Source: Streptomyces sp. L2 (GTDB lineage: Bacteria > Actinomycetota > Actinomycetes > Streptomycetales > Streptomycetaceae). Taken from it: 64,000 bases of DNA. Where the stretch lies: contig NZ_QBDT01000001.1 in assembly GCF_004124325.1 (NCBI RefSeq), positions 868,001-932,000 of the forward strand, given 5' to 3'. Below the pieces are notes generated by a model. It was not told the origin of the DNA and ran no database searches. It saw only the letters and a program-made list of their open reading frames with translations. Made by a program: the position numbers and the translations under genes. Positions 1 to 64,000 of the stretch are shown one piece after another (position 1 is the stretch's first letter; each line of letters starts with the position of its first letter).

Positions 1-471
1 AAGGTGGCCCGCCGCACCGGTACGTCGACCGCGCTGGGCGCCCGGTTCGACATGGAGGTCGACGCGTTCCTGATCCTGGTGCTCAGCGTGTACGTGTCCA
101 CGCAACTGGGCGTGTGGGTACTGCTGATCGGCGGCATGCGCTACGCGTTCGTCGCCGCCGCCCGTGTCGCTCCGTGGCTGAACGCCCCGCTTCCGCCCTC
201 CTTCGCCCGCAAGACGGTCGCCGCGCTCCAGGGCATCTGCCTCCTGCTCGCCGGATCCCAACTCCTGCCGTACGCGGCGAACCTGACCGTCGTGGCGCTG
301 TCACTGGCCTCGCTGGTGTGGTCGTTCGGCCGGGACGTGCTGTGGCTGCGCCGCACCGCACGGACGGCGGTGGGGGTCACGGCCGCGGCCGCGGCCGCAG
401 TCGCCGAACGGCCGGATCCCGAGCGCGCGGCTTCCGAGCCGACGGCGGTCCTGGAGCCGGCGGCCCGCTGA
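1..471 (+). CDS. CDP-alcohol phosphatidyltransferase, 5'-truncated by the window
   Basis: Membrane enzyme of phospholipid head-group synthesis that moves a phosphatidyl group from a CDP-activated lipid to an alcohol acceptor. The frame is open from base 1, and the second half of the family signature D-G-x2-A-R-x8-G-x3-D-x3-D is visible: VARRTGTS, then GARFDMEVD with its two metal-binding aspartates, immediately inside the left edge. The start and the first Asp-Gly lie outside the window, so the GTG at base 4 is not a real start. Three hydrophobic stretches follow (near AFLILVLSVYV, VAALQGICLLL and LTVVALSLASLVW), then a charged Ala/Glu-rich tail. The acceptor alcohol cannot be told from this fragment. 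Confidence 0.85.
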   Translation, partial: KVARRTGTSTALGARFDMEVDAFLILVLSVYVSTQLGVWVLLIGGMRYAFVAAARVAPWLNAPLPPSFARKTVAALQGICLLLAGSQLLPYAANLTVVALSLASLVWSFGRDVLWLRRTARTAVGVTAAAAAAVAERPDPERAASEPTAVLEPAAR

Positions 472-544
472 GTACGACGGAGGGTGCGGGCCGGCTCACG
501 GGGGCCCGCTGAGCACGACGAGGGGGCGGGCCCGTTCATGCCGG
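463..544. repeat. Imperfect 41-bp tandem duplication over a stop codon
   Basis: Bases 463-503 and 504-544 are two imperfect copies of one segment. Each begins GCCCGCTGAG and carries an ACGACG block followed by a G-rich block. The first copy holds the real TGA of the phosphatidyltransferase gene and the second holds the same TGA again. This looks like a local duplication of the gene end; the second copy then forms the arm of the terminator hairpin. Confidence 0.6.
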
Positions 545-554
545 GCCCGCCCCC
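522..554. terminator. Hairpin terminator between convergent genes
   Basis: Perfect 13-bp GC stem (522-534 pairing with 542-554) with a 7-nt loop, followed on the plus strand by TTTACT. It lies between the plus-strand phosphatidyltransferase gene (stop at 471) and the minus-strand ycnI gene (stop at 576), so it can serve both. Confidence 0.8.
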
Positions 555-575
555 TTTACTCGTGCCATCCGCCCG

Positions 576-1316
576 CTAGGCTCGCCCCCCGCGGCCTCGG
601 ACGACCGCGAACCCGGCGGCGGCAAGCCCCAGCGCGCCGACGACCAGCCCGGCGATGCCGAGCCCGCGTGCGGTGGAGTCACTCGCCGCGGCGGCCTTGG
701 CCGTCGTGCCGTCACCGGCCTTCGAGGTGCTCTCCGGCCCACCCGTGGAGGCTGCCGAACCGGCCCCGCCCGCCCCGGCCGTGAGCTTCAGCGCCGGTGC
801 GGGGTTCTCCGGCTCCTCTCCTCCGGCCGGCTCCTCGATCCAGCGGACGACCTTGCCGTCGGAGTAGGTCTGCAGCGTCTTGAACGTCAGCGTGCCGGTG
901 TCGTCGGGCAGTTGGCCGAAGGCGACGTCGAAGTCCTCGTACTGTCCGGCGCCGATCTTCCCGCCGGTCCAGGTGATCTCGGAGACGGCGTCGGTGATGG
1001 TGCCGTCGTCGGTCTTGACCGGCTTCTTCAGCTTGGCGGTGGTCACCTTGGCCGTCCAGCCGTCCTGCGGGTGGACCAGGACGCCGAGGACCGGGTGGTC
1101 GGTGGGCAGGAAGACCTGCACCTTGGTGGTGGAGGCGGAGTCCTCCTCGTTGGGGACGCGGAAGGTGAGTACGCCGTCGGTGGCCCCCTTCGCGTAGCTC
1201 TCCGGGTGGACGGTGACGTGCGCGGAGGCGACCCCGGCGGCGGCGAACAGCCCCGCCGCGGCCAGGGCGGTGACAGTGCCGGCACGGCGCAGGGTGGTGC
1301 TGATGGACTGGGACAT
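576..1316 (-). CDS. ycnI: YcnI-family (DUF1775) copper-binding membrane-anchored protein
   Basis: 246 aa. A signal peptide of about 32 residues ends at SA before His33 (HVTVHPES), so the mature protein begins with the histidine that binds Cu(II) in characterised YcnI proteins. The DUF1775 beta-sandwich follows (about 33-170), then an Ala/Ser/Thr-rich linker and one C-terminal membrane helix (about 215-238) ending in Arg residues. It should therefore sit outside the cell, anchored by its C-terminus, and help deliver or buffer copper. It is the second gene of a minus-strand pair, 48 bp after a His/Met-rich membrane protein. The ATG at 1316 gives the right signal peptide but has no strong Shine-Dalgarno. 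Confidence 0.9.
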   Translation of the reverse strand: MSQSISTTLRRAGTVTALAAAGLFAAAGVASAHVTVHPESYAKGATDGVLTFRVPNEEDSASTTKVQVFLPTDHPVLGVLVHPQDGWTAKVTTAKLKKPVKTDDGTITDAVSEITWTGGKIGAGQYEDFDVAFGQLPDDTGTLTFKTLQTYSDGKVVRWIEEPAGGEEPENPAPALKLTAGAGGAGSAASTGGPESTSKAGDGTTAKAAAASDSTARGLGIAGLVVGALGLAAAGFAVVRGRGGRA

Positions 1317-1364
1317 GGGTGAGTGGATCTCCGTACGGGTGACGTGTGCGGGTGGTCGGTTCGG

Positions 1365-2009
1365 CTACGCCACCGTCACCGGGGGCCCACGACGACTCAC
1401 CGCGTGCCGGAGCAGGGCCGGACGGTACGGCGCCGGTCCGTCGGGCGTACCAACGGCCCGCCTGTCGCTCTCGGGCAGCGGTGCGTCCCGCCACCAGGCG
1501 ACGAGCCCGGGCACGAGCCGGCCGGCCCGCCGCAGCAACGCCCACAGCGCGGCCTCACCGCGCCGCAGCAGCCAGGAGGCGAGGAGGGCGGCGAGCAGAT
1601 GGGCGGCGGAGGCGTGCCCGGTGAGGGCATGGGCGGTGACCGCGTGGCCGGTGTGCGCGGCCGGCGTCCCCATCCCCGGCATCATGTGGCCGGCCATGAC
1701 GGAATCGCCCATGGAACGGCCGGACATGCCCGCCCCGGCGTGGGCCGCTGCGCTGATCCGGGACGCCGCGTCGAAGGCGACGTGCAGCCCCGCCTGCGTG
1801 AGCAGCATGGCCGCCCCGATCCCGGCGAGCGACCGCTCACGTCCGCCGAGCAGCCAGCACACCGCGGACACGGCGAGGAACCCGGCCCCGTCGGCCCACA
1901 GCGGCGGCAGATCCCCCATCGCGAGCCCGTGCCCGGCGGCGGCCAGCAGCACGCACACCGCGGCGAACACCGCGGCCCGCAGGCTCCGCACGGCCGCCGA
2001 CACGCTCAT
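1365..2009 (-). CDS. His/Met-rich polytopic membrane protein, probable copper partner of YcnI
   Basis: 214 aa, not assigned to a named family. Several hydrophobic segments (near AAVFAAVCVLLAAAG, GAGFLAVSAVCWLL, LAGIGAAMLLTQAGL and LLAALLASWLL) flank a central stretch of about 50 residues rich in His and Met (GHMMPGMG, HTGHAV, HALTGHAS). Clusters like this are usual for copper-handling membrane proteins. It lies just upstream of ycnI on the same strand, so a role in copper import or distribution is inferred. The ATG at 2009 is chosen because GGAG lies 11 nt upstream; a GTG at 2027 is possible but lacks this site. The C-terminal tail is polar and basic. Confidence 0.65.
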   Translation of the reverse strand: MSVSAAVRSLRAAVFAAVCVLLAAAGHGLAMGDLPPLWADGAGFLAVSAVCWLLGGRERSLAGIGAAMLLTQAGLHVAFDAASRISAAAHAGAGMSGRSMGDSVMAGHMMPGMGTPAAHTGHAVTAHALTGHASAAHLLAALLASWLLRRGEAALWALLRRAGRLVPGLVAWWRDAPLPESDRRAVGTPDGPAPYRPALLRHAVSRRGPPVTVA

Positions 2010-2060
2010 CGCGAGCGATCCTCCCACGCCGGGGTGATACGTACGGCACGGACGCCCCGT

Positions 2061-2330
2061 TCAGGCCGCCACAGACCGGCACGGCGAGGTCTCAGGCCGC
2101 CGCCGCCCGACACAGGTCGACTTCAGACCGCCACCGACCGGCCCGCCGGGCCTCGGGCCCGCCACCAGCCGGCACGGCGGCTCTCGGCCGCCACCCACCG
2201 GCCCGCCGCGTCTCGGGCCCGCCACCAGCCAGTCCGCAGGGTCTCAGGCCCGCCACCGACCACCCTGCCGGATCTCAGGCCCGCCACCACCCGGCACGGC
2301 GAATCTCAGATCGCCACCGGCCGGACACGG
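2061..2330. repeat. Nine-copy degenerate 29-31 bp tandem repeat, intergenic
   Basis: Nine head-to-tail imperfect units begin near 2061, 2092, 2123, 2153, 2184, 2213, 2244, 2275 and 2306. Each starts TCAGG or TCGGG followed by CCGCCACC and usually a CCGGC block. Units are 29-31 bp with no unique spacers. The period is not a multiple of three, and no good ORF matches it. The array fills the gap between the start of the copper-related pair and the end of the xdhC gene; nothing else is visible there. Confidence 0.75.
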
Positions 2331-2341
2331 GTGGGTGGGTG

Positions 2342-3484
2342 TCACGCGGCCGAAGCGGTCCCCCGGTCCCCTCCGTCCCGGTGGATCGGTGTGTCCGCGC
2401 CGGTGAGCGGGGTGCCGGTGCCGCCGCGGCGGGCCGCGACGATCTCCGCGGCGATGGACAGGGCCGTCTCCTCGGGTGTGCGGGCGCCGAGGTCGAGGCC
2501 GATGGGCGACCTGAGCCGCGCCAGTTCGGTCTCGCTCACGCCGACCTCGCGCAGCCGCCGTTCGCGGTCGGCGTGGGTGCGGCGGGAGCCCATGGCACCG
2601 ACGAACGCGGCCGGCCCGCGCAGCGCCTCCTTCAGCAGGGGTACGTCGAACTTGGCGTCGTGGGTGAGGACGCACAGCACGGTGCGGGCGTCGGTCCCGG
2701 TGCGGCGCAGGTAGCGGTGCGGCCAGTCGACGACGACCTCGTCGGCGTCCGGGAAGCGGGCCCGGGTGGCGAAGACGGGGCGGGCGTCGCAGACGGTGAC
2801 GCGGTAGCCGAGGAACTTCCCGGCCCGCACCAGGGCCACGGCGAAGTCGACCGCCCCGAAGACGATCATGTGGGGCGGGGGCACGCTGGACTCGACGAGC
2901 AGGGTGAGTCCGCCCGGGCAGTGGCTGCCGTCCTCCGCGATCTCCACCGTGCCGGTGCGGCCCAGGTCCAGCAGGGCGCGGGCCCGCTCCGCGGCCGCGC
3001 GGTCCAGCCCGGACTGTCCGCCGAACCCGCCGTCGTACGCCCCGTCGGGGCCCACGTACAGGGCGCGGCCGAGGAGTCCGGCCGGGCCCCGTACGACGCG
3101 GGCGACGGCGGCCGGCCGGCCGGAGGCGGCTGCCGTCATCGCCGTACGGAGGACGTCCCGGGCGGGGGCGGAGGCGCCGAGCGGGGTGACCATGATGTCG
3201 AGGACTCCGCCGCAGGTGAGGCCCACGGCGAAGGCGTCCTCGTCGCTGTAGCCGAAGCGTTCGACCACGGTGCGGCCGTCGGCCAGTGCCTCCCGGCACA
3301 TGTCGTAGACCGCTCCCTCCACGCAGCCGCCGGAGACCGAGCCGATGACCGTGCCGTCGCTGTCGACGGCGAGGGCGGCGCCGGGGCCGCGCGGCGCGCT
3401 GCCGCCGACGGCGACCACGGTGGCCACCGCGAACTCCCGGCCGTCCGCCAGCCAGTCGCGCAGCTCGTCGGCGAGGTCAAGCAC
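2342..3484 (-). CDS. xdhC: XdhC/CoxI-family molybdenum-cofactor maturation factor
   Basis: 380 aa. XdhC/PaoD-type chaperones bind the molybdenum cofactor, promote its sulfuration and insert it into the catalytic subunit of xanthine-oxidase-family enzymes. The N-terminal XdhC/CoxI domain carries GGSAPRGPGA and SVSGGCVEG (about 25-60) and LTCGG; the C-terminal XdhC Rossmann-like domain carries HMIVFGAVDFA and FVGAMGSRRTH (about 175-340). The GTG at 3484 overlaps the end of the large-subunit gene by 8 bp, so the two are probably translationally coupled. As the last gene of the operon behind the three enzyme subunits, it fits PaoD of the E. coli paoABCD operon. Confidence 0.9.
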   Translation of the reverse strand: MLDLADELRDWLADGREFAVATVVAVGGSAPRGPGAALAVDSDGTVIGSVSGGCVEGAVYDMCREALADGRTVVERFGYSDEDAFAVGLTCGGVLDIMVTPLGASAPARDVLRTAMTAAASGRPAAVARVVRGPAGLLGRALYVGPDGAYDGGFGGQSGLDRAAAERARALLDLGRTGTVEIAEDGSHCPGGLTLLVESSVPPPHMIVFGAVDFAVALVRAGKFLGYRVTVCDARPVFATRARFPDADEVVVDWPHRYLRRTGTDARTVLCVLTHDAKFDVPLLKEALRGPAAFVGAMGSRRTHADRERRLREVGVSETELARLRSPIGLDLGARTPEETALSIAAEIVAARRGGTGTPLTGADTPIHRDGGDRGTASAA

Positions 3485-5645
3485 GCGGGGCTCCGGCTCC
3501 CTGGGCCCGCAGTACCCGGTCGGGGCGGATGGGCAGGTGGCGGTGGCGTACGCCGGTCGCGTGCCAGACGGCGTTGGCGACGGCCGCGGCGGCGCCCACG
3601 ATGCCGACCTCGCCGACGCCCTTGATGCCGACCGGGTCCTCTGGGTCGGGGTCGTCGATCCAGTCGGCCTCGACGGACTGCACGTCGGCGTGGGTGGCGA
3701 CGTGGTAGCCGGCGAGGTCGGCCGCGTAGAGGCCGCCGGTGGCCCGGTCCCGGACCGCCTCCTCGTGCAGGGCCATGGAGATGCCCCAGATCATGCCGCC
3801 GACGAGCTGGTTGCGGGCGGTGAGCGGGTTGACGATCCGGCCGGCCGCGAAGACGCCGAGCATCCGGCGGACCCGGACCTCGCCGGTCGCGGGGTCCACG
3901 GCGACCTCGGCGAACTGCGCGCCGTAGGAGTGGCGTTCCTTCTGCGCGAGGGCGCCGAGGGCCGCGGTGGTGTCGGAGCGGACGGTGATGCCCTCGGGCG
4001 GGACGTCGGTGCCGAGCGCGAGCCGTTCGCGCAGTTCCCCGGCCGCGGCGTTGATGGCCCACGCCCAGGAGCGGGTGCCCATCGAGCCGCCGGCGAGCAT
4101 GGCGGGGCCGAAGTCGCTGTCGCCGATGCGCACTCGTACGCGGTCCACGGGCACCCGGAGGGCGTCGGCGGCGATGAGGGTGAGCGCCGTACGGGCGCCG
4201 GTGCCGATGTCGGCGGCGGCGATCCGCACGGTGAACGTGCCGTCCGGCTCCGCCGTGGCCAGCGCCGTCGACGGGCCGGCCCCCGAGTGGAAGGAGGCGC
4301 CCGCCACCCCGGTGCCGAGGAGCCAGCGGCCGTCGCGGCGCACGGCGGGGCGCGGGTCGCGGTCGGCCCAGCCGAACCTGCGGGCGCCCTCGTGGAAGCA
4401 GCCGAGCAGGTTGCGGGTGCTGAACGGCAGCCCGGAGACCGGTCCCCGGTCGGGTTCGTTGCGCACGCGCAGTTCGATCGGGTCCAGGCCGCATTTCTCG
4501 GCGAGTTCGTCGAGCGCCGACTCCAGCGCGAACGAGCCGGGTGCCTCGCCGGGCGCCCGCATGAAGGTCGGGGTCGGCACGTCCAGGGGGACGACAAGGT
4601 TGGCCGTGTGGTGGGCGGCGGCGTCGTACATCACCCGGGGGACGCCGGCGCTCGGCTCGACGAACTGGTGCACGGTCGAGGTCTGGTTCACGGAGCGGTG
4701 CTCCACCGCACGCAGCCGTCCGTCGGCGTCGGCGCCCAGCCTCAGGCGCTGCGCGGTGGGGCTGCGGTAGCCGGTGAGCGTGAACATCTGACGGCGGGTC
4801 AGGACGACGCGTACCGGGCGTTCGAGGACACGGGCCGCCATCACCGCGGCGACCTGGTGGGCGCGCAGCCCCTTGCTGCCGAAGCCGCCGCCGATGTGCT
4901 CGGAGCGCACCCGGACCGCGCTCGGGTCGAGGGAGAACATCTTGGAGAGTTCGCCCTGCACCCAAGTGGTGCCCTGGTTGGAGTCGACGAGTTCGAGCCG
5001 GTCGCCGTCCCAGCGGGCGGTCGCGGCGTGCGGCTCCATCATGCTGTGGTGCTCTTCGGGGGTGGTGTACTCGGCGTCCACGACGTGCGTGGAGGCGGCG
5101 AGTTCGGCCTCCAGGTCGCCCTTCTCCGTCACGCCGGGCAGGACACCGTCGGCCGCGCGCGCCTCGGGGCGGTCCCCGGAGAAGTCGGTGTCGTGCGGCT
5201 GTTGTTCGTAGTGGACGACGAGTGACTCGGCGGCCTCGCGGGCCTGTTCGGAGGTCTCGGCGACGACGAGCGCCACCGGCCAGCCGAGATGCGGCACGCG
5301 GTCGTTCTGGAAGACGGTCGAGGTCGGGTCCGGCGGGCCCATCATGCCCATGTACTGGGTCTCGACGCGCGGGGCGTTGCCGTGGTGCAGGACGGCGCGC
5401 ACGCCGGGCATGGCGAGGACGGGTTCGGTGTCGACGGACGTGATGCGGCCGCGGGCGACGGTGGACAGCACCAGCCAGCCGAACGCGAGGTCGGCGAACG
5501 GGATCTCCCCGGCGTAGCGGGCCGCGCCGGTGACCTTGTCGCGGCCCTCGACCCGGGTATGGGCGGTGCCGACGACACCGGGCAGCGTCGTGGCCTGGGG
5601 GGTGGTGCCGGTGGGTGTCGCGGTGCCGGTCGTGGTGGTGGTCAT
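3477..5645 (-). CDS. paoC: PaoC/YagR-type molybdopterin-binding large subunit of aldehyde oxidoreductase
   Basis: 722 aa catalytic subunit of a xanthine-oxidase-family enzyme, which hydroxylates aldehydes to acids at a molybdenum cofactor. An N-terminal aldehyde-oxidase hammerhead domain (about 30-145: HTRVEGRDKVTGAARYAGEIP) is followed by the two molybdopterin-binding domains (HIGGGFGSKG, FMRAPGEAPGSFALE, GGSMGTRSW). The catalytic base is the Glu in GVGEVGIVGAA near the C-terminus. Length and domain order match PaoC/YagR rather than the single-chain eukaryotic enzymes. The ATG overlaps the TGA of the FAD-subunit gene (ATGA at 5642-5645). A Thr/Pro-rich N-terminal extension of about 20 residues precedes the domain. 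The physiological aldehyde cannot be read from sequence. Confidence 0.93.
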   Translation of the reverse strand: MTTTTTGTATPTGTTPQATTLPGVVGTAHTRVEGRDKVTGAARYAGEIPFADLAFGWLVLSTVARGRITSVDTEPVLAMPGVRAVLHHGNAPRVETQYMGMMGPPDPTSTVFQNDRVPHLGWPVALVVAETSEQAREAAESLVVHYEQQPHDTDFSGDRPEARAADGVLPGVTEKGDLEAELAASTHVVDAEYTTPEEHHSMMEPHAATARWDGDRLELVDSNQGTTWVQGELSKMFSLDPSAVRVRSEHIGGGFGSKGLRAHQVAAVMAARVLERPVRVVLTRRQMFTLTGYRSPTAQRLRLGADADGRLRAVEHRSVNQTSTVHQFVEPSAGVPRVMYDAAAHHTANLVVPLDVPTPTFMRAPGEAPGSFALESALDELAEKCGLDPIELRVRNEPDRGPVSGLPFSTRNLLGCFHEGARRFGWADRDPRPAVRRDGRWLLGTGVAGASFHSGAGPSTALATAEPDGTFTVRIAAADIGTGARTALTLIAADALRVPVDRVRVRIGDSDFGPAMLAGGSMGTRSWAWAINAAAGELRERLALGTDVPPEGITVRSDTTAALGALAQKERHSYGAQFAEVAVDPATGEVRVRRMLGVFAAGRIVNPLTARNQLVGGMIWGISMALHEEAVRDRATGGLYAADLAGYHVATHADVQSVEADWIDDPDPEDPVGIKGVGEVGIVGAAAAVANAVWHATGVRHRHLPIRPDRVLRAQGAGAPRA

Positions 5646-6634
5646 CGGGCGGCCTCCTCGGCGAGTTCGGTGAGCACGGCCACCACGAGGTTGCGCATCA
5701 GCGTCACCTTGTACGTGTTGTCGCGCAGCGGCCGGGCGGCGGCCAGTTCGGCGTCCGCGGCGGCGGCGAAGGTGTCGGCGCCGGCCGGTGCCCCGGTCAG
5801 GACGCGTTCGGCGGCGCGGGCCCGCCAGGGCCGGGAGGCGACCGCGCCGAGGGCGAGCCGCACCTCGCGTACGACGCCGTCGTCGACGTCGAGCGCGGCG
5901 GCGACCGAGCCGATCGCGAAGGCGTACGAGGCGCGTTCGCGGACCTTGCGGTAGCGGGAGCGGGCGGCGACCGGGGCGGGCGGCAGGGTGACGCCCGTGA
6001 TCAGGGCGCCCGGCGGCAGGACGGTCTCCCGGTGCGGGGTGTCTCCGACGGGCGGGTAGAAGCCGTCGAGCGGCGACTCACCGGGGCCGTCGGCGGTCTC
6101 GTAGTGGACGACGGCGTCGAGCGCGGCCAGTGCCACGCCCATGTCCGAGGGGTGTACGGCGACGCAGTGGTCGGAGGCGCCGAGGATGGCGTGGTTGTGG
6201 TGCTCGCCCTCCAGGGCGGGGCAACCGCTGCCGGGGACCCGCTTGTTGCAGGGCTTGGTCACGTCGGTGAAGTAGCCGCAGCGGGTGCGCTGGAGCAGGT
6301 TGCCGCCGACGGTGGCCATGTTGCGCAGCTGCCCGGAGGCGCCGGCAAGGACGGCCTGGGTGAGCAGCGGGTAGCGGCGGCGGATCTCGGGGTGGGCGGC
6401 GAGGTCGCTGTTGGTGACGGTGGCGCCGATGCGCAGCCCGCCGTCCGGGGTGGACTCGATGTGGTCCAGGGGCAGTTCGCGGACGTCCACGAGGCGGGCG
6501 GGGCGTTCGACGCCGGCCTTCATCAGGTCGACGAGGTTGGTGCCGCCGCCGAGGAAGCGTGCGTCCGGGTCGGCGCCGAGGAGGGCGACGGCGCCGGAGA
6601 CGTCACCGGCGCGCTGGTAGGCGAACTCCTTCAT
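5642..6634 (-). CDS. paoB: PaoB/YagS-type FAD-binding subunit with extra iron-sulfur cysteines
   Basis: 330 aa FAD-binding electron-transfer subunit. The FAD loops are visible as FLGGGTNLVDLMK (near 27-39) and ATVGGNLLQRTRC (near 105-117). Next comes the feature that separates the PaoB group from other xanthine-oxidase FAD subunits: an insertion with four cysteines (TRCGYF, KPCNKR, GSGC, SDHC, about residues 117-160). In E. coli PaoB such an insertion holds an additional [4Fe-4S] cluster. The ATG at 6634 sits in an ATGA overlap with the iron-sulfur subunit gene; longer frames upstream are only read-through of that gene in another frame. The CO_deh_flav_C-like domain follows (about 220-325). 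Confidence 0.93.
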   Translation of the reverse strand: MKEFAYQRAGDVSGAVALLGADPDARFLGGGTNLVDLMKAGVERPARLVDVRELPLDHIESTPDGGLRIGATVTNSDLAAHPEIRRRYPLLTQAVLAGASGQLRNMATVGGNLLQRTRCGYFTDVTKPCNKRVPGSGCPALEGEHHNHAILGASDHCVAVHPSDMGVALAALDAVVHYETADGPGESPLDGFYPPVGDTPHRETVLPPGALITGVTLPPAPVAARSRYRKVRERASYAFAIGSVAAALDVDDGVVREVRLALGAVASRPWRARAAERVLTGAPAGADTFAAAADAELAAARPLRDNTYKVTLMRNLVVAVLTELAEEAAR

Positions 6635-7170
6635 GCCGTCGCCTCCGCGTCCGCCGCGCGGGAGACCGCCTGGACGATGGACATGTAGGCGGCGCAGCGG
6701 CACAGGTTGCCGCTCATCCGTTCCCGGATCTCCTCGGGGCTGAGCGGTGGTGGCCCGGCCTCGGGGCGGACGTCGTCGGTGACGGCGCTCGGCCAGCCGG
6801 CCGCGTGCTCCTCGATCACCGCGACCGCCGAACAGATCTGTCCGGGCGTGCAGTAGCCGCACTGGTAGCCGTCGAGGTCGAGGAAGGCCTGCTGCACCGG
6901 GTGCAACTCCTCGCCGCGTGCGAGCCCTTCGACGGTGGTGACCTCACGTCCCTCGGCCGCGACGGCGAGATTCAGACAGGACAGCGACCGGCGCCCGTCG
7001 ATCAGGACGGTGCAGGCGCCGCACTGGCCGTGGTCGCAGCCCTTCTTGCTGCCGGTGAGATCGAGCCGCTCGCGCAGGGCGTCGAGGAGGGTGGTGCGGT
7101 GGTCGACGGTCAGCGGGTACTTCTCGCCGTTGATCTTCAGGGTGACGGCGCTGGACGTCGAGGGTGCCAT
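6631..7170 (-). CDS. paoA: PaoA/YagT-type [2Fe-2S] subunit of aldehyde oxidoreductase
   Basis: 179 aa. The N-terminal plant-type [2Fe-2S] domain has CDHGQCGACTVLIDG and a distal SC; the C-terminal domain binds the second cluster through CGYCTPGQI and NLCRC. These clusters pass electrons from molybdenum to FAD. It is the first gene of a four-gene operon (paoA-paoB-paoC-xdhC) with overlapping or coupled starts throughout. The ATG at 7170 follows a weak AAGAAG. E. coli PaoA has a Tat signal, but no twin-arginine signal is visible here, so the enzyme is probably cytoplasmic. Transcription starts in the divergent 270-bp region that holds two TetR-type palindromes. Confidence 0.93.
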   Translation of the reverse strand: MAPSTSSAVTLKINGEKYPLTVDHRTTLLDALRERLDLTGSKKGCDHGQCGACTVLIDGRRSLSCLNLAVAAEGREVTTVEGLARGEELHPVQQAFLDLDGYQCGYCTPGQICSAVAVIEEHAAGWPSAVTDDVRPEAGPPPLSPEEIRERMSGNLCRCAAYMSIVQAVSRAADAEATA

Positions 7171-7335
7171 GATCAGCTTCTTTCGTGTATCCGGGACACG
7201 CGGGTGGGGAGCACACGGGGAAGGAACGCTCAGAGCGGTCGGCATGGGGTCGGAACGCGTCGGGTCACATCGGGGGGCGCGCGCGGCGCCGGGCGCCGGA
7301 GGACCCGCGCATGGCGGAAAAGCGCTGCCCACCGC

Positions 7336-7397
7336 TAGGATGGGGGTCAACCGGACAGCTGTCCGGTATCGCGAAAACCTACCGGACACCTGTCCGC
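7336..7397. promoter_or_regulatory. Twin palindromic operators between paoA and tetR
   Basis: A perfect 16-bp palindrome, CCGGACAGCTGTCCGG, lies at 7351-7366, and a second near-perfect copy, CCGGACACCTGTCCGC, at 7382-7397. Their centres are 31 bp apart, close to three helical turns, so two dimers would bind the same face. A TAGGAT box at 7336-7341 resembles a streptomycete -10 element for tetR, and TTGACC on the minus strand (7345-7350) abuts the first palindrome. These are the likely sites for autorepression by the adjacent TetR protein and for control of the pao operon. Confidence 0.75.
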
Positions 7398-7439
7398 TTA
7401 GCAAGAGCGGGACCTCCGGGACACCCGAGGGGAGGACGA

Positions 7440-8018
7440 ATGGGTGCGGGCAAGGACGCTCCCCTGCGCTCGGACGCGCAGCGCAACCGCGAGCGCATCC
7501 TGGAGGTGGCGCTGGCCGAGCTGACCCGCTGCGCGGACGCGCCGCTCAGCCTGATCGCCCGGAAGGCGGGTGTCGGTCAGGGCACGTTCTACCGCAACTT
7601 CCCCAACCGCGAGGCCCTCGTCCTGGAGATCTACCGGCACGAGATGCAGCAGGTCGCCGACAGCGCGGCCTGCCTGCTGGCGCACCGGGAACCGGACCGG
7701 GCCCTGCGCGAGTGGATGGACCGGCTCGCCCGCTTCGCGATGACCAAGGCGGGCCTCGCCGAGGCGATCCGCCAGGCCACCACCGGCCCGGGCAGCCCCG
7801 GCCGGCCGGCCCCCACCCCCCTGACGTCCGCCGCCGAACTCCTCCTCCGCGCCTGCGAGGACGCCGGCGCCATCCGCCCCGGCGTCACCGGCGACGACTT
7901 CGTCCTCGCCATCTCCGGCCTGTGGATGCTGCCCCCGGACGACGACTGGCAGGAGCGCGCCACCCGCCTTCTGGACCTGGTGATGGACGGGCTCCGCGCG
8001 GGGGCACCCGGGCGCTGA
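7440..8018 (+). CDS. TetR-family regulator, probable repressor of the pao operon
   Basis: 192 aa. The N-terminal TetR DNA-binding domain is clear: RSDAQRNRERILEVALAEL, then the helix-turn-helix LSLIARKAGVGQGTFYRNFPNREALVLEIYRHE (about 35-68). The variable C-terminal half (about 75-190) would bind an unknown ligand, plausibly an aldehyde or related compound given the divergent aldehyde oxidoreductase. The ATG at 7440 is preceded by GGGGAGG at good spacing; longer in-frame extensions run through the operators and are rejected. Two CCGGACA/TGTCCGG palindromes lie 40-90 bp upstream and fit TetR autoregulation. A hairpin at 8181-8199 may end the transcript. Confidence 0.9.
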   Translation: MGAGKDAPLRSDAQRNRERILEVALAELTRCADAPLSLIARKAGVGQGTFYRNFPNREALVLEIYRHEMQQVADSAACLLAHREPDRALREWMDRLARFAMTKAGLAEAIRQATTGPGSPGRPAPTPLTSAAELLLRACEDAGAIRPGVTGDDFVLAISGLWMLPPDDDWQERATRLLDLVMDGLRAGAPGR

Positions 8019-8413
8019 CGCCTCCGCCTCACACACCTGCTCGCGGTGACCGACGGGCACGGGGACCGGGCGCCCCGCAAACGGGCGGCGGCAGTCGCCC
8101 CACTCACTGACGGTCTTCTTCAGGCCAATACTTCCCGACCGCCTGATCCGCGGAGAGGGCAACGCTGGCCGGTGCGTCACCCACCCGCACAGCGGGTGGC
8201 CACCCCCGCGAAGGGTCGCTCCAGCACAACCTGTGATCCGGGCACACACGCGGCCCCGGGCGTCGTGCCCGGCTGGGCGGAAACCGGCTTGTCCGAAACC
8301 GCGGATTTCACCAACTAACCACAAATAGAAGCAAGTTGAGACGCCTACTGTGACCACCTCGCGGACGGCAGCCGTAATGCGGTGCCGTCCCACCACCAAC
8401 GAGGGGACACAGC
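8019..8413. other. 395-bp intergenic region with a small hairpin and an AT-rich block
   Basis: No convincing gene. A perfect 8-bp inverted repeat with a 3-nt loop (CCACCCGC/GCGGGTGG, 8181-8199) could terminate the tetR transcript, although it has no T-tract. About 8300-8345 is the least GC-rich part (AACTAACCACAAATAGAAGC) and probably contains the promoter of the secreted nuclease gene at 8414; I cannot assign -35 and -10 boxes with confidence. Confidence 0.5.
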
Positions 8414-9433
8414 ATGCGGATCAGCGTGCACAGAAACGCCGCCGTCGGGACAGCTCTCGCCACGCTCGTCCTCGGCGGGATCGGCACCGCGACCGCGCAG
8501 GCCGCGCCGGCGACGTACGGCATCACCGTCGACCGGGCGCCGGCCGTCAGGACCGCCTACACCGGTACGGCCGCGGCGGCGCGTTGCCGGCTCAACACCC
8601 TCACGGTCACCCGCACCAGCATGTGCCTGGACATCGCGGCGCGCGTCGACCTGACCCGGAACGGCAGGCCGGTCGGCTCGGCCACGTTCACCATCAAGCA
8701 CTCCATGACGCTGAAGACCAGCAAGCTCAAGTGGGCGGAGAGCTTCACGGTTGGCAAGGCCTCCCTCGTCAACGCCGGCGGCGTACGCGTCCATGTCTCC
8801 GTCGGCGGCGGCAGGGGCGTCAAGACCGCGGTCAAGTTCCCGCAGGGGTCCACCCTCGGCCCGGCCCACAAGGGAAGCGTCGGCTACGCCGCCAGGGTGG
8901 CGAAGAAGAAGCTGATAGCCGGCCCCGCCTCGTACCGGTTCACCTTCACCAAGGCCGGGTACACGCCGGGCGGCTTCGCCTACAAGTCCGCCAAATACCG
9001 CTGCGACGACACCTTCTGGGGTCCCACGAAGCGCACCAAGAACCCGGGCTGCGTCTTCCCGTCGTTCCCGCCCGTCTTCACCCTCTCCCGGAGCGACGCG
9101 AAGGTGAGGCAGTCCGCCAACCACATCCTCGACGCTCAGCGCAGGATCGCGGGACACCCGGGCGCCTCGACACCGCTGCACCGCATCACCGACAGCAGGA
9201 CCATCGCCGCCCACCGCCGGGCCATGTGCGCGCACGTGCACAACCCCGACCCCAGGAAGTACGACTGCGACGAGTACCCGTTCGCCGCGAGCAAGGAGGG
9301 CGGCAACCCGCACCGGGGCAGCACCCGGATCATCTCCGCCGGTGACAACCGCAGTGCCGGTTCCCGCCTCGGCGGCTTCTACAAGAGCCAGCGCGTCCTC
9401 AACGGCGACGGCTACTTCGTCCACATCAAGTAG
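8414..9433 (+). CDS. Secreted protein with C-terminal NucA/NucB deoxyribonuclease domain
   Basis: 339 aa with a Sec signal peptide (basic MRISVHRN, hydrophobic core, cleavage near AQA-AP at about 31). The middle (about 60-210) is a Cys-poor, beta-rich region of unknown function. The C-terminal part (about 225-339) matches the NucA/NucB nuclease family, whose signature CDEYPFA-x-EGG is present as CDEYPFAASKEGG, followed by a conserved Gly/Asn-rich end (NRSAGSRLGGFYKSQRVLNGDGYFV). Bacillus NucB is a secreted non-specific DNase; here a role in extracellular DNA degradation is inferred. The ATG has an AGGGGA 8-13 nt upstream. A DUF6924-like gene follows 77 bp downstream on the same strand. Confidence 0.85.
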   Translation: MRISVHRNAAVGTALATLVLGGIGTATAQAAPATYGITVDRAPAVRTAYTGTAAAARCRLNTLTVTRTSMCLDIAARVDLTRNGRPVGSATFTIKHSMTLKTSKLKWAESFTVGKASLVNAGGVRVHVSVGGGRGVKTAVKFPQGSTLGPAHKGSVGYAARVAKKKLIAGPASYRFTFTKAGYTPGGFAYKSAKYRCDDTFWGPTKRTKNPGCVFPSFPPVFTLSRSDAKVRQSANHILDAQRRIAGHPGASTPLHRITDSRTIAAHRRAMCAHVHNPDPRKYDCDEYPFAASKEGGNPHRGSTRIISAGDNRSAGSRLGGFYKSQRVLNGDGYFVHIK

Positions 9434-9510
9434 CACCGGCGGCGCGCCTGCCACACTGGCGCACCGCACGACGTGACCGGGCGACACCGCAAGGACGATG
9501 GGGGTTCTCC

Positions 9511-10383
9511 ATGCCGCGTTCCACCTGGCCTCTCCTTCAGGGCCGTACCCGGCCGATCAGGATGAAGGAGTGGGGTGACCTGGCCGTCATGGATCCCGAC
9601 GCCGGCAAGCAGCCGCGCGGGCGCGGGTTCCTGACCGCCGAGAAGGACTGGCTGCACATCGACGCCGGAAACGCCCTGGAGAACCCCGTCGTCACCCTCT
9701 ACGCCGGACAGGACCCGGGAGCGGAGGACGGCTGGGACGAGGTCGAGGAGATCACCGTCGTCTCCACGACCGGCTTCCTCGCCCTGTGCGACAGCGGATA
9801 CGAACCCGTCCGCAAGGAGAACCTCGCCACCGCGGGAGCGGGGCCCTACCTGATCCGCGTCCACGCCGGCGACCGGTCGGTGGAAGGCAGGAAGCCCCGC
9901 TTCCTCATCCAGGTCATTCCCGGTGAGGGTACGGGCGCCGAGCCCGAGCCGGACTCCCCCACGATCGAGGAGGCCGCCGGTCCCCTCCTGGTGCGGACGT
10001 CCTTCGAGCAGCCCGACGAGTGGGCGCGCCTGCTCCAGGTCCTGGAGCGCAGGCCGGGGCGGTACGAGACGATCACGGTCATCGACCATCCCCGCTACGC
10101 GAACTTCACCGCGGACCGGATCCAGGCGCGGATCGGACACGACGACGAGGGCTGGCCCGACAGCACCGTCATCCTCCTCGCCGACGAACGTGCCCTCGCG
10201 ACCCCGGAGTTCCCCCTCCTGGCCGTGAACAACTCCCCCGACGATGACGACGCCCCGTTCAGGATCACCCTCGCCGCCGCCGGTTCCTTCGTCGTCAACC
10301 TGGAACTGGGCAACACGGGCTTCGGCGACTGGGGCGCCGGTGTCGAGGCCGACGGGGTCTACCGGGAGGAGCACTACGGGTGA
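9511..10383 (+). CDS. DUF6924-like protein of unknown function
   Basis: 290 aa, soluble, acidic, no signal peptide. The C-terminal half (about 155-290) begins LLVRTSFEQPDEWARLLQVL and runs through VILLADERAL and FPLLAVNN to an F-R-I-T-L-A-A strand; this resembles the actinobacterial DUF6924 domain. The N-terminal half (about 1-135: strands such as WLHIDAGNALENPVVTLYAG) resembles no family I can name. The gene lies 77 bp after the secreted nuclease gene, so the two may be co-transcribed; whether the products interact is unknown. The ATG at 9511 has a GATGGGGG element just upstream. It is convergent with the TerD-like gene (19 bp gap). Confidence 0.6.
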   Translation: MPRSTWPLLQGRTRPIRMKEWGDLAVMDPDAGKQPRGRGFLTAEKDWLHIDAGNALENPVVTLYAGQDPGAEDGWDEVEEITVVSTTGFLALCDSGYEPVRKENLATAGAGPYLIRVHAGDRSVEGRKPRFLIQVIPGEGTGAEPEPDSPTIEEAAGPLLVRTSFEQPDEWARLLQVLERRPGRYETITVIDHPRYANFTADRIQARIGHDDEGWPDSTVILLADERALATPEFPLLAVNNSPDDDDAPFRITLAAAGSFVVNLELGNTGFGDWGAGVEADGVYREEHYG

Positions 10384-10402
10384 CGCATGGGGCTTCGACG
10401 GC

Positions 10403-11068
10403 TCACAACGGCGGCTTGCTGCCCGGAACCCAGTCGAAACCGAAGCCGTACCGCCGATCGATGAGCTCTTGATTCGACAGCCGGGCTGTCGCGGTGAACC
10501 AGCGGACCTCACGGTGAAGGTCGAGCCCTTCGCTTCCCTGGGTCAGCAGGGCGATGGCGCATGCGGTGGCACCGGTCGGGGAGTCGTCAAGACGGATGCG
10601 CCAGGTACCGCTCGGCGCGCCGACGGTGACGACTCCTCCGAGTGTCCGGAAGTCGGCGGCACCCTCGTAGAGGTACACGTAGACGAGGAGCCTCGTGAAC
10701 TCGCGCCGGTGTTCGAGGTTGACGCGGACGGTTTCCCCGTCGGAGGTCTCGCCGGTCCGGTCGTCCTGGTCGACGGCGACGTAGGGCCAGGCGTCAAGGC
10801 GTCCCCGCTCATCGCCGAGCGGCTGCACCGCCGCACCGGCCCCGTCACGGGTGAGGACCATGCAGCCCAGATCGAGGTCGGCCTCGGAGGTGACCGACCA
10901 GTTGAGGTTCACCTTCAGGATGCCGCGGCCGGTGATCCGAACCGGCGACGACTGCCGGGTGAGATCCACGGGACGAGCCTGCTCCTGTGCCGCCCCCGCG
11001 TCGGGCCGCACGAGCGGCGCCCCCCGGCCCAGCTGGATGTACGTCCGCTGCCTGCCGTCACCGCTCAA
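10403..11068 (-). CDS. TerD-domain protein, start uncertain
   Basis: About 221 aa from the proposed TTG. The C-terminal TerD-type domain (calcium-binding stress/tellurium-resistance family) shows ILKVNLNWSVTSEADLDLGCMVLTRDG, an FTRLLVYVYLYEG strand, GTWRIRLDD and the family-like end YGFGFDWVPGSKP. TerD proteins are thought to act in membrane-associated stress or phage-response complexes. There is no in-frame ATG or GTG near the N-terminus. A TTG at 11068 preceded by GGGGCGG is the best start, though the frame stays open and protein-like for about 25 codons further upstream. It diverges from the stator/TerY/PP2C/kinase operon, and TerD genes are known neighbours of TerY-phosphatase-kinase triads. 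Confidence 0.7.
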   Translation of the reverse strand: MSGDGRQRTYIQLGRGAPLVRPDAGAAQEQARPVDLTRQSSPVRITGRGILKVNLNWSVTSEADLDLGCMVLTRDGAGAAVQPLGDERGRLDAWPYVAVDQDDRTGETSDGETVRVNLEHRREFTRLLVYVYLYEGAADFRTLGGVVTVGAPSGTWRIRLDDSPTGATACAIALLTQGSEGLDLHREVRWFTATARLSNQELIDRRYGFGFDWVPGSKPPL

Positions 11069-11280
11069 CGCAACCCGCCCCAGATCATTGATCCGCGTGA
11101 ACTCTTCACGCCACGCTGCCTCATCCTTGTGATCTTCGTCTATTATTGCGCGGCTGGTGAAGGAGATGTGAAGGTCTCCCCGGCATGTTCTGCGTGGCGG
11201 GGGTTCACGCGGCCTCGTAATGCCGCCCTCATCACGCCTGGAACCGCAGAAGAGCCCGGTGTCACGGGCAGGGGTGGGGA
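11069..11280. promoter_or_regulatory. Divergent promoter region, TerD gene / stator-like operon
   Basis: 212-bp divergent intergenic region. The only AT-rich core is TATTATT at 11141-11147, which can supply a -10-like box on either strand (TATTAT on plus, TAATAG on minus). No good -35 partner was found. Part of this stretch (11069-11150) is open in the TerD frame and could be coding if that gene uses an unusual start. Confidence 0.4.
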
Positions 11281-12729
11281 ATGGTCGCGGGGACACGACT
11301 CGACAGCGGGGTGACGGCGCGTCACCTCGACGACATGGCGCAGGAGCCATTGCTCGCGCCACGCGCCGACGATCTACGATCGCTCGCGCAGGCACTGGAC
11401 TCCGACGACCCGGAGGCACTCGATCCATGGGCCGATCTCGACCTCATGGGGCATTTCGCGCGGCCCGAGTGCCTCGCCGAGAACACGGAAGACGGCCGCG
11501 GGGGGCGGTTCGACTCCTTCTTGGACTGGGTTCTCGGAGCACTGGTCTTCCTGCCCCTGCTCTTCACCTGGTTCGGTCTCTGGCAGGCCTCGAGCGCGTA
11601 CGGAGCACTCACCGGTGACGACCCCAGGGCAGCGGGCCGGCCGTTCCTGCAGCTGTGGCAGGCCGGGTTCGACGGCCACCTGAGTGACACCTTCAGATTC
11701 GGACACGTGGCCGTGGCAGGGTGTCTGACCCTGGGGATGCTGTTCCTCCTCACCGCTGTCCACGGTTACCGTCGTACCGCCGCCGAGCGCCGGGAGGAGC
11801 GGCATCAGCGTCGGTCTCGGGCGGTTCTCGCCCGCCTCGCCCCGGTTCTCACGCGGGCGCAGCTGTGCCTCAACCGGCACCGTTTCGCGTCTCCTCAGCG
11901 TTTCGCGGCGGAGCTCAACTCGGCGGCCGGGCGACTGCAGCGGATGCACTCGAAGGCCATCGCCACGCAGGAACAGCTCACTCGTGCCGCGGAACTCGTG
12001 GGTGAGGCCATGGACAAGGCGGAACAGCGTCTTTCCCAGGCCGAGGCGTACGTGCGGCCGATCGAGCAAGTGGTGAAGCAGGTCGAGGAGACCGTCCGGG
12101 ACAGCGGTACGGCCATCCAGACGGCCGTGCAGAACCTCGCCGATCCCTTGAGCCGGGCGGGACAGAACCTCACCGACGCCGTCAGCGGGCAGACCAGCGT
12201 GCTCGACAGAGCATTGGAAGATCTGCGGGCCACTGGTGACGCGATGCGTGACATCCTCGCCGGCGCCGCGGACCGACTGGAGTCGATGGTCGGCACGAAC
12301 GGGGAGAACGTCCGCAGCGCTCTGTCCGACGCCGCTCAGCAGGTCGAGGACTCCCTGACGGTGCTGGCGGCCTCCCAGCGGGGGTTCACCACCGGTATCG
12401 AGGTGGTCTCGGACGTGAACGGCAGGCTGCTCAGCGACCTCGGCGCGGTGGCCGCGCGGTCCAGCGAGGCCGCGGAGATCTCGCGTGAGGCCCTGCTCGG
12501 CATCGAGGCCCGTAGCCGGGCACTGCACGATGCGGCCGACCGCTTCGCAAGCGTCACGGACGCCCTGGTGCTCGCACTCGGTGAGACGGAGGACGCGCGG
12601 GCCGACGCGACTGCGGCTCGGGCGGAGGCGAAGGCGGCACGGGCCGGCGCCGAGGCGGCCCAACGACGCGCGGAGGACGAGCTGCGGCAGGCGCAGGAGC
12701 TGCGGGCCGGCATCGGATCGGCACGGTGA
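11281..12729 (+). CDS. Membrane protein with two helices and a long coiled coil, ZorA/MotA-like architecture
   Basis: 482 aa. An acidic cytoplasmic N-terminus of about 75 residues is followed by TM1 (about 83-104, GALVFLPLLFTWFGLW), a 36-residue loop, TM2 (about 141-161) and then a basic turn (YRRTAAERREERHQRRSR). A long, almost uninterrupted Ala/Glu/Gln-rich coiled coil runs from about 205 to the end. Membrane helices plus a long cytoplasmic coiled coil, with a short MotB-like gene overlapping its 3' end, recall ZorA of the Zorya defence system, though the MotA/ExbB core itself is not obvious. An alternative reading is a receptor-like scaffold. The ATG at 11281 follows GGGGTGGGGA. It is the first gene of a five-gene operon. 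Confidence 0.55.
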   Translation: MVAGTRLDSGVTARHLDDMAQEPLLAPRADDLRSLAQALDSDDPEALDPWADLDLMGHFARPECLAENTEDGRGGRFDSFLDWVLGALVFLPLLFTWFGLWQASSAYGALTGDDPRAAGRPFLQLWQAGFDGHLSDTFRFGHVAVAGCLTLGMLFLLTAVHGYRRTAAERREERHQRRSRAVLARLAPVLTRAQLCLNRHRFASPQRFAAELNSAAGRLQRMHSKAIATQEQLTRAAELVGEAMDKAEQRLSQAEAYVRPIEQVVKQVEETVRDSGTAIQTAVQNLADPLSRAGQNLTDAVSGQTSVLDRALEDLRATGDAMRDILAGAADRLESMVGTNGENVRSALSDAAQQVEDSLTVLAASQRGFTTGIEVVSDVNGRLLSDLGAVAARSSEAAEISREALLGIEARSRALHDAADRFASVTDALVLALGETEDARADATAARAEAKAARAGAEAAQRRAEDELRQAQELRAGIGSAR

Positions 12730-13220
12730 GCCCGCGCAAGCAGACCACCAGGTTCAACCCCTTGCACCTGGCCGGGTGGCTCTTCGCCGACATGCTGCTC
12801 GTTCTCGCGCTGGTGTCCATGGGCGACCGCGGAGACCCACTGGCCGCCCGGGCCGCCGCTCGCCCTTCCCTCTCGGCCGACGCCAAGCCGTCGCCCGGTC
12901 CGCGTCCGACACCGACGGGACCACGGTCGGTGGAGCGCAAGCCGGTGAAGCTCCACGTGACGGCGGCGGCAGGTGACACCGCGCGGATGGTGAAGGAACT
13001 GCGCGCCGCCACAACCCGGTTCAAGGGGCGCGAAGCGGCCTTCGTACTCACCTTCGGCCAGGCCCGGGAACCCGCTGACGGTCAGGCGTACGCGCGCGAG
13101 ATCAACAGATCACTGCACGCCGCGCGCGCTGACATGTTCCGCGACGCGACGACACGCGACTTCTGGAACGGCGGCGCCTCCGGGGCGGCCGACCTGGAGA
13201 TCTACTTCTACACCCGCTGA
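12726..13220 (+). CDS. Short MotB/ZorB-like membrane protein with OmpA-like C-terminal domain
   Basis: 164 aa, GTG start overlapping the previous TGA (GTGA). One N-terminal membrane helix (about 13-33, LAGWLFADMLLVLALVSMG) has an Asp at position 22 placed as in MotB, ExbD and ZorB, where an Asp at the start of the single helix carries protons. A Pro/Arg-rich linker follows, then a compact domain (about 78-164). Its FVLTFGQA, YAREINRSLHAARADMF and terminal DLEIYF elements align by eye with the I-x-GHTD, N-x-LS-x-RA and VEI strands of OmpA/MotB peptidoglycan-binding domains, though degenerate. I infer the second subunit of a stator-like complex with the preceding gene product; the homology is not proved. 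Confidence 0.55.
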   Translation: MSPRKQTTRFNPLHLAGWLFADMLLVLALVSMGDRGDPLAARAAARPSLSADAKPSPGPRPTPTGPRSVERKPVKLHVTAAAGDTARMVKELRAATTRFKGREAAFVLTFGQAREPADGQAYAREINRSLHAARADMFRDATTRDFWNGGASGAADLEIYFYTR

Positions 13221-13254
13221 GGGCGACGCCCTCACTTCCGCTCAGGAGATTCCC

Positions 13255-13920
13255 ATGCAGATCCTGCCCTTCTACATGGTGTGTGACGAGTCGGGTTCCA
13301 TGGCCGGAGGTGGCGTGGACGCCATCAACTCGGCCCTGCCGGACCTGCACCACGAGATCAGCACCAATCCGAGCGTCGCGGACAAGACCCGTTTCGCGCT
13401 GATCGGCTTCTCCACACAGGCTTCCGTGCTTCAGCCGCTCACCGACCTGAGCGAGCTCACGCAGCTGCCGTCCCTGTCGGCAGGCGGAGTCACCTCCTTC
13501 GGAGCCGCCTTCCGTCTGCTGAAGAGCACCATCGAGCAGGACGTCACGAAGCTGAAGGCCGACGGCCACGACGTGTACCGGCCGGTCGTCTTCTTCCTCT
13601 CCGACGGCATCCCCACGGACGAGGGATGGCGCACCGACCTCAAGGAACTCAACTCCTTCCGGTACGCGCCGAAGATCATCGCCTTCGGGATCAGCGACGC
13701 CGACACCGCGACCATCACGGAGGTGGCCAACTTCAAGGCGTTCCTCCAACAGGACAACTCCGTGTCCCCGGCCATGGCACTGCGTGAGTTCGCCTCCAGT
13801 CTCACCCGGTCCATCGTCAACTCCGCGACGAGCATGGCCGCCCAGGGCGGTGAGGGCTTCCAGCTCCAGGTCGACGAGCAGGTGCCCGGCTTCACCAGCC
13901 TTTCCCTGGACAAGCTGTGA
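13255..13920 (+). CDS. TerY-like von Willebrand factor A domain protein
   Basis: 221 aa, essentially a single vWA domain, cytoplasmic. The metal-ion-dependent adhesion site is intact: DESGSM (residues 10-15), the Thr of GGVTSFG and the Asp of FLSDGIPTD. TerY proteins of the TerY-P triad have this size and are thought to assemble with a PP2C phosphatase and a kinase. The start ATG has AGGAG at good spacing, 34 bp after the MotB-like gene, and the stop overlaps the next start (GTGA at 13917-13920). The C-terminal tail (SATSMAAQGGEGFQL to the end) is a short extension after the domain. Confidence 0.9.
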   Translation: MQILPFYMVCDESGSMAGGGVDAINSALPDLHHEISTNPSVADKTRFALIGFSTQASVLQPLTDLSELTQLPSLSAGGVTSFGAAFRLLKSTIEQDVTKLKADGHDVYRPVVFFLSDGIPTDEGWRTDLKELNSFRYAPKIIAFGISDADTATITEVANFKAFLQQDNSVSPAMALREFASSLTRSIVNSATSMAAQGGEGFQLQVDEQVPGFTSLSLDKL

Positions 13921-15008
13921 GCGGCCCGGTGAACCACGAGGACTTCCCCGGCGCAGAGCGGGACGCGGTGCGTTCCGCTCCCGCTTCGGACGGCGACGAC
14001 GCCGACGCGTACTACGCCACCCTGCCGCCCTGGGCCGTCGCACACGAGACGATCTCCCGTGCGGGATCGGCGGGGCCGCCCGCCCCGCGGACGCCGGTGT
14101 CCTTCGTGGACTCCGCGGAGGCCACCGGCGAGAGGCCGCGCGGAGTGCCCCAGCACGTCGGCGACCGTCCCCCCAGCTACCCGTCGCATCCCCTGTCCTG
14201 TCCCGGTGTCCGGGACGGGGACGGGTTCGCGGCATTCACGCCCGCTGTCGTGCTGGACGGAGCACAGACGGGACCTCTCACAGTCCGGGCCGCCTCGATC
14301 CGCGGTGACTCCCACAACTGGGAGGGCAGCTGCCGTCAGGACGCCATGACGGTGACGCGTATCGGTCCCCCGGAAGCCGAACTGCTCCTGCTCGCGGTGG
14401 CCGACGGTCTGGGATCCGCCAAGTCGTCCCACCTCGGTTCATACCGCGTCACTCGCCAGACCGCCGTCCACCTCGACCGGGAGGCGGAGAGCATCCATGC
14501 GGCGCTGAGCGCTCAGGACGACGGAGAGCTCCGGGCGATCGCCAACAAGGCGATCGCCGGCGCGGTCGGCGAACTGCATCTCGCCCAGGACCAGGCCACC
14601 ACACTGCACGTTCTGCTGATCCCGACGGACGTCGGCATCCGCGAGCGTGCCGTCTTCAGCGTGGGCGACGGCGGTCTCTTCAGACTGCGCGGCGGCCGCT
14701 GGGAACACGGCAGCCCGGTCGGTGAGGACAATCTCCTCGACACCCGCACCGAGGCACTTCCGCATGCCTACCGCAGCGTCAAGTGCAACCGGTTCCAGAC
14801 CGTCCCGGGCGAGATACTCCTCCTCGGCACCGACGGCGTCACCAATCCACTGACCCAGAAGGATCCGGAGTTCGCCCGCCACCTCGCCGACGCCTGGGGC
14901 GGCCCTGAGATCCCCTCGCTGTCCGACTTCCTGTGGCAGGCCCAGACGCGGGCCAAGTCCTACGACGACGACCGCACCGTCATCTGCGTGTGGGAAGGGG
15001 ACGCATGA
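13917..15008 (+). CDS. PP2C-family Ser/Thr phosphatase of a TerY-type triad
   Basis: 363 aa, GTG start in a GTGA overlap. The first 125 residues are low-complexity and Pro/Ala-rich. The PP2C domain (about 128-360) shows the metal-binding motifs RGDSHNWEG and CRQDAM, VADGLGSAKSSHLGS, VGDGGLFRL, GTDGVTNPL and SYDDDRTVICVW, so it should be active. It would remove phosphate from targets of the kinase encoded immediately downstream (ATGA overlap). PP2C plus vWA plus kinase is the TerY-P triad described by Anantharaman, Iyer and Aravind in Ter-linked stress systems. Confidence 0.9.
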   Translation: MSGPVNHEDFPGAERDAVRSAPASDGDDADAYYATLPPWAVAHETISRAGSAGPPAPRTPVSFVDSAEATGERPRGVPQHVGDRPPSYPSHPLSCPGVRDGDGFAAFTPAVVLDGAQTGPLTVRAASIRGDSHNWEGSCRQDAMTVTRIGPPEAELLLLAVADGLGSAKSSHLGSYRVTRQTAVHLDREAESIHAALSAQDDGELRAIANKAIAGAVGELHLAQDQATTLHVLLIPTDVGIRERAVFSVGDGGLFRLRGGRWEHGSPVGEDNLLDTRTEALPHAYRSVKCNRFQTVPGEILLLGTDGVTNPLTQKDPEFARHLADAWGGPEIPSLSDFLWQAQTRAKSYDDDRTVICVWEGDA

Positions 15009-15958
15009 GCGCGGAGGACGGTGCGGACGTCGCCCGCGCGTCGCTCGCGCTGGGTGACCGGGTCGGCAGTGGCGGCCAGGGTGATGTGCACGCCCTGGGC
15101 GACGGGGCGGTGCTTTTCAAGGAGTACAAGGATCCGTCCAAGGTCAACGGCAGTGCTCTGGCGGACCTGGTCGCGTTCCGGCAGAGCCTCGGCCACTCCG
15201 ACCGCGGACGCCTGGATTCTCTCGCTGCCTGGCCGCTCTGCCGAGTGGTCGACCGGGGGCGGACACTCGGCTTCCTGATGAGGCGCGCCCCCACTGACAT
15301 GACATGGCGTACAGCCGCCGGGTCCACGAAGCTTCTCGAGCTCCAGTACCTGATACGACCGCCCAGGGTGGCGTGGCAGGAGGTGGCGCAGCCGGCACCG
15401 GAACAGCGCAGGGCCGTGGCTCTGGCCTGTGTGGAGGCCATCAGTTGGTTCCACAGCGCCGGGCTCGTGATCGGCGACATCTCACAGGCCAACATCCTGT
15501 GGTCCCTCGATCGGGGCAGCGCCGTCCACTTCCTGGACTGTGACGGCTTCCGCCGCACGGGACACGCGGCCGTGCAGGCCCAGGCCGCCACTCCCGACTG
15601 GAACGATCCGCTGGTGCCGTCCACGGAGGCAACGGTGGACACGGACGCCTACAAGACGGCCCTCGTGGCGGGCCGCATCCTCACTCAGGAGCCCTATGTC
15701 ACCCCGGGGAAGGAGCTCGAACTCGTCGCCGGCTGCCTGAACGACCGCCAGGAGGCCGCCGTCCGCAGGCTCTTCTCGCAAGCTGCCGGGGAGCCCGGTG
15801 GCCGACCCCGGCCGGGCGAGTGGCAGACCGCACTGAGTGACCGCGGCACCATCGCTCTCAGCGCGGCCACGCCCAGGCCCCGGCCCGTCATCGACCACAC
15901 GGTGCTGGACGGGGCACGGGTCCGGACTCCGATCAGCCTGCGCGCACCAGGGGAGTAG
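15005..15958 (+). CDS. Atypical Ser/Thr protein kinase of a TerY-type triad
   Basis: 317 aa; ATG in an ATGA overlap with the phosphatase gene. The Gly-rich loop GSGGQGDVHALG (about 19-30), the lysine of LFKEYK, and the catalytic segment VIGDISQANILW with FLDCDGFR are present. The HRD motif is therefore IGD and the DFG motif is DCD: a divergent kinase that keeps both aspartates. The C-terminal part is short and shows no obvious helix-hairpin-helix domain, although TerY-P kinases often have one. No membrane helix. It is the last gene of the operon and ends 30 bp before a strong bidirectional hairpin. Confidence 0.85.
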   Translation: MSAEDGADVARASLALGDRVGSGGQGDVHALGDGAVLFKEYKDPSKVNGSALADLVAFRQSLGHSDRGRLDSLAAWPLCRVVDRGRTLGFLMRRAPTDMTWRTAAGSTKLLELQYLIRPPRVAWQEVAQPAPEQRRAVALACVEAISWFHSAGLVIGDISQANILWSLDRGSAVHFLDCDGFRRTGHAAVQAQAATPDWNDPLVPSTEATVDTDAYKTALVAGRILTQEPYVTPGKELELVAGCLNDRQEAAVRRLFSQAAGEPGGRPRPGEWQTALSDRGTIALSAATPRPRPVIDHTVLDGARVRTPISLRAPGE

Positions 15959-15988
15959 CGAGGCGTCCGGCGCTTCTCCGGCGCCGCA

Positions 15989-16025
15989 CAGTGGGCGCGG
16001 GGCGCTCCCGGCCCCGCGCCCACTG
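15989..16025. terminator. Strong bidirectional hairpin terminator
   Basis: Perfect 14-bp GC-rich stem (15989-16002 with 16012-16025) and a 9-nt loop. It sits between the kinase gene (stop 15958) and the convergent beta-glucosidase gene (stop 16047). Confidence 0.85.
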
Positions 16026-16046
16026 CCTCTCCCCGCCGGGCCGGGC

Positions 16047-17411
16047 TCAGGCGGCTCGGCGGGTCTGGGCGCGGTGGACTCGGACGATGTCGGCGTAGCG
16101 GTGGCCACTGGACTTGATGGTGCGGGTCTGGGTGGGGTAGTCGACGTGGACGAGGCCGAAGCGCTTGGCGTAGCCGTAGGCCCATTCGAAGTTGTCGAGG
16201 AGGGACCAGGCGAAGTAGCCGGCGAGGGGCGCGCCCCTGCGGGCGGCGGAGGCGCAGGCGGCGAGGTGGCGTTCCAGGTAGTCCTGGCGTTCGGGGTCGT
16301 TGACGGTGCCGTAGGGGTGGACGACGTCGGGGAAGGCGGAGCCGTTCTCGGTGACGTAGATCCTGCGGGCGCCGTACTCCTCGGTGAGGCGGAGCAGGAG
16401 GGTCTCGATGCCGGTGGCGTCGATCTCCCAGTCCATGCCGGTACGGGGGACGTCCGGGCGGCGCACGGAGCGGACGTGGGGGGCGGGGCCGGCCGGGTCG
16501 TCGCTGACGTGGGCCGGGAAGTAGTAGTTCAGGCCCAGCCAGTCCAGGGGGGACGCAATCGTTTCCAGGTCGCCTGTGCGATACGGGAGTTCGACGCCAT
16601 ACGTGTCCAGCATGTCGGTGGGGAAGCCTCGCCCGTGCACCGGGTCCAGCCACCAGCGGTTGACGTGGCCGTCGTGGCGGCGGGCGGCCGCGTGGTCCTC
16701 GGGGCGGTCGGTGGCGGGGTGGACGGTGGAGAGGTTGTTGACGATGCCGACCTGCGCGTCCGGGGCGGCGGCGCGGATCGCCCGGGTGGCGAGGCCGTGG
16801 CCGAGGAGCAGGTGGTAGGAGGCGCGGACGGCGGCCGTGAGGTCGGTCAGGCCGGGGGCCATCGTGCCCTCCAGGTGGCCGATCCAGGCCGAGCAGGACG
16901 GCTCGTTGAGGGTGGCCCAGAGCTTGACGCGGTCCCCCAGGCGGGCGGCGACCCGCGCGGCGTACTCGGCGAACGCGGACGCCGTGTCGCGCTCGGGCCA
17001 GCCGCCGCGGTCCTGGAGGACCTGCGGGAGGTCCCAGTGGTAGAGGGTGACGGACGGGGTGATGCCCGCCTGGAAGAGGGCGTCCACCAGTTTGTCGTAG
17101 AAGTCGAGGCCCTTGGGGTTCACCGGGCCGGTGCCGCCCGGGATCACGCGGGGCCAGGCGACGGACATGCGGTAGGCGTTGACGCCGAGCCGGCGCATGA
17201 GGCCGATGTCCTCGCGCCAGCGGTGGTAGTGGTCGCAGGCGACGTCACCGGTGTCGCCGTTCGCGGTCTTCCCCGGGGTGTGGGAGAAGGTGTCCCAGAT
17301 CGAGGGTGTACGGCCGTCCTCGGCGACGGCCCCCTCGATCTGGTACGCCGCTGTGGCCGTGCCCCACAGGAAGTCGTGCGGGAGTGCGGCGAGGTCGATG
17401 CGTGCGGACAC
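16047..17411 (-). CDS. Glycoside hydrolase family 1 beta-glucosidase
   Basis: 454 aa, cytoplasmic, normal length for GH1. Acid/base Glu in TLNEPS (near 165), nucleophile Glu in YVTENGSAF (near 358), the N-terminal signature [15 protein letters not shown] and the terminal [12 protein letters not shown] are all present. It would hydrolyse beta-glucosides or cellobiose-like disaccharides brought in by the ABC transporter encoded just upstream on the same strand. The GTG at 17411 is chosen because AAGGGA lies just upstream and the protein then begins [16 protein letters not shown]; the much longer open frame is read-through of the permease gene. The gap to the permease stop is 29 bp. Confidence 0.95.
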
Positions 17412-17440
17412 GGGAGTCCCTTCGGGATCAGGGGTGGGGG

Positions 17441-18301
17441 TCACTTGACGGCGCCCGCCGTCAGACCCGCGACGAGATAGCGCTGGAGGAGCAGGAATCC
17501 GGCGACCACGGGCACGCTGACGACCAGCGAGGCGGCCATGATCTGGTTCCAGTAGACGTTGTTGAGGGTGGAGTATCCCTGCAGGCCGACGGCGAGGGTG
17601 CGGGTGGTGTCGTTGGTCATGACGGACGCGAAGAGGACTTCTCCCCACGCGGTCATGAAGGCGTAGACGGCGACCGCGACGATGCCGGGGACCGCGGCCG
17701 GGACGACCACCTTGAACAGCGCGCCGAGCGGGCCGCAGCCGTCGACGAGGGCGGCCTCGTCCAGGTCGCGCGGCACCGAGTCGAAGTAGCCGATCAGCAT
17801 CCAGATCGAGAAGGGCAGGGAGAACGTGAGATAGGTGAGGATCAGGCCGCCGCGGGAGCCGAACAGGGCGATGCCGGTGGCGTTGCCGATGTTGACGTAG
17901 AGGAGGAACAGCGGCAGGAGGAAGAGGATGCCGGGGAACATCTGCGTCGACAGGACGGTCACCGTGAAGACGCGTCTGCCCCGGAAGTCGTAGCGGCTGA
18001 CGGCGTACGCCGCGAACACGGCGATGACGACGGAGAGAAGCGTCGCCGCGCCCGCCACGATCAGCGAGTTCACGAAGTAGCGGGCGAGCGGGACCGTCGA
18101 CCAGATGTCGATGTACGGCCGGATCGTCAGGCCGCTGGGCAGCCAGCGGAACTGTCCGGTGACGTCCGCCAGCGGCTTCAGCGAGCTGGAGATCATCACG
18201 TACACCGGGATCAGCACGAACCCGGTGAGGAGCGTGAGGAAGATCCGGCGGGACCACAGGAACGAACGCGGTGGCGCCATGGGCGAGTCGGGGCTAGACA
18301 T
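17441..18301 (-). CDS. Sugar ABC transporter permease (MalG type)
   Basis: 286 aa inner-membrane permease with about six hydrophobic helices. The EAA loop that docks the ATPase is [28 protein letters not shown]. Together with the MalF-type permease and the lipoprotein it forms a CUT1 sugar importer; no ATPase gene is present, as is usual in streptomycetes where a shared MsiK serves many such systems. The ATG at 18301 overlaps the upstream permease gene by 8 bp; the longer frame to 18343 lies inside that gene and is rejected. Confidence 0.93.
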
Positions 18302-19292
18302 CGGACGTCCTCCGTCCGCGTGAGGTGAGCAGGAGGTAGACACCGGTCACGACGAGGAGGAAGAGCAGCAGCAGGACCGACATGGCGGAGCCGGTGCCGA
18401 AGTTCCAGGTGACGAACGACGCCTGGTAGATGTGCACGGAGATCAGGTCGGCTGCCTCGGGGGCGGCCCGGCCGAAGAGGACGAACGGCGTGTTGAAGTC
18501 GTTGAACGTCCACAGGAACAGCACGAGGACCAGGACCTGGTTGACCGGACGCAGCGACGGCAGGGTGATGCGGCGGATCTGCTGCCACATCCCGGCGCCG
18601 TCCAGCGCCGCCGCCTCGTACAGCTCGCGCGGGATGTTCTGCAGGCCGGCCATCACGATGAGGAAGGCGAACGGCCAGCCCTTCCACACCGAGACGACGA
18701 GCAGGGCGTAGAAGCTGTTGTCGCCGATCAGCCAGAACGAGCGCTGGTCGGTGAGGTGCAGCTGGTCGTGCAGGACGTGGTTCACCAGGCCGTTGTCGTG
18801 CTGGAACATGAACACCCAGGTGATGACGGCCGCGTAGACGGGCAGCGCGTACGGCACCAGGAACAGCGCGCGGAGCAGGCCGCGGCCGCGGAACGTGTCC
18901 TGCATGAAGACCGCGGCGGCGGTGCCGATCAGCCAGCACAGCGCGACCGACAGGAGAGTGAAGCCGACGGTGACGAAGAACGAGTGGAGCAGGGCCTGAC
19001 CGACGGGGGCGTCGAAGTCCACCGACACCTTGTAGTTGCCGAGGCCGGTCCAGGGGGCGGTGCCCCAGTCGCGGATGTAGAACTGGGTGAGTTCCCTGAA
19101 GCTCATCACGACGCCGATGACCATCGGCACGAGATGTACGAGGAGTTCGAGGAGCAGGGCGGGCAGGAGCAGCAGGTACGGCAGCGAGACGCGGCGCAGC
19201 CGCCCGGGGCGGCGGCGGGATTCACCCGCCGCCCCGGGGGTGGTCGCGCGCACCGGTTCCTTCAGTGCGGTGGTCGTCATCGTCTTTCTCAC
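18294..19292 (-). CDS. Sugar ABC transporter permease (MalF type)
   Basis: 332 aa from GTG 19292, or 328 aa from ATG 19280. The GTG overlaps the lipoprotein stop as GTGA, but the ATG has a better GAGAAAG element ahead of it. A basic N-terminal tail of about 35 residues precedes six membrane helices. The EAA loop reads ELYEAAALDGAGMWQQIRRITLPSLRP. It pairs with the MalG-type permease to form the membrane channel of a CUT1 importer, fed by the lipoprotein encoded immediately upstream. Confidence 0.93.
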   Translation of the reverse strand: MRKTMTTTALKEPVRATTPGAAGESRRRPGRLRRVSLPYLLLLPALLLELLVHLVPMVIGVVMSFRELTQFYIRDWGTAPWTGLGNYKVSVDFDAPVGQALLHSFFVTVGFTLLSVALCWLIGTAAAVFMQDTFRGRGLLRALFLVPYALPVYAAVITWVFMFQHDNGLVNHVLHDQLHLTDQRSFWLIGDNSFYALLVVSVWKGWPFAFLIVMAGLQNIPRELYEAAALDGAGMWQQIRRITLPSLRPVNQVLVLVLFLWTFNDFNTPFVLFGRAAPEAADLISVHIYQASFVTWNFGTGSAMSVLLLLFLLVVTGVYLLLTSRGRRTSDV

Positions 19293-20605
19293 GCCGCCGG
19301 CATCTGCTGCTGGGCCTTCTCCAGCTTGGCCTTGACGGAGGCGGTGGTCACCGCGCGTCCGGCGGCCGCGTCGGCGAAGAGTTCCTTGACCGCCGTGCCG
19401 ACCGTCGTCTCGAACTGCGACTCGGCGGGCACCTGGGGCAGGGGGGCCGCGCTGGTGGCGAGGGTGTTCTTCAGGACGGCGTTCGCCGGGGTGTTGAACG
19501 CCGGGTCGCCTTGCGCGGACTTGACCGGCGGGATGGAGCTATAGGCCTTGTTGAGGATCTTCTGTTCGGCGTCGCTGGTCATGAACTTCACGAAGTTCGT
19601 GGCGCCGTCGAGGTTGTGGGTGTTGCGGAACACGGCGATGTTGATGCCGGCGACCATGGAGTTGGTCTGCGTGCCGGTGCCTGGGGTGCCCGACCGGACG
19701 GGCACCGGGGCGATGCCGTAGGCGTCCTCGCTCATGCCCTGGGACTTGAGGTTGGCGGGGGCGGACTGCCACAGCAGCATGGCCTGCTTGCCCTTGGCGA
19801 AGTCGCTGACGGACTGGTTCTGCGCGTACTCGGCGTCGCCGGTCGGGATGACCTTGTCCGTGGCCATCAGGTCGACGTAGCCCTTGACGGCGTCGACCAC
19901 CTTGGGGTTGGTGAAGTCGGGCTTGCCGTCGCCGGTGAAGAAGTCCGCGCCGTGCTGCTTGGCGAAGACGAAGACGTGGTGGATGTTCTCCGAGACGTTC
20001 GCGCCCTCGGCACCGAGTACCGTCTTGCCGCCGGCCTTGATCTTCTTGCCGTCGGCGATCAACTCGTCCCAGGTGACCGGGGGTTTGGCGATGCCGGCGT
20101 CGGCGAAGATCTTCTTGTTGTAGTAGAGGGCGTACGCCATCGAGTACAGCGGGACGGCCGCCGGGTCCTTGCCCTGCGCTCCGGTCGAGCCGAGCGGGGA
20201 GTCGACGAAGCGGTCCTTGCCGCCTATCTTGCCGAAGTTCTCGCTGTCCCAGGGCAGCAGGGCGCCGGTGGCCTGGAGGGAGGCGCTCCAGGTGTTGCCG
20301 ATGTTGAGGACGTCGGGCCCCTGGCCGGAGGTGGTCGCGGTCAGGATCCGGTTCAGCAGGTCCGACCAGGGCACGACCTCCAGCTTCACCTTGACGCCGT
20401 ACTTCTTCTGGAACTTGTCCAGTTCGGGCTGGAGGACCTTCTTGTCAACGGCGATGCTGGCACCCTGGTTGGAGGCCCAGTACGTGAGCGTCTTCGGGGA
20501 GTCGTTGGACCCGCCCCCGGTGGACGAACCGCCGCCGCAGGCCGTGGCCACGAGGGCGAGAGAGAGGGTGACGGCGCCTGTGGCCGCGGCTCGGATACTG
20601 CGCAT
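19289..20605 (-). CDS. Extracellular sugar-binding lipoprotein of ABC transporter
   Basis: 438 aa family-1 solute-binding protein. The signal peptide ends in a lipobox (VATAC) with the lipidated Cys at 23, followed by a Gly/Ser linker. The mature domain has typical elements: LTYWASNQG, GPDVLNIGNTWSASL, VPLYSMAYALYYNKKIF, PPVTWDELIADGKKI and GKQAMLLWQSA. It captures a sugar, probably a beta-glucoside or oligosaccharide judging by the co-transcribed GH1 enzyme, and delivers it to the two permeases. The ATG at 20605 has AGGAG close upstream. It is first in the operon (binding protein, MalF, MalG, beta-glucosidase). No regulator gene lies next to it. Confidence 0.94.
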   Translation of the reverse strand: MRSIRAAATGAVTLSLALVATACGGGSSTGGGSNDSPKTLTYWASNQGASIAVDKKVLQPELDKFQKKYGVKVKLEVVPWSDLLNRILTATTSGQGPDVLNIGNTWSASLQATGALLPWDSENFGKIGGKDRFVDSPLGSTGAQGKDPAAVPLYSMAYALYYNKKIFADAGIAKPPVTWDELIADGKKIKAGGKTVLGAEGANVSENIHHVFVFAKQHGADFFTGDGKPDFTNPKVVDAVKGYVDLMATDKVIPTGDAEYAQNQSVSDFAKGKQAMLLWQSAPANLKSQGMSEDAYGIAPVPVRSGTPGTGTQTNSMVAGINIAVFRNTHNLDGATNFVKFMTSDAEQKILNKAYSSIPPVKSAQGDPAFNTPANAVLKNTLATSAAPLPQVPAESQFETTVGTAVKELFADAAAGRAVTTASVKAKLEKAQQQMPAA

Positions 20606-20698
20606 GGCTCCTGGTGTCCCTTTCCGGGAGTCGAGAACCCCGAGGGCCGCTCTGTACGGATCCGGCACCCGGCCGACCTCCCCCAACGCCCTCATGGC

Positions 20699-20719
20699 TT
20701 AATTTAGGACGTGAGTTAA
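20699..20719. promoter_or_regulatory. AT-rich inverted repeat upstream of the sugar ABC operon
   Basis: TTAATT and AGTTAA, separated by 9 bp, form an imperfect inverted repeat about 95 bp upstream of the lipoprotein start, in the only AT-rich block of this gap. It is a candidate operator for a sugar regulator (LacI or ROK type) overlapping the promoter. It does not match the CebR-type GGGAGCGCTCCC palindrome. Confidence 0.45.
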
Positions 20720-20793
20720 TCGTTCTTGGGGGTGGCCGTCAAGGGATACGGCAGAGGTGAGCGGCGGGGAGCCCCGGCAAACCCGGCACGATG

Positions 20794-20835
20794 CCGTTCG
20801 CACCCCGCGCCCGGGTGGGCGCGGGGTGCGAACGG
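20794..20835. terminator. 19-bp-stem hairpin terminator
   Basis: Perfect 19-bp stem (20794-20812 with 20817-20835) and a 4-nt loop, the strongest hairpin in this part. It lies 33 bp past the stop of the EF-G domain V reading frame (20868), which supports 20868 as the ancestral end of that gene. Confidence 0.9.
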
Positions 20836-20867
20836 CGGCGGCCGCCCGGTTACGGCTATGGCTACGG

Positions 20868-23011
20868 CTACCGGGTCTGCTCCGGCACGCGGGCCGGGGT
20901 GTACCCCGCGGGGCGGGTGGTGAACGTGCCCCGGCCCTGGGTGCGGCTGCGCAACCGCGTGGCGTAGCCGAACAGTTCGGCCAGCGGCACGGTCGCGGTC
21001 AGCACCGCCGCACCGCCGCGCGTCCGCGAGCCGGTGACCCGGCCGCGGCGGGCCGACAGGTCACCGAGCACGCCGCCGACCGCGTCCTCGGGCACGGTGA
21101 CCGTCACCTCGGTCACCGGTTCGAGCACGACGTGGCGCAGGCCCGCAGCGCCTCGCGCAGGCCGAGCCGGCCCGCGGTGCGGAACGCCATCTCCGAGGAG
21201 TCCTTCACATGCGTGGACCCGTCGGTCAGGGTGACCCGCAGCCCCGTCACCGGGTGCCCGCCGAGCGGACCCTCGGCGAGGGCGTCCCGGCAGCCGGCCT
21301 CCACCGCGCGGACGTACTCCTGCGGCACCCGGCCCCCGACCACGGCGGACGTGAACGCGAACCCGGTGCCGCCCACCTCGTCCCCGAGCGGCTCCACGTC
21401 GAGGACCACATGGGCGAACTGGCCCGCTCCGCCGTCCTGTTTGACGTGCCGGAAGACCAGGCCGCGCACCCCGCGCACGACGGTCTCGCGGTACGAGACC
21501 CGCGGGCGTCCCACGGTGACCTCCGGTCCGCCGTCGCGGCGGATCTTCTCCACCGCGACCTCCAGGTGCAGTTCCCCCATCCCGGACAGCACGGTCTGAC
21601 CGGTCTCGGCGTCGGTGCGCACCACCAGGGAGGGGTCCTCCTCCGCCAGTCGCGCGAGCGCCGTCGCCAGCCGGCCGGTGTCCACACCGCGCCGGGCCTC
21701 GACCGCGACGGACACCACCGGGTCGGCGACCACGGGCGGCTCCAGCACCAGCGGGGCGCCGGGGTCGCACAGGGTCGAGCCGGCACGGGCTGACTTCGGG
21801 CCGGCGACGGCGACGATGTCCCCGGCGACCGCGCGGTCCAGCCGCACGTGCCGGTCTGCCATGAGCCGCAGGATCCGCGCGACGCGTTCGGTGCGGCGGG
21901 CGACCGGGTCCCACACGGTGTCTCCCTTCTCGATCGTGCCGGAGTAGACGCGCAGACAGGTCAGGCGTCCGGTGGCGCTCGCGTTCACCTTGAACGCGAG
22001 CGCGGCGAACGGCGCCGCCGGATCGGCCGGCCGCCGCACCTCGTCGCCGTCGTGGATCCCGCGTACGGCGGGCACGTCGAGCGGGGACGGCAGATAGGCG
22101 ACGACCGCGTCCAGCAGCGGCTCGATGCCGCGGTTGCGGTAGGCCGAGCCGCAGAGGACGACGACGCCGTCACCGGTCCGGGTGAGGTCGCGCAGTGCGG
22201 CGCGGAGGGTGGAGGCGGACAGGGCGAGCGCGGCGGCGGCCGGTGCAGAGGGAGTTGCGTGCGGGCCGGATGCCGGTGACTGTGCACCGGATTCCGTCGA
22301 TCGCATACAGAATTCCTCCAGCGCCGCCGGATGCAGCTCCGCCACCGCTTCCTCCAGCGCGCGCCGTCGCCGCCACGCCTCGACCCTCAGCTCCTCGGGA
22401 ATCGGCCCCCGGACGGCCGTGCTCTCGCCGTCGGCCCAGACGAGCGCGCGCATCTCCACCAGGTCGACCACGCCGGTGAAGCCGTCCTCGGCGCCGATCG
22501 GCAGCTGGACGACGAGCGGCGCCGGGTGCAGTCGCTCCCGGATGGAGGCGACGGCCCGGTCGAGATCGGCGCCCGCCCGGTCCAGCTTGTTGACGAAGGC
22601 GATCCTCGGCACACCGTGCCGGTCGGCCTGCCGCCACACCGACTCGCTCTGCGGCTCCACGCCGGCGACGGCGTCGAACACGGCGATCGCGCCGTCGAGG
22701 ACGCGCAGCGAGCGCTCGACCTCGTCGGCGAAGTCGACGTGGCCGGGGGTGTCGATGAGGTTGACGCGGTGGCCGTCCCAGGCACAGCTCACCGCGGCGG
22801 CGAAGATGGTGATGCCGCGGTCGCGTTCCTGGGGGTCGAAGTCGGTGACGGTGGTGCCGTCGTGGACCTCGCCGCGCTTGTGGGTGGTGCCCGTCATATA
22901 CAGGATCCGCTCGGTGACGGTGGTCTTGCCGGCGTCGACGTGGGCGAGGATGCCCAGGTTGCGGACGGTGGCGAGGGAGTCGGTGACGTTCGGGTGCGTC
23001 GGATTGCGCAC
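20868..23011 (-). pseudogene. EF-G paralogue (FusB type), interrupted by a frameshift before domain V
   Basis: From GTG 23011 the frame gives a normal EF-G-like GTPase: [20 protein letters not shown] (P-loop), RDRGITI (switch I), DTPGHVDF (switch II), NKLD, then domains II to IV. After REALRAC the frame runs off and stops at 21113. The missing domain V continues in another frame from about 21135 ([21 protein letters not shown], then [13 protein letters not shown]) to the stop at 20868. The total span is one base short of a multiple of three, so a single deletion around 21130-21137 explains it. This is either a sequencing error or a recent inactivation. A low-complexity insert (about residues 240-275) is also unusual. 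EF-G paralogues can act in translation stress or ribosome protection. Confidence 0.88.
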
Positions 23012-23932
23012 GGCCCGTGCCTTTCAGGAAGGTGCGGCGAAAAAGGGCGGCGCGATGGCCCGTGAGGCGGGCGGACATGACGGCACACCGGTCGGCGGGG
23101 TGCGCCGGAGGTGGTGGTGCCGGGGACGTCAGCGGGGCGTCACGGGGTCCGGTGCCGGCCGCGCAGCGGGCACCGGCCGGCCGAGGACACCAGGATCACC
23201 TCGTACCGGGCGCGGGGAGTGGCGACGGCGGTGTGCTCACGCACGGTCGGCTCCCCTCGGACGTCGGACGGGTCGGTGCGCACGACGGGCCCCGCCGCGG
23301 GGGCGGCGCCGGACGCAGGGCGAGTCTAGGCACGGTGATCGCCGCCGGGCACGTGGTTTTCCCGGCGCGCCGGCCGCGCCCACCGCGACCACCGCGCCCA
23401 CCTACAGGCGTCGTTGACGCCCCAGCACCGTTAACGGACGTTTACCGGCTTTCCGTTGTTTTCCGGGGTTCAGTGGCGATTCACCCCGAAGGGGAAATGG
23501 AGTTCGCGGCGGGATTCGCCCGACGGGCGCGGCTCTTCGGCCGTTCACTCTTTTCCGGACATTCATGTGGCCGACATTGCGTCCCTGTGTACGACCGCCG
23601 GTCACGGGCAAGCAGGACGGCGGCGCGAGTTCCACCAGACCCCATTCCTGGCTGAAAACCGTCGTATGTTCCGCCTGAGAGGCTGGATTTCCCGGCGGGC
23701 CCGCCCGGTCGACCGCGGCCCCTGGAACGCCGTTCGCGCGGTGCGGGCCGTACCTGGCGAACGCGCGTGGATCGCGGTGGATCGCCGACGGTGTCCCGCG
23801 GGTGGCGAGAAAGCGGGTCGGCTCGCGCGCGCGTGCGCGAGCTGTCGTATCGGTGGAGACGGTGTGTCCGGATGGCCGGTGGGCATCCACTCTCTTAACG
23901 GACGGGCCTAATCTGTTGGGCGAGCAGCGTGC
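23012..23932. other. 921-bp divergent intergenic region, EF-G paralogue / MFS exporter
   Basis: No supported gene on either strand; open frames here have Arg/Pro-rich shadow composition. On the minus strand a TAGACT box at 23323-23328 resembles a -10 element and would give the EF-G paralogue a leader of about 300 nt. That leader contains a hairpin (CCGGTGCC at 23149-23156 with GGCACCGG at 23169-23176). On the plus strand TAATCT near 23909 could be a -10 box for the exporter. A long structured leader between a translation-factor paralogue and an exporter suggests attenuation-type control, but this is inference. Confidence 0.4.
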
Positions 23933-25210
23933 ATGTACACGACCAGTGGATCGGATCGGACTCGATTGGACACGCAAAAGAGACGGAAGACGACGTTCGC
24001 CGCGCTGCGCCCGAATTCGACGCTTCCCGGCGCCGCCCTGATATTGATCGCGGGCACCGTCTTCTCCCGCATCGGCGACTCCCTCGCCTCGCTGGGGCTG
24101 GTCCTCAACGCCGCGGACAAGGGCATTCACTGGGGTGTGACCGAGGTCCTGCTGGCCGAGCTGCTGCCCACGGTCGTCGCCGCGCCGCTGCTCGGCGCGG
24201 TGGTGGACCGGTTCAGCGCGCGGCCGGTGTGCCTGGCGGCCCTGCTCCTGCAGTCGTTCGCGCTCGGTGCCGCCACGGCGATTCCGACGTTCCACGTCCG
24301 GGTGGCGCTCATCGCCCTGTCCGGTCTGGCCGGGGTGGCCTCGGTGGCCGCCGCCTTCAAGATCCTGCCGGCCGTGGCGGGCACGGAGCGGACGGGCCGG
24401 GCCAACAGCCTGCTGACGGCGGGCATGTCACTCGCCAGCCTGATCGGCCCGGCGCTCGCGGGCTTCCTGCACTCGGTGTCCGGTACGGCGGTCCTGCTCG
24501 GCGCGGACGCGGTGTCGTTCCTGATCCTCGCCGGGTGCACGATGCGGGCCGTGCCGCGTTCGATGGACGTGGCGATCGGCCGGCGGCCGACGTCGAAACT
24601 GTCGGACGGCTACCGGGCCCTGCGGCACACGCCCGGCCTCGGCCCGCTGATGCCGGCCATGGCGGCGGTGATCCTGGCGACCAGCATCGAGGGGGTCGCG
24701 GGCGTCTTCTACCTGCGGGGCATCGCGAGCGGCAACGACACGGTCTACGGCCTCTTCCTCGCGACCTGGGCGCTGGGCTCGGTGCCGGGAGCGCTGCTCG
24801 CGGGCCGCGCGGAATGGGCACAGCGGCACCGGACACTGATCCTGGGCGGGGTCCTGGGCATCTCGCTGGGTCTGCTGACCGTCGGGCTGGTGCCCTTGGC
24901 CGGCCTGGTCTTCCCGCTGTTCCTGGTGGCCGGCTTCGGCAACGGCGCCTGCAACGTCGGCCTGCGCAACGCGGTGCACGACCATGTGCCCGCCGAGGTG
25001 CAGGGCAACGCCTGGGCGTGCTTCCAGGCGCTGTCCCGCAGCTGCATCGGTCTCGGCTATCTGCTCGGCACCCCCAACTCCCTGATCAGCAGCCAGGGCC
25101 AGGTCATCGCCTCGGGTGCCATTCCCCTGGCGGCGGTGGTGTGGGCGGCACTGACCGGCCTGCGGCGCAAGCGGTCCGGCCGGCCGGCGCTGAACGAGAC
25201 GTCCGGCTGA
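23933..25210 (+). CDS. Major facilitator superfamily exporter (MFS_3-like)
   Basis: 425 aa, about 12 hydrophobic helices, cytoplasmic basic N-terminus (RTRLDTQKRRKTTF). Helix 1 begins LPGAALILIAGTVFSRIGDSLASLGLVL and the loop between helices 2 and 3 has GAVVDRFSARPV, like the MFS motif G-x3-D-R-x-x-R. Proton-driven export of a drug or metabolite is the usual role of this group; the substrate is unknown. The ATG at 23933 has only a weak GAGCAG upstream. It is divergent from the frameshifted EF-G paralogue, a pairing that would fit ribosome protection plus efflux. The ORF ends in NETSG and its last 17 bases are repeated just past the stop. Confidence 0.88.
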   Translation: MYTTSGSDRTRLDTQKRRKTTFAALRPNSTLPGAALILIAGTVFSRIGDSLASLGLVLNAADKGIHWGVTEVLLAELLPTVVAAPLLGAVVDRFSARPVCLAALLLQSFALGAATAIPTFHVRVALIALSGLAGVASVAAAFKILPAVAGTERTGRANSLLTAGMSLASLIGPALAGFLHSVSGTAVLLGADAVSFLILAGCTMRAVPRSMDVAIGRRPTSKLSDGYRALRHTPGLGPLMPAMAAVILATSIEGVAGVFYLRGIASGNDTVYGLFLATWALGSVPGALLAGRAEWAQRHRTLILGGVLGISLGLLTVGLVPLAGLVFPLFLVAGFGNGACNVGLRNAVHDHVPAEVQGNAWACFQALSRSCIGLGYLLGTPNSLISSQGQVIASGAIPLAAVVWAALTGLRRKRSGRPALNETSG

Positions 25211-25276
25211 ACAAGACGTCCGGCTGACCGGAACCGCCGTCCTTCCGCGCTGCTGACCGAAACCGCCGTCCTTCCG
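25190..25276. repeat. Two short direct duplications between convergent genes
   Basis: Just after the MFS gene, a GAACGAGACGTCCGGCTGA segment is followed at once by GAACAAGACGTCCGGCTGA, so the stop codon and preceding codons are duplicated. Next, two copies of a 21-22 bp segment containing ACCGCCGTCCTTCCG follow one another. No stable terminator hairpin is visible here. Confidence 0.6.
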
Positions 25277-28200
25277 TTACGCTCCGCAGGTCAGCGTGGG
25301 CGTCGCCCAGTCGCCGTGGTCGTTTCCGTTGCCGTCGCCGGCGTCACCGACCCTGAGGTCGATCACCTGGGCGCCGGTGACGTCGACGTCGACCGGCACC
25401 GCGCCCTGCTTGCCGCGGAGTGTCGGCGTGGTGACCAGGGTCCGGCCGTCGGCGATCACGGAGAACGTCACGGTTCCCGCGCCGCCGGTCTCGTCGTCGA
25501 CGCCGACGTCGGCCGTGAACCGCGTGCACCGTCCGCCCAGGTAGAACTGGACGTCGCTGACCGAGTTGGTGCCGAGGCCCTTGGCGTGGCGTACGCCGGC
25601 GATGGTGATCGTACGGCCGTCACCGGCCGCGTTCTCGCCGACGCTGCTGTCGCGTTCGACCGGTCCCCAGCCGTTGGTGGACGACAGGAACGGCAGGTCG
25701 CCGACGGCGTTCTGCCCGTCCTTCGGGGCGGGCGGGATACCGCCGACGATGCGTTCGTCGACACCGGTGGCCTGCCGTCCTCGCTGCGTGTAGCGCACGC
25801 CGGTGGTGAGGGCGGAGGCGGCGGGCAGGTCCGCGGCCGGGGGCTGGACCTGCCAGGTGAAGGTCGCCGAGTCGCCCGGGCGCAGGCGCCGTACCGCGGT
25901 GGGGCTCGTCGCCTTCACGGTCCAGCCGTCGGGCGTGGCGAGCGAGGCGGCCAGGCCGGAGGCGGTCGCCCCGTGCTCCGGCACCCGCACGGTCGTCGCC
26001 GCCGTGAAGGCGTGCCCCGGCTCCACGGTGTTGGGCACGTCCAGGGTGACACCAACGCCGGGCCGCTTGGGCATCGCGTACTTCGTGCGGTCGTAGCGCG
26101 GGCTGTCGTTCTGGGCGACCCGCAGGGACGAGGCGTAGCTGCCGTAGTCGGTGAGCGACACCTTGCCGAGTCCGCCGGTGCTGCCGTCGAGGTTCCACAC
26201 GGCGATGGCGATGCTGTTGTGGCCGTGCGGGTTCAGGATGCCGTCGGGCACGGGGAAGGTGTGCTGCGGGCCGAGGTAGTTGACGTAGTTGCCGACCTGC
26301 CAGCCGTTGACGAAGATAGTGGCGCGGTACTTGCGGGACGGGTCGTCGGTGAAGGTCAGGCCGAGCGAGGTGTCCTGGCCCTGCGGCAGGTGCAGGTTCG
26401 CGTCGGTGCGGTACCACGACACGCCGGGGCGGGTGTCGGTGGCGGGCAGGGACACGGGCTTCCAGGTGCCGTCGGGGTAGCCGGGCAGGGACCAGCCGGC
26501 CCGCTCGCCGTACAGGCCGCCCGTGGAGAGCGGGCCGCGCACCGGGTCCTGGAGGTCCTCACCGCCGCGGACGCCCTGCAGCCGCCAGGTGACCGGGGTG
26601 AGCGGGGCTCCGGTGAGGGAGGCGCTGGTCAGTCCGCGCGCGGCCTTGTTGCCGTTGCTCGCGTTGTAGTCCTCCTCGTGCCCCATGTTCACCGTGAGCA
26701 CGGAGAGGATGTTGTCGCCCTGGGCCTTGACCGAGCCGTCCGGGAAGGTGAGGTCGGCGCTGCCGGTCGTGGAGCTGCCCAGGAAGGTGCCGTTGAGCCA
26801 GGCGGAGAACGCCTGCGCCTTGCCGCCCGAGTCCGAGACGAGGTGGACGCCCTTCTCCTTGCCGGTGGTGTGGAAGCGGCCGCGGTACCAGGTGTTGCCG
26901 GTGTGGAAGCCGTAGTCGTCGGCGTAGAGCACGGGCGGCGTGTTGACGCCGGAGGAACTGTTCGTAGTCGTCTTGTCGGCGACCTGCCAGCGCGAGTCGT
27001 CGAATCCGGGGGCGGCTTCCGGGGATTCGTCGGCGTGCTTCCAGTCGGTCAGGGCCGGCAGGCGGACGGGGGCGGCGACCGGTATGTGCCCGGTGCGGCT
27101 GCCCGTGCCGGTGGCCCTCGTGTCGAGTGCGCGGCCGTTCCAGGTGACGTGGTCGGCCGCGGTGAACACCTCTATGTTCTTGTCGTCGGCGTTGTCGCCG
27201 GTAAGGGCGACGGTACGGCCGCCGTCCAGGCTGGTCGCGGTGCGCAGCAGATGGGTGCCGCGCACGAGCACCGGGCCGGTCGCCGTGTCCTGGCGCCAGA
27301 ACGTCTTGGCGGTGTCCTTGTCGCCGGCGAGGAGCAGCAGGGGGCGGGCTCCGCCGCCGGTGACGCTGATGCGGGTCAGGCCCTTGTGCGTGTAGTTCAG
27401 CCGCAGATCGCCGGACTTCGCGTCCCAGGTGGTGGTGACCGCGGAGCCGCCGCTGGTCGTCACGGTCGGCTTGGCGGAGTAGTGCAGGACAGTCTCGCCG
27501 TCGCTGCCCTCGTCGCCGTAGAGGACGGCGATGTCGCGGTCGCCGATGGTGGCGTGGGTCATGATCTCCGAGGTGGAGTAGCGCAGGTCGCTGTCGCCGA
27601 GGCGGTAGTCGGCCACGATCACGTGCGAGTCGCGTCCGTCGAGCGTGATCGCGGTGCCCGGCTGCTGCGGGACGACCGGGTAGGTCGGCGTGGCGGCGTC
27701 GGCGGCCGGGACGTCCACGGCGTCGACGGACACGAAGTCGTCGGTCGACGCCTCACTGTGCCGGCCGCTGACGACGATCTTCAGTTCGTGCGACCCGGCG
27801 GCCAGGCCGGTCTTCTGGAAGATCACCGCCTGGTTCTCGCTGCCGGAATCGTCGACGGTCGACACTTTGGTGCCGTCGATATACACGTCGGCGTAGCCGT
27901 GGTTGTTCGTCTTCGAGCCGATCCAGCGGACGGCGGTGCCGTCGAACGGGACGGTGACGGAGTCACCGGCCTTGTTGGAGAAGGACTCGGTGTGCCGGTA
28001 GTCGCCGCTGGTGTAGCTCTGGTCGGCGACGTGCGACCAGGAGCCGCTGTAGTGCAGCGCCGGGTCGGGGTCGTCCCAGGTGTAGCTGGTGTCCGAGGAC
28101 GGCTTGGCGTTGAAGTCCAGCGAGATGTGGGTCTTGTCGACGGACGTGGACGTGGAGTCGGCGTGCCGCAGGACGTGGAACTGGGTACCGGTGTCCGGGT

Positions 28201-29500
28201 TCATCCGGGCGGTGTCGACGATCGCCGTGTCGTCCGGCGACACGGCCTTGATCGGGTCGGTCTTGGTGAGCGGGGCGACCGCCTGCGTGAAGTATCCGAT
28301 CAGCTTGTCCTCGTAGTACTTCGGGTCGAGCTGCCGGTTCTCGCGGATCGCCGCGCCGTAGTCGTACGACGTGTAGTTCTGCGGCATGCCCAGCCAGCCC
28401 CAGTTGGTGCCGCCGTAGGTCATGTAGAAGCTCTGCGCGGTCGCGCCGACGGCGATGTTCTGCTTGTAGAACACGTTCGCGAACTTGTCGTTGATCAGCT
28501 GCGCGCACTTGTCGTAGCCGGGCCCGCCCCAGGGGTCGAAGGCGCCGCCCTGGAACTCCGGTGTGTACAGCGGCCGTCCGGCCGGGTGGTCGTAGCTGAT
28601 GTCCGGGACGCCGCGCCACTGCGAGGGGTTGGAGCAGTTGAAGCCCTGCGGGTAGGAGTCCGGGCCGTCGACGTCGAGGGCGCCGGTGCCGGAGTTGAAG
28701 GTGCCGTTGTTGTTGCCGGTCAGCGGGACGGTGATGCCGTCGGCGCGGGCCTTGTCCTCCAGGTGCTTCATGTAGGAGTGGCCGGCCGCCGAGCCGTTGT
28801 AGTACTCGTTCTCGACCTGGTAGGCGATGACCGAGCCGGTGCCGTTGGTCAGCTGGTGGCGCGCGATGATCCGGTCGATCCGGGTCAGCCACTCGTCGGC
28901 GTACTTCAGGAACTCCGGGTCGTCGCTGCGGTTGTGCCCCGCCTTGGTGGTCAGCCAGCCGGGCAGCCCGCCGCCGTCCACCTCGGCGTTGATGTACGGC
29001 GCCGCACGGGCGATCACGTACAGCCCCGCCTCCTGGGCCATGTCCAGCAGTTCGTCGACGTCGCGCACCCCGCTGAAGTCGTACACGCCCGGCTTGGGCG
29101 AGTGGTATCCCCAGTCGAAGTACAGCGAGGTGGAGTTGAAGCCGGCGGCCTTCATCTTCTGGAAGATGTCGCGCCACAGGTCCGGGCTCGGCAGCCGGAA
29201 GTAGTGGAACTCGCCGGACCACAGGTAGGTGCGCTTGCCGTCCACGAGGAACGAGTAGCCGTCGAAGCTCACCTTGTGCGCCCCTGGGCCGGGCGCCGAC
29301 GAGGACGCCGCCGGCGGACCGGCGGCCTGCCCCGCGCCGGCCTGGCCCGCGACGAGCTGTCCCGTGACGAGCTGTCCCGCGACGGCCGGTGCCGTCATGC
29401 CCGCGGACAGCGCGAGGGTCGCGGCCGCCGCGAGGACGGGCCGCCACCTCGGACGGCGGCGGGGTCTCGGACTCCCGGAACCGCCTTGGACTTTGTGCAC
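25277..29500 (-). CDS. Giant secreted GH35 beta-galactosidase with NEW3 and NPCBM domains
   Basis: 1407 aa. The signal peptide has an Arg-rich n-region and a hydrophobic core ending near APAVAG. GH35 catalytic domain (about 75-420): acid/base Glu in AYQVENEYY (near 228), nucleophile Glu in YTPEFQGGAFDPWG (near 315). A sandwich module follows (SGSWSHVADQSYTSGDY), then the beta-galactosidase accessory domains (about 620-1090), a NEW3-type Ig-like domain (VPNTVEPGHAFTAATTV, about 1170-1250), and a C-terminal NPCBM domain (NGWGPVERDSSVGEN to the end). It should remove terminal beta-galactose from plant or other polysaccharides outside the cell. GTG 29500 is chosen over TTG 29536 because GGGGAGG lies 5 nt upstream. 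Confidence 0.93.
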   Translation of the reverse strand: MHKVQGGSGSPRPRRRPRWRPVLAAAATLALSAGMTAPAVAGQLVTGQLVAGQAGAGQAAGPPAASSSAPGPGAHKVSFDGYSFLVDGKRTYLWSGEFHYFRLPSPDLWRDIFQKMKAAGFNSTSLYFDWGYHSPKPGVYDFSGVRDVDELLDMAQEAGLYVIARAAPYINAEVDGGGLPGWLTTKAGHNRSDDPEFLKYADEWLTRIDRIIARHQLTNGTGSVIAYQVENEYYNGSAAGHSYMKHLEDKARADGITVPLTGNNNGTFNSGTGALDVDGPDSYPQGFNCSNPSQWRGVPDISYDHPAGRPLYTPEFQGGAFDPWGGPGYDKCAQLINDKFANVFYKQNIAVGATAQSFYMTYGGTNWGWLGMPQNYTSYDYGAAIRENRQLDPKYYEDKLIGYFTQAVAPLTKTDPIKAVSPDDTAIVDTARMNPDTGTQFHVLRHADSTSTSVDKTHISLDFNAKPSSDTSYTWDDPDPALHYSGSWSHVADQSYTSGDYRHTESFSNKAGDSVTVPFDGTAVRWIGSKTNNHGYADVYIDGTKVSTVDDSGSENQAVIFQKTGLAAGSHELKIVVSGRHSEASTDDFVSVDAVDVPAADAATPTYPVVPQQPGTAITLDGRDSHVIVADYRLGDSDLRYSTSEIMTHATIGDRDIAVLYGDEGSDGETVLHYSAKPTVTTSGGSAVTTTWDAKSGDLRLNYTHKGLTRISVTGGGARPLLLLAGDKDTAKTFWRQDTATGPVLVRGTHLLRTATSLDGGRTVALTGDNADDKNIEVFTAADHVTWNGRALDTRATGTGSRTGHIPVAAPVRLPALTDWKHADESPEAAPGFDDSRWQVADKTTTNSSSGVNTPPVLYADDYGFHTGNTWYRGRFHTTGKEKGVHLVSDSGGKAQAFSAWLNGTFLGSSTTGSADLTFPDGSVKAQGDNILSVLTVNMGHEEDYNASNGNKAARGLTSASLTGAPLTPVTWRLQGVRGGEDLQDPVRGPLSTGGLYGERAGWSLPGYPDGTWKPVSLPATDTRPGVSWYRTDANLHLPQGQDTSLGLTFTDDPSRKYRATIFVNGWQVGNYVNYLGPQHTFPVPDGILNPHGHNSIAIAVWNLDGSTGGLGKVSLTDYGSYASSLRVAQNDSPRYDRTKYAMPKRPGVGVTLDVPNTVEPGHAFTAATTVRVPEHGATASGLAASLATPDGWTVKATSPTAVRRLRPGDSATFTWQVQPPAADLPAASALTTGVRYTQRGRQATGVDERIVGGIPPAPKDGQNAVGDLPFLSSTNGWGPVERDSSVGENAAGDGRTITIAGVRHAKGLGTNSVSDVQFYLGGRCTRFTADVGVDDETGGAGTVTFSVIADGRTLVTTPTLRGKQGAVPVDVDVTGAQVIDLRVGDAGDGNGNDHGDWATPTLTCGA

Positions 29501-29614
29501 TTTGGCCTCCCCGACCGTTCGATCGCCCAACTTCAAACAGACTCAGGCAAAGTCGAACAGTAAGGGCCCGGCGGAGGCCGCACAATGGGGCGGACGGTGA
29601 GGAGTTGTGGGCGG

Positions 29615-30487
29615 TCAGTGGTCGCGGGTGATGGGCCGGCGTTCGAGGCAGACGGAATCCGGGTCCGCGCTCGCGCCCTGACGGCCCTTGATCTCCACAT
29701 GGGCGCCCAGCCGGATGGTGTCGTAGACCCACTTCCCGTCGTGGGGCGAGAGGGAGATGGCGCCGTCCTCGAACTCGTTGCCGATGGCGTTGAGACCGGC
29801 GTCGGGGTTGAGTGCGAACGTCAGCATCCGCTGATGGTGACTGCGGTCGGTGAAGGCGACGACCCAGCGCAGGACCAGCACGTGCTTGGTCATCCGGTCA
29901 GGTGGCTGGGGAAGGGAGGGGTACTTCGCGGTGACCGTGACCTCCGTCTCCCCGATCGGGCAGTTCTCCGACGGCTTGCCGATGGGGAAGGTCTTGCCCC
30001 CGAGGGTCAGGGTGTAGGAGTCCAGATCGACCGTCACCCGCTGCGCGGGCGCCCGGGACGGGGTGGGCGTGGGGGTGCGGGACAGGGAGGCCGCGGGCGG
30101 GGCGTCCGGCCCGGACGGTTCGGCCGGAGAGCCGAGCACGCCGGTGGTGACCACGGTGACGGCCGCCGCCCCGAGCACGGTGGCGGCGAGTGCGGTACGC
30201 CGGTTGCGGCGCCGGCGTACCGCCCGGCTCCTGACCTGTGCGCCCGTGGCCGGGACCGGCGCCGTGCCGTGTGCGGCCAGGTGGTGGAGCCGGGCGGACA
30301 GATCCGCCTCGGACAGGCTCTGCGGGGGCTGCTGTTCAGGCCGGGACATCCCCATCTGCGGGGGCTGCTGTTCGGGCACGGACGTCCCCATCTGCGGGGA
30401 CTGCTGTTCGGGCACGGACGTCCCCATCTGCGGGGACTGCTGTTCGGGCACAGGCTTCCCCATCTGCGAGGGCTGCTGTTCAGGCAC
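29615..30487 (-). CDS. Membrane protein with inactive YkuD (L,D-transpeptidase-like) domain and N-terminal 12-residue repeats
   Basis: 290 aa. N-terminus: five 12-residue repeats of the type PEQQ-x-PQMG-x-S-V (1-56). Then a basic stretch (RSRAVRRRRNRR), one membrane helix (about 98-118), a Pro/Thr linker and an extracellular domain (about 150-285). That domain starts VDLDSYTLTLGGKTFPIG and ends DGKWVYDTIRLGAHVEIKG, resembling the first and last strands of YkuD domains. The catalytic SHGC segment is replaced by GAISLS, so it should be inactive. The topology (cytoplasmic N-terminus, one helix) resembles an anti-sigma factor, and its GTG overlaps the ECF sigma gene by 8 bp with GGAGG upstream. 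A sensor or regulator of cell-wall cross-linking is inferred. Confidence 0.6.
   Translation of the reverse strand: MPEQQPSQMGKPVPEQQSPQMGTSVPEQQSPQMGTSVPEQQPPQMGMSRPEQQPPQSLSEADLSARLHHLAAHGTAPVPATGAQVRSRAVRRRRNRRTALAATVLGAAAVTVVTTGVLGSPAEPSGPDAPPAASLSRTPTPTPSRAPAQRVTVDLDSYTLTLGGKTFPIGKPSENCPIGETEVTVTAKYPSLPQPPDRMTKHVLVLRWVVAFTDRSHHQRMLTFALNPDAGLNAIGNEFEDGAISLSPHDGKWVYDTIRLGAHVEIKGRQGASADPDSVCLERRPITRDH
30321..30487. repeat. Five-copy 36-bp tandem repeat inside a coding sequence
   Basis: Units start at 30321, 30357, 30393, 30429 and 30465, each beginning TGCGGGG or TGCGAGG followed by a CTGCTGTTC core. The period is 36 bp, so each unit adds exactly 12 residues to the N-terminus of the YkuD-like membrane protein and copy-number change keeps the frame. 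Copies 2 and 3 are nearly identical, which implies recent expansion. Confidence 0.9.
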
Positions 30488-31049
30488 AGGCTTCCTCCGT
30501 CGGGTGCGGTGCGTCGCTCACGAGGTGGGTGGCGAGCGCGGTTCGGCCGCGGGACAGGCGCGCCTTGACGGTGCCGACGGCCGCACCGGTCTCGGCGGCC
30601 GTCTGCTCCACACTCAGATCGCACAGGTGGTGCAGCACGATCGCGGTGCGCTGGGCCTCCGGCAGACGCCGCAGAGCCGCGACCAACGCCACGTGATCCG
30701 GGCCCGGTTCGGGCACCGGCCGCGCCGCGTGGTCGCCCCGGACCAGCTGCCACCAGTGGCGTGCCCGCCGCCAGCGGCTCATCGCGAGCCGGTGAGCCAC
30801 CGTACGGATCCACGCCTCTGGGTCTCGTTCGCCGTTCAGGACGGAGGCCCGCCGGTCCCAGGCGCGTATGAACGCCTCCTGGACGACGTCCTGGGCCTCG
30901 GCGTGGTCGCCCGTCAGGGCGTACAGCTGGCCGACCAGGCGCGGGTAGGCCGCCGTGTAGAAGAGGTCGAACTCGTCCTCGGTCACGCTGTCGTGCTCTC
31001 TTCTCGCGGCGCGGGGCTCGTGACGCAGCGCCGCCGCGGCCGGGGTCAT
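30480..31049 (-). CDS. ECF-type RNA polymerase sigma factor (SigE-like group)
   Basis: 189 aa. Sigma region 2 (DEFDLFYTAAYPRLVGQLYALTG, then DVVQEAFIRAW, about 26-75) and region 4 (LRRLPEAQRTAIVLHHLCDLSVEQTAAETGAAVGTVKARLSRGR, about 125-170) are complete. ATG 31049 overlaps the stop of the L,D-transpeptidase gene (ATGA); a shorter GTG start before TEDEFDLFY is possible. The downstream overlapping gene encodes a one-helix membrane protein with the position of an anti-sigma factor. The sigma factor probably directs an envelope-stress regulon including the transpeptidase; its target promoters are unknown. Confidence 0.92.
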   Translation of the reverse strand: MTPAAAALRHEPRAARREHDSVTEDEFDLFYTAAYPRLVGQLYALTGDHAEAQDVVQEAFIRAWDRRASVLNGERDPEAWIRTVAHRLAMSRWRRARHWWQLVRGDHAARPVPEPGPDHVALVAALRRLPEAQRTAIVLHHLCDLSVEQTAAETGAAVGTVKARLSRGRTALATHLVSDAPHPTEEACA

Positions 31050-32059
31050 GCGGTGGGGGTGGCGCCGGTGGCGCTGTGCTCGAGCCAGCGCTTCCAGCCG
31101 AGGTTCCAGTCGCCGTAGCCGTTGCCGGCGGCGACCACGGGCTTGTGCGCCCCGGTGACCTTGATGACGTCACCGACCATCACCTGGTCGTAGAAGTCCT
31201 TGGCCGTCGTCGTGGCCAGTCCGACGCAGCCGTGGGTGACGTTGCTGTGGCCGGCGGCGGTGTCCGCGTGCGGGTTCTGGTGCACATAGGTCCCCGACGT
31301 CGTCAGGTGCAGGGCCCAGTAGTAGTAGCCGTGGTAGGTGTCGTTCGGGCCCATGCCCACGGTGCGGGAGTCCATGAGCACCTTGGGCTGCTTGTCCATG
31401 ACGACCATCGTCCCGTTCCAGGTGTCCCGCCCCGGCTTCCCCGCGGTGATCGGGATGCGGCTCTTCTTCCCGCCGGTGTCGACGGTCATCATGTCCGTCG
31501 TCGTGTCGACCGTGGCGACGAGGGACCGGCCCACGGTGAAGTGGCGGACGCCGTGCGAGCCGACGCGGAGGCTGACCTTCGTGCCGGGCCGCCAGTAGGT
31601 GGTGCCGGGGCGGAAGTCGACGCGCTGCCCGTCCAGGAGGTTGTGGTCCCGCACCCAGCTCCAGGCTCCGGTGGTGCCGGAGGAGGTACGCACGCGCAGC
31701 CAGCTCTCCACGGCCGCGCGCTCGGCGACGGGCACCGGCCGCGGGAAGGTGACGGATATCGGCATGCCGACGCCGACGGTCTGCCGGTCGGGCACGTGCA
31801 CGGTCGCCCGCGCGAGGACGGCGGGTTCCGGCATCGACGGGGCGGGCGGTGCGGTAGGCGCGGCGGGCGTCTCGCCCCTTCCGCCGTTCTTGTCCCCCGC
31901 GGCCTTGGGATGCGCCGCGGCGCTCGGTGTGGCGGCGGACGAACGAAGACCGGTGCCCGCGTCCGTCGAGCACCCGACGGCCGAGAGCAGAGCGGCGCCC
32001 GCCAGGAAGGCGGCGCCGAGCCGGCCGGCGGTCCGGCCGGCCGAACGTTCCACGTACAT
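31046..32059 (-). CDS. Lipoprotein L,D-transpeptidase with Ig-like domain and YkuD catalytic domain
   Basis: 337 aa. Lipobox LLSAVGC gives a lipidated Cys at 30. A Pro/Ala-rich linker leads to an Ig-like domain (about 85-180: VGVGMPISVTFPRPVP) and a YkuD domain (about 180-305). The catalytic centre is VTHGCVGLA (Cys near 280) with the upstream YVHQNPHAD. This arrangement is that of actinobacterial Ldt enzymes, which form 3-3 cross-links in peptidoglycan outside the membrane. The usual Arg or Asn after HGC-x is Gly here. ATG 32059 is preceded by GGGGGAA. It is the first gene of a three-gene operon with the ECF sigma factor and the YkuD-like membrane protein. Confidence 0.92.
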   Translation of the reverse strand: MYVERSAGRTAGRLGAAFLAGAALLSAVGCSTDAGTGLRSSAATPSAAAHPKAAGDKNGGRGETPAAPTAPPAPSMPEPAVLARATVHVPDRQTVGVGMPISVTFPRPVPVAERAAVESWLRVRTSSGTTGAWSWVRDHNLLDGQRVDFRPGTTYWRPGTKVSLRVGSHGVRHFTVGRSLVATVDTTTDMMTVDTGGKKSRIPITAGKPGRDTWNGTMVVMDKQPKVLMDSRTVGMGPNDTYHGYYYWALHLTTSGTYVHQNPHADTAAGHSNVTHGCVGLATTTAKDFYDQVMVGDVIKVTGAHKPVVAAGNGYGDWNLGWKRWLEHSATGATPTA

Positions 32060-32188
32060 GAGTTTCCCCCGTGTGAGGTGCGGTATCGCCTCCTATACGC
32101 ACGGGCGCACGGCCAGGTTGCATCGGTCCGGGGACATTTTCGGAAGGAACTGGTTCACAGCCGGAAGAGTTCGGGAAAGGAAGCGCGC

Positions 32189-32785
32189 TCATCCCGCCGC
32201 GCCCGGCGCTTCCGTGGCGCCGAGCAGTCTGTCCACGAGGAGTTCGGGGTAGCCGGAGGCCGGCGGGTCGATGCCGAAGATCGCCCGTACATAGAGCGGG
32301 GCGAGGAGCTGGTCCAGCATCTCCTCCACGGCCGGCGGGGTCTCGCCGCGGGCCGCGGCCCGTTCCCGGATGGCCTCGATGGAGGCGATACGGCGCCGGA
32401 AGTGCTGGACGCGTTCCGCCTGCGCGGTGGTGCTGCCGGGCATGGACAGGGCGAGGGCGCGCACGAGGAGGCGGCCTTCCGGTGTGCGGATGCTCGCGAC
32501 CCCCGCCTCCACCCAGGCGATGAGGTCCCCGCGCAGGCTGCCGGTGTCCTTCAGCGGCGAGTCGCGTTCGAGGCGGGTGGTGACCACGTCGGCCAGCACG
32601 GCCTCACGGCTCCCCCAACGCCGGTAGACGCTGGTGTGGTTGACCCCGGCGCGCTGAGCGATCGCCGGGACGGTGATCTCGGCGCCGTCGGGATCGGACA
32701 GCAGGTCGATGACCGCCTCATGGACGGCCGAACGGACCTGTTCGGGGCTCTTGCGGACGCGCGCGGTCGGTTCCTTCGAAGTCAC
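32189..32785 (-). CDS. TetR-family repressor of the divergent hydrolase gene
   Basis: 198 aa. TetR-type DNA-binding domain (about 15-65: VRSAVHEAVIDLLSD, then helix-turn-helix VPAIAQRAGVNHTSVYRRWGSREAVLADVV), C-terminal ligand domain with TetR_C-like composition (LRGDLIAWVEAGVASIRTPEGRLL). The GTG at 32785 is directly preceded by GGGGGA, too close for a normal Shine-Dalgarno. A TACGAT box lies 6 nt before the GTG, so the message may be leaderless. The intergenic region to the divergent alpha/beta hydrolase holds two TAAGCACAGA-type operators, one a 38-bp perfect palindrome, so autoregulation and repression of the hydrolase are likely. Confidence 0.9.
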   Translation of the reverse strand: MTSKEPTARVRKSPEQVRSAVHEAVIDLLSDPDGAEITVPAIAQRAGVNHTSVYRRWGSREAVLADVVTTRLERDSPLKDTGSLRGDLIAWVEAGVASIRTPEGRLLVRALALSMPGSTTAQAERVQHFRRRIASIEAIRERAAARGETPPAVEEMLDQLLAPLYVRAIFGIDPPASGYPELLVDRLLGATEAPGAAG

Positions 32786-32794
32786 TCCCCCATC

Positions 32795-32875
32795 GTAAGC
32801 ACAGATATTTGCTTCGCGACGCCGGAAGGGGCTACAGTCGTCGCCGTAAGCACAGATCTGTGCTTACGGCGACGA
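32795..32875. promoter_or_regulatory. Hydrolase promoter with two TetR operators, one a 38-bp perfect palindrome
   Basis: Operator 1 (32795-32816) is an imperfect palindrome starting GTAAGCACAGAT. Operator 2 (32838-32875) is a perfect 38-bp palindrome whose right arm is TCTGTGCTTACGGCGACGA. The centres are 51 bp apart. On the plus strand, TTGCTT (32809-32814) and TACAGT (32833-32838), 18 bp apart, form a plausible promoter whose -35 lies in operator 1 and whose start site would lie inside operator 2. Confidence 0.8.
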
Positions 32876-32885
32876 GGAGGCTGCC

Positions 32886-34106
32886 ATGACGAACCTGCTG
32901 TTCCCGGACAACTCCCAGTTCTGGTACGAGACCCTGCGGTCGATGAGTCACATCGCCTACGGCGGCGCCGACTTCGGCGAGGTGGTCTCCACCAGCACGC
33001 GCATCACCGAGGGCGACTACGACAGCTGGCACGACGAGTGGCTGGCCACGGCCGACCGGGTCGCCGCCGAGGCCGAGAAGGCCCTGGCCGCCGGGCACCC
33101 GGTCAGCGCCCGGGACGGGTTCCTGCGGGCCTCCAACTACTACCGCTCGGCGGAGTTCTTCCTCCACGGCCACCCCTGCGACCCGCGACACGACCACGCC
33201 TACGACCGCAGCGTGGCCTGCTTCCAGGCAGCGGCGGCACTGTTCACCCCGGTCATCGAACCGGTCCGCATCCCCTACGAGGACACCACCCTGCCCGGCT
33301 ACCTCTACCGGGCCGACACCACCGGCACCCCCCGCCCGACCGTGATCATGCACAACGGTTTCGACGGCACCGCGGAGGAGATGCACTTCTTCGGGGCGCT
33401 GGCCGCCGTCGAACGCGGTTACACCGTGCTCACCTTCGACGGCCCCGGCCAGCCCGGGCCCCGCCACCACCAGGACCTCGTCTTCCGCCCCGACTGGGAG
33501 AACGTCATCACCCCCGTGATCGACTTCGCCGAGACGCTCCCCGAGGTCGACCGCGGCCGCATAGCGCTGCTCGGCGCCAGCATGGGCGGCCTGCTCGCGC
33601 CGCGGGCGGCGGCCTTCGAGCACCGCCTCGCCGCGCTGATCACCCTCGACGGCCTGTACGACCTCGGGCAGACATCGGTCCGCAACGTCCCCGGCGACCG
33701 CGCCGAAGCCGAACGTCTCCTGCGCGCCGACACCGCCCCCGAACTCGACGCCGCCTACGAGCGGATCATGACCAAGGACGCCACCGCACGCTGGGCGATC
33801 AACCACGGCATGTACGTCATGGGCGTCAGCACCCCCCGCGCCTTCAACGCCTCCTACCTCGACTACACGCTCCGGGACGGCATCGCCGAGCGGATCCAGT
33901 GCCCCACCCTCGTGTGCGACGCCGCCGAGGACGAGTTCTTCAAGGGGCAGCCGGAGCAGCTCTACGACCACCTGACCTGCGCCAAGACCCTCATGGTGTT
34001 CACCGCCGAGGAAGGCGCGGGCGCCCACTGCCACCCCGGCGCGATGCGCCTGACCCTGGCCCGCGTCTACGACTGGCTCGACGACACGTTCCGCATTGCG
34101 GCCTGA
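32886..34106 (+). CDS. Alpha/beta hydrolase related to 2,6-dihydroxypseudooxynicotine hydrolase / FrsA-type enzymes
   Basis: 406 aa, cytoplasmic. An N-terminal helical region (about 1-125, with the SWHDEWLATADRVAAEAEKAL helix and a YYRSAEFFL motif) precedes the alpha/beta-hydrolase fold. Oxyanion region HNGFDGTAEEMHF, nucleophile Ser232 in GASMGG, acid in CDAAEDEFF, His in GAHCHPGA. This layout is shared by C-C bond hydrolases such as 2,6-dihydroxypseudooxynicotine hydrolase and by some esterases; the substrate here is unknown. The ATG has GAGGAGG at ideal spacing. The promoter overlaps the TetR operators, so expression should respond to the TetR ligand, perhaps the hydrolase substrate. A perfect palindrome 50 bp past the stop serves as terminator. 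Confidence 0.9.
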   Translation: MTNLLFPDNSQFWYETLRSMSHIAYGGADFGEVVSTSTRITEGDYDSWHDEWLATADRVAAEAEKALAAGHPVSARDGFLRASNYYRSAEFFLHGHPCDPRHDHAYDRSVACFQAAAALFTPVIEPVRIPYEDTTLPGYLYRADTTGTPRPTVIMHNGFDGTAEEMHFFGALAAVERGYTVLTFDGPGQPGPRHHQDLVFRPDWENVITPVIDFAETLPEVDRGRIALLGASMGGLLAPRAAAFEHRLAALITLDGLYDLGQTSVRNVPGDRAEAERLLRADTAPELDAAYERIMTKDATARWAINHGMYVMGVSTPRAFNASYLDYTLRDGIAERIQCPTLVCDAAEDEFFKGQPEQLYDHLTCAKTLMVFTAEEGAGAHCHPGAMRLTLARVYDWLDDTFRIAA

Positions 34107-34157
34107 ACGGCGGCCGGCCGACCCGGTCTCGCGGACAAGGACACGCGCACACGCAAA

Positions 34158-34183
34158 GGGCCTCGACCGTACGGTCGAGGCCC
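34158..34183. terminator. Palindromic hairpin terminator after the hydrolase gene
   Basis: Perfect 26-bp palindrome (arms GGGCCTCGACCGT and ACGGTCGAGGCCC), able to form a stem of about 11 bp with a 4-nt loop, preceded by AAA. No T-tract follows. Confidence 0.8.
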
Positions 34184-34339
34184 TGGCCATCATGTCCAGC
34201 ACTTGTGGGACGTTCACGAGATCCTTTGACCAGCCACAACAGGGCTAATTGATGTTGAGGTTCCCGCGAGTCGCAAGATCACCCCCCGAGAGTATGCACA
34301 TGCAAGTTATTGTTGGGATGCATATACGCCCCGGAGGTA

Positions 34340-34560
34340 GTACCGTCGCACTCCTACCCGACCTCGCCGCCAGCCTGAACGACCTCTCCAAGTGGCTGGG
34401 AGCGCTGGAGCGGAACGAGGAGGGCCTGGCTGCGGTCGAGGAAGCCGACGCGCTGAGGGCTACCGCTGAACTCCACCTGACCGCCGACCGTCCGGAACAT
34501 GCCGCGGAAGCGGCAGCCACTGCTTTGGACCTGTACGCCAGCGACAATCTCAACCGCGCG
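34340..34560 (+). pseudogene. Remnant of a TPR-repeat gene
   Basis: A short open stretch encodes LLPDLAASLNDLSKWLGALERNEEGLAAVEEA followed by a second helical unit (PEHAAEAAATALDLYA). The first part is close to the tetratricopeptide unit L-P-D-L-A-x-S-L-N-N-L found many times over in large streptomycete TPR/NB-ARC proteins. Only about one and a half repeats remain, with no start site or domain around them, so this is probably debris of a larger deleted gene. It lies at the left border of the accessory region. The rest of 34184-34715 shows nothing recognisable. Confidence 0.55.
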
Positions 34561-34715
34561 CCCTCTCACCGTCCTCCAGGGCGCTGATGGTAGCGTCGAC
34601 AGACCGTCATCCGAAGCGAGACTGCCTCCCGGTCCGCGCGAGTGCATGACACGCCGCCGTGCAGTGCCGGACGAGTCGGCCCGCACCGGTAGGGGAACTG
34701 ACCAGGGGGAGCAAC

Positions 34716-35414
34716 GTGGAGGAGCAGGACATCAAGGCGGTCGTCTTGGCCGCCAAGCGGCTGGACATCGTCCGGTGCGGACCGGAGTCCGGGCTGAAGC
34801 GGTGGGCTCATCTGTCGCTGTGTGTGCTCGACGCGGTCTTCTCGATCAACGCCCATTACTCAGGCGTCGTGAACGTTTGCCGCAGATACGCCGATCATAT
34901 GAGACTTGAGCAACGGCTGTACCCGCGCGGCACCGAGCACCCCGGTGGGGAGGAGCCGCTGTCCCGGTTCGTGGAGTGTGCTGCGGACATGCCCGCCCTG
35001 ACCGCCGTCCTCAACAACTGTGGACGCACGTCTCCGAGGGGCGGCATCCTCAAGGCCGAGGCGGCCGTGGACTATGCGCGCATCCTCGTGGGCCATGGCG
35101 TGGATCTCCTCATCGACGTTGATGCACTGCTGGCCGACGACAATCGCCTCGCCAGGGTGGAGAAGGCGCTGGCCCAGGTGCCGGGCCATGGCGCCCACGG
35201 GGTCCGGCTCAGCTACCTGTGGATGCTTGCCGGCGACGACACAGGCATCAAGCCGGACCGTATGGTTCTGAACTGGCTGGCCCACGTTCTGAAGCGTCCT
35301 ATGGGCGTGTCTGAGGGCCGCACACTGCTGACTGCTGCAGCGCAGATCATCGGCTGCACTCCCTGGGAACTGGATCATGCCATCTGGCTCTACCAGCGCA
35401 GCACGGGCAAGTAA
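34716..35414 (+). CDS. HhH-GPD-fold-like protein, function unknown
   Basis: 232 aa, soluble. The pattern LSLCVLDAVFSINAHYSGVVNVCRRYADH, GHGAHGVRLSYLWMLAGDDTGIKPDRMVLNWL and LLTAAAQIIGCTPWELDHAIW resembles the helical core of HhH-GPD base-excision glycosylases, including the hairpin region and the KPDRM-type segment. I do not see the catalytic Lys of endonuclease III or a clear iron-sulfur cysteine set, so DNA binding without glycosylase activity is possible. GTG 34716 follows GGGGGAG at good spacing; the upstream extension is rejected. It is convergent with the minus-strand GTPase gene (122-bp gap without other features) and could be an independent gene or belong to the island. Confidence 0.55.
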   Translation: MEEQDIKAVVLAAKRLDIVRCGPESGLKRWAHLSLCVLDAVFSINAHYSGVVNVCRRYADHMRLEQRLYPRGTEHPGGEEPLSRFVECAADMPALTAVLNNCGRTSPRGGILKAEAAVDYARILVGHGVDLLIDVDALLADDNRLARVEKALAQVPGHGAHGVRLSYLWMLAGDDTGIKPDRMVLNWLAHVLKRPMGVSEGRTLLTAAAQIIGCTPWELDHAIWLYQRSTGK

Positions 35415-35536
35415 TTCACTTCATGGAGCGGCGGAGGTCCGACGGGGAGGAGCATCCCGCGTGGCCGCACCCCCGCTGACTACGAAGACCCGCTGATGAC
35501 CTGTTCCTCGAAGTCGGCCCACAGTGGCCCGACTCG

Positions 35537-37150
35537 CTATGCCTCTGTCTCGAGCAGCAGCACGGTACCCGCTCGAAAGAGACTCTCGCCTTCCACCAAA
35601 GCCTCTTGCAGTTGCTCGACGAGTTGGCGCAGGCGCGCGTCGAGATCGACCTGGTCTCTCGTCTCCGCGACGATCGCTTCACGCACGTCGTCGACGAACG
35701 GCTGCCAGGTGTAACGAGCGCGCTGCGTGCACTCAGTGACGACCTGCTGTCGCTTCTCGGCCGCCGCCTTGTCATGGTTCTGGCGCGCGCGCTCCGTTCC
35801 CTGCTCATCGACGACTTTCGCCAGGTAGACGGCGAGGGGAAGCGCGGCTTCCGCGATGCCGATGGGCCGCGCCAGGTCCCGAGCCGCCTTCGCCGAACCG
35901 GCCTTCCCGCTGGCGATCTGCCCAGGTGTGTTGTTCGCGGCCTTCAACATACCGATCAACATGGTCCCGACCGTCTCGACATGTTCTGCGACACCGCCGG
36001 GCCCCGCCGGGGTCGTGTAGGCATCCTCCCCGGACCCGAGTGTGGCGACCAGCGAAGCAAAGCCTGCCCAGGAGGGTCGGGCGCGCTCTCGCTCCTTGGT
36101 CTTGCGGATTGATTGCTGCAACCGTTGGAGGCGGACCTCGTGCTTGGTGAACCACTCGTCGAGCGTGCGCTGAATCTCGGCCTGAAGTTCGTTGGCGCCG
36201 GAACTCGGCTCCCACGACCGCCGCATCACCTCTTCGACGAGACCGTCGAGGCTGGCTTGGGCGGCTCGATCGAGAGTGTCGAGTTCTCTCTCCCATACGT
36301 CGCGGCGAGCGACGCCACTGGCAGCTACTTCGGCGCGTGCCGTGTAGTCCGACAGTTGCCTCCGAAGTTCGGTCACGGTTTCGTCCAGGACCGCTGTCCA
36401 GTACCGTTGCTCGGCCCTATGTCGCCATCCGGGCAGTGCCGAAGGGGACACCGCCTCGAAAGCATCCGCAAGGTCCCTCATGCCGTCCCAGCCACGGAAG
36501 TCATCCCAGGTCTCTCGGCTGAGATGTGTATCCGGCCCTGCCGTCTGGAACGGGTCCTGCGAGACAACGAATACCGGTACCCTGTCGTCCAATTCGAACA
36601 GTTCTCGCAACTCGCGAACCTTGCGATCACTCAGTTCCCTGTACTCCGCAAGGTCGTACTCTGGGTCCACACCTGCCTCGTCGAACCGCGAGATGACGAA
36701 CCACATCGTCCCTACCGGCCATCCCTGCGTGAACAGTTTCTGAAGCACGTCACGTTCGGCAGTCGCCAACTGAGGAGTCAGTACCGCAATGCCGACGTCC
36801 GTTAGTCCGACCGCCGCCATCGCTCGGCGCGAATTGCTCTGTGCACGAATGTCGGACGCACCGATCGCGAATCCGGGAGTGTCGCGAATTATGCACCCAC
36901 CGACCTCGGCGTCGTTGACCTCGAAGGTTTCATGGCGTGCGCTGATCGTGAGCCAGCCGGGAACATCGCCGCCCGAATCGACGAGCAGCCGGCGGAGCAG
37001 GGAACTCTTGCCGGTGTCGTAGGAACCGAAGAGGGTCACGACCGGTCTGTCCAACTTCTCGAACGCGTCCCAGCCGTCGACGTACCGCCCGACCAACGAT
37101 CCGCCTGGAAGTCGCCCCAGCCAGTCCCGCACTGCATCGATGTAGACCAT
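35537..37150 (-). CDS. Dynamin-like GTPase (single GTPase domain)
   Basis: 537 aa. N-terminal GTPase domain: P-loop GSYDTGKSS (42-50), DTPG switch II (90-93), SRFDE (154-158) in place of NKxD. The rest is long helical segments (about 265-535) typical of the stalk of bacterial dynamin-like proteins, with a moderately hydrophobic stretch near 350-440 that may touch membrane. ATG 37150 lies 2 bp after the TAA of the two-GTPase gene, so the pair is certainly co-transcribed. Bacterial dynamins work as pairs that remodel membranes, and paired members such as IniA/IniC or DynA/DynB suggest these two assemble together. Codon use is less GC-rich than in the flanking core genes. Confidence 0.82.
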   Translation of the reverse strand: MVYIDAVRDWLGRLPGGSLVGRYVDGWDAFEKLDRPVVTLFGSYDTGKSSLLRRLLVDSGGDVPGWLTISARHETFEVNDAEVGGCIIRDTPGFAIGASDIRAQSNSRRAMAAVGLTDVGIAVLTPQLATAERDVLQKLFTQGWPVGTMWFVISRFDEAGVDPEYDLAEYRELSDRKVRELRELFELDDRVPVFVVSQDPFQTAGPDTHLSRETWDDFRGWDGMRDLADAFEAVSPSALPGWRHRAEQRYWTAVLDETVTELRRQLSDYTARAEVAASGVARRDVWERELDTLDRAAQASLDGLVEEVMRRSWEPSSGANELQAEIQRTLDEWFTKHEVRLQRLQQSIRKTKERERARPSWAGFASLVATLGSGEDAYTTPAGPGGVAEHVETVGTMLIGMLKAANNTPGQIASGKAGSAKAARDLARPIGIAEAALPLAVYLAKVVDEQGTERARQNHDKAAAEKRQQVVTECTQRARYTWQPFVDDVREAIVAETRDQVDLDARLRQLVEQLQEALVEGESLFRAGTVLLLETEA

Positions 37151-37152
37151 TG

Positions 37153-40100
37153 TTACTCGTTTCTCCCCGTTGTTCCGATCAATTCGTCCGCGGTCGCGAT
37201 CAAGGTCTCGACCACCTCGGCCCGCACTTTCGCCGAGTCCATCCGTTCCCTGATCGACGATTCGAGATCGAGGTGCTCGTCGAGCAATGTCTCGAGCTCC
37301 CTAGTCCGCTGTTCGAGGTATCCGACGGGACCTTCTCCGTGCCCACCATGCACGATCTCTTCGACGATCCCGGAAGCCGCTTCGTCGATCAACTTCAACG
37401 CCGCCTCCTGCTGGTTCTTGTATTGCCCAGCCTTTTGAATGTCATTAGCCATCGTAAAGGTATCCACCGCGGCAGCTATGACCCCGAGAATGACCCCGGC
37501 CTTGGCAACCTTGGCGCCGCCCTTCACCGCACCCCACGGCTTGAACTTGTGGCCAAACTGCTTGCCGATCACGTAGACCGCGTTCCGATTTCCAAGGGCT
37601 TTCGCAAGCCGCGCTGCGGCTCCTGCGACGTTGCCGGCGCCCTCGGTCAGATCCTCGTACCAGGCGTTTCCCTGCGCCTTGAATTCTGCCGCGAACTCGA
37701 GTTTCACCTGGAACTCAGCAGCGCGCATCTCGCGTACGATTGCTGATATATGGTCGCTGTACCACTCGTCCAGTTTGCGTGCCGCGTCGGCAAGGTACCG
37801 TTCAAGATCAGCTTCGAACTGCGGGGCCTTCCACCAGGAGTCGACGAGGTTCTCCAGCTTCTGGCCGTCCTTCCGATAGAGTTTCGCGACTGCGGATTTC
37901 GTCGCTACCAAGTGGCGGTCAACCATAAGGCGGGCGTCTTCTCGCAGTGAACCTTTGAGGACCACGGCGTCGTTCACGGCCGCCCGGAGGGTAGCGATCA
38001 CCGGTTCCGAGAGACGCAAGTCTTTCGTGCCGTCGACCTGTACCTGGTGAAGTGTGTGCTGGTGGCGCTTGAGAGCGGTGACCGCCGCATCGAAGGCGGC
38101 CGACGACGCTGCAGCGGACAGCTGCTCGTCGGAGAGTCCTGATATGGCGCTCGTCAACGCGGCCACGCCGTCCCATAGCCGATTCTCGTCGAAATCACCG
38201 GGTTTTGCCGTTGCATCGCCTCCCACCAAGCCGAACGGATCGCCGGACAAGCAGTGGATCCTATCGATCTCGACTTTGATGGAACGAGCGGCGAAAGCTG
38301 TATGCAGTTCTTCGCATTTGCGGTCCTGCAGGTTGAGAAATGCCCCGGGTGCAGTCAGCGGATCCACGCCCAGTTCGTCGCACCGATTGACGAGGAACAC
38401 CATCCGCCCTCCTTTTGCGGCAATCATCTCCGAGCCGCGCGAGAGCTCTTCCAGTATCGAGGTATTGCCGACCAGTAGATTAATGTGGACGACGACGAAC
38501 ACGAGAGCAGCCTCGGCGATCGCCTCAAGTGCGGCGGAGTCGTGCTGGTCATGTCCACTCTGCAAGCCCGGTGTGTCCACGAAATCAAACCGGGGCAACT
38601 GGTAGCGGATCGCGGCTGCGGTCGCGGGCAACGCCCGGATGTCGAACGCTGCGTGCGGTTGCTGGCCGCCTTCCACCATGATCCGACGGATCAACGACGA
38701 CTTTCCCGAGTTGTAGTCACCGAGAACGGCAAGAGCTGGCCTTGCCCCGTCGACGCGCCAGAAGGTTCGTGCGATATCGAACAGCGCCGGGTCGCGTCGG
38801 GCCGCGTCCTCGAGGTCGTCTCGCCACGAATGAATGTTTGCCGTCGACGGTGCGCTCCACGCCGCAGCCATCGCGCGCATCAGCCGGCTACGGTCCTCCT
38901 CCCGGCGACTCGAGTACGCCTCGTAAACAGCATGGTCGATCTGCGCCGGCTGGCGGTCGACGCCAGACTCGAGCCAGTCCTCGCCCAACAAGGCCCGGGT
39001 CACCTCGGCCGGGGATCCCCCCATCCGACGCTGCGCCCGCAGCAGGACGTCGGTCACAGCGGGTGCGGGTTTGATCGAACCGGCGTAGGTCTGCAGGCTG
39101 TCGACCAACCGCCCGATCCGGCTGCGCGCCATGCGAAACTCGATCGCAGCGCGGAGCCAATCACCGGCCGCTGGAGCGAACAACCTCCACGCCGCTTCCC
39201 GGCTCTCGCGGACGAGGGCATCCTCGTAATCGACGAAGGTCTGATCCACAGCGCGATGGCAGTCTGCAATTGCCTGAGCCTTCGCTTCTCGAGCTCGTTC
39301 CGACTCCTGCCGGCTCATCTTCTTGCCGAAATGCTGCTGGAGCTGTCCTGCGATCCCGACACCCGCGACAGCCACGCCCAGTACCCAACCCGCGGGGTTC
39401 CAAAAGAGGGCCAGCGCAGGTCCCGCAAGGGCGACCGCGATGCCCGCCCCCCTGACGACATCACCCGCCACACCGCCGCCCTCGTCGCCGAGGATCATCG
39501 CGGCGTGCGATACCGCCGTCCCGTTGTCGAGGGACTTATGGTCCACCGCGACTTCAAGCTCACGCTGCAGGAACGCCCGGTAATCCGCCCAGACGGCTTC
39601 CGCCGCAGCGGAAATGGCACCTTGATCGAACACAGCCTTCGTGAACGTCGACTCGTCGATCGCTGTGTGCTCGTCGAATGCCCTCCGGATCAGATCATCC
39701 GCGTTGGCCTTCGCCTGTCGGCGGCATCCCGCAAGGTGCGAGGCAGCGAGGTGCCGGACGAAGCGGTCCAATGCCCCTTTGGTCGGCAACGTGTACGGGC
39801 GGTTCCGCGCCCGCTCGGACATGTCGACCAGATCCGCGCTGAGAGCCGCATCGTGCAGCCACTCGGCACGTTCAGCGTCTTCCGGATAGCCCAACACGGC
39901 GAACAGCGACTCGACCCCGCGTTCGAGGGACTCCGCCTCCTGCTCGATCTCGACCGCCAGGTCCTCGAGTTCGCCGACCCCTCGGCGGCACCGTGATCGG
40001 ACGTCCTCGCGCAGCGCGGTCAACCGGAGATCGGCGCTGCCTTCCGCAATCGAGGTGACTATCAGGCGCTCCAGCGTCCCGAAGTTCGACCAACGATCGT

Positions 40101-40953
40101 GGTAGTCCGTCCCGAATTCCTCGCGTTCAAGGTGGAAGGCTTCCGAGGCTGGGCCACGGAAGGGAGTCGTGGCGCGCGCCAACAAGGCCCGTCGGCTGTG
40201 GATCGCGACGACCGGGGTGTCGGGCAATCCGATCTGTACAAGCTGGGTCCGGATGTTGTCGGCGTGCTGGCGAACCGATCCGGACAGATTCCTGCGGCCA
40301 GCCTCGGGAACTTTCGCGGGGTGGCGCCAACGCGAGTTGCGGACGTTGAGGACAGCCACCACCGGCTTTCCGTGGTCGCGGATCCAGGCGGCGATCTTCT
40401 CGAACTCCATCTCCTGCTGAGATTGGTTGTCGAAGCACAGAAGCACGATGTCGGCGATCTCGACTGCCTCACGGGCTTTGGCCTCGAGATCGTCCCGGCT
40501 CTCGGTCCGTCCCCAGCCGTTAATCCCGGGTGTGTCGAACAGCCGGCAATCCCGCCACTCGATTGGACGCACCTCGGTGGTCCAATCGCTGACACCCGGT
40601 GAAACATACTCCCCGTCGAGCTGGCCGAACGCCGACAGCAGGGTGCTCTTTCCGACGCCGGTGCGTCCGAAGAACGCGATGTTGAACGACCCGAGTGACT
40701 CACGCTCACGATCGAGATGACGTCGCAGTTCCCCCGGGAACCCACGAGTGAATCTGTCCAGTCGGGTGATCAAGTCAGACGAGGACGGTGCGACGCGTTG
40801 CCCTTGCGTAAATGCGCCGATCAGGTCGTCCGTTATGTCATCCAGGTGCGTCAGTTCCGCGTGTCCCTGCTCGACGGCCGATCGAACGGCCTCCTCGAGC
40901 GACACCACCTCTGTCGTCAACTCGTCATCGCTTTCTGCTGGCAGACCGGTCAC
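37153..40953 (-). CDS. Tandem dynamin-like protein with two GTPase domains
   Basis: 1266 aa from GTG 40953; the start is uncertain and an open frame runs to 41070. GTPase 1: GRTGVGKST (96-104), DTPG (140-143), with LNVRNSRW where NKxD should be. A helical stalk follows, then two hydrophobic segments (GIAVALAGPALALFW, GVAVAGVGIAG, about 498-530) that could insert in membrane. GTPase 2: GDYNSGKSS (about 745), VDTPG (about 792), NRCDE (about 854), then a second stalk with a short hydrophobic patch (AGVILGVIAAAVDTF) near the C-terminus. Two GTPase-stalk units in one chain are rare and recall DynA-type fusions. It is followed at 2 bp by a third GTPase. Confidence 0.82.
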   Translation of the reverse strand: MTGLPAESDDELTTEVVSLEEAVRSAVEQGHAELTHLDDITDDLIGAFTQGQRVAPSSSDLITRLDRFTRGFPGELRRHLDRERESLGSFNIAFFGRTGVGKSTLLSAFGQLDGEYVSPGVSDWTTEVRPIEWRDCRLFDTPGINGWGRTESRDDLEAKAREAVEIADIVLLCFDNQSQQEMEFEKIAAWIRDHGKPVVAVLNVRNSRWRHPAKVPEAGRRNLSGSVRQHADNIRTQLVQIGLPDTPVVAIHSRRALLARATTPFRGPASEAFHLEREEFGTDYHDRWSNFGTLERLIVTSIAEGSADLRLTALREDVRSRCRRGVGELEDLAVEIEQEAESLERGVESLFAVLGYPEDAERAEWLHDAALSADLVDMSERARNRPYTLPTKGALDRFVRHLAASHLAGCRRQAKANADDLIRRAFDEHTAIDESTFTKAVFDQGAISAAAEAVWADYRAFLQRELEVAVDHKSLDNGTAVSHAAMILGDEGGGVAGDVVRGAGIAVALAGPALALFWNPAGWVLGVAVAGVGIAGQLQQHFGKKMSRQESERAREAKAQAIADCHRAVDQTFVDYEDALVRESREAAWRLFAPAAGDWLRAAIEFRMARSRIGRLVDSLQTYAGSIKPAPAVTDVLLRAQRRMGGSPAEVTRALLGEDWLESGVDRQPAQIDHAVYEAYSSRREEDRSRLMRAMAAAWSAPSTANIHSWRDDLEDAARRDPALFDIARTFWRVDGARPALAVLGDYNSGKSSLIRRIMVEGGQQPHAAFDIRALPATAAAIRYQLPRFDFVDTPGLQSGHDQHDSAALEAIAEAALVFVVVHINLLVGNTSILEELSRGSEMIAAKGGRMVFLVNRCDELGVDPLTAPGAFLNLQDRKCEELHTAFAARSIKVEIDRIHCLSGDPFGLVGGDATAKPGDFDENRLWDGVAALTSAISGLSDEQLSAAASSAAFDAAVTALKRHQHTLHQVQVDGTKDLRLSEPVIATLRAAVNDAVVLKGSLREDARLMVDRHLVATKSAVAKLYRKDGQKLENLVDSWWKAPQFEADLERYLADAARKLDEWYSDHISAIVREMRAAEFQVKLEFAAEFKAQGNAWYEDLTEGAGNVAGAAARLAKALGNRNAVYVIGKQFGHKFKPWGAVKGGAKVAKAGVILGVIAAAVDTFTMANDIQKAGQYKNQQEAALKLIDEAASGIVEEIVHGGHGEGPVGYLEQRTRELETLLDEHLDLESSIRERMDSAKVRAEVVETLIATADELIGTTGRNE

Positions 40954-41087
40954 GACGCGACGGTGATGCTCGTCGAGCTGTCCAGGGCCTGGCGGGCGAC
41001 CTTCCGGAAAAGCCGGCCCGCTGACCCGCTGGCCGGGCCATGAGCAGCGGGTCCGGGCTGAACTCGGCACCGCTGGTCACTTCACGC

Positions 41088-41123
41088 CCTGGGGATCGAC
41101 CCACTTGTGGGTCGATCCCCAGG
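41088..41123. terminator. 17-bp perfect hairpin inside the minus-strand gene array
   Basis: Perfect 17-bp stem (CCTGGGGATCGACCCAC at 41088-41104 with its complement at 41107-41123) and a 2-nt loop. It lies 6 bp past the stop of the Hsp70-NYN gene and before the two-GTPase gene on the same strand. It may end the upstream transcript or act as a processing or attenuation site, which would make the GTPases a separately tuned unit. Confidence 0.8.
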
Positions 41124-41129
41124 AGGCAT

Positions 41130-43211
41130 TTACCCCTTGTAGCGCGCACCACTGTTGAGCGGTGGCACCCGTGAGCTGAAGACCCAGACCCCTTGGGACA
41201 AGGTCGCGCCGAGCATTCGCCCAGGCGTCCGTAGCCAGGGGTTGGCGGCCTGGAGCGGCGCGAAGTTGTCGTTCGAGACGATCACCCCGTCGACGGCGTT
41301 GGCGATGTCGACGACGAGTGCGTCTCCGCGCCCCTCGGTGCCGGCCGGCGGCTGCACGACCCGGCGGGCGTCGATCGCCGCCTGTACAGCCCCTCGCTCC
41401 TCGGCGTTCACGTCGTGGCGCAGCGTCGCGTCGATGACGACATGAATGTCCCTGTTCGGGTAGCGGCGCTGCAGAGCGGCGACGCCCTCTTCCAGGACGG
41501 TGAAACGGGGTCGGCCGCCGGCGGCCCGGCTGGCGCTGGAGACCCAGGCGAGATTGGAACCGTCGACCACCAGCGGGCGATTGTCCACTGTGGCCGCGAG
41601 CCGGGCCAGTGCCGCCGGGGACGCCTTGCCAGGTTTCGAGCCCACTGTCTCGGAGGGGACGACAGGCTCGGTCCGGTGCGGGTGTGTGGGCAGGGGAGCA
41701 GTGCGCTGGGACGTCCCGCTAAGGGACATCAGGTGGGTCAGCTCCTTCTCGACCTCCGGCGACGCCCCCGTAGTGCCGAAGGTCGACACCGGTTCGTTGA
41801 GGACGATCTCGCCGGTCTTGACGAGCGTCGCCTTCACTTCGAGCAGTCCTTCCTTCGTGTAGGTGTAGTCGAGCTCGAAGGTTCCGTCCTGCGCCGAACA
41901 ACGCCTTTTGTACTCGAGCGTAAGGACGGTGAGCCGAACGTTGTCCGGGTGGTCGACCGGCTTATCCGGGTCGCCTTCCCATACCTCCACCTGGAGAGAG
42001 GCCAAGTTGTCCTTGGTCGGTGTGTAGGACTTCTTGCGGATCTGCGGCAACGGCTGATTCCGCGGGATGATCATGCTGAAACTGCGCCTGCCACCGGGGT
42101 GGGTCGTCACTGTCCCCAGTGCATGGGAGTTGACCACCTGAATGATGCTGTCGAGCTCGCCGTTAAGAGAAGCGGCGGCGATTGCGGCGCCCTCCGCCAC
42201 GGCCGTCATAGGATTGCACAGGTCGGCTCCGACCGGCACGCATCCCAGGGCTTCGGAGACCGCCGCGCGTACCGCTGGAATCTGGCTGCTGCCACCGATC
42301 ATCAGCACAGCGGTCAGTTCGCTCGGATCCATGCGGAGGTCTTCCAGACAGGCCTCGACGGGGTCCAGGGCGCGGGAGATGAGATCCTGGATCTCCTCGG
42401 AAAACTCTTCCTGGGTGATTTCCACGCGGAGGCCATCCGGCGTGATGACAGGGACGCTGCTCTGCTGTGACAGGAGGATCTTCGAGCGTTCGATGTCGAG
42501 CCCGAACTGTCGCTGCTCGGAAGGCGTCCACTGACGGCGCTGTGGTGCTCTTTCCAGGACGAGGCGCTTCAGACGCTCGTCGATCTCGAGTCCGCCGAGG
42601 CGGTTCACTCCCCGGGATGCCTTCTCGTCGAAGAAGCCGTCGTCGTGGAGCAGGATGGTGGAGTCCATGGTCCCACCACCCCAGTCGAAGACTAGGAACT
42701 CCCCGGTCTCCTCCAGGGCGTGGGCGTACGCGATTGCTGCTGCCGTCGGCTCGTTGAGCAGGGCCTGCACGCTGATGCCCGCGACTTTGGCCGCCTCGCG
42801 GGTCCGGTAGCGCGCCGCGCCCGTCGCGTTGGCCGGCACAGTGACCACAGCGTTGGCGATGTCGGTGGCCGCTTCCTCCTCCGCCACCCTGGCCATGGTG
42901 CGGAACACTCCGGCGGCAGCCGTCGTTGCCGCGAAGCGCCGGTTCCCGATCGTGACCAGCTGCTCGTCACGGAGCATGCGCTTGCAGGCTTCCACAGCGC
43001 TCTCCGAACGGAGCTTGGCCTCCCAGCCGAACAGCGTGCCGGCGCGCAGGGAACTGGTGCCCACCACGGAGGGGAAGAGACACTCGAAGCCAGGACGTCG
43101 CCAGTCCGCGTCGAGTCCGTAGCCGCCGAGCTCAAGCACTTCCACGTATTCGCCGTTCCACTGAGCGGCTACGGAATTGGTCGTTCCGAAATCGATGCCC
43201 GTCGCAGTCAC
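41130..43211 (-). CDS. Hsp70-like ATPase fused to an NYN/Zc3h12a-type ribonuclease domain
   Basis: 693 aa, GTG start overlapping the upstream stop (GTGA). Residues 1-390 form an Hsp70 actin-fold ATPase: GIDFGTTNSVAAQW, VVTVPANATGAARYRTREAAKVAGI, LNEPTAAAIAYA, FDWGGGTMDSTIL and MIGGSSQIPAVRAAV. A divergent beta-type region follows (about 390-500). After a linker, residues about 535-693 match the NYN/Zc3h12a ribonuclease pattern: PLVVDGSNLAW, HVVIDATLRHD, PPAGTEGRGDALVVDIA, DGVIVSNDNFAP, PWLRTPGRMLGA and GVWVFSSR. The acidic residues expected for metal-dependent RNA cleavage are retained. A chaperone-controlled RNase is inferred. The same strand carries a CxxC protein upstream and, past a hairpin, two dynamin-like GTPases. 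Confidence 0.85.
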   Translation of the reverse strand: MTATGIDFGTTNSVAAQWNGEYVEVLELGGYGLDADWRRPGFECLFPSVVGTSSLRAGTLFGWEAKLRSESAVEACKRMLRDEQLVTIGNRRFAATTAAAGVFRTMARVAEEEAATDIANAVVTVPANATGAARYRTREAAKVAGISVQALLNEPTAAAIAYAHALEETGEFLVFDWGGGTMDSTILLHDDGFFDEKASRGVNRLGGLEIDERLKRLVLERAPQRRQWTPSEQRQFGLDIERSKILLSQQSSVPVITPDGLRVEITQEEFSEEIQDLISRALDPVEACLEDLRMDPSELTAVLMIGGSSQIPAVRAAVSEALGCVPVGADLCNPMTAVAEGAAIAAASLNGELDSIIQVVNSHALGTVTTHPGGRRSFSMIIPRNQPLPQIRKKSYTPTKDNLASLQVEVWEGDPDKPVDHPDNVRLTVLTLEYKRRCSAQDGTFELDYTYTKEGLLEVKATLVKTGEIVLNEPVSTFGTTGASPEVEKELTHLMSLSGTSQRTAPLPTHPHRTEPVVPSETVGSKPGKASPAALARLAATVDNRPLVVDGSNLAWVSSASRAAGGRPRFTVLEEGVAALQRRYPNRDIHVVIDATLRHDVNAEERGAVQAAIDARRVVQPPAGTEGRGDALVVDIANAVDGVIVSNDNFAPLQAANPWLRTPGRMLGATLSQGVWVFSSRVPPLNSGARYKG

Positions 43212-43849
43212 TGGCCTCCCTCCGCGACGTACGCCTCGCTGCTCGCAGCTCCCACGCGACGCAATTGACCGGCGAGGGCGAGCTTGCCCGTGGCTTCGTC
43301 CACATAGGCCGGCCGCAGAACTTCGAAGGCCTCGCCCTGCCCCTCGGTCACCACGAAAAGCTCCTGCGAGCCGGGGTCCGTGACCCTGCGGAGCTGAAGA
43401 TGGCCGAGGTGCTCGGTCATGGCGTCCAGCACGGCCTGGGAGACACCCTGCGCATGGAGGAGCGCGTCGATCTCACACAGCCTGCCGACGAACTGGGCGC
43501 GGGTGCGGAACTCCGCGATGACTGCGGTGCGGACCGCTTGGGGCAACGCTCTGCTCGTCTCGGCGGCGCGCTGCTCCTCGCTGAGTTCCGCGAGTGCGGC
43601 GGGTACGGCTGCCACGATGCCTTTGATCACTTGTGCGGCGTCGAGGGGTTCGCAGGTGGCCCACGCCGTCCGGGGCTGCTGCTCCGTCGCCTTCGCGCGC
43701 CGTATCGCCGTGGCGGTGGGTTTTGGGCGTTTCTGTGTCGCCGCGGGACGAACCTGCCCACAGTGCGGACACACCTTGTGCGACCTGAAACGCTTCTCGG
43801 GCTTGGTGGCACGCTTCTTGATCGCGATACGGCGGGGCGTGTTCGGCAT
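43208..43849 (-). CDS. Unknown protein with one CxxC knuckle, partner of the Hsp70-NYN gene
   Basis: 213 aa, no family recognised. The N-terminus is strongly basic (RRIAIKKRATKPEKRFRSHK) and followed by CPHCG, a single CxxC knuckle without a second pair, so metal binding would need a partner or dimer. The middle (about 70-150) is helical (AAQVIKGIVAAVPAALAEL, SQAVLDAMTEHLGHLQL) and the C-terminus is beta-rich (SQELFVVTEGQGEAFEVLRPAYVDEATGKL). The stop overlaps the Hsp70-NYN start (GTGA at 43208-43211), so the products probably act together, for example as a co-chaperone or RNA adaptor. There is no clear Shine-Dalgarno at ATG 43849. Confidence 0.65.
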   Translation of the reverse strand: MPNTPRRIAIKKRATKPEKRFRSHKVCPHCGQVRPAATQKRPKPTATAIRRAKATEQQPRTAWATCEPLDAAQVIKGIVAAVPAALAELSEEQRAAETSRALPQAVRTAVIAEFRTRAQFVGRLCEIDALLHAQGVSQAVLDAMTEHLGHLQLRRVTDPGSQELFVVTEGQGEAFEVLRPAYVDEATGKLALAGQLRRVGAASSEAYVAEGGQ

Positions 43850-43905
43850 GACTGAGTGGCCTGGCTTTTCCTGTTGAAGGGGATGTCTCGGACTGTGTGC
43901 GAGTA

Positions 43906-45591
43906 CTACGTGGAGCGGTGACGGTCAAGGCGCGGGGGCGCGGTACGGAAGTCCTGGAGAATCTCGACAGCGGCACGCGCGCGCACCGCCTCCATCTCCG
44001 CCCCGCTGGTGGCGGGGGTTCGCCGCGGCAACGGCTCCAGCGGCGGGACAAGGGACCGCGGTACGGCGTCGGGCGCTTCGTAGACCGTGTGGTTCAGAGG
44101 CAACCGGAAGAAGACCCCGTCTCCGGCTTCGTGTCGGCGCGCCTCGTCGAGTCGACTGCGGATCATGTTGAGCCGTGCGTACTTCACCGTGTCGAAGCGG
44201 GACTCGCGGACGAGCTCGCGGTACCGCGTCTCCCAGTCGGCGGAGCTGTGCGGCAGGCCGAGGTCCAAGTACGGATTGGTGAGAGGATCACGGGTGTTCT
44301 TAGGCGTCGCACGCCACACTCGTATGAGGGCGAGATTGTCCGACGCCTCGTCCGTAAGCGCCGCCGCGCGCTCCATCAGCCTTTCAGCGCCTTGTAGATC
44401 TTCGGCGGCGAGGGCTGCGTAAGCGGCGATGTTGAGGGCTTCGGGCAGCATGTTCGGCATGCTCAGCGGAAGTCTCTTCCCGGGTTTCGCCAGGCGGTCG
44501 AAGGCGGCAGCCTGCTGCCCCGCCTCCTCCACCCGGCCTTCGATCACTAGGTCGTAGGCCCTGCGAATGGCTGTCCACGCATGGAAGTCGCTGAGCCGCG
44601 GATCGACGGTGGAATCGGGGTCCCACAGCGTGGACATGAGTGCCCACAGGCCGCGGTCGACGAGAAAGTCTCTCGGCCAGTTCCCCTCGTAGGAACCGGC
44701 CTTCAGGTTGCGCAGCTGAATGCGCTGTTCCTCGGGAAGGGCGGCGTCCAGCTCCTGAAGGCGGGTAGCGTCACCCACCGACGCTTCGACCAGCAACTCG
44801 TAGACGTCCGGCCGACCATCGGCATCAGATCCATCGGCGTCCAGGTCCTGGCCGGACATGAAATCCGCGCGGCGCAGGAACGAGGTCCACTCCAGGGCGC
44901 GGGCCTCGTCCCGCGTCACCTTGCCCGGGACAAGCCGAGCACGCAGGTAGACCGCCTCACTGTCGGCCCGATACGCCCATGGACTGTCCTCCGGCAGGAT
45001 CCCGCCGTGCTCGATGAGGTCGTCGACGACCGGCAGCGGAGCCCAGCGGAGCACCTCGGGGAGCATCTTCCTGGGCACGGGCACGGCTCCGCCCATGGCG
45101 ACCGAGGTGAACAGCGAGTACGCCGGTCCTCCGGTCAGGCTCCGTGACGACCGTGCCAGCAGCAGACTAGGGGCAGTTGAACAGATGACTGCCTGACGTC
45201 CCGTACCCTCCGGCGTCAGCCACTCCACTCCCGCGGCGTGCAGTGTCCTGAGGTGCCTCAAGACGTCGGTGGGGGCGACCCGCTTCAGCAGTGTTCCGAC
45301 TGCGGGCAGCAGTGAGTCGGCCTCGGGGGAACCCGCGATGGCCTTACGCAGTTGCTCTTCGTGATGGCCGCCGTCGCCGCCCGGACCGGAGCTCGCGTCC
45401 CGCAGTTCCTCCAGGATTTCCAGCACAGCGTGCACGGCCTCCTCGCCGTTCACCCCGAGCCACCGCCACTTGCGCAGGAGGAACCCGCTCGTGCGGAGCG
45501 AGGGCGCGGCCTCACGTCGCTGCCGCTGCTCGGCCAGACGACGCTTTTCAGCCGCGATGGCAGCTTTTCGGGCCGCTACCGGGTCGGTCAT
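43906..45591 (-). CDS. Unknown helical protein of the Hsp70/GTPase island
   Basis: 561 aa, soluble, no family recognised. The N-terminus is a charged helix (ARKAAIAAEKRRLAEQRQRREAA). The middle includes an Ala-rich repeat-like region (about 370-450: LSMPNMLPEALNIAAYAALAAEDLQGAERLMERAAALTDEASDNLALI) that looks like one or two TPR-type helical hairpins. The C-terminal part is rich in Arg and Pro. An adaptor or scaffold is the most that can be said. ATG 45591 is used; a GTG three codons earlier is possible. It lies 95 bp after the CoiA-like gene stop and 56 bp before the CxxC protein, same strand. A TATAAG box on the minus strand at 45645-45650 could mark a promoter. Confidence 0.7.
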   Translation of the reverse strand: MTDPVAARKAAIAAEKRRLAEQRQRREAAPSLRTSGFLLRKWRWLGVNGEEAVHAVLEILEELRDASSGPGGDGGHHEEQLRKAIAGSPEADSLLPAVGTLLKRVAPTDVLRHLRTLHAAGVEWLTPEGTGRQAVICSTAPSLLLARSSRSLTGGPAYSLFTSVAMGGAVPVPRKMLPEVLRWAPLPVVDDLIEHGGILPEDSPWAYRADSEAVYLRARLVPGKVTRDEARALEWTSFLRRADFMSGQDLDADGSDADGRPDVYELLVEASVGDATRLQELDAALPEEQRIQLRNLKAGSYEGNWPRDFLVDRGLWALMSTLWDPDSTVDPRLSDFHAWTAIRRAYDLVIEGRVEEAGQQAAAFDRLAKPGKRLPLSMPNMLPEALNIAAYAALAAEDLQGAERLMERAAALTDEASDNLALIRVWRATPKNTRDPLTNPYLDLGLPHSSADWETRYRELVRESRFDTVKYARLNMIRSRLDEARRHEAGDGVFFRLPLNHTVYEAPDAVPRSLVPPLEPLPRRTPATSGAEMEAVRARAAVEILQDFRTAPPRLDRHRST

Positions 45592-45686
45592 GTCAAACAC
45601 ACAGGCAGGTTAACCGGCGCCACCGACATGCGTCACGAACTGCGCTTATATCGACGACCGTAGCGACTCGACCCTGCTGGCCTGGC

Positions 45687-47162
45687 TCACCCGTTCCGCT
45701 CCGCGGCCTGAGCTGACGTAGCGGAGTAGGTGTCGGGCTCGTCCAGCTTGAGGTTACGCCTTGCAGCCCGCAGCGCGAGTTCCAGCTGCCGGACATGCCT
45801 ACCGCCCTCGTTCGACGCATCACCCCGGGGGGTCGTCACGGCGGCCAGCCACAACTCGGCGCCGTTGATGGCCCGTGTGACCTGCTTGCGAACCGGCTCT
45901 CCCAATGCTCCCTCAAGGGGGCGGAGCTGACTGATCAGGTCCCTGGCCCGATGTCGGCGTTCCTTGTTCTCGGGTTGACGCTCCGCTGCGCCCGTCTGCT
46001 CTTCCGAGTCGGCCGCGGTACCGGCCTCCGCCGTCGAACCCGGCGAGCTGACAGCGCTCGCTCCGGTCGTCACGTCGACAAGGCCTGTCGGGCGGATGGA
46101 AGTCCGCCCGCATTCGGCGGTGGAGGCCGAAGAGGGAGACCAGAGCCCGGTGCGTTGGGCTTCGTTGGCGTTCAGCCGGATGTAGCGCTCAGCTGTCACG
46201 ACCCAGCCAGTGCCGCCGTCCGCCACGACAACGCGCGCTCCGTCAGACACTCGGTAGACGTGCCCTGCGTCTGGGGGGTCAGTGTCAGCGGGAAGGGAGA
46301 CGAGAGCGTGCACGACGGGACTGTCGACGGGCAACACGCAGGCGGCGATCAGGTGCCGGTCTCCGACGTCGAAAGGTGTCCGTTCCGGCACCCTGCTTCC
46401 AGGTACGGGGGCGAAGACCAGACCGCCCTGTACCGGGAAACTCGCGGTCCTGTGGCAGGCCTGGGACAGCCGAATGGTCTCCAGAGGTGGAGTGAGCAGA
46501 CCCGTCGGCGTGAGAGTGCACTCCTCCAAGGGCGTCCATTGGAGCGGATGTCCTTGCGCTGACACTCCGATGTGCACGCGACGCTCGCCACCATGAGTGC
46601 TGAGACGGACCCGCAGCGAGTATCCCTGACGGTAGTGCAGTTCGTGTGTCAGCGGTCCGTCCTGCGCGAAGACCCAGTCCGCGCCATCGGCGTCGTGGGC
46701 GAACCTCTCAGCGGCCTGGCGCCAGGCGAGGTGGTCGATGGCGGCGAGTTGGAACCGCACGCGTCGTCGTGTACCTGGAACGAACACGTCCACGGCGTCG
46801 CCGGGACCGGTGCCGAGATCGCGAGTGCTGACCTTGCCTCGTAGGCCCTGCCGTGCGAGGAGCCGCTCCATGCCGCGCTTGATGAAGAGATGGTCCGCGC
46901 TGGATTCGCCGTTGGCGGTGCGGCGGCACACGGCGTTGGGATGGTGGGCGAAGTGGCACACCTTGTCGGTGTAGCGCCGGTCGCTCAGCTCACCGCCGCA
47001 GCCGCCTAGCTGGATCCCGCACCAGTAGGTGTAATTGGGGTGCAGCTTTCGCCAGTGGTCCAGCTCGTGATGGTCCATCGGCAGGATCACAGGATCGCCG
47101 GAGTACTTGTCTCCGATCACCGCCGTCTGGACGCGTCGGTGATCCAGCGGGACGGACGTCAT
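45687..47162 (-). CDS. CoiA-like protein with zinc-type motif and PD-(D/E)xK-like fold
   Basis: 491 aa. The N-terminal region has paired cysteines (YWCGIQLGGCGG, then VCHFAHHPNAVCRR, about 48-81), typical of the CoiA-like zinc-binding start. Next comes ESSADHLFIKRGMERLLARQG and GDAVDVFVPGTRRRVRFQLAAIDHLAWRQAAERF, the arrangement of a CoiA-type PD-(D/E)xK nuclease core. The usual E-x-Q or E-x-K pair is replaced by FQL, so catalysis is doubtful. The C-terminal 150 residues are low-complexity, then helical and basic. CoiA-type proteins act in DNA uptake or processing and occur in defence islands. It is the first gene of the six-gene minus-strand array; ATG 47162 has no strong Shine-Dalgarno. Confidence 0.65.
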   Translation of the reverse strand: MTSVPLDHRRVQTAVIGDKYSGDPVILPMDHHELDHWRKLHPNYTYWCGIQLGGCGGELSDRRYTDKVCHFAHHPNAVCRRTANGESSADHLFIKRGMERLLARQGLRGKVSTRDLGTGPGDAVDVFVPGTRRRVRFQLAAIDHLAWRQAAERFAHDADGADWVFAQDGPLTHELHYRQGYSLRVRLSTHGGERRVHIGVSAQGHPLQWTPLEECTLTPTGLLTPPLETIRLSQACHRTASFPVQGGLVFAPVPGSRVPERTPFDVGDRHLIAACVLPVDSPVVHALVSLPADTDPPDAGHVYRVSDGARVVVADGGTGWVVTAERYIRLNANEAQRTGLWSPSSASTAECGRTSIRPTGLVDVTTGASAVSSPGSTAEAGTAADSEEQTGAAERQPENKERRHRARDLISQLRPLEGALGEPVRKQVTRAINGAELWLAAVTTPRGDASNEGGRHVRQLELALRAARRNLKLDEPDTYSATSAQAAERNG

Positions 47163-47374
47163 GAGTGGTGGCCCGGAGTTCCGAAGCTCTGACGGCCGGG
47201 CGACGGTGTCTGCCCGAGCCGCATCCAGAAACGGGTCATGGCTCCCCCTCTTGCCTCAGCCTCCGAGCCGGCCGAGGCGCATTCCACTGCGCACAGCATG
47301 GGCCGCGTCGGCGCGGTCTGCAATGCGTCGCCGTTCGAGTCCGGTCAGGCCAGCGTCGCTGTGCCGCATGGCGG

Positions 47375-47640
47375 AGTGAGCTCCACCCACACGGTCTGTC
47401 GGGCGCGGGTCGGTGCCCCAGCGGGTCGCCGGCCGGGCCACGAGCAGCAGCCCGCGGCCGGACTCCGCGTCGCCGGGCAATCATGGACGGACCGGGGCAG
47501 CACCCGCTCGGCGCGGGTGTCCGTCACCTCCGCGCGGACCGTGTCGGGGGTTGCCCTCAGCTGGAGGCGGAAGTCCCGGCCCGGTTACGCGGCCATGCCG
47601 CACGGCGTTAGCGGCGAGTTCGGCCGCGATCAGTGTCAGG
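47375..47640 (-). pseudogene. Wrecked HATPase (RsbW-like ATP-binding) gene
   Basis: On the minus strand, fragments of a streptomycete ATP-binding regulator appear in order but in different frames: IAAELAANAVRHGR (about 47591-47632), GRDFRLQLRATPDTVRAEVTDTRAER, DAESGRGLLLV, and QTVWVELTP (about 47375-47405). At least three frameshifts separate them, and no start or complete domain remains. Such proteins are normally anti-sigma-type kinases with the N-box in ELAANAV. The rest of the 720-bp gap (47163-47374, 47641-47817) shows nothing recognisable. Confidence 0.75.
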
Positions 47641-47817
47641 AGTTGACGGCGGAGTCGTACCCGTACCCTCCACGTGGGCGGCCTTCATCGGCTTCGCCGC
47701 ATACCGGGGCGGCAAGGGCTGTGGCTTTTCCGCCTGACGCGGCACAGATCTGCACCATTTGTTCCGTCGAAATGCGATTCCTCGCTGCCTGAATTCCGGT
47801 ATGGGCGGAAATGATAC

Positions 47818-47840
47818 AGCGCTGTTAGCGCTGTTAACGC
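47818..47840. promoter_or_regulatory. 9-bp direct repeat upstream of the DISARM-like operon
   Basis: GCGCTGTTA occurs twice in tandem (47819-47827, 47828-47836), followed by ACGC, within the last 65 bp before the HsdM-like start. It overlaps the palindromic AGCGCT and TTAA core. A GATACA box just upstream could be a -10 element. This is a candidate regulator site or promoter of the operon. Confidence 0.4.
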
Positions 47841-47882
47841 GGACACCTTGTCCATCTCCTCCAGGGTGTGTACGGTCTCGCC

Positions 47883-49625
47883 ATGGCCGCCGACGAATCC
47901 GCCCCCGCGGCGGTCGTCACGGCTGCCGAGATCGCCCGTCTCGCCGGGGTAACCCGCGCTGCCGTCTCGAACTGGCGTCGGCGCCACCCCGACTTCCCGC
48001 GCCCCGCCGCTGGCACGGCGACCAGCCCCCTCTTCGCGCTCGCGGAGGTCCAGCAGTGGCTGGACCGGCAGGGCAAGGTCCGCGAGACCTCCGGCGAGGT
48101 GGACCTGTGGCACGAGCTGCGGGCCCAGTACGGCGACGACCTGCTCACCGCACTCGGCGCGGTCGGCGCGCGGTTGGTCGGAACCGCCGTCGAGCAGCCG
48201 CTGGCCGAGCCCGCCGCGGCTGCCCTCACCGCCTTGTCCGCGGAGCGTGACGCACACGCCCTCTACGCCGACCTCATCGAGCGCTGTATCGCTTCCACCA
48301 CCCGCAGCGGCGGTGAGCCGATGACCACTCTCGCCCTGGAGCGGATCGTCGCGGCGTTCACCGGGCCGGCTGGCGAAGCAGCCGAAGCATCGGAGCGCAC
48401 AGTCCGCACCGTCTACGACCCGGCGTGCGGCATCGGGACACTGCTGCTCACCGCCGTCCCGGGTGCCCACCGGTACGGCCAGGAACTCAATCCGGCGACG
48501 GCCGCCATCGCCGAGTTCCGTGCCCGGCTCGACGGCAGGACCGCCACGCTGGCCTGTGGAGACTCGCTGCGCAAGGACGCCTTTCCCGACCTCCGCGCCG
48601 ATCTGGTCCTCTGCGATCCCCCGGTGGGCGTGGCCGACTGGGGGCGGGACGACCTGCTGCTCGATCCCCGCTGGGAGCTGGGCGTACCCCCGCGCTCGGA
48701 GAGCGAACTCGCGTGGGTCCAGCACTGCTACGCCCACACCGCCCCCGGCGGCCGGGCGCTGCTGGTGCTGCCCTCGTCCGTCGCCTACCGCAAGGCCGGT
48801 CGCCGGATCCGGGCCGAACTGGTGCGCCGAGGACTGCTGGCCTCCGTGGTGGCACTGCCGCCCGGTCTGATGTCCAGCCACTCGCAGCCCGTGCACCTGT
48901 GGATCCTGCGGCGACCTGCCCAGGGCGATCCCGCCCCGACACACATCCGCATGATCGACCTCAGCACCGCCGACCCGGACGGCATCGGCATCGGCATCGG
49001 CATCGGCATGAAGGACTGCGCACCGACGCCGGAGCAGATCGCGGACGTTCCGCCCGTCGACATCCTGGACGACGACGTCGACCTGAGCCCCGGCCGTTAC
49101 GTCACCCCCCATCACGGCGACTACCCCGTCGAGTACGCCGTCCTGCGCGACCGCGTCCAGAGCATCGCCCGGGACCTGCTCGACCTGCTCCCCGAGCTCC
49201 CGGCCGGCCCCGGCCACATCGAGGCCGCGCCGATGGGACTCGGCGACCTCGTCCGGGGCGGTCTGGTCGACCTGGACGGCACCGAGCCGACGTCCCGGAC
49301 CGACCAGCTCGACACCGACTACCTGCGCGGTTTCCTGCGCAGCGCCGCCAACGCCCGCCGCAGCACCACCGCCAGTGGCACCCTCCGCCTGAACGCATCG
49401 GGTGCGCAGCTTCCGCAGATGGACATCGGGCGCCAGCGTGAGTACGGCGAGGCCTTCCGGCGTCTGGCCGCCTTCGAGGAACTGCTGCGCGAGGCCGCCG
49501 CCATCGGCGACCGGGTCGGCGCGCTCGCGTACGACGGGCTGACCAAGGGTGCCCTGCTGCCGCCGTCGGCCGCCACCAGTGCCTCTTCGGGGGAGAGCGA
49601 GTCCCAGGAGGCGCAGGATCAGTGA
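47883..49625 (+). CDS. HsdM-like N6-adenine methyltransferase homologue with N-terminal helix-turn-helix
   Basis: 580 aa. N-terminal winged helix-turn-helix (about 15-70: VTAAEIARLAGVTRAAVSNWRRRHPDFP, then LFALAEVQQWLDRQGK). The N6_Mtase-like domain has the SAM-binding motif DPACGIGTLLL (about 179-189) and a catalytic region LVLCDPPVG (about 242-250), where active enzymes have [DN]-P-P-[FYW]: the aromatic residue is Val. Activity is therefore doubtful; a DNA- or SAM-sensing role is possible. Five GGCATC/G hexamers encode GIGIGIGIGM at 48981-49010. ATG 47883 gives a sensible start; GTG 47868 is an alternative. The stop overlaps the kinase start (GTGA). First gene of the five-gene operon. Confidence 0.8.
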   Translation: MAADESAPAAVVTAAEIARLAGVTRAAVSNWRRRHPDFPRPAAGTATSPLFALAEVQQWLDRQGKVRETSGEVDLWHELRAQYGDDLLTALGAVGARLVGTAVEQPLAEPAAAALTALSAERDAHALYADLIERCIASTTRSGGEPMTTLALERIVAAFTGPAGEAAEASERTVRTVYDPACGIGTLLLTAVPGAHRYGQELNPATAAIAEFRARLDGRTATLACGDSLRKDAFPDLRADLVLCDPPVGVADWGRDDLLLDPRWELGVPPRSESELAWVQHCYAHTAPGGRALLVLPSSVAYRKAGRRIRAELVRRGLLASVVALPPGLMSSHSQPVHLWILRRPAQGDPAPTHIRMIDLSTADPDGIGIGIGIGMKDCAPTPEQIADVPPVDILDDDVDLSPGRYVTPHHGDYPVEYAVLRDRVQSIARDLLDLLPELPAGPGHIEAAPMGLGDLVRGGLVDLDGTEPTSRTDQLDTDYLRGFLRSAANARRSTTASGTLRLNASGAQLPQMDIGRQREYGEAFRRLAAFEELLREAAAIGDRVGALAYDGLTKGALLPPSAATSASSGESESQEAQDQ

Positions 49626-50788
49626 ACCGACCCGCTGATAACCTCGCTCTCGTCCAGCCAGGTCAGGACAGTACGGGGGCAAAGGTGCTGCAGCCGCTCA
49701 GAGCGGGCGACCCGACGACGGTCGGGAACTTCCGACTGGTCGGCCGGCTGGGGCAGGGCGCGATGGGTGTCGTGTACCTGGGTTACCGTTCGACCCGCCC
49801 GGTCGCGGTGAAGGTCGTCAGACCGCAGCTCGCGGAGGACGAATACTTCCGCAAGCGCTTCGCACTGGAACTGGAGGCGATCCGCCGCGTCGGCGGCTTC
49901 CACACCGCCGCTCTGGTGGACGCCGACCCGCAAGCGGCGACGCCTTGGATCGCGACCCAGTACATCAACGCGCCCTCGCTGCTGGAGCTGGTGGAGCAGC
50001 ACGGCCCGGTCAGCGAGCTGGGTGCGTGGTGGCTGGCAGCGGGTCTCGCGGACGCCCTGATGCACATCCACTCGGTGCGTTTACTGCACCGCGACCTCAA
50101 GCCCGGCAACGTCCTGGTCGCTACGGACGGCGTCCGGGTCATAGATTTCGGAATCTCCCACGTCAGCGGCGGCACCGGCCTGACCACGGCGAGCGCGGCC
50201 CTCGGCACCCTCTCCTACATGGCACCGGAACAGGCGGCGGACTCCCGTAGGGCCGGCGAGGCGTCGGACGTCTACAGCCTCGGCGCGACGCTGGCGCACG
50301 CGGCGACCGGCCACGTCCCCTTCTACGCACAGATGCCGGCACAGCGGACGCTGGACATCCAGCCCGACCTGACCGGCCTCCCGCCCGCGCTGCTCGACCT
50401 AGTCACCCACACGCTGGCCTTCGACGCCGAGGACCGGCCGACGGCACAGAACGTGCTGGAGGAGGCGATGGGACGCCTGCTCGACTTCGGCGTGCCGACG
50501 GAGGCGCAGGCGTACCCGCCGCTGCCGGAGGCGTTCCTCGCGGCGGTGCTGGAGCGGCAGGCCACACCGGTCGAGGCACCGGATGCCGTACCGGATCCCA
50601 ATGCCGCGGTGGACGCCGAGCCGGGCGGCGTTCCGGACATCGCCCCCGAGCCGGTGCCCGGGGCCGCGCCGTTCCCCAGGCCCGCGGAGCCGCTCGATCC
50701 CGGGCCCCAGCCGGACGCCATGCCGGACCGCTGGGCCGCACGATGGCGCAGTCGTATCGAGGACCGCCGCGGCGACTACGGCGGCTGA
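49622..50788 (+). CDS. Cytoplasmic PknB-type Ser/Thr kinase with a TTA codon
   Basis: 388 aa. Complete kinase domain (about 36-290): GQGAMGVVYLG loop, VAVKVV lysine, HRDLKPGNVL catalytic loop, DFG, APEQA. There is no membrane helix; the tail (about 310-388) is Pro/Ala/Asp-rich, then basic (DRWAARWRSRIEDRRGD). It carries a TTA leucine codon at 50081-50083 (residue 154, just before HRD), which in streptomycetes makes translation depend on the bldA tRNA. GTG start in a GTGA overlap with the HsdM-like gene, 83 bp before the helicase. Kinases accompany other phage defences (PglW, Stk2), so control of the operon products by phosphorylation is inferred. Confidence 0.9.
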   Translation: MNRPADNLALVQPGQDSTGAKVLQPLRAGDPTTVGNFRLVGRLGQGAMGVVYLGYRSTRPVAVKVVRPQLAEDEYFRKRFALELEAIRRVGGFHTAALVDADPQAATPWIATQYINAPSLLELVEQHGPVSELGAWWLAAGLADALMHIHSVRLLHRDLKPGNVLVATDGVRVIDFGISHVSGGTGLTTASAALGTLSYMAPEQAADSRRAGEASDVYSLGATLAHAATGHVPFYAQMPAQRTLDIQPDLTGLPPALLDLVTHTLAFDAEDRPTAQNVLEEAMGRLLDFGVPTEAQAYPPLPEAFLAAVLERQATPVEAPDAVPDPNAAVDAEPGGVPDIAPEPVPGAAPFPRPAEPLDPGPQPDAMPDRWAARWRSRIEDRRGDYGG

Positions 50789-50871
50789 CCCTGTCAAACC
50801 CGTGCACAAACCACAAACGCCCAGTGCTTGAACAGCACAGCGGCAGAGCAGCAATCGAAGGAGACCCGCCG

Positions 50872-53853
50872 ATGACCACCGTCGCCGACAGTGCGTCAGG
50901 CAACGTCCCGGGCGATGCGTCCGGTGGCGTCCGGTTCGCCGCCGGGATGCAGGTCCGCGCCCGCGACGAGGACTGGCTGGTCGTGGAGGCCGCCGAGACC
51001 GCCAAGGACGGGACCCGCCTGGACGTACGGGGCATCTCGCCCCTGGTCCGCGACCAGCGGGCGGTCTTCTTCGCGCACGAAAGCCTCGACCAGGTGACCC
51101 CGCTGCGTCCCGAGGACACTGAGCTTGTCCCCGACGACTCCCCCGAGTGCCGCCGTTCGCGTCTGTTCATCGACGCGTTGATCCGCAAGACCCCGCTGCC
51201 CCTCTCCGAGCAGCGCCTCGCCACCGTGGGCACCCACCTTGTCGACGGCCTCGCCTACCAGCGCGAACCCGCCAAGGCCGCCCTGCGCGCCCTACGTCCC
51301 CGACTGCTGATCGCGGACGCGGTCGGCCTCGGCAAGACGCTTGAAGTCGGGCTGCTGCTGTCCGAACTGATCAGGCGCGGACGTGGTGAGCGCATCCTGG
51401 TGGTGACGCCGAAGCACATCCTGGAACAGTTCCAGCACGAGCTGTGGACGCGCTTCGCGATCCCGGTGGTGCGGCTGGACTCGGCCGGCATCGAGCGGAT
51501 CAAGAACGACATCCCCGCCGGCCGCAACCCCTTCTCCTACTACAAGCGCGCGATCATCTCCATCGACACCCTGCGCTCCGACCGCTGGCGCAGCCATCTC
51601 ATGCAGGTCACCTGGGACGCCGTCGTCATCGACGAGTCGCACAAGCTCATCAACACCGGGACGAAGAACAACCGCCTCGCGCAGCTTCTCGCGCCGAAGA
51701 CTGACGCCCTGATCCTTGCCAGCGCCACACCACACAACGGCCAGCGGGAGTCCTTCGGCGAGCTGCTGAGCCTGCTCGACCCGACGGCCATCCCCAACAC
51801 CAGCGACTACGACGAGACGCAGCTCCAGCACCTCTACATCCGGCGCCACAAGATGTCCCCCGACGTCTCGGCCGAGATCGGCCACATGTGGGCCACCCGC
51901 AAACCGCCCGTCGCCATCGACTGCACGGCGACCCCGGCCGAGCAGCGGGTGTTCGACGAGCTTTACGACGTCTGGATCAACCCGAAGGACGGCCGCAGGT
52001 CCCCTGTCTCCGGCAAGGGCGCCCGGCTCTTCCCCTACACCCTGCTGAAGTCCTTCCTCTCCTCCCACTCCGCGCTCGTCGAAACGGTCGACAACCGGAT
52101 CGACAGCATCGACCGGAGCACCAACCCACAAGAACGCCAGACCGAACGCGACGCACTGGTCAACCTCGGCACCATCGCCGAGGCCATAGACATCGAGGAC
52201 GCCGCCAAGTTCCGGCAGCTGGTGAAGGTCCTCAAGGAGGAGATCAAGGTCGGCCCCGGGTCCGACACCCGCGTCGTGATCTTCTCCGAACGCCGCGCCA
52301 CCCTGCAGATACTGCAGGACACCCTGCCGTCGGCCCTCGGCTTCGCCCCCAGCCGGGGAAAGACCAGCGGCGCCGTCCGCCAGCTCCACGGCGGCCTCTC
52401 CGACGACGAGCAGCAGCGCACCGTCAAGGACTTCGGCCTGGCGAGCAGCGAACTGCGGGTCCTGCTCACCGGCGACATCGCCGCCGAGGGCGTCAACCTG
52501 CACCGCCAGTGCCACCAGATGATCCACTACGACCTGCCCTGGTCGCTGATCACCATCGAGCAGCGCAACGGCCGCATTGACCGCTACGGCCAGCAGCACT
52601 CCCCGGAGATCCGCGCGCTGTTGCTGCTCACCGCCGACGAGGACCCCGACCGCCCCTCGGCCGACCGAGCGGTGTCCGAGCGCCTGCTCAAGCGTGAGGA
52701 CGAGGTCCACCGCACCCTCGGCGAGGCCGCCTCCATCCTCGGTCTGCGCGACGAGGACGCCGAGACGAACGCCATCATGGAACGGCTCCTGGCGAACGAA
52801 GAACCGTTCGACGCCGCCGTTCCGTCGGTCCCGCTGGATCCCTTCGAGGCGTTCCTCGCCGACCACACCCCCGACGGCGACTCGCCGGGCTACCGGGTGC
52901 CGCAACTGTTCGCCTCCACGCGCGCGTTCGTCGAAGAGGCCCTGGAGGAGGTCTATGGCAACCCGGAGCAGCGCATCGGCAAGCACTGGGACGACGACCA
53001 CCCCAAGATGATGGTCTTCACCCCGGACCGGGAACTCCAGCGCCGCCTGCTGGTCCTCCCCAAGTCGTACCTGGACGAACGGCAGGTCCTGGACCAGCTC
53101 CGGGTCACCTTCGACAAGCAGTTCGGCCAGGACCGGCTGGACCGAGCCCGTGAGCGCAGCGGCAACCGCGCCAAGGGCGCGATCACCAAGCAGGAGCGCA
53201 CCGAGACCTCCGGCTGGCCCGACGTCAGCTACCTCACGGACCAGCACCCGGTGGTGGAGTGGCTCACTGACAAGGTCCTCGTCAGACTCACTCGCAACAC
53301 CGCCCCGATCATCACGGCGGACGTCGGCGAACCGGTGTTCCTCACCCAGGGCATGTACTCCAACGCCAAGGGCCACCCGACCGTCCTGGCCTGGACATGC
53401 GTGACGGGTTTGGCGAGCGGCACACCCACCTTCGACGACGACCTGGTGGGCGTACTCGAACGGGCCGGGGTCAAGCCGGGAATGCTCAACCGGCCCTTCA
53501 CGGGCGACAGGACTGCCCTCCAGGCACTGGTCCCGGCGGCGGTACAGGCGAGCCGCGACCACATCGGCGTGCTGCGCAACGAGCAGGAAACTCCGCTGGT
53601 GGAACAACTCGTCGAGTACGAACAGCGGTTGGAGACATGGCGGAAGGCCAGCCTGTCGACGTTCGAGCAACTGAGCTTCAGCGGCATGCGGCGGAAGCAC
53701 GAGGAGACGCGCGTGCACAAGACCGCGGTGGAGGTCGAGCAGCTCATCGAGCAGTTGGCCACACAGGGCGAGGCGATGGTTCGTGTGATCGGAGTCCTGG
53801 CGCCACCCGCGGCCGCCGGCGGCAACGTGATTCAGCAGCAGAGGGGCGCGTGA
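50872..53853 (+). CDS. SNF2-family helicase, DrmD-like
   Basis: 993 aa. The SNF2/SF2 motor has ADAVGLGKTLEVGLLL (Walker A, about 145-160), VVIDESHK (motif II, about 252), LASATPHNG (motif III), and the C-terminal lobe with TGDIAAEGVNL and QRNGRIDRYGQ (motif VI, about 563-573). A C-terminal extension of about 330 residues ends in a coiled region. A helicase of this type encoded just upstream of a very large adenine methylase is the arrangement of drmD and drmMI in class 1 DISARM, where it would help recognise or translocate on unmodified phage DNA. ATG 50872 has AAGGAG 8 nt upstream. The gap to the methylase gene is 4 bp. Confidence 0.85.
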   Translation: MTTVADSASGNVPGDASGGVRFAAGMQVRARDEDWLVVEAAETAKDGTRLDVRGISPLVRDQRAVFFAHESLDQVTPLRPEDTELVPDDSPECRRSRLFIDALIRKTPLPLSEQRLATVGTHLVDGLAYQREPAKAALRALRPRLLIADAVGLGKTLEVGLLLSELIRRGRGERILVVTPKHILEQFQHELWTRFAIPVVRLDSAGIERIKNDIPAGRNPFSYYKRAIISIDTLRSDRWRSHLMQVTWDAVVIDESHKLINTGTKNNRLAQLLAPKTDALILASATPHNGQRESFGELLSLLDPTAIPNTSDYDETQLQHLYIRRHKMSPDVSAEIGHMWATRKPPVAIDCTATPAEQRVFDELYDVWINPKDGRRSPVSGKGARLFPYTLLKSFLSSHSALVETVDNRIDSIDRSTNPQERQTERDALVNLGTIAEAIDIEDAAKFRQLVKVLKEEIKVGPGSDTRVVIFSERRATLQILQDTLPSALGFAPSRGKTSGAVRQLHGGLSDDEQQRTVKDFGLASSELRVLLTGDIAAEGVNLHRQCHQMIHYDLPWSLITIEQRNGRIDRYGQQHSPEIRALLLLTADEDPDRPSADRAVSERLLKREDEVHRTLGEAASILGLRDEDAETNAIMERLLANEEPFDAAVPSVPLDPFEAFLADHTPDGDSPGYRVPQLFASTRAFVEEALEEVYGNPEQRIGKHWDDDHPKMMVFTPDRELQRRLLVLPKSYLDERQVLDQLRVTFDKQFGQDRLDRARERSGNRAKGAITKQERTETSGWPDVSYLTDQHPVVEWLTDKVLVRLTRNTAPIITADVGEPVFLTQGMYSNAKGHPTVLAWTCVTGLASGTPTFDDDLVGVLERAGVKPGMLNRPFTGDRTALQALVPAAVQASRDHIGVLRNEQETPLVEQLVEYEQRLETWRKASLSTFEQLSFSGMRRKHEETRVHKTAVEVEQLIEQLATQGEAMVRVIGVLAPPAAAGGNVIQQQRGA

Positions 53854-53857
53854 CACC

Positions 53858-56800
53858 GTGGCATTCGAAGCGATCACCAACCGCGGTGAGTACATCTCCG
53901 CCCACTACCTCGCCGAGCTGTTCGCCAAGGACCTCACCGAGCTGCGCAAGCGCTGGACCTCCGCCGACCGGGCGGGCGCTCCGTCGTCCCGGTCGGGTGT
54001 GAAGGGCCTGCGTCGCGAGTACTTCAAGGCCAAGGTCCGCATCACCGAGAACAAGGCCTTCGACGGTCCCGAGGTACGGGAGCTCAACGACCGCCTGTTG
54101 GCGGCGCTGGCGTATGTCGAGCCCGAGGGCGAGGGCAAGGACGCGGAGGCCGCCGCTCCGGAGCCCGCGGGTTCCACCCACACCCGACTGCGCCGGGGCG
54201 ACTTCGGCGTGATGCAGAGCGACAAGGAACGATCGGTGCCGGTGGCGCTCGCCGTCACGGGCCCTGGCGGCCTGGAACTCGTGGCCCTGGACGTCACCTG
54301 GGAGGTCGACGGCGAACTCGTCGTCGCGGACGTCGAGGACGGCGGCGCACAACTCCTCGACCCGATCCAGCTCGACGGCAAGCAGCTCATTACCAGTGCG
54401 GCCGACGCCGTCACCTTCCTCTTCGGCTGCGAGGACGGCTACGCCCCGCGCTACGTCCTGCTCCTCGCGGGCGGCGCGGTACTGCTCGCCGACCGCACGG
54501 CCTGGCACGAGGGCCGGTTCCTCGCGGTGAGCGTGGACGAGGCCCTGGACCGCAACCTCAGCGCGGACGGCGAGGAACTGGAGGCGGTGGCCGCGCTGTT
54601 CGGCGCGGAGTCGCTGCTGACGGAGGGCGGCGTCGCCGGGTACCTGGACGGTCTGGTCGACAAGGGCCGCAAGCACGCGGTGGGTGTGTCGAAGGAGCTG
54701 CGGGAAGGGCTTCGGCAGTCCGTGGAGCTCATCGCCCAGGAGATCCTGGACCGGCTGAAGGACGGGGGTGCCGATCCGGCGGAGCTGGGGGACCCGGCAG
54801 ACCTGGCGAGCCGGCTCACTCGGGAGTCACTGCGGTATCTGTACCGGATCCTGTTCCTGCTCTACGCGGAGGCCCGGCCCGAACTCGGCATCCTGCCCAG
54901 CAAGGATGACGCCTACCAGGACGGCTATGGCCTGGCACGGCTCGGCGAACTGGTCTCCTACGACCTCCCGGAGGAGGCCCAGGACGGCACGCACTTCGCC
55001 GATTCGCTGAATCTGCTCTTCCGGCTGGTCGACCAGGGACACCGCCCCCTGGGCACGGACGCGGCGCCGACCGAGGGCGGCGTGACCGTCCTCGACGCGG
55101 ACGGCCTGCGCTTCGAGGCCCTGCGCAGCGACCTGTTCAAGGCCGATGCGACCCCGCTGATCGGCTCGGTGTCGGTCGAGGGCGAGCGGATCGACACGCG
55201 TCTGCGCAACAAGGTGCTCTGGCGGGTGCTCAACCTGCTGATGCTCACGCAGGGGCGCCGTAGCGGGCGCGGCAAGGCCGGCGGCGGCACCGGCAAGGGC
55301 TTCATCTCGTACGCGCAGCTGGGCATCAACCAGCTCGGTGCGGTGTACGAGGGCCTGATGTCCTACACCGGTTTCTTCGCTTGGGATGACCTATACGAGG
55401 TTGCCAAGCCGGATTCGGACGGGCTGAGCGGCACCTGGGTCGTGTCCTTGAAGGACGCCGACAACTACGACGAGGACGTCTTCGTCAAGCGGACGGACGA
55501 GCTGACAGGCGTAAAGAAGCGTGTCCTGCACAAGAAGGGCAGCTTCGTCTACCGCCTGTCAGGGCGGGAACGGCAGCGGTCGGCCTCGTACTACACGCCG
55601 GAAGTGTTGACCCGGAGCACGGTCAAGCACGCGCTGGCCGAGCTGCTGGACCAGGACGGTGAGACAACGCCTGCGCGGGCGATCCTGAACCTGACGGTGT
55701 GTGAGCCCGCCCTGGGCTCGGGCGCGTTCCTCAATGAGGCCATCAATCAGCTGGCTGCGGAGTACCTGAAGCGCAGGATGGCGGAGCTGGGTGGTGAACA
55801 ACTGCCTCCGGACCGGTACGAGGCGGAGCTTCAGAAGGTCAAGGCGTACCTGGCCCTGCACAACTGCTACGGCGTCGACCTCAACCAGACCGCTGTTGAG
55901 CTGGCCGAGGTCTCGCTGTGGCTCAACTCGATGCATGAGGGCCTGAAAGCCCCCTGGTTCGGACTGCACCTACGTCGCGGCAACTCGTTGATCGGGGCGC
56001 GGCGGGCTGTGTACGCGGCGGAGGCGCTGAAGCGAAAGGCATGGCTGACGACGGTACCGACGGACCGGACACTGCGGGCGGGAGCCGAGGAAGGCCAGTT
56101 CCAGGCTGGCGAGGAGATCCACCACTTCCTGCTCCCGGCAAAGGGCTGGGGCGCTGTCGCGGATGCCAAGCAGGCCAAGGAACTGGCGAAGGAGGAACGC
56201 GACGCGCTGGCGAAGTGGCGAACCGCTGTCACGGCGACGCCGTCGGTGGCGCAAGGTAAGCGGCTGCTGGCACTGGCAACGCGAGTCGAGCGCCTGTGGG
56301 AGCTGACCCGGCGCCGCCTGATCGTGAGCGAGCGGGAGGTCCGACGCCAGATCGACGTGTGGGAAGTCGACCCCGAGCGGCCGCTGGAGAAGGCGTCCGG
56401 AGACCTAACCCGCGAGCAGATCGAGAGCGCACTGAACGAGCCGGGCTCGCCACGCGGCCGGATGAAGCTGGTGATGGATGCCTGGTGCGCTCTGTGGTTC
56501 TGGCCCGTGGGGCAGCCTGAGACACCTGCGCCGCCCAGCATGGAGGAGTGGCTGTCGTTCTGCGAGGCAGTGCTGGGAGTTCCGACGGCCAAGGCGAAGG
56601 CGAGGCAGTCCAGCCGTGTCGGTGGCGGCGGGGCGGGGCTGGATGACGAGTTCGGGCTGTTCGCCGACACCGCCGAGTTCGAGAAGCTTGCGATGGACGA
56701 CGAGTTCGACCGGGTGATGAGCCAATGCGTTGACCTGCCGTCCGTGACGGTGCGGTTCCCGTGGTTGGGCGAGGCGGATGCGATCTCACGACGAGAGGGG

Positions 56801-58777
56801 TTCTTCCACTGGGAGCTGGAGTTCGCGCACATCTTCGAGAAGGGGGGATTTGACCTGCAAGTAGGAAACCCGCCATGGCATAAGCCCGCGTGGGATGACG
56901 AGTTGGCTCTTGCTGAATATGATCCGTGGTTCGGTCTAATCAAGGAAGCCCCTGAACAAATTCGTTCGAATCGGCGCAATTCAGTTCTCAGCGCAGAATC
57001 GGCAACGCTACACTATCTTTCCGATCTGAACTCATGGGCTGGAATCAATGGCCACCTTGGGGCGTCTATGCTTCATCCAGCTACTGCCGGAATGAAGAAC
57101 AACTTGTACTTGAACTTCATGGAGCAGACGTGGAGGAACCTGGGGCCCACGGGAGCCATCGGCCTGCTGCACCCAGAGGGGCACTTCACCGACCCCAAGG
57201 GCGGCCCATTTCGTGCCGCAACATATCGAAGACTGCGCAAGCATTTTCAATTTCGGAATGAAGCCCGACTGTTTGACGAAGTTCATCATGCGTTCGAATA
57301 CGGGATTCACATTTACGGATCTCCACAAGATCCGAATTTCGTCAATATTAGTGGAATGTTTATCCCGGAGACCGTTGAAAAGTCGCTGCACCACGATGGC
57401 AATGGGGAAATTCCAGGGCTTCAACACGAAAGTGGCGGCTGGGACACCCGCCCTCACTTGAGTCGAGTCGTTATGGTAAATAGAGAAACGCTATCCGAAT
57501 GGGCATCCCTGCTTGATGAAGAGGGAACTCCGGTCACGGAGGCCAGGATGGCGCGACCCCTAACCAGTGTTGACAGCGACGCCTTGCGCGTTTTGGCTCG
57601 CAACCCCGAACGACTCGATGGAAGTAAGCACTGGATGACGCTTGCGTTCGACGAAAAGAAGGCCAAGAAGGACGGTTACATTACATGGCGAACTGAGATT
57701 CCATCATCACTAAGCAATGTAGTACTCCAGGGGCCTCATTTCAGCATTGCTACCCCCTTCAGTAAGCAGCCAAACCCGGGGTGCAAGTCAAGAAATGACT
57801 ACTCGCCGTTTTCTCTTGAGGAACTCTACGAGACCGTAATCCCTCGCACCAATTATGCGCGGTCTCGCCCACTGGAAGAGTTTTCTTCCGCGCAGCGCAT
57901 CTGGGGCGAGAAGCGATCGACGGGGTATTTTCGAGTTATTTGGCGAAATATGACTTCGCCTGAACACGTACGAGGTCTACACGCTGCCATTGTCATGCCT
58001 GGCCCGACGCATGTACACGCTGTTCATACGCTCGCTTTCGCCGAGATGCGGAAAACTGCAATTACGGCTGGTCTCTGGTCTTCTCTTCCGCTCGATTTTC
58101 TCGTCAAGGCTTCAGGGACTTCAAAAGTCAGCATGGAGCTCGCTGCGCATTTTCCGGCACCTTTCATGCATCCCCTGACTACACCGCTCCTCCTCCGTGC
58201 TCTCCGCCTCAACTGTCTGACTCGCGATTACGGACCCCTCTGGGACGAGCTCTTCGAGCGAACCTGGCTCACCGACCGCTGGTCAGACCCCAGTACCCCC
58301 CGCCCCCCGATCCAGGCTGTCGAACCCACCTGGTCCATGGCAACCCCCCTCCGTACCGAGTACGACCGCCGCATGGCCCTAGTCGAGATCGACGCCCTCG
58401 TCGCCGTCATGCTCGGCCTCACCGCCGAGCAGCTCTGCGCCATGTACCGCTCCCAGTTCGCCGTACTCCGCAAGTACGAGTGGGAGATGTTCTTCGCCCC
58501 CGACGGTCACAAGATCGGCGCGGCGACCCACAACGTCGGCATCCGCCAGACCCCCGAAGAGACCGCCTTCGTCAAGGCCTGGGCCAAAGCCGCCCGCGCA
58601 GGCGACCCCACCCCCACCATCCCCGAGGGCTGGGTCAAGCCGAACCGCGAGGCCGAAATGACTCGCGCCCACGCCGACTTCACTGCCCGCCTCCACGCCG
58701 GCGAATACGGCGACTACGCCGCCTACCTCGCCGAGCACCCCCTCACCACGCCCACCCCCGCCCCGGAAAGCAGGTAG
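53858..58777 (+). CDS. Very large N6-adenine DNA methyltransferase (Eco57I/DrmMI-like) with a low-GC recognition segment
   Basis: 1639 aa. The first 550 residues are helical and include a cluster FRLVDQGHRPLGTDAAPTEGG; an Eco57I-type methylase core follows. SAM motif CEPALGSGAFLNEAI (about 615), then a region before motif IV, NPPW in VGNPPWHKP (about 1003), the adenine-specific catalytic motif. Bases from about 56,850 to 58,230 are markedly AT-richer, with many A/T-ending codons, while both flanks have usual GC codon use. This covers the stretch after NPPW where target-recognition domains lie, so the specificity part appears to have been exchanged. The enzyme would mark host DNA as self. GTG 53858; tightly coupled to the helicase genes on both sides. 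Confidence 0.88.
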   Translation: MAFEAITNRGEYISAHYLAELFAKDLTELRKRWTSADRAGAPSSRSGVKGLRREYFKAKVRITENKAFDGPEVRELNDRLLAALAYVEPEGEGKDAEAAAPEPAGSTHTRLRRGDFGVMQSDKERSVPVALAVTGPGGLELVALDVTWEVDGELVVADVEDGGAQLLDPIQLDGKQLITSAADAVTFLFGCEDGYAPRYVLLLAGGAVLLADRTAWHEGRFLAVSVDEALDRNLSADGEELEAVAALFGAESLLTEGGVAGYLDGLVDKGRKHAVGVSKELREGLRQSVELIAQEILDRLKDGGADPAELGDPADLASRLTRESLRYLYRILFLLYAEARPELGILPSKDDAYQDGYGLARLGELVSYDLPEEAQDGTHFADSLNLLFRLVDQGHRPLGTDAAPTEGGVTVLDADGLRFEALRSDLFKADATPLIGSVSVEGERIDTRLRNKVLWRVLNLLMLTQGRRSGRGKAGGGTGKGFISYAQLGINQLGAVYEGLMSYTGFFAWDDLYEVAKPDSDGLSGTWVVSLKDADNYDEDVFVKRTDELTGVKKRVLHKKGSFVYRLSGRERQRSASYYTPEVLTRSTVKHALAELLDQDGETTPARAILNLTVCEPALGSGAFLNEAINQLAAEYLKRRMAELGGEQLPPDRYEAELQKVKAYLALHNCYGVDLNQTAVELAEVSLWLNSMHEGLKAPWFGLHLRRGNSLIGARRAVYAAEALKRKAWLTTVPTDRTLRAGAEEGQFQAGEEIHHFLLPAKGWGAVADAKQAKELAKEERDALAKWRTAVTATPSVAQGKRLLALATRVERLWELTRRRLIVSEREVRRQIDVWEVDPERPLEKASGDLTREQIESALNEPGSPRGRMKLVMDAWCALWFWPVGQPETPAPPSMEEWLSFCEAVLGVPTAKAKARQSSRVGGGGAGLDDEFGLFADTAEFEKLAMDDEFDRVMSQCVDLPSVTVRFPWLGEADAISRREGFFHWELEFAHIFEKGGFDLQVGNPPWHKPAWDDELALAEYDPWFGLIKEAPEQIRSNRRNSVLSAESATLHYLSDLNSWAGINGHLGASMLHPATAGMKNNLYLNFMEQTWRNLGPTGAIGLLHPEGHFTDPKGGPFRAATYRRLRKHFQFRNEARLFDEVHHAFEYGIHIYGSPQDPNFVNISGMFIPETVEKSLHHDGNGEIPGLQHESGGWDTRPHLSRVVMVNRETLSEWASLLDEEGTPVTEARMARPLTSVDSDALRVLARNPERLDGSKHWMTLAFDEKKAKKDGYITWRTEIPSSLSNVVLQGPHFSIATPFSKQPNPGCKSRNDYSPFSLEELYETVIPRTNYARSRPLEEFSSAQRIWGEKRSTGYFRVIWRNMTSPEHVRGLHAAIVMPGPTHVHAVHTLAFAEMRKTAITAGLWSSLPLDFLVKASGTSKVSMELAAHFPAPFMHPLTTPLLLRALRLNCLTRDYGPLWDELFERTWLTDRWSDPSTPRPPIQAVEPTWSMATPLRTEYDRRMALVEIDALVAVMLGLTAEQLCAMYRSQFAVLRKYEWEMFFAPDGHKIGAATHNVGIRQTPEETAFVKAWAKAARAGDPTPTIPEGWVKPNREAEMTRAHADFTARLHAGEYGDYAAYLAEHPLTTPTPAPESR

Positions 58778-58786
58778 CACCCAGCC

Positions 58787-61700
58787 ATGCTTCCCTCCCT
58801 GGCCGCCGAGGATCTGCGCCGTGCCCTCGCCGCGTACCTGACGACGAGCTTCGCGCTCGCCGATGATGACGTCCGCGAGGAGCTCGAGGCTTTCCTTGAG
58901 CGGCCGGAGAGTCGGCTCTTCCGGGGCCCATACCTCCGCGTACGGACGCCCTTCCGGTACGCGCCCCCCGGCTGGGAGAAGGCCCTGGACTGGTCGCCCA
59001 GCCTCCGCCCCTACACCCACCAGGCGACCGCCTGGCAGCGGCTGTCCAGCAAGTCCGGCCACGCCCCCGAGCCGACGATCGTCACCACCGGCACCGGCTC
59101 CGGAAAGACCGAGTCGTTCCTCGTCCCGATCCTCGACCACTGCGCCCGTGCCCGCGCCGCCGGGGTGAAGGGTGTCAAGGCGCTGCTCCTCTACCCGATG
59201 AACGCGCTGGCCGACGACCAGGCTCGCCGTATCGACGACTTTCTCGCCAAGAACGCCGCCCTCTCCTCCGTCACCGCCGGCATCTACATCGGCGGCGCAT
59301 CCGGCAACCGCCCCCCGGACGACGAGGACGAGAACGCCCCCGGCTCCTACGCCCGCGAGTCCGGCGCGAGCACCATCACCCCCGCCCAACTGTCCCCCGA
59401 CAGCCGCCTGATCACCGACCGTGAGGCCATCCGCGCCAACCCGCCGGACCTGCTGCTCACCAACTACAAGATGCTGGACCTCCTCCTCCAGCGCATCCCG
59501 GACGTCCCGCTCTGGCAGGACGGCGGGCTGACGTACGTCGTCCTGGACGAGTTCCACACCTACGACGGCGCCCAGGGCACCGATGTGGCGATGCTGCTGC
59601 GCCGCCTGGGCGCGGCCACCGGCAAGGCTGAGCCGGGCCGCCCCCTCGGCACGATCACCCCCGTCGCCACCTCCGCCACCCTCGGCGGCGGAACCGGCGG
59701 AGCGGGCGCAACCAATGGAACCGGCGCCGTCGGCCGCACCCCAGCCACCAGCGGCGCCCCCTCCGCCGAAGCGGCCCCCACCCCCGACGGCCCCCAGAAA
59801 TCCGACCGCGAACTCCTCCTCGAATTCGCCGAGAAAGTCTTCGGCACCCCCTTCCCGGACGCCGCCCTCATCGGCGAGGACCGCCAGTCGCCGGGCGATT
59901 TCGTCGCCGAGCCCGACTTCCTCCTCCCGGTGCCCTCCCCGGCCGCCCTCGCCGCCGTCCCCGACCCCCTCGACGAACCGTCCGCCCTCCACCGACTCGC
60001 CGAACTCGTCGTCGGCAGGGACTTCGCGGATCCGATCCAACTCGGCGAGAAGCTCCGCCAGCACAACCTCATCCGCGCCCTTCTCGACGTCGCGGGCGAC
60101 ACTCCCGTCACCGTCCCCGAGATCGCCCGCGAGTTCGCGAAGCGCGGCGGCGGCGCGGCCTGGGACGAGGCGGCCCGGACTGACATCGACCTGGTCGCGA
60201 CCGGCCTCGCGCGGCTCCTCGCGCTGGTCTCGACCGCCCGCGCCTACGACCCGATCGCCGACCGCATCATCCCCTTCCTCCGCGTCGAGGCCCAGCTCTG
60301 GGTCCGTGAGGTGCGCCGCGTGATCCGCGCCGCGACGCCGACGCCCCACTTCCGCTGGTTCGACGACGACGGCCCCACCGGCGACACCCGGCCCAACCCG
60401 GCCAACCTCGCCGTCTACCCCTCCGCCGAGGTGGACAGCACAGCCGACGCCGACACGGACCCGTATGCCCCCGGTGACGGCGCCTCCGCCCTCACCCCGG
60501 ACAGCCCCGTCCCGTTCGTCCGCCCCGTCGGCCCGGCCTACCGCGCCCACCTCCCCGCCGTGTACTGCCGCCACTGCGGACGCTCCGGCTGGGCGGCGCT
60601 CTCCACGGATCTGGAGTGGCAACAGCTCAAGACCAAGCCGCTGGAGATCTACCGGGCCTCCGCCCAGGGCAACCGCGCCATCCGCTGGATGATCCGCGCC
60701 AGGACCGGCGAGCACACCCCTGTCTTCCTCCACGCCGAGGAAGCCGAACTGCGCACGGTGCCGAGCAACGACACCGTGCCCGTCATCACCGTCGCCGGGC
60801 CCCTCCCCGCCAACGCGGGCGACAAGTGTCCTTCCTGCGACCTGACCGACGGTATGCGCTTCCTCGGTGCGGGCACCGCCACCCTCGCCTCCGTCACCAC
60901 CACCCAGCTGTTCTCCGACCGCGGCCTGACCGACAACGAGCGCAAACTGCTGGTCTTCACGGACTCCGTCCAGGACGCCACGCACCGGGCCGCGTTCATC
61001 GCCAACCGCAGCTTCGGCTTCACCTTCCGCGGACTGCTCGCCGAGCAGCTCAAGCCGGGCGCCCCCGTCGCCGTGCACGATCTGGCCACAGATGCCGCCG
61101 AAGCCGTGGTGACGGCGGCGGAGAAGGGCGAGATGAGCAAGCTCGCCTCGATCGTGCCGCCCGACCTGCGCGACAACCCGGAGATTCGGACGCTCCTCAG
61201 CGGCGACGGGTTCAGCGACGCGGGCGCGTACATGCTGCAGGACCGCATGGTCTTCCAGACCCTGCTGGAGTTCGGGCTGCGCTCACGCCTGGGCCGTACC
61301 CTCGAACTGACCCGGACCGCCGCCGCCGAGGTGCACCTCCCCGACGCCGCCGCCGTCGCGGCTCTGCTGCGGGAAGCCCACCAGCGCCTCCCGGGGCAGA
61401 TCACCCTTCCCCCCGACGACGCCGACTACGTCGTCTACCTGCGCGGCCTGCTGGAGCGCATGCGCCTGCGTGGGGCGCTGTTCCACCCCTGGCTGAAGGA
61501 GTACATCGCCCAGGCCGGCGCCCGGCGCTGGCCGATCTGGGGCGGGCGGCCTACGGGCATGCCCGCCTTCCCGCGCGGCCTGGCCGCACCGACCTTCCCG
61601 GTCCTCGGGCGCCTCGGCACGTCCGAGTTCGACTCGCTGGCCCGTGACAACACCTGGTTCGCCGACTGGGGGCACCGCACCCTCGGCTGCGAGCGACGCG

Positions 61701-64000
61701 AGGCCCGTGCCCTCGCCGAACAGGCCATGAAGCTGCTCGCGCAGCGTGAGGTACTGGCGACCTACCCGGCCGAGGGCGGCTCGACCGTCTTCGCTCTCAG
61801 GCCGCGCACCATCATGGTGCACAGCCTCGCCACCGGCCCGTCGTCTCCCGACGACGGCAGCGGGGCGGATGGGGCAGGGGCCGACGGAACCGGCGTCAAC
61901 GACCACGGCGTCCGCTGCGACAGCTGCACCTGGCGGCAGACCGTCCCGCCCGGCCGGCGCGAGGACTGGCTCGGCACGCCCTGCCTGCGCTTCCAGTGCG
62001 GCGGCACGTTCACCACCGATGACCGTGACTACAGCGACGACTACTACCGCCGTCTCTACACGGTCGACCGGCCCGGTGACGTCCTCACCGCCGAGCACAC
62101 GGGCGCGCTCAGCCGTGCCCGCCGTGAGGAGGTCGAGCAGGCCTTCAAGAACCGCCCCTCGCCCTTCGACCCGAACGTGCTGACCTGCACGCCCACCCTC
62201 GAACTCGGCATCGACATCGGCGACCTGTCCGCCGTGCTGCTCGCCTCCCTACCGCCCGCGCCCGCCAACTACGCGCAGCGCATCGGCCGTGCCGGCCGCA
62301 GCACCGGCAACTCGCTCACTGTCACCTTCGTACCGCGCGGTGCCCGCAACCAGTACTACCTGCACGCACCCGAGCAGATGCTCGCGGGCCGGATCATCCC
62401 GCCGGACTGCTACCTCGACGCCTCCGAGATCCTGCGCCGCCAGTACCTGGCGTACCTGCTGGACCGGGCCGCCGACCGCAGCCTGTGGCAGGGGACGATG
62501 ATGCCTGAGGAGCCCATGCCGCACCGCATCGGCGTCCTCTTCACCCGAGGGCTCGCCGAGGACGGCTGGTTCCGCCGCTTCCTGGACGTCGCCCACGCCC
62601 GCCACGCCGAACTCGCGTCCTCCTTCGTCCAGCTCTTCCCCGGCATGTCGCCCGAGGCCGAGCAGGGCCTGCGGCAGTTCGCTCAGCTGGAGCTGGAGCA
62701 GACCGTCGGCCAGGCCGCCACCGCATGGCGCAAGCGCCTGGAGGCACTGCGCTCCCGGTCCCGGCAGATCGGCCGGGCCTTCGACGCCCTGTCCACCGCC
62801 TCCGGGGACCGCGAACGCGACGAACAGCGCCGCCAGCTCTACGCCGAGCGCAGGTCGGTCAACCGGCGCAGGGACGCCCTGGTCGGCGAGAACTCGGTCA
62901 ACGCCATGGTCCGTCTGGGCCTGCTGCCCAACTACACCCTCCACGACGACGCCACGCTGCTCGACGCGACGCTGTGGTGGAAGGACGCCGACGGCGAGTT
63001 CCAGGATCAGCTGACCGAGTACGGGCGGGGCTCACGCATGGGCCTGCTGGAACTGGCGCCCGGCAACACCTTCCACACCGACGGCTACAAGTACATCGTC
63101 AACGGCTTGGACCTGGGCGCCGGTGAGGGCGACACCGCCTACGCCAAGTGGCGGCTGTGCCCCGAGTGCGGCTACGTCGCCACCGCCGAGTCCGGGCTGG
63201 ACCTGACCGCCTGCCCGCGCTGCCTGACGCCTCAGATCGCCGATCCCGGCGCGCTCCACACCGTGCTCGTGCCCGAACGGGTCACCGCCCGCGAGCGGCG
63301 CGAGGACGCACGGCTCACCGACGAGCGCGACGAGCGGGAGCGGCGCCGGTTCAACGACATCACGCTGGTGGACATCGACCCGGAACAGCCCCAGGGACTG
63401 CGCGCCTGGAAGCGGGTCGGGGAGCTGCCGTTCGGTGTGGAGTTCGCCCGCGTGGCGACCATCCGCACCCTCAACCTCGGCCCGGCCGCCGCCGCGGGCC
63501 CTGAGCATCAGATCGCCGGCGACGACGTCCAGGTGCCCGGCTTCGATACGTGCCTGGAGTGCGGGGCCGTACGCGGCGTGCACCCCCAGGCATGGGACCG
63601 GACCGCCCAGCGGATCGGTACCCGGCACGCGTACTGGTGCGGCCACAAGGACGACGGGATCGACGCCGAGACGGCGTCGATGCAGCGACTCGTCCTCGCG
63701 CACGAGCTGACCACGCAGGCACTGCGGATCCTGCTGCCCGTCTCCACGATGGAACTGCAGACCCGGCTCGTGTCGTTCAAGGCCGCGCTGCTGCTGGGCA
63801 TCACCAAGCACTTTGGCGGCGCTCCCGACCACCTGCGCGTCGTACCCGCGACCATGCCGGGCGGCACCCGGGAACTGCGCCGCCGCTTCCTGGTGCTGCA
63901 CGACTCCATGCCGGGCGGCACCGGCTACCTGGAGCACCTCGCCGACGCGACCGTGCTGCACCGGGTGCTCACCCTCGCCCAGACCACCCTGCGGGACTGC
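58787..64000 (+). CDS. DEAD/DEAH helicase with DUF1998 domain (DrmA/DrmB-like), 3'-truncated by the window
   Basis: Open for 1738 codons to the last base. SF2 helicase: TTGTGSGKTESFLVP (about 98-112), LDEFHTYDG (about 252), VATSATLGG, and, much later, TPTLELGIDIGD and QRIGRAGRS (about 1164). Insertions carry two CxxC pairs (YCRHCG, KCPSC) and acidic low-complexity linkers (near 310-345 and 1020-1040). The C-terminal part has zinc-knuckle pairs (LCPECGY with CPRCL, CLECG) and HDSMPGGTGYLEHL, characteristic of DUF1998. DISARM usually has a helicase DrmA and a separate DUF1998 protein DrmB; here both seem fused, as in MrfA-type helicases. ATG 58787 lies 9 bp after the methylase stop. A drmC (phospholipase D-like) gene would be expected just past the window. 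Confidence 0.85.
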   Translation, partial: MLPSLAAEDLRRALAAYLTTSFALADDDVREELEAFLERPESRLFRGPYLRVRTPFRYAPPGWEKALDWSPSLRPYTHQATAWQRLSSKSGHAPEPTIVTTGTGSGKTESFLVPILDHCARARAAGVKGVKALLLYPMNALADDQARRIDDFLAKNAALSSVTAGIYIGGASGNRPPDDEDENAPGSYARESGASTITPAQLSPDSRLITDREAIRANPPDLLLTNYKMLDLLLQRIPDVPLWQDGGLTYVVLDEFHTYDGAQGTDVAMLLRRLGAATGKAEPGRPLGTITPVATSATLGGGTGGAGATNGTGAVGRTPATSGAPSAEAAPTPDGPQKSDRELLLEFAEKVFGTPFPDAALIGEDRQSPGDFVAEPDFLLPVPSPAALAAVPDPLDEPSALHRLAELVVGRDFADPIQLGEKLRQHNLIRALLDVAGDTPVTVPEIAREFAKRGGGAAWDEAARTDIDLVATGLARLLALVSTARAYDPIADRIIPFLRVEAQLWVREVRRVIRAATPTPHFRWFDDDGPTGDTRPNPANLAVYPSAEVDSTADADTDPYAPGDGASALTPDSPVPFVRPVGPAYRAHLPAVYCRHCGRSGWAALSTDLEWQQLKTKPLEIYRASAQGNRAIRWMIRARTGEHTPVFLHAEEAELRTVPSNDTVPVITVAGPLPANAGDKCPSCDLTDGMRFLGAGTATLASVTTTQLFSDRGLTDNERKLLVFTDSVQDATHRAAFIANRSFGFTFRGLLAEQLKPGAPVAVHDLATDAAEAVVTAAEKGEMSKLASIVPPDLRDNPEIRTLLSGDGFSDAGAYMLQDRMVFQTLLEFGLRSRLGRTLELTRTAAAEVHLPDAAAVAALLREAHQRLPGQITLPPDDADYVVYLRGLLERMRLRGALFHPWLKEYIAQAGARRWPIWGGRPTGMPAFPRGLAAPTFPVLGRLGTSEFDSLARDNTWFADWGHRTLGCERREARALAEQAMKLLAQREVLATYPAEGGSTVFALRPRTIMVHSLATGPSSPDDGSGADGAGADGTGVNDHGVRCDSCTWRQTVPPGRREDWLGTPCLRFQCGGTFTTDDRDYSDDYYRRLYTVDRPGDVLTAEHTGALSRARREEVEQAFKNRPSPFDPNVLTCTPTLELGIDIGDLSAVLLASLPPAPANYAQRIGRAGRSTGNSLTVTFVPRGARNQYYLHAPEQMLAGRIIPPDCYLDASEILRRQYLAYLLDRAADRSLWQGTMMPEEPMPHRIGVLFTRGLAEDGWFRRFLDVAHARHAELASSFVQLFPGMSPEAEQGLRQFAQLELEQTVGQAATAWRKRLEALRSRSRQIGRAFDALSTASGDRERDEQRRQLYAERRSVNRRRDALVGENSVNAMVRLGLLPNYTLHDDATLLDATLWWKDADGEFQDQLTEYGRGSRMGLLELAPGNTFHTDGYKYIVNGLDLGAGEGDTAYAKWRLCPECGYVATAESGLDLTACPRCLTPQIADPGALHTVLVPERVTARERREDARLTDERDERERRRFNDITLVDIDPEQPQGLRAWKRVGELPFGVEFARVATIRTLNLGPAAAAGPEHQIAGDDVQVPGFDTCLECGAVRGVHPQAWDRTAQRIGTRHAYWCGHKDDGIDAETASMQRLVLAHELTTQALRILLPVSTMELQTRLVSFKAALLLGITKHFGGAPDHLRVVPATMPGGTRELRRRFLVLHDSMPGGTGYLEHLADATVLHRVLTLAQTTLRDC

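Follow-up and report, generated by a model that had tools for sequence, protein, structure and literature searches.

Do the six minus-strand genes between positions 35537 and 47162 of the window, the 64,000-nucleotide stretch of DNA analysed here, form one defence system, as an earlier note had proposed, and what would an Hsp70 fused to an RNase be doing beside a restriction operon? The ORF list and translations contain all six genes that the note had named (Table 1), and the overlaps and short gaps that it described correspond to spacings of 86, 56, −4, 59 and 2 bp from the 'CoiA-like' gene to the single dynamin, computed from the listed ORF ends, for which alternative starts are possible. 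The drop in GC is real, with values per kb of 0.60–0.69 at 35–48 kb against 0.69–0.74 (30–34 kb) and 0.71–0.73 (48–51 kb) in the flanks, but it is not special to the six genes, because the region at 51–59 kb is also low (0.53–0.71). The statement that no named system comprises all six is supported: PADLOC names just the dynamins, and beyond these matches the Hsp70 weakly to PDC-M61B.

Table 1. Positions of the features discussed, numbered from the first letter of the window
Feature	Position	Strand	Length	Remarks
Single dynamin P0001	35537..37150	minus	537 aa	PADLOC LeoA 7e-108
Two-GTPase dynamin	37153..41070	minus	1305 aa	PADLOC LeoBC 7e-166 and LeoA 6.5e-75
Hsp70-NYN protein P0003	41130..43211	minus	693 aa	predicted ATPase domain, beta substrate-binding domain, C-terminal NYN RNase
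NYN (Regnase-type) RNase domain	41235..41582	minus		residues 544-659 of P0003
GrpE-like protein P0004 ('CxxC protein')	43208..43849	minus	213 aa	
GrpE-fold core of P0004	43247..43582	minus		residues 90-201, range aligned to 1dkg_B
J-like protein P0005	43906..45600	minus	564 aa	large N-terminal part without assigned fold
J-domain-like segment of P0005	44101..44277	minus		NPYLDLGLPH...WETRYRELVRE..D..ARLN, HPD absent
'CoiA-like' protein	45687..47162	minus		identity unconfirmed
Methyltransferase	47868..49625	plus		PADLOC MTase_I; weak mad1-like N-terminus, mad2-like
Ser/Thr kinase, mad6-like	49622..50788	plus		
DrmD/BrxH-like SNF2 helicase	50743..53853	plus		ArmA position; PADLOC DrmD 7e-87, BrxH 7e-56
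Type IIG/DrmMI-like methyltransferase	53858..58777	plus		ArmB position; PADLOC REase_MTase_IIG E 0
DruE/YprA-like helicase	58787..64000	plus		ArmC position; continues beyond window end

Conservation points to a smaller unit. At least 46 distinct loci of the trio P0005-P0004-P0003 were collected with their flanking stretch, which is what the counts of loci below cover. The P0005 alignment (A1) is too poorly conserved for a genome scan, and the Hsp70 alignment (A4) was therefore used; 17 members (L038–L054, identity ≥40%) are the best 17 of the 80 Hsp70 loci listed, and the remaining 63 served as controls. Across the 46 listed loci, the sequences delineate a three-gene core of J-like, GrpE-like and Hsp70(-NYN) genes with variable extras around it: the J-GrpE-Hsp70 order and strand are preserved in 44 loci, a P0005 homologue occurs in 44, and distances within the trio are tightly correlated (r 0.93–0.97, n 40–42). 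The note's reading of all six genes as a single abortive-infection system, with Hsp70 or the CoiA-like protein sensing, the NYN domain cutting RNA and the dynamins acting at the membrane, is consistent with the short spacings in the window and with the 5 loci, out of 46, in which a Leo pair directly follows the trio. The dynamins, however, are missing from the other 41 and the CoiA-like gene from all but 3, leaving it absent from 43, so the six-gene system fails under the note's own refuting condition, genes not conserved together, and the six-gene unit was rejected on co-occurrence across these loci. Moreover, LeoA of the window's type is matched (E≤1e-8) in 4/392 genomes of the genus, of which only the window's own holds the trio (P 0.25). 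We consider the six-gene system very improbable. An abortive logic for the putative RNase and the dynamins is plausible, but RNA cutting cannot be the whole story, given that the NYN domain is missing or degenerate in 16 of the 46 loci.

The company that the trio keeps ties it to ARMADA/Druantia-type restriction genes. Restriction-type genes lie within the fetched stretch in 34/46 listed trio loci, compared with 4/63 control Hsp70 loci, and distances for Hsp70 correlate strongly with those for DruE (r 0.95, n 11), a value reached by 0 of 999 permutations. Locus L044 presents a one-strand run F8-J-GrpE-Hsp70NYN-DruE-PglW-PglX, ended by the locus boundary, and L054 a run DrmD-MTaseIIG-J-GrpE-Hsp70NYN-LeoBC-LeoA, in which MTase and J, J and GrpE, and GrpE and Hsp70 each overlap by 4 bp. 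Alternatively, the trio could serve stress responses or RNA quality control, have nothing to do with phages and merely hitchhike in defence islands. Stress chemistry is in the nature of an Hsp70, and in 12 of the 46 loci no restriction neighbour lies within the fetched stretch, both of which count for this alternative. It is nevertheless improbable, given that L044, L054 and the DruE-type loci have the trio and restriction genes in one run on a single strand, and given the sporadic distribution of the trio, found in 27/392 genomes of the genus (31 rows less 4 with only a short match at residues 51-106).

The Hsp70-NYN fusion described by the earlier note is real (Pfam HSP70 1.3e-57, RNase_Zc3h12a 6.9e-5), the RNase match scoring 23.1 bits at a cut-off of 23.0. 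As judged from conservation, the Hsp70 domain has its ATP-binding and catalytic residues intact: D183 is kept in 46/46 listed loci and D7, K77, D176 and T181 in 45/46, the sole exception being the truncated L035. DnaK counterparts of residues in this set are K70, T199 and D201. The Pfam HSP70 match stops at profile position 489 of 599 and the NYN domain comes next, which would place it roughly where DnaK carries its lid. Assignment of the C-terminus to the NYN/Zc3h12a RNase family, with catalytic acids predicted to be present, is backed by a profile (A8, built from 10 sequences) whose 10 matches at E≤1 among PDB sequences are all ZC3H12A/B/C or KHNYN (E 2e-8 to 4e-6). DGSN, SNDN and the D of GDALV line up with ZC3H12B/C; D550, D630 and D648 align with ZC3H12 acids, whereas D594 does not. 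All four acids are kept in 30/46 listed loci.

The two genes upstream, labelled 'CxxC protein' and 'unknown' in the earlier note, can now be given other labels, as their products resemble GrpE-like and J-like partners of the Hsp70. The model of P0004 shows a GrpE fold (a long helix, a helix and a six-strand beta domain; VIA-align to 1dkg_B) with block-mean pLDDT of 90–94 across residues 121–200, so that P0004 looks like a GrpE-fold partner of Hsp70. Pfam GrpE (PF01025) does not match it at E≤0.1, and we therefore call it GrpE-like, outside the Pfam family; the only PF01025 match in the genome lies at 3606873. Against PDB sequences the P0004 profile returned nothing meaningful (best E 0.1), and the CxxC motif is absent from many relatives. 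The C-terminus of P0005 looks weakly J-domain-like, making the protein a putative Hsp70 partner: its segment aligns with the DnaJ J-domain with an hhalign score of 26.8 over just 25 columns (pairwise E 7e-5), and the best of 100 column-shuffled controls scored 23.5, none of them reaching 26.8. Pfam DnaJ does not match P0005 at E≤0.1, none of the 68 listed P0005 homologues has a Pfam assignment, the J-like segments inspected lack HPD, and the profile search of PDB sequences found nothing meaningful (best E 0.65). A phage or plasmid origin for P0005 was considered and rejected, with no match in the phage or plasmid collection.

On the other strand lies an operon that had been called DISARM-like. 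Its order of gene types is that described for ARMADA Type II in PMC12458937: a BrxHII/SNF2 helicase, a methyltransferase, a YprA/DruE-like helicase and a UvrD helicase. By gene type the divergent operon follows this ArmA-ArmB-ArmC-ArmD order, set against ARMADA by description. The ArmB position is filled by a type IIG/DrmMI-like protein (PADLOC DrmMI 8e-50, Pfam Eco57I) that matches PglX only at 2e-4. Genes beyond the window end were typed by Pfam and the DruE profile: the ArmC-position helicase is 2252 aa in L202 and is followed there by a UvrD helicase (ArmD position) with ~250 additional N-terminal residues, where ArmD has its RelE-like part; Pfam finds no match in them at E≤1e-3. A homologue of the methyltransferase that opens the operon occurs in 15/46 listed trio loci, the window included, and since it is matched in 302/392 genomes, its presence alone means little.

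Taken together, we put at about 0.5 the probability that the three core genes encode an Hsp70 cycle of their own, dedicated to DNA restriction of the YprA/Druantia type (ARMADA-like, DruE, Pgl-like). The large N-terminal part of P0005 would recognise a trigger, be it a phage protein or a restriction-complex intermediate, and the J-like end of P0005 would hand this to Hsp70, whose ATP hydrolysis would drive a conformational change. The changed Hsp70 might then remodel the restriction complex, as the conserved function, or release the NYN domain, whose RNA cutting would form a second line once DNA restriction fails, as an optional one; GrpE-like P0004 would reset the cycle, and dynamin pairs would be occasional add-ons at the membrane. 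The more specific proposal, an RNase at the Hsp70 lid site whose RNA cutting is switched by J-like-stimulated ATP hydrolysis and GrpE-like exchange behind ARMADA/Druantia-type DNA restriction, is tentative and has less than an even chance of being correct. The reading as a dedicated cycle competes with an unlikely but substantial alternative in which the trio helps restriction proteins of great size to fold or assemble (DruE-like helicases, roughly 1,500–2,250 aa long, and methyltransferases), the NYN domain being either a relic or no more than a limiter of their mRNA. The loss or degeneration of NYN noted above suits an assembly chaperone, as do the Hsp70-DruE distance correlation and the presence of DruE directly upstream on the same strand in 7/10 NYN-less loci; retention of the NYN acids in the majority of loci speaks against it, as does the main text of the ARMADA paper (PMC12458937), where Hsp70, GrpE, DnaJ, NYN, dynamin and chaperone all go unmentioned.

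Precedents for the trio's logic come from CoCoNuTs (PMC11090510), which join an Hsp70-like protein, RNases and restriction, and from bNACHT25, whose phage sensing requires DnaJ (PMC12169576). As described in the former paper, type III CoCoNuTs carry the Hsp70-like CnuD with HEPN RNases, form superoperons that include Druantia III, BREX or type I restriction, and are proposed to follow an echeloned DNA-then-RNA logic; the trio resembles them in joining an Hsp70-like protein and an RNase beside restriction genes. Here the RNase is instead NYN, fused to Hsp70, and the ATPase residues are intact, whereas CnuD is stated to have a degenerate Walker-A-like motif; the main text of that paper contains no GrpE, DnaJ or NYN (PMC11090510), and Pfam matches none of the six window proteins to a McrB-type GTPase or to McrC DUF2357 at E≤0.1. 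GAP1-N2 DO-GTPase systems, as set out in Kaur 2020 (PMC7159879), likewise bring HSP70, GrpE and DnaJ-domain genes together in predicted actinobacterial conflict loci, but centre on a DO-GTPase and GAP1 with FNIII repeats; the trio differs in its RNase on Hsp70, its co-chaperones without Pfam match and its restriction-gene neighbours. The same three roles are predicted for the trio as for the canonical dnaK-grpE-dnaJ operon, whose genes sit elsewhere in this genome, but the order is J-GrpE-Hsp70, HPD is missing, NYN lies past the substrate-binding domain and presence is sporadic. The trio was not found described in open-licence papers, a collection with most subscription journals outside it, nor in the ARMADA main text (PMC12458937). 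Chaperones are known to be borrowed by phages and needed by a few immune proteins, such as bNACHT25 with its DnaJ (PMC12169576). The trio resembles a private Hsp70 machine with an RNase attached, in which a chaperone cycle may control an immune weapon; if so, a defence-linked operon that brings its own Hsp70, J-like and GrpE-like proteins, the Hsp70 fused to an RNase of the type seen in human Regnase/KHNYN, would be a folding machine turned switch, and a chaperone arm would be added to ARMADA and Druantia-type systems. The ATPase residues and NYN acids of P0003 offer clear single-residue tests.

The accessory genes vary in their ties to the trio. The label CoiA-like could not be sustained: Pfam, NCBIfam and PADLOC all fail to match the protein at E≤0.1, and CoiA (PF06054) has zero matches across the genome at E≤1. 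The paired dynamins, in contrast to this label, were confirmed by PADLOC, with LeoBC and LeoA fused in one protein and LeoA in the other, both matching these profiles strongly and at near full length; in the single dynamin, Pfam scores the GTPase domain slightly under cut-off (20.8 against 21.9 bits). The five Leo pairs found downstream of Hsp70-NYN, the window's among them, bear out the claimed co-occurrence for that minority of loci, and they belong to two clades that are 23–29% alike when compared like-for-like. The link of the window's pair to the trio is occasional. A search with L054 LeoA matched 10/392 genomes, from which G162 (26% identity) and the trio genome G373 (match at residues 449-570 only) were left out, leaving 8. 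Four of these 8 genomes with full-length L054-type LeoA hold the trio, against 27/392 overall (hypergeometric P 0.001), and LeoA adjoins it in 3 of the 4 genomes that share both.

The six minus-strand open reading frames that the earlier note had described as one array, plausibly for defence, were confirmed at the coordinates given there (35537-47162) by the ORF listing and their translations, and the stretch is indeed lower in GC, a property not unique to it within the window. Pfam finds Hsp70 and a borderline NYN RNase domain in P0003 and PADLOC labels the two GTPase proteins LeoBC/LeoA and LeoA, while Pfam, NCBIfam and PADLOC gave no usable match for the other three array proteins. P0007 of Streptomyces bungoensis is 99% identical to P0005.

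A search of 100 genomes (the window's own and relatives) with P0003 yielded eight clear orthologues, counting its own and two that are partial, in whose surroundings a trio recurs: the J-like P0005, the GrpE-like P0004 and the Hsp70-NYN protein P0003. The sample was extended by 17 loci from a named-genome scan (17 taken among at least 80 loci listed) and, from 392 genomes of the genus, by 24 stretches surrounding homologues of P0005. P0005 matched at E ≤ 1e-3 in 31 of the 392, of which 27 were retained and four left out, their sole match being short (residues 51-106). The 49 loci, window counted, reduce to 46 distinct ones, and the co-occurrence check replaced the proposed conserved six-gene array with a smaller unit: 44 of the 46 carry the trio on a single strand, arranged P0005-P0004-P0003, the Leo pair occurs in 5/46 and the CoiA-like gene in 3/46 (window, L031 and L178). 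The exceptions to trio order are L035, with a broken Hsp70 remnant, and L046, with no J-like match. P0005 was found in 22 and P0004 in 23 of the 24 distinct loci reached via Hsp70, and both partners in 22/22 reached via P0005. Pairwise distances within the trio correlate at 0.93-0.97, uncorrected for relatedness. J-like matches are weak in L047 and L050 (46-50 bits) and divided between two frames in L040, L191 and L200, reflecting either a frameshift or a sequencing error. The L035 remnant (9445-10818) lacks the N-terminal half and both partners, and is probably a decaying copy.

The Leo pair lies downstream of the trio in the window, L042, L054, L190 and L192. The dynamins of the latter four form one clade, sharing only 23-29% identity over 240-313 residues with those of the window (BLAST, like-with-like alignments), which suggests two or more origins of the trio-Leo pairing. 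L054-type LeoA has matches in 10/392 genomes, eight full-length; four of these eight contain the trio (P 0.001), adjacent in three. Window-type LeoA occurs in 4/392 genomes, with the trio only in the window's own (P 0.25). In L031, the closest relative, a minus-strand gene pair without Pfam match (12741-17149; 883 and 586 aa) occupies the corresponding position beyond the trio, after a DUF429 gene. Convergent with the window's dynamins, a plus-strand gene (34659-35414) encodes a protein of 251 aa that matches no Pfam family; L039 carries a homologue (12103-12936, E 4e-140) immediately downstream of its Hsp70-NYN gene, and L050 has a weaker one.

At least one restriction-type gene was present in the fetched stretch of 34 of the 46 trio loci (DruE 16, MTaseF4, the type of the window's 47868 methyltransferase, 15, DrmD 9, MTaseIIG 8, PglW 3, F8 3), compared with 4 of 63 control Hsp70 loci, two of these barely, the controls being mostly from other phyla and thus not taxon-matched. 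Strong DruE matches in two controls, a Desulfomonile MAG (L087, 767 bits) and an Acidobacteriaceae MAG (L103, 680 bits), hint that Hsp70-DruE linkage extends beyond actinobacteria. The trio of L044 sits within a run F8-trio-DruE-PglW-PglX; in L054, a DrmD-like helicase and a methyltransferase precede the trio and then the Leo pair, and at three junctions the adjoining genes overlap by 4 bp. DruE adjoins the trio in 7/10 NYN-less loci, several of them close relatives of one another. Hsp70 distances track those of DruE (r 0.95, n=11) and DrmD (0.77, n=7), and hardly correlate with those of MTaseF4 (r 0.23, n=15).

HSP70-GrpE-DnaJ genes are described for GAP1-N2 GTPase systems in Kaur 2020 (PMC7159879). 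CoCoNuTs (PMC11090510) join Hsp70-like proteins with HEPN RNases, whereas the trio's Hsp70 carries NYN. The openly licensed literature searched yielded no description of the Hsp70-NYN trio, which we file as a previously undescribed version of chaperone-containing, restriction-linked putative defence modules. The trio may run a private Hsp70 cycle, in which P0005 would act as sensor or client adaptor, P0003 as ATPase and P0004 as exchange factor. Because 16 loci conserve the ATPase while lacking an intact RNase, chaperone action is predicted to be the core, and because the NYN acids are conserved in 30, RNA cutting is predicted as the likely output of most members. The neighbouring restriction genes suggest that defence proceeds in two steps, against DNA and then against RNA, by analogy with that proposed for CoCoNuTs (PMC11090510). 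Other publications describe DruE as a helicase-nuclease of late-acting Druantia III (PMC13192584) and a DnaJ requirement for bNACHT25 sensing (PMC12169576). Sacsin, a eukaryotic chaperone with a DnaJ and a HEPN domain (PMC3710099), offers a distant parallel to the putative chaperone-RNase trio.

Genes of the restriction operon beside the array
Gene	Start	End	Orientation	Remark
Methyltransferase	47868		divergent from array	
Kinase	49622		divergent from array	
DrmD/BrxH-like helicase	50743		divergent from array	
Type IIG/DrmMI-like methyltransferase	53858		divergent from array	weak PglX match
DruE/YprA-like helicase	58787	beyond window end	divergent from array	2252 aa in L202 (own genome)
UvrD helicase	past window end			next after DruE/YprA-like helicase; last of operon

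The last four genes of the window's operon follow the gene-type order of ARMADA Type II, as compared with the published text (PMC12458937) and not with sequences; its main text mentions none of Hsp70, GrpE, DnaJ, NYN, dynamin or chaperone. Just past the window (L202:9285-11404), directly after the ArmD-like helicase, genes for an AAA_21/SMC-like ATPase and then an HNH protein overlap by 4 bp. This pair looks Septu-like. Within the type IIG-like methyltransferase gene, GC drops to 0.53 at 57001-58000, far under the rest. Many homologues of the 47868 methyltransferase (52-57%) in the genomes searched contain a single in-frame TGA within the aligned region, probably a stop codon at which these genes naturally end sooner.
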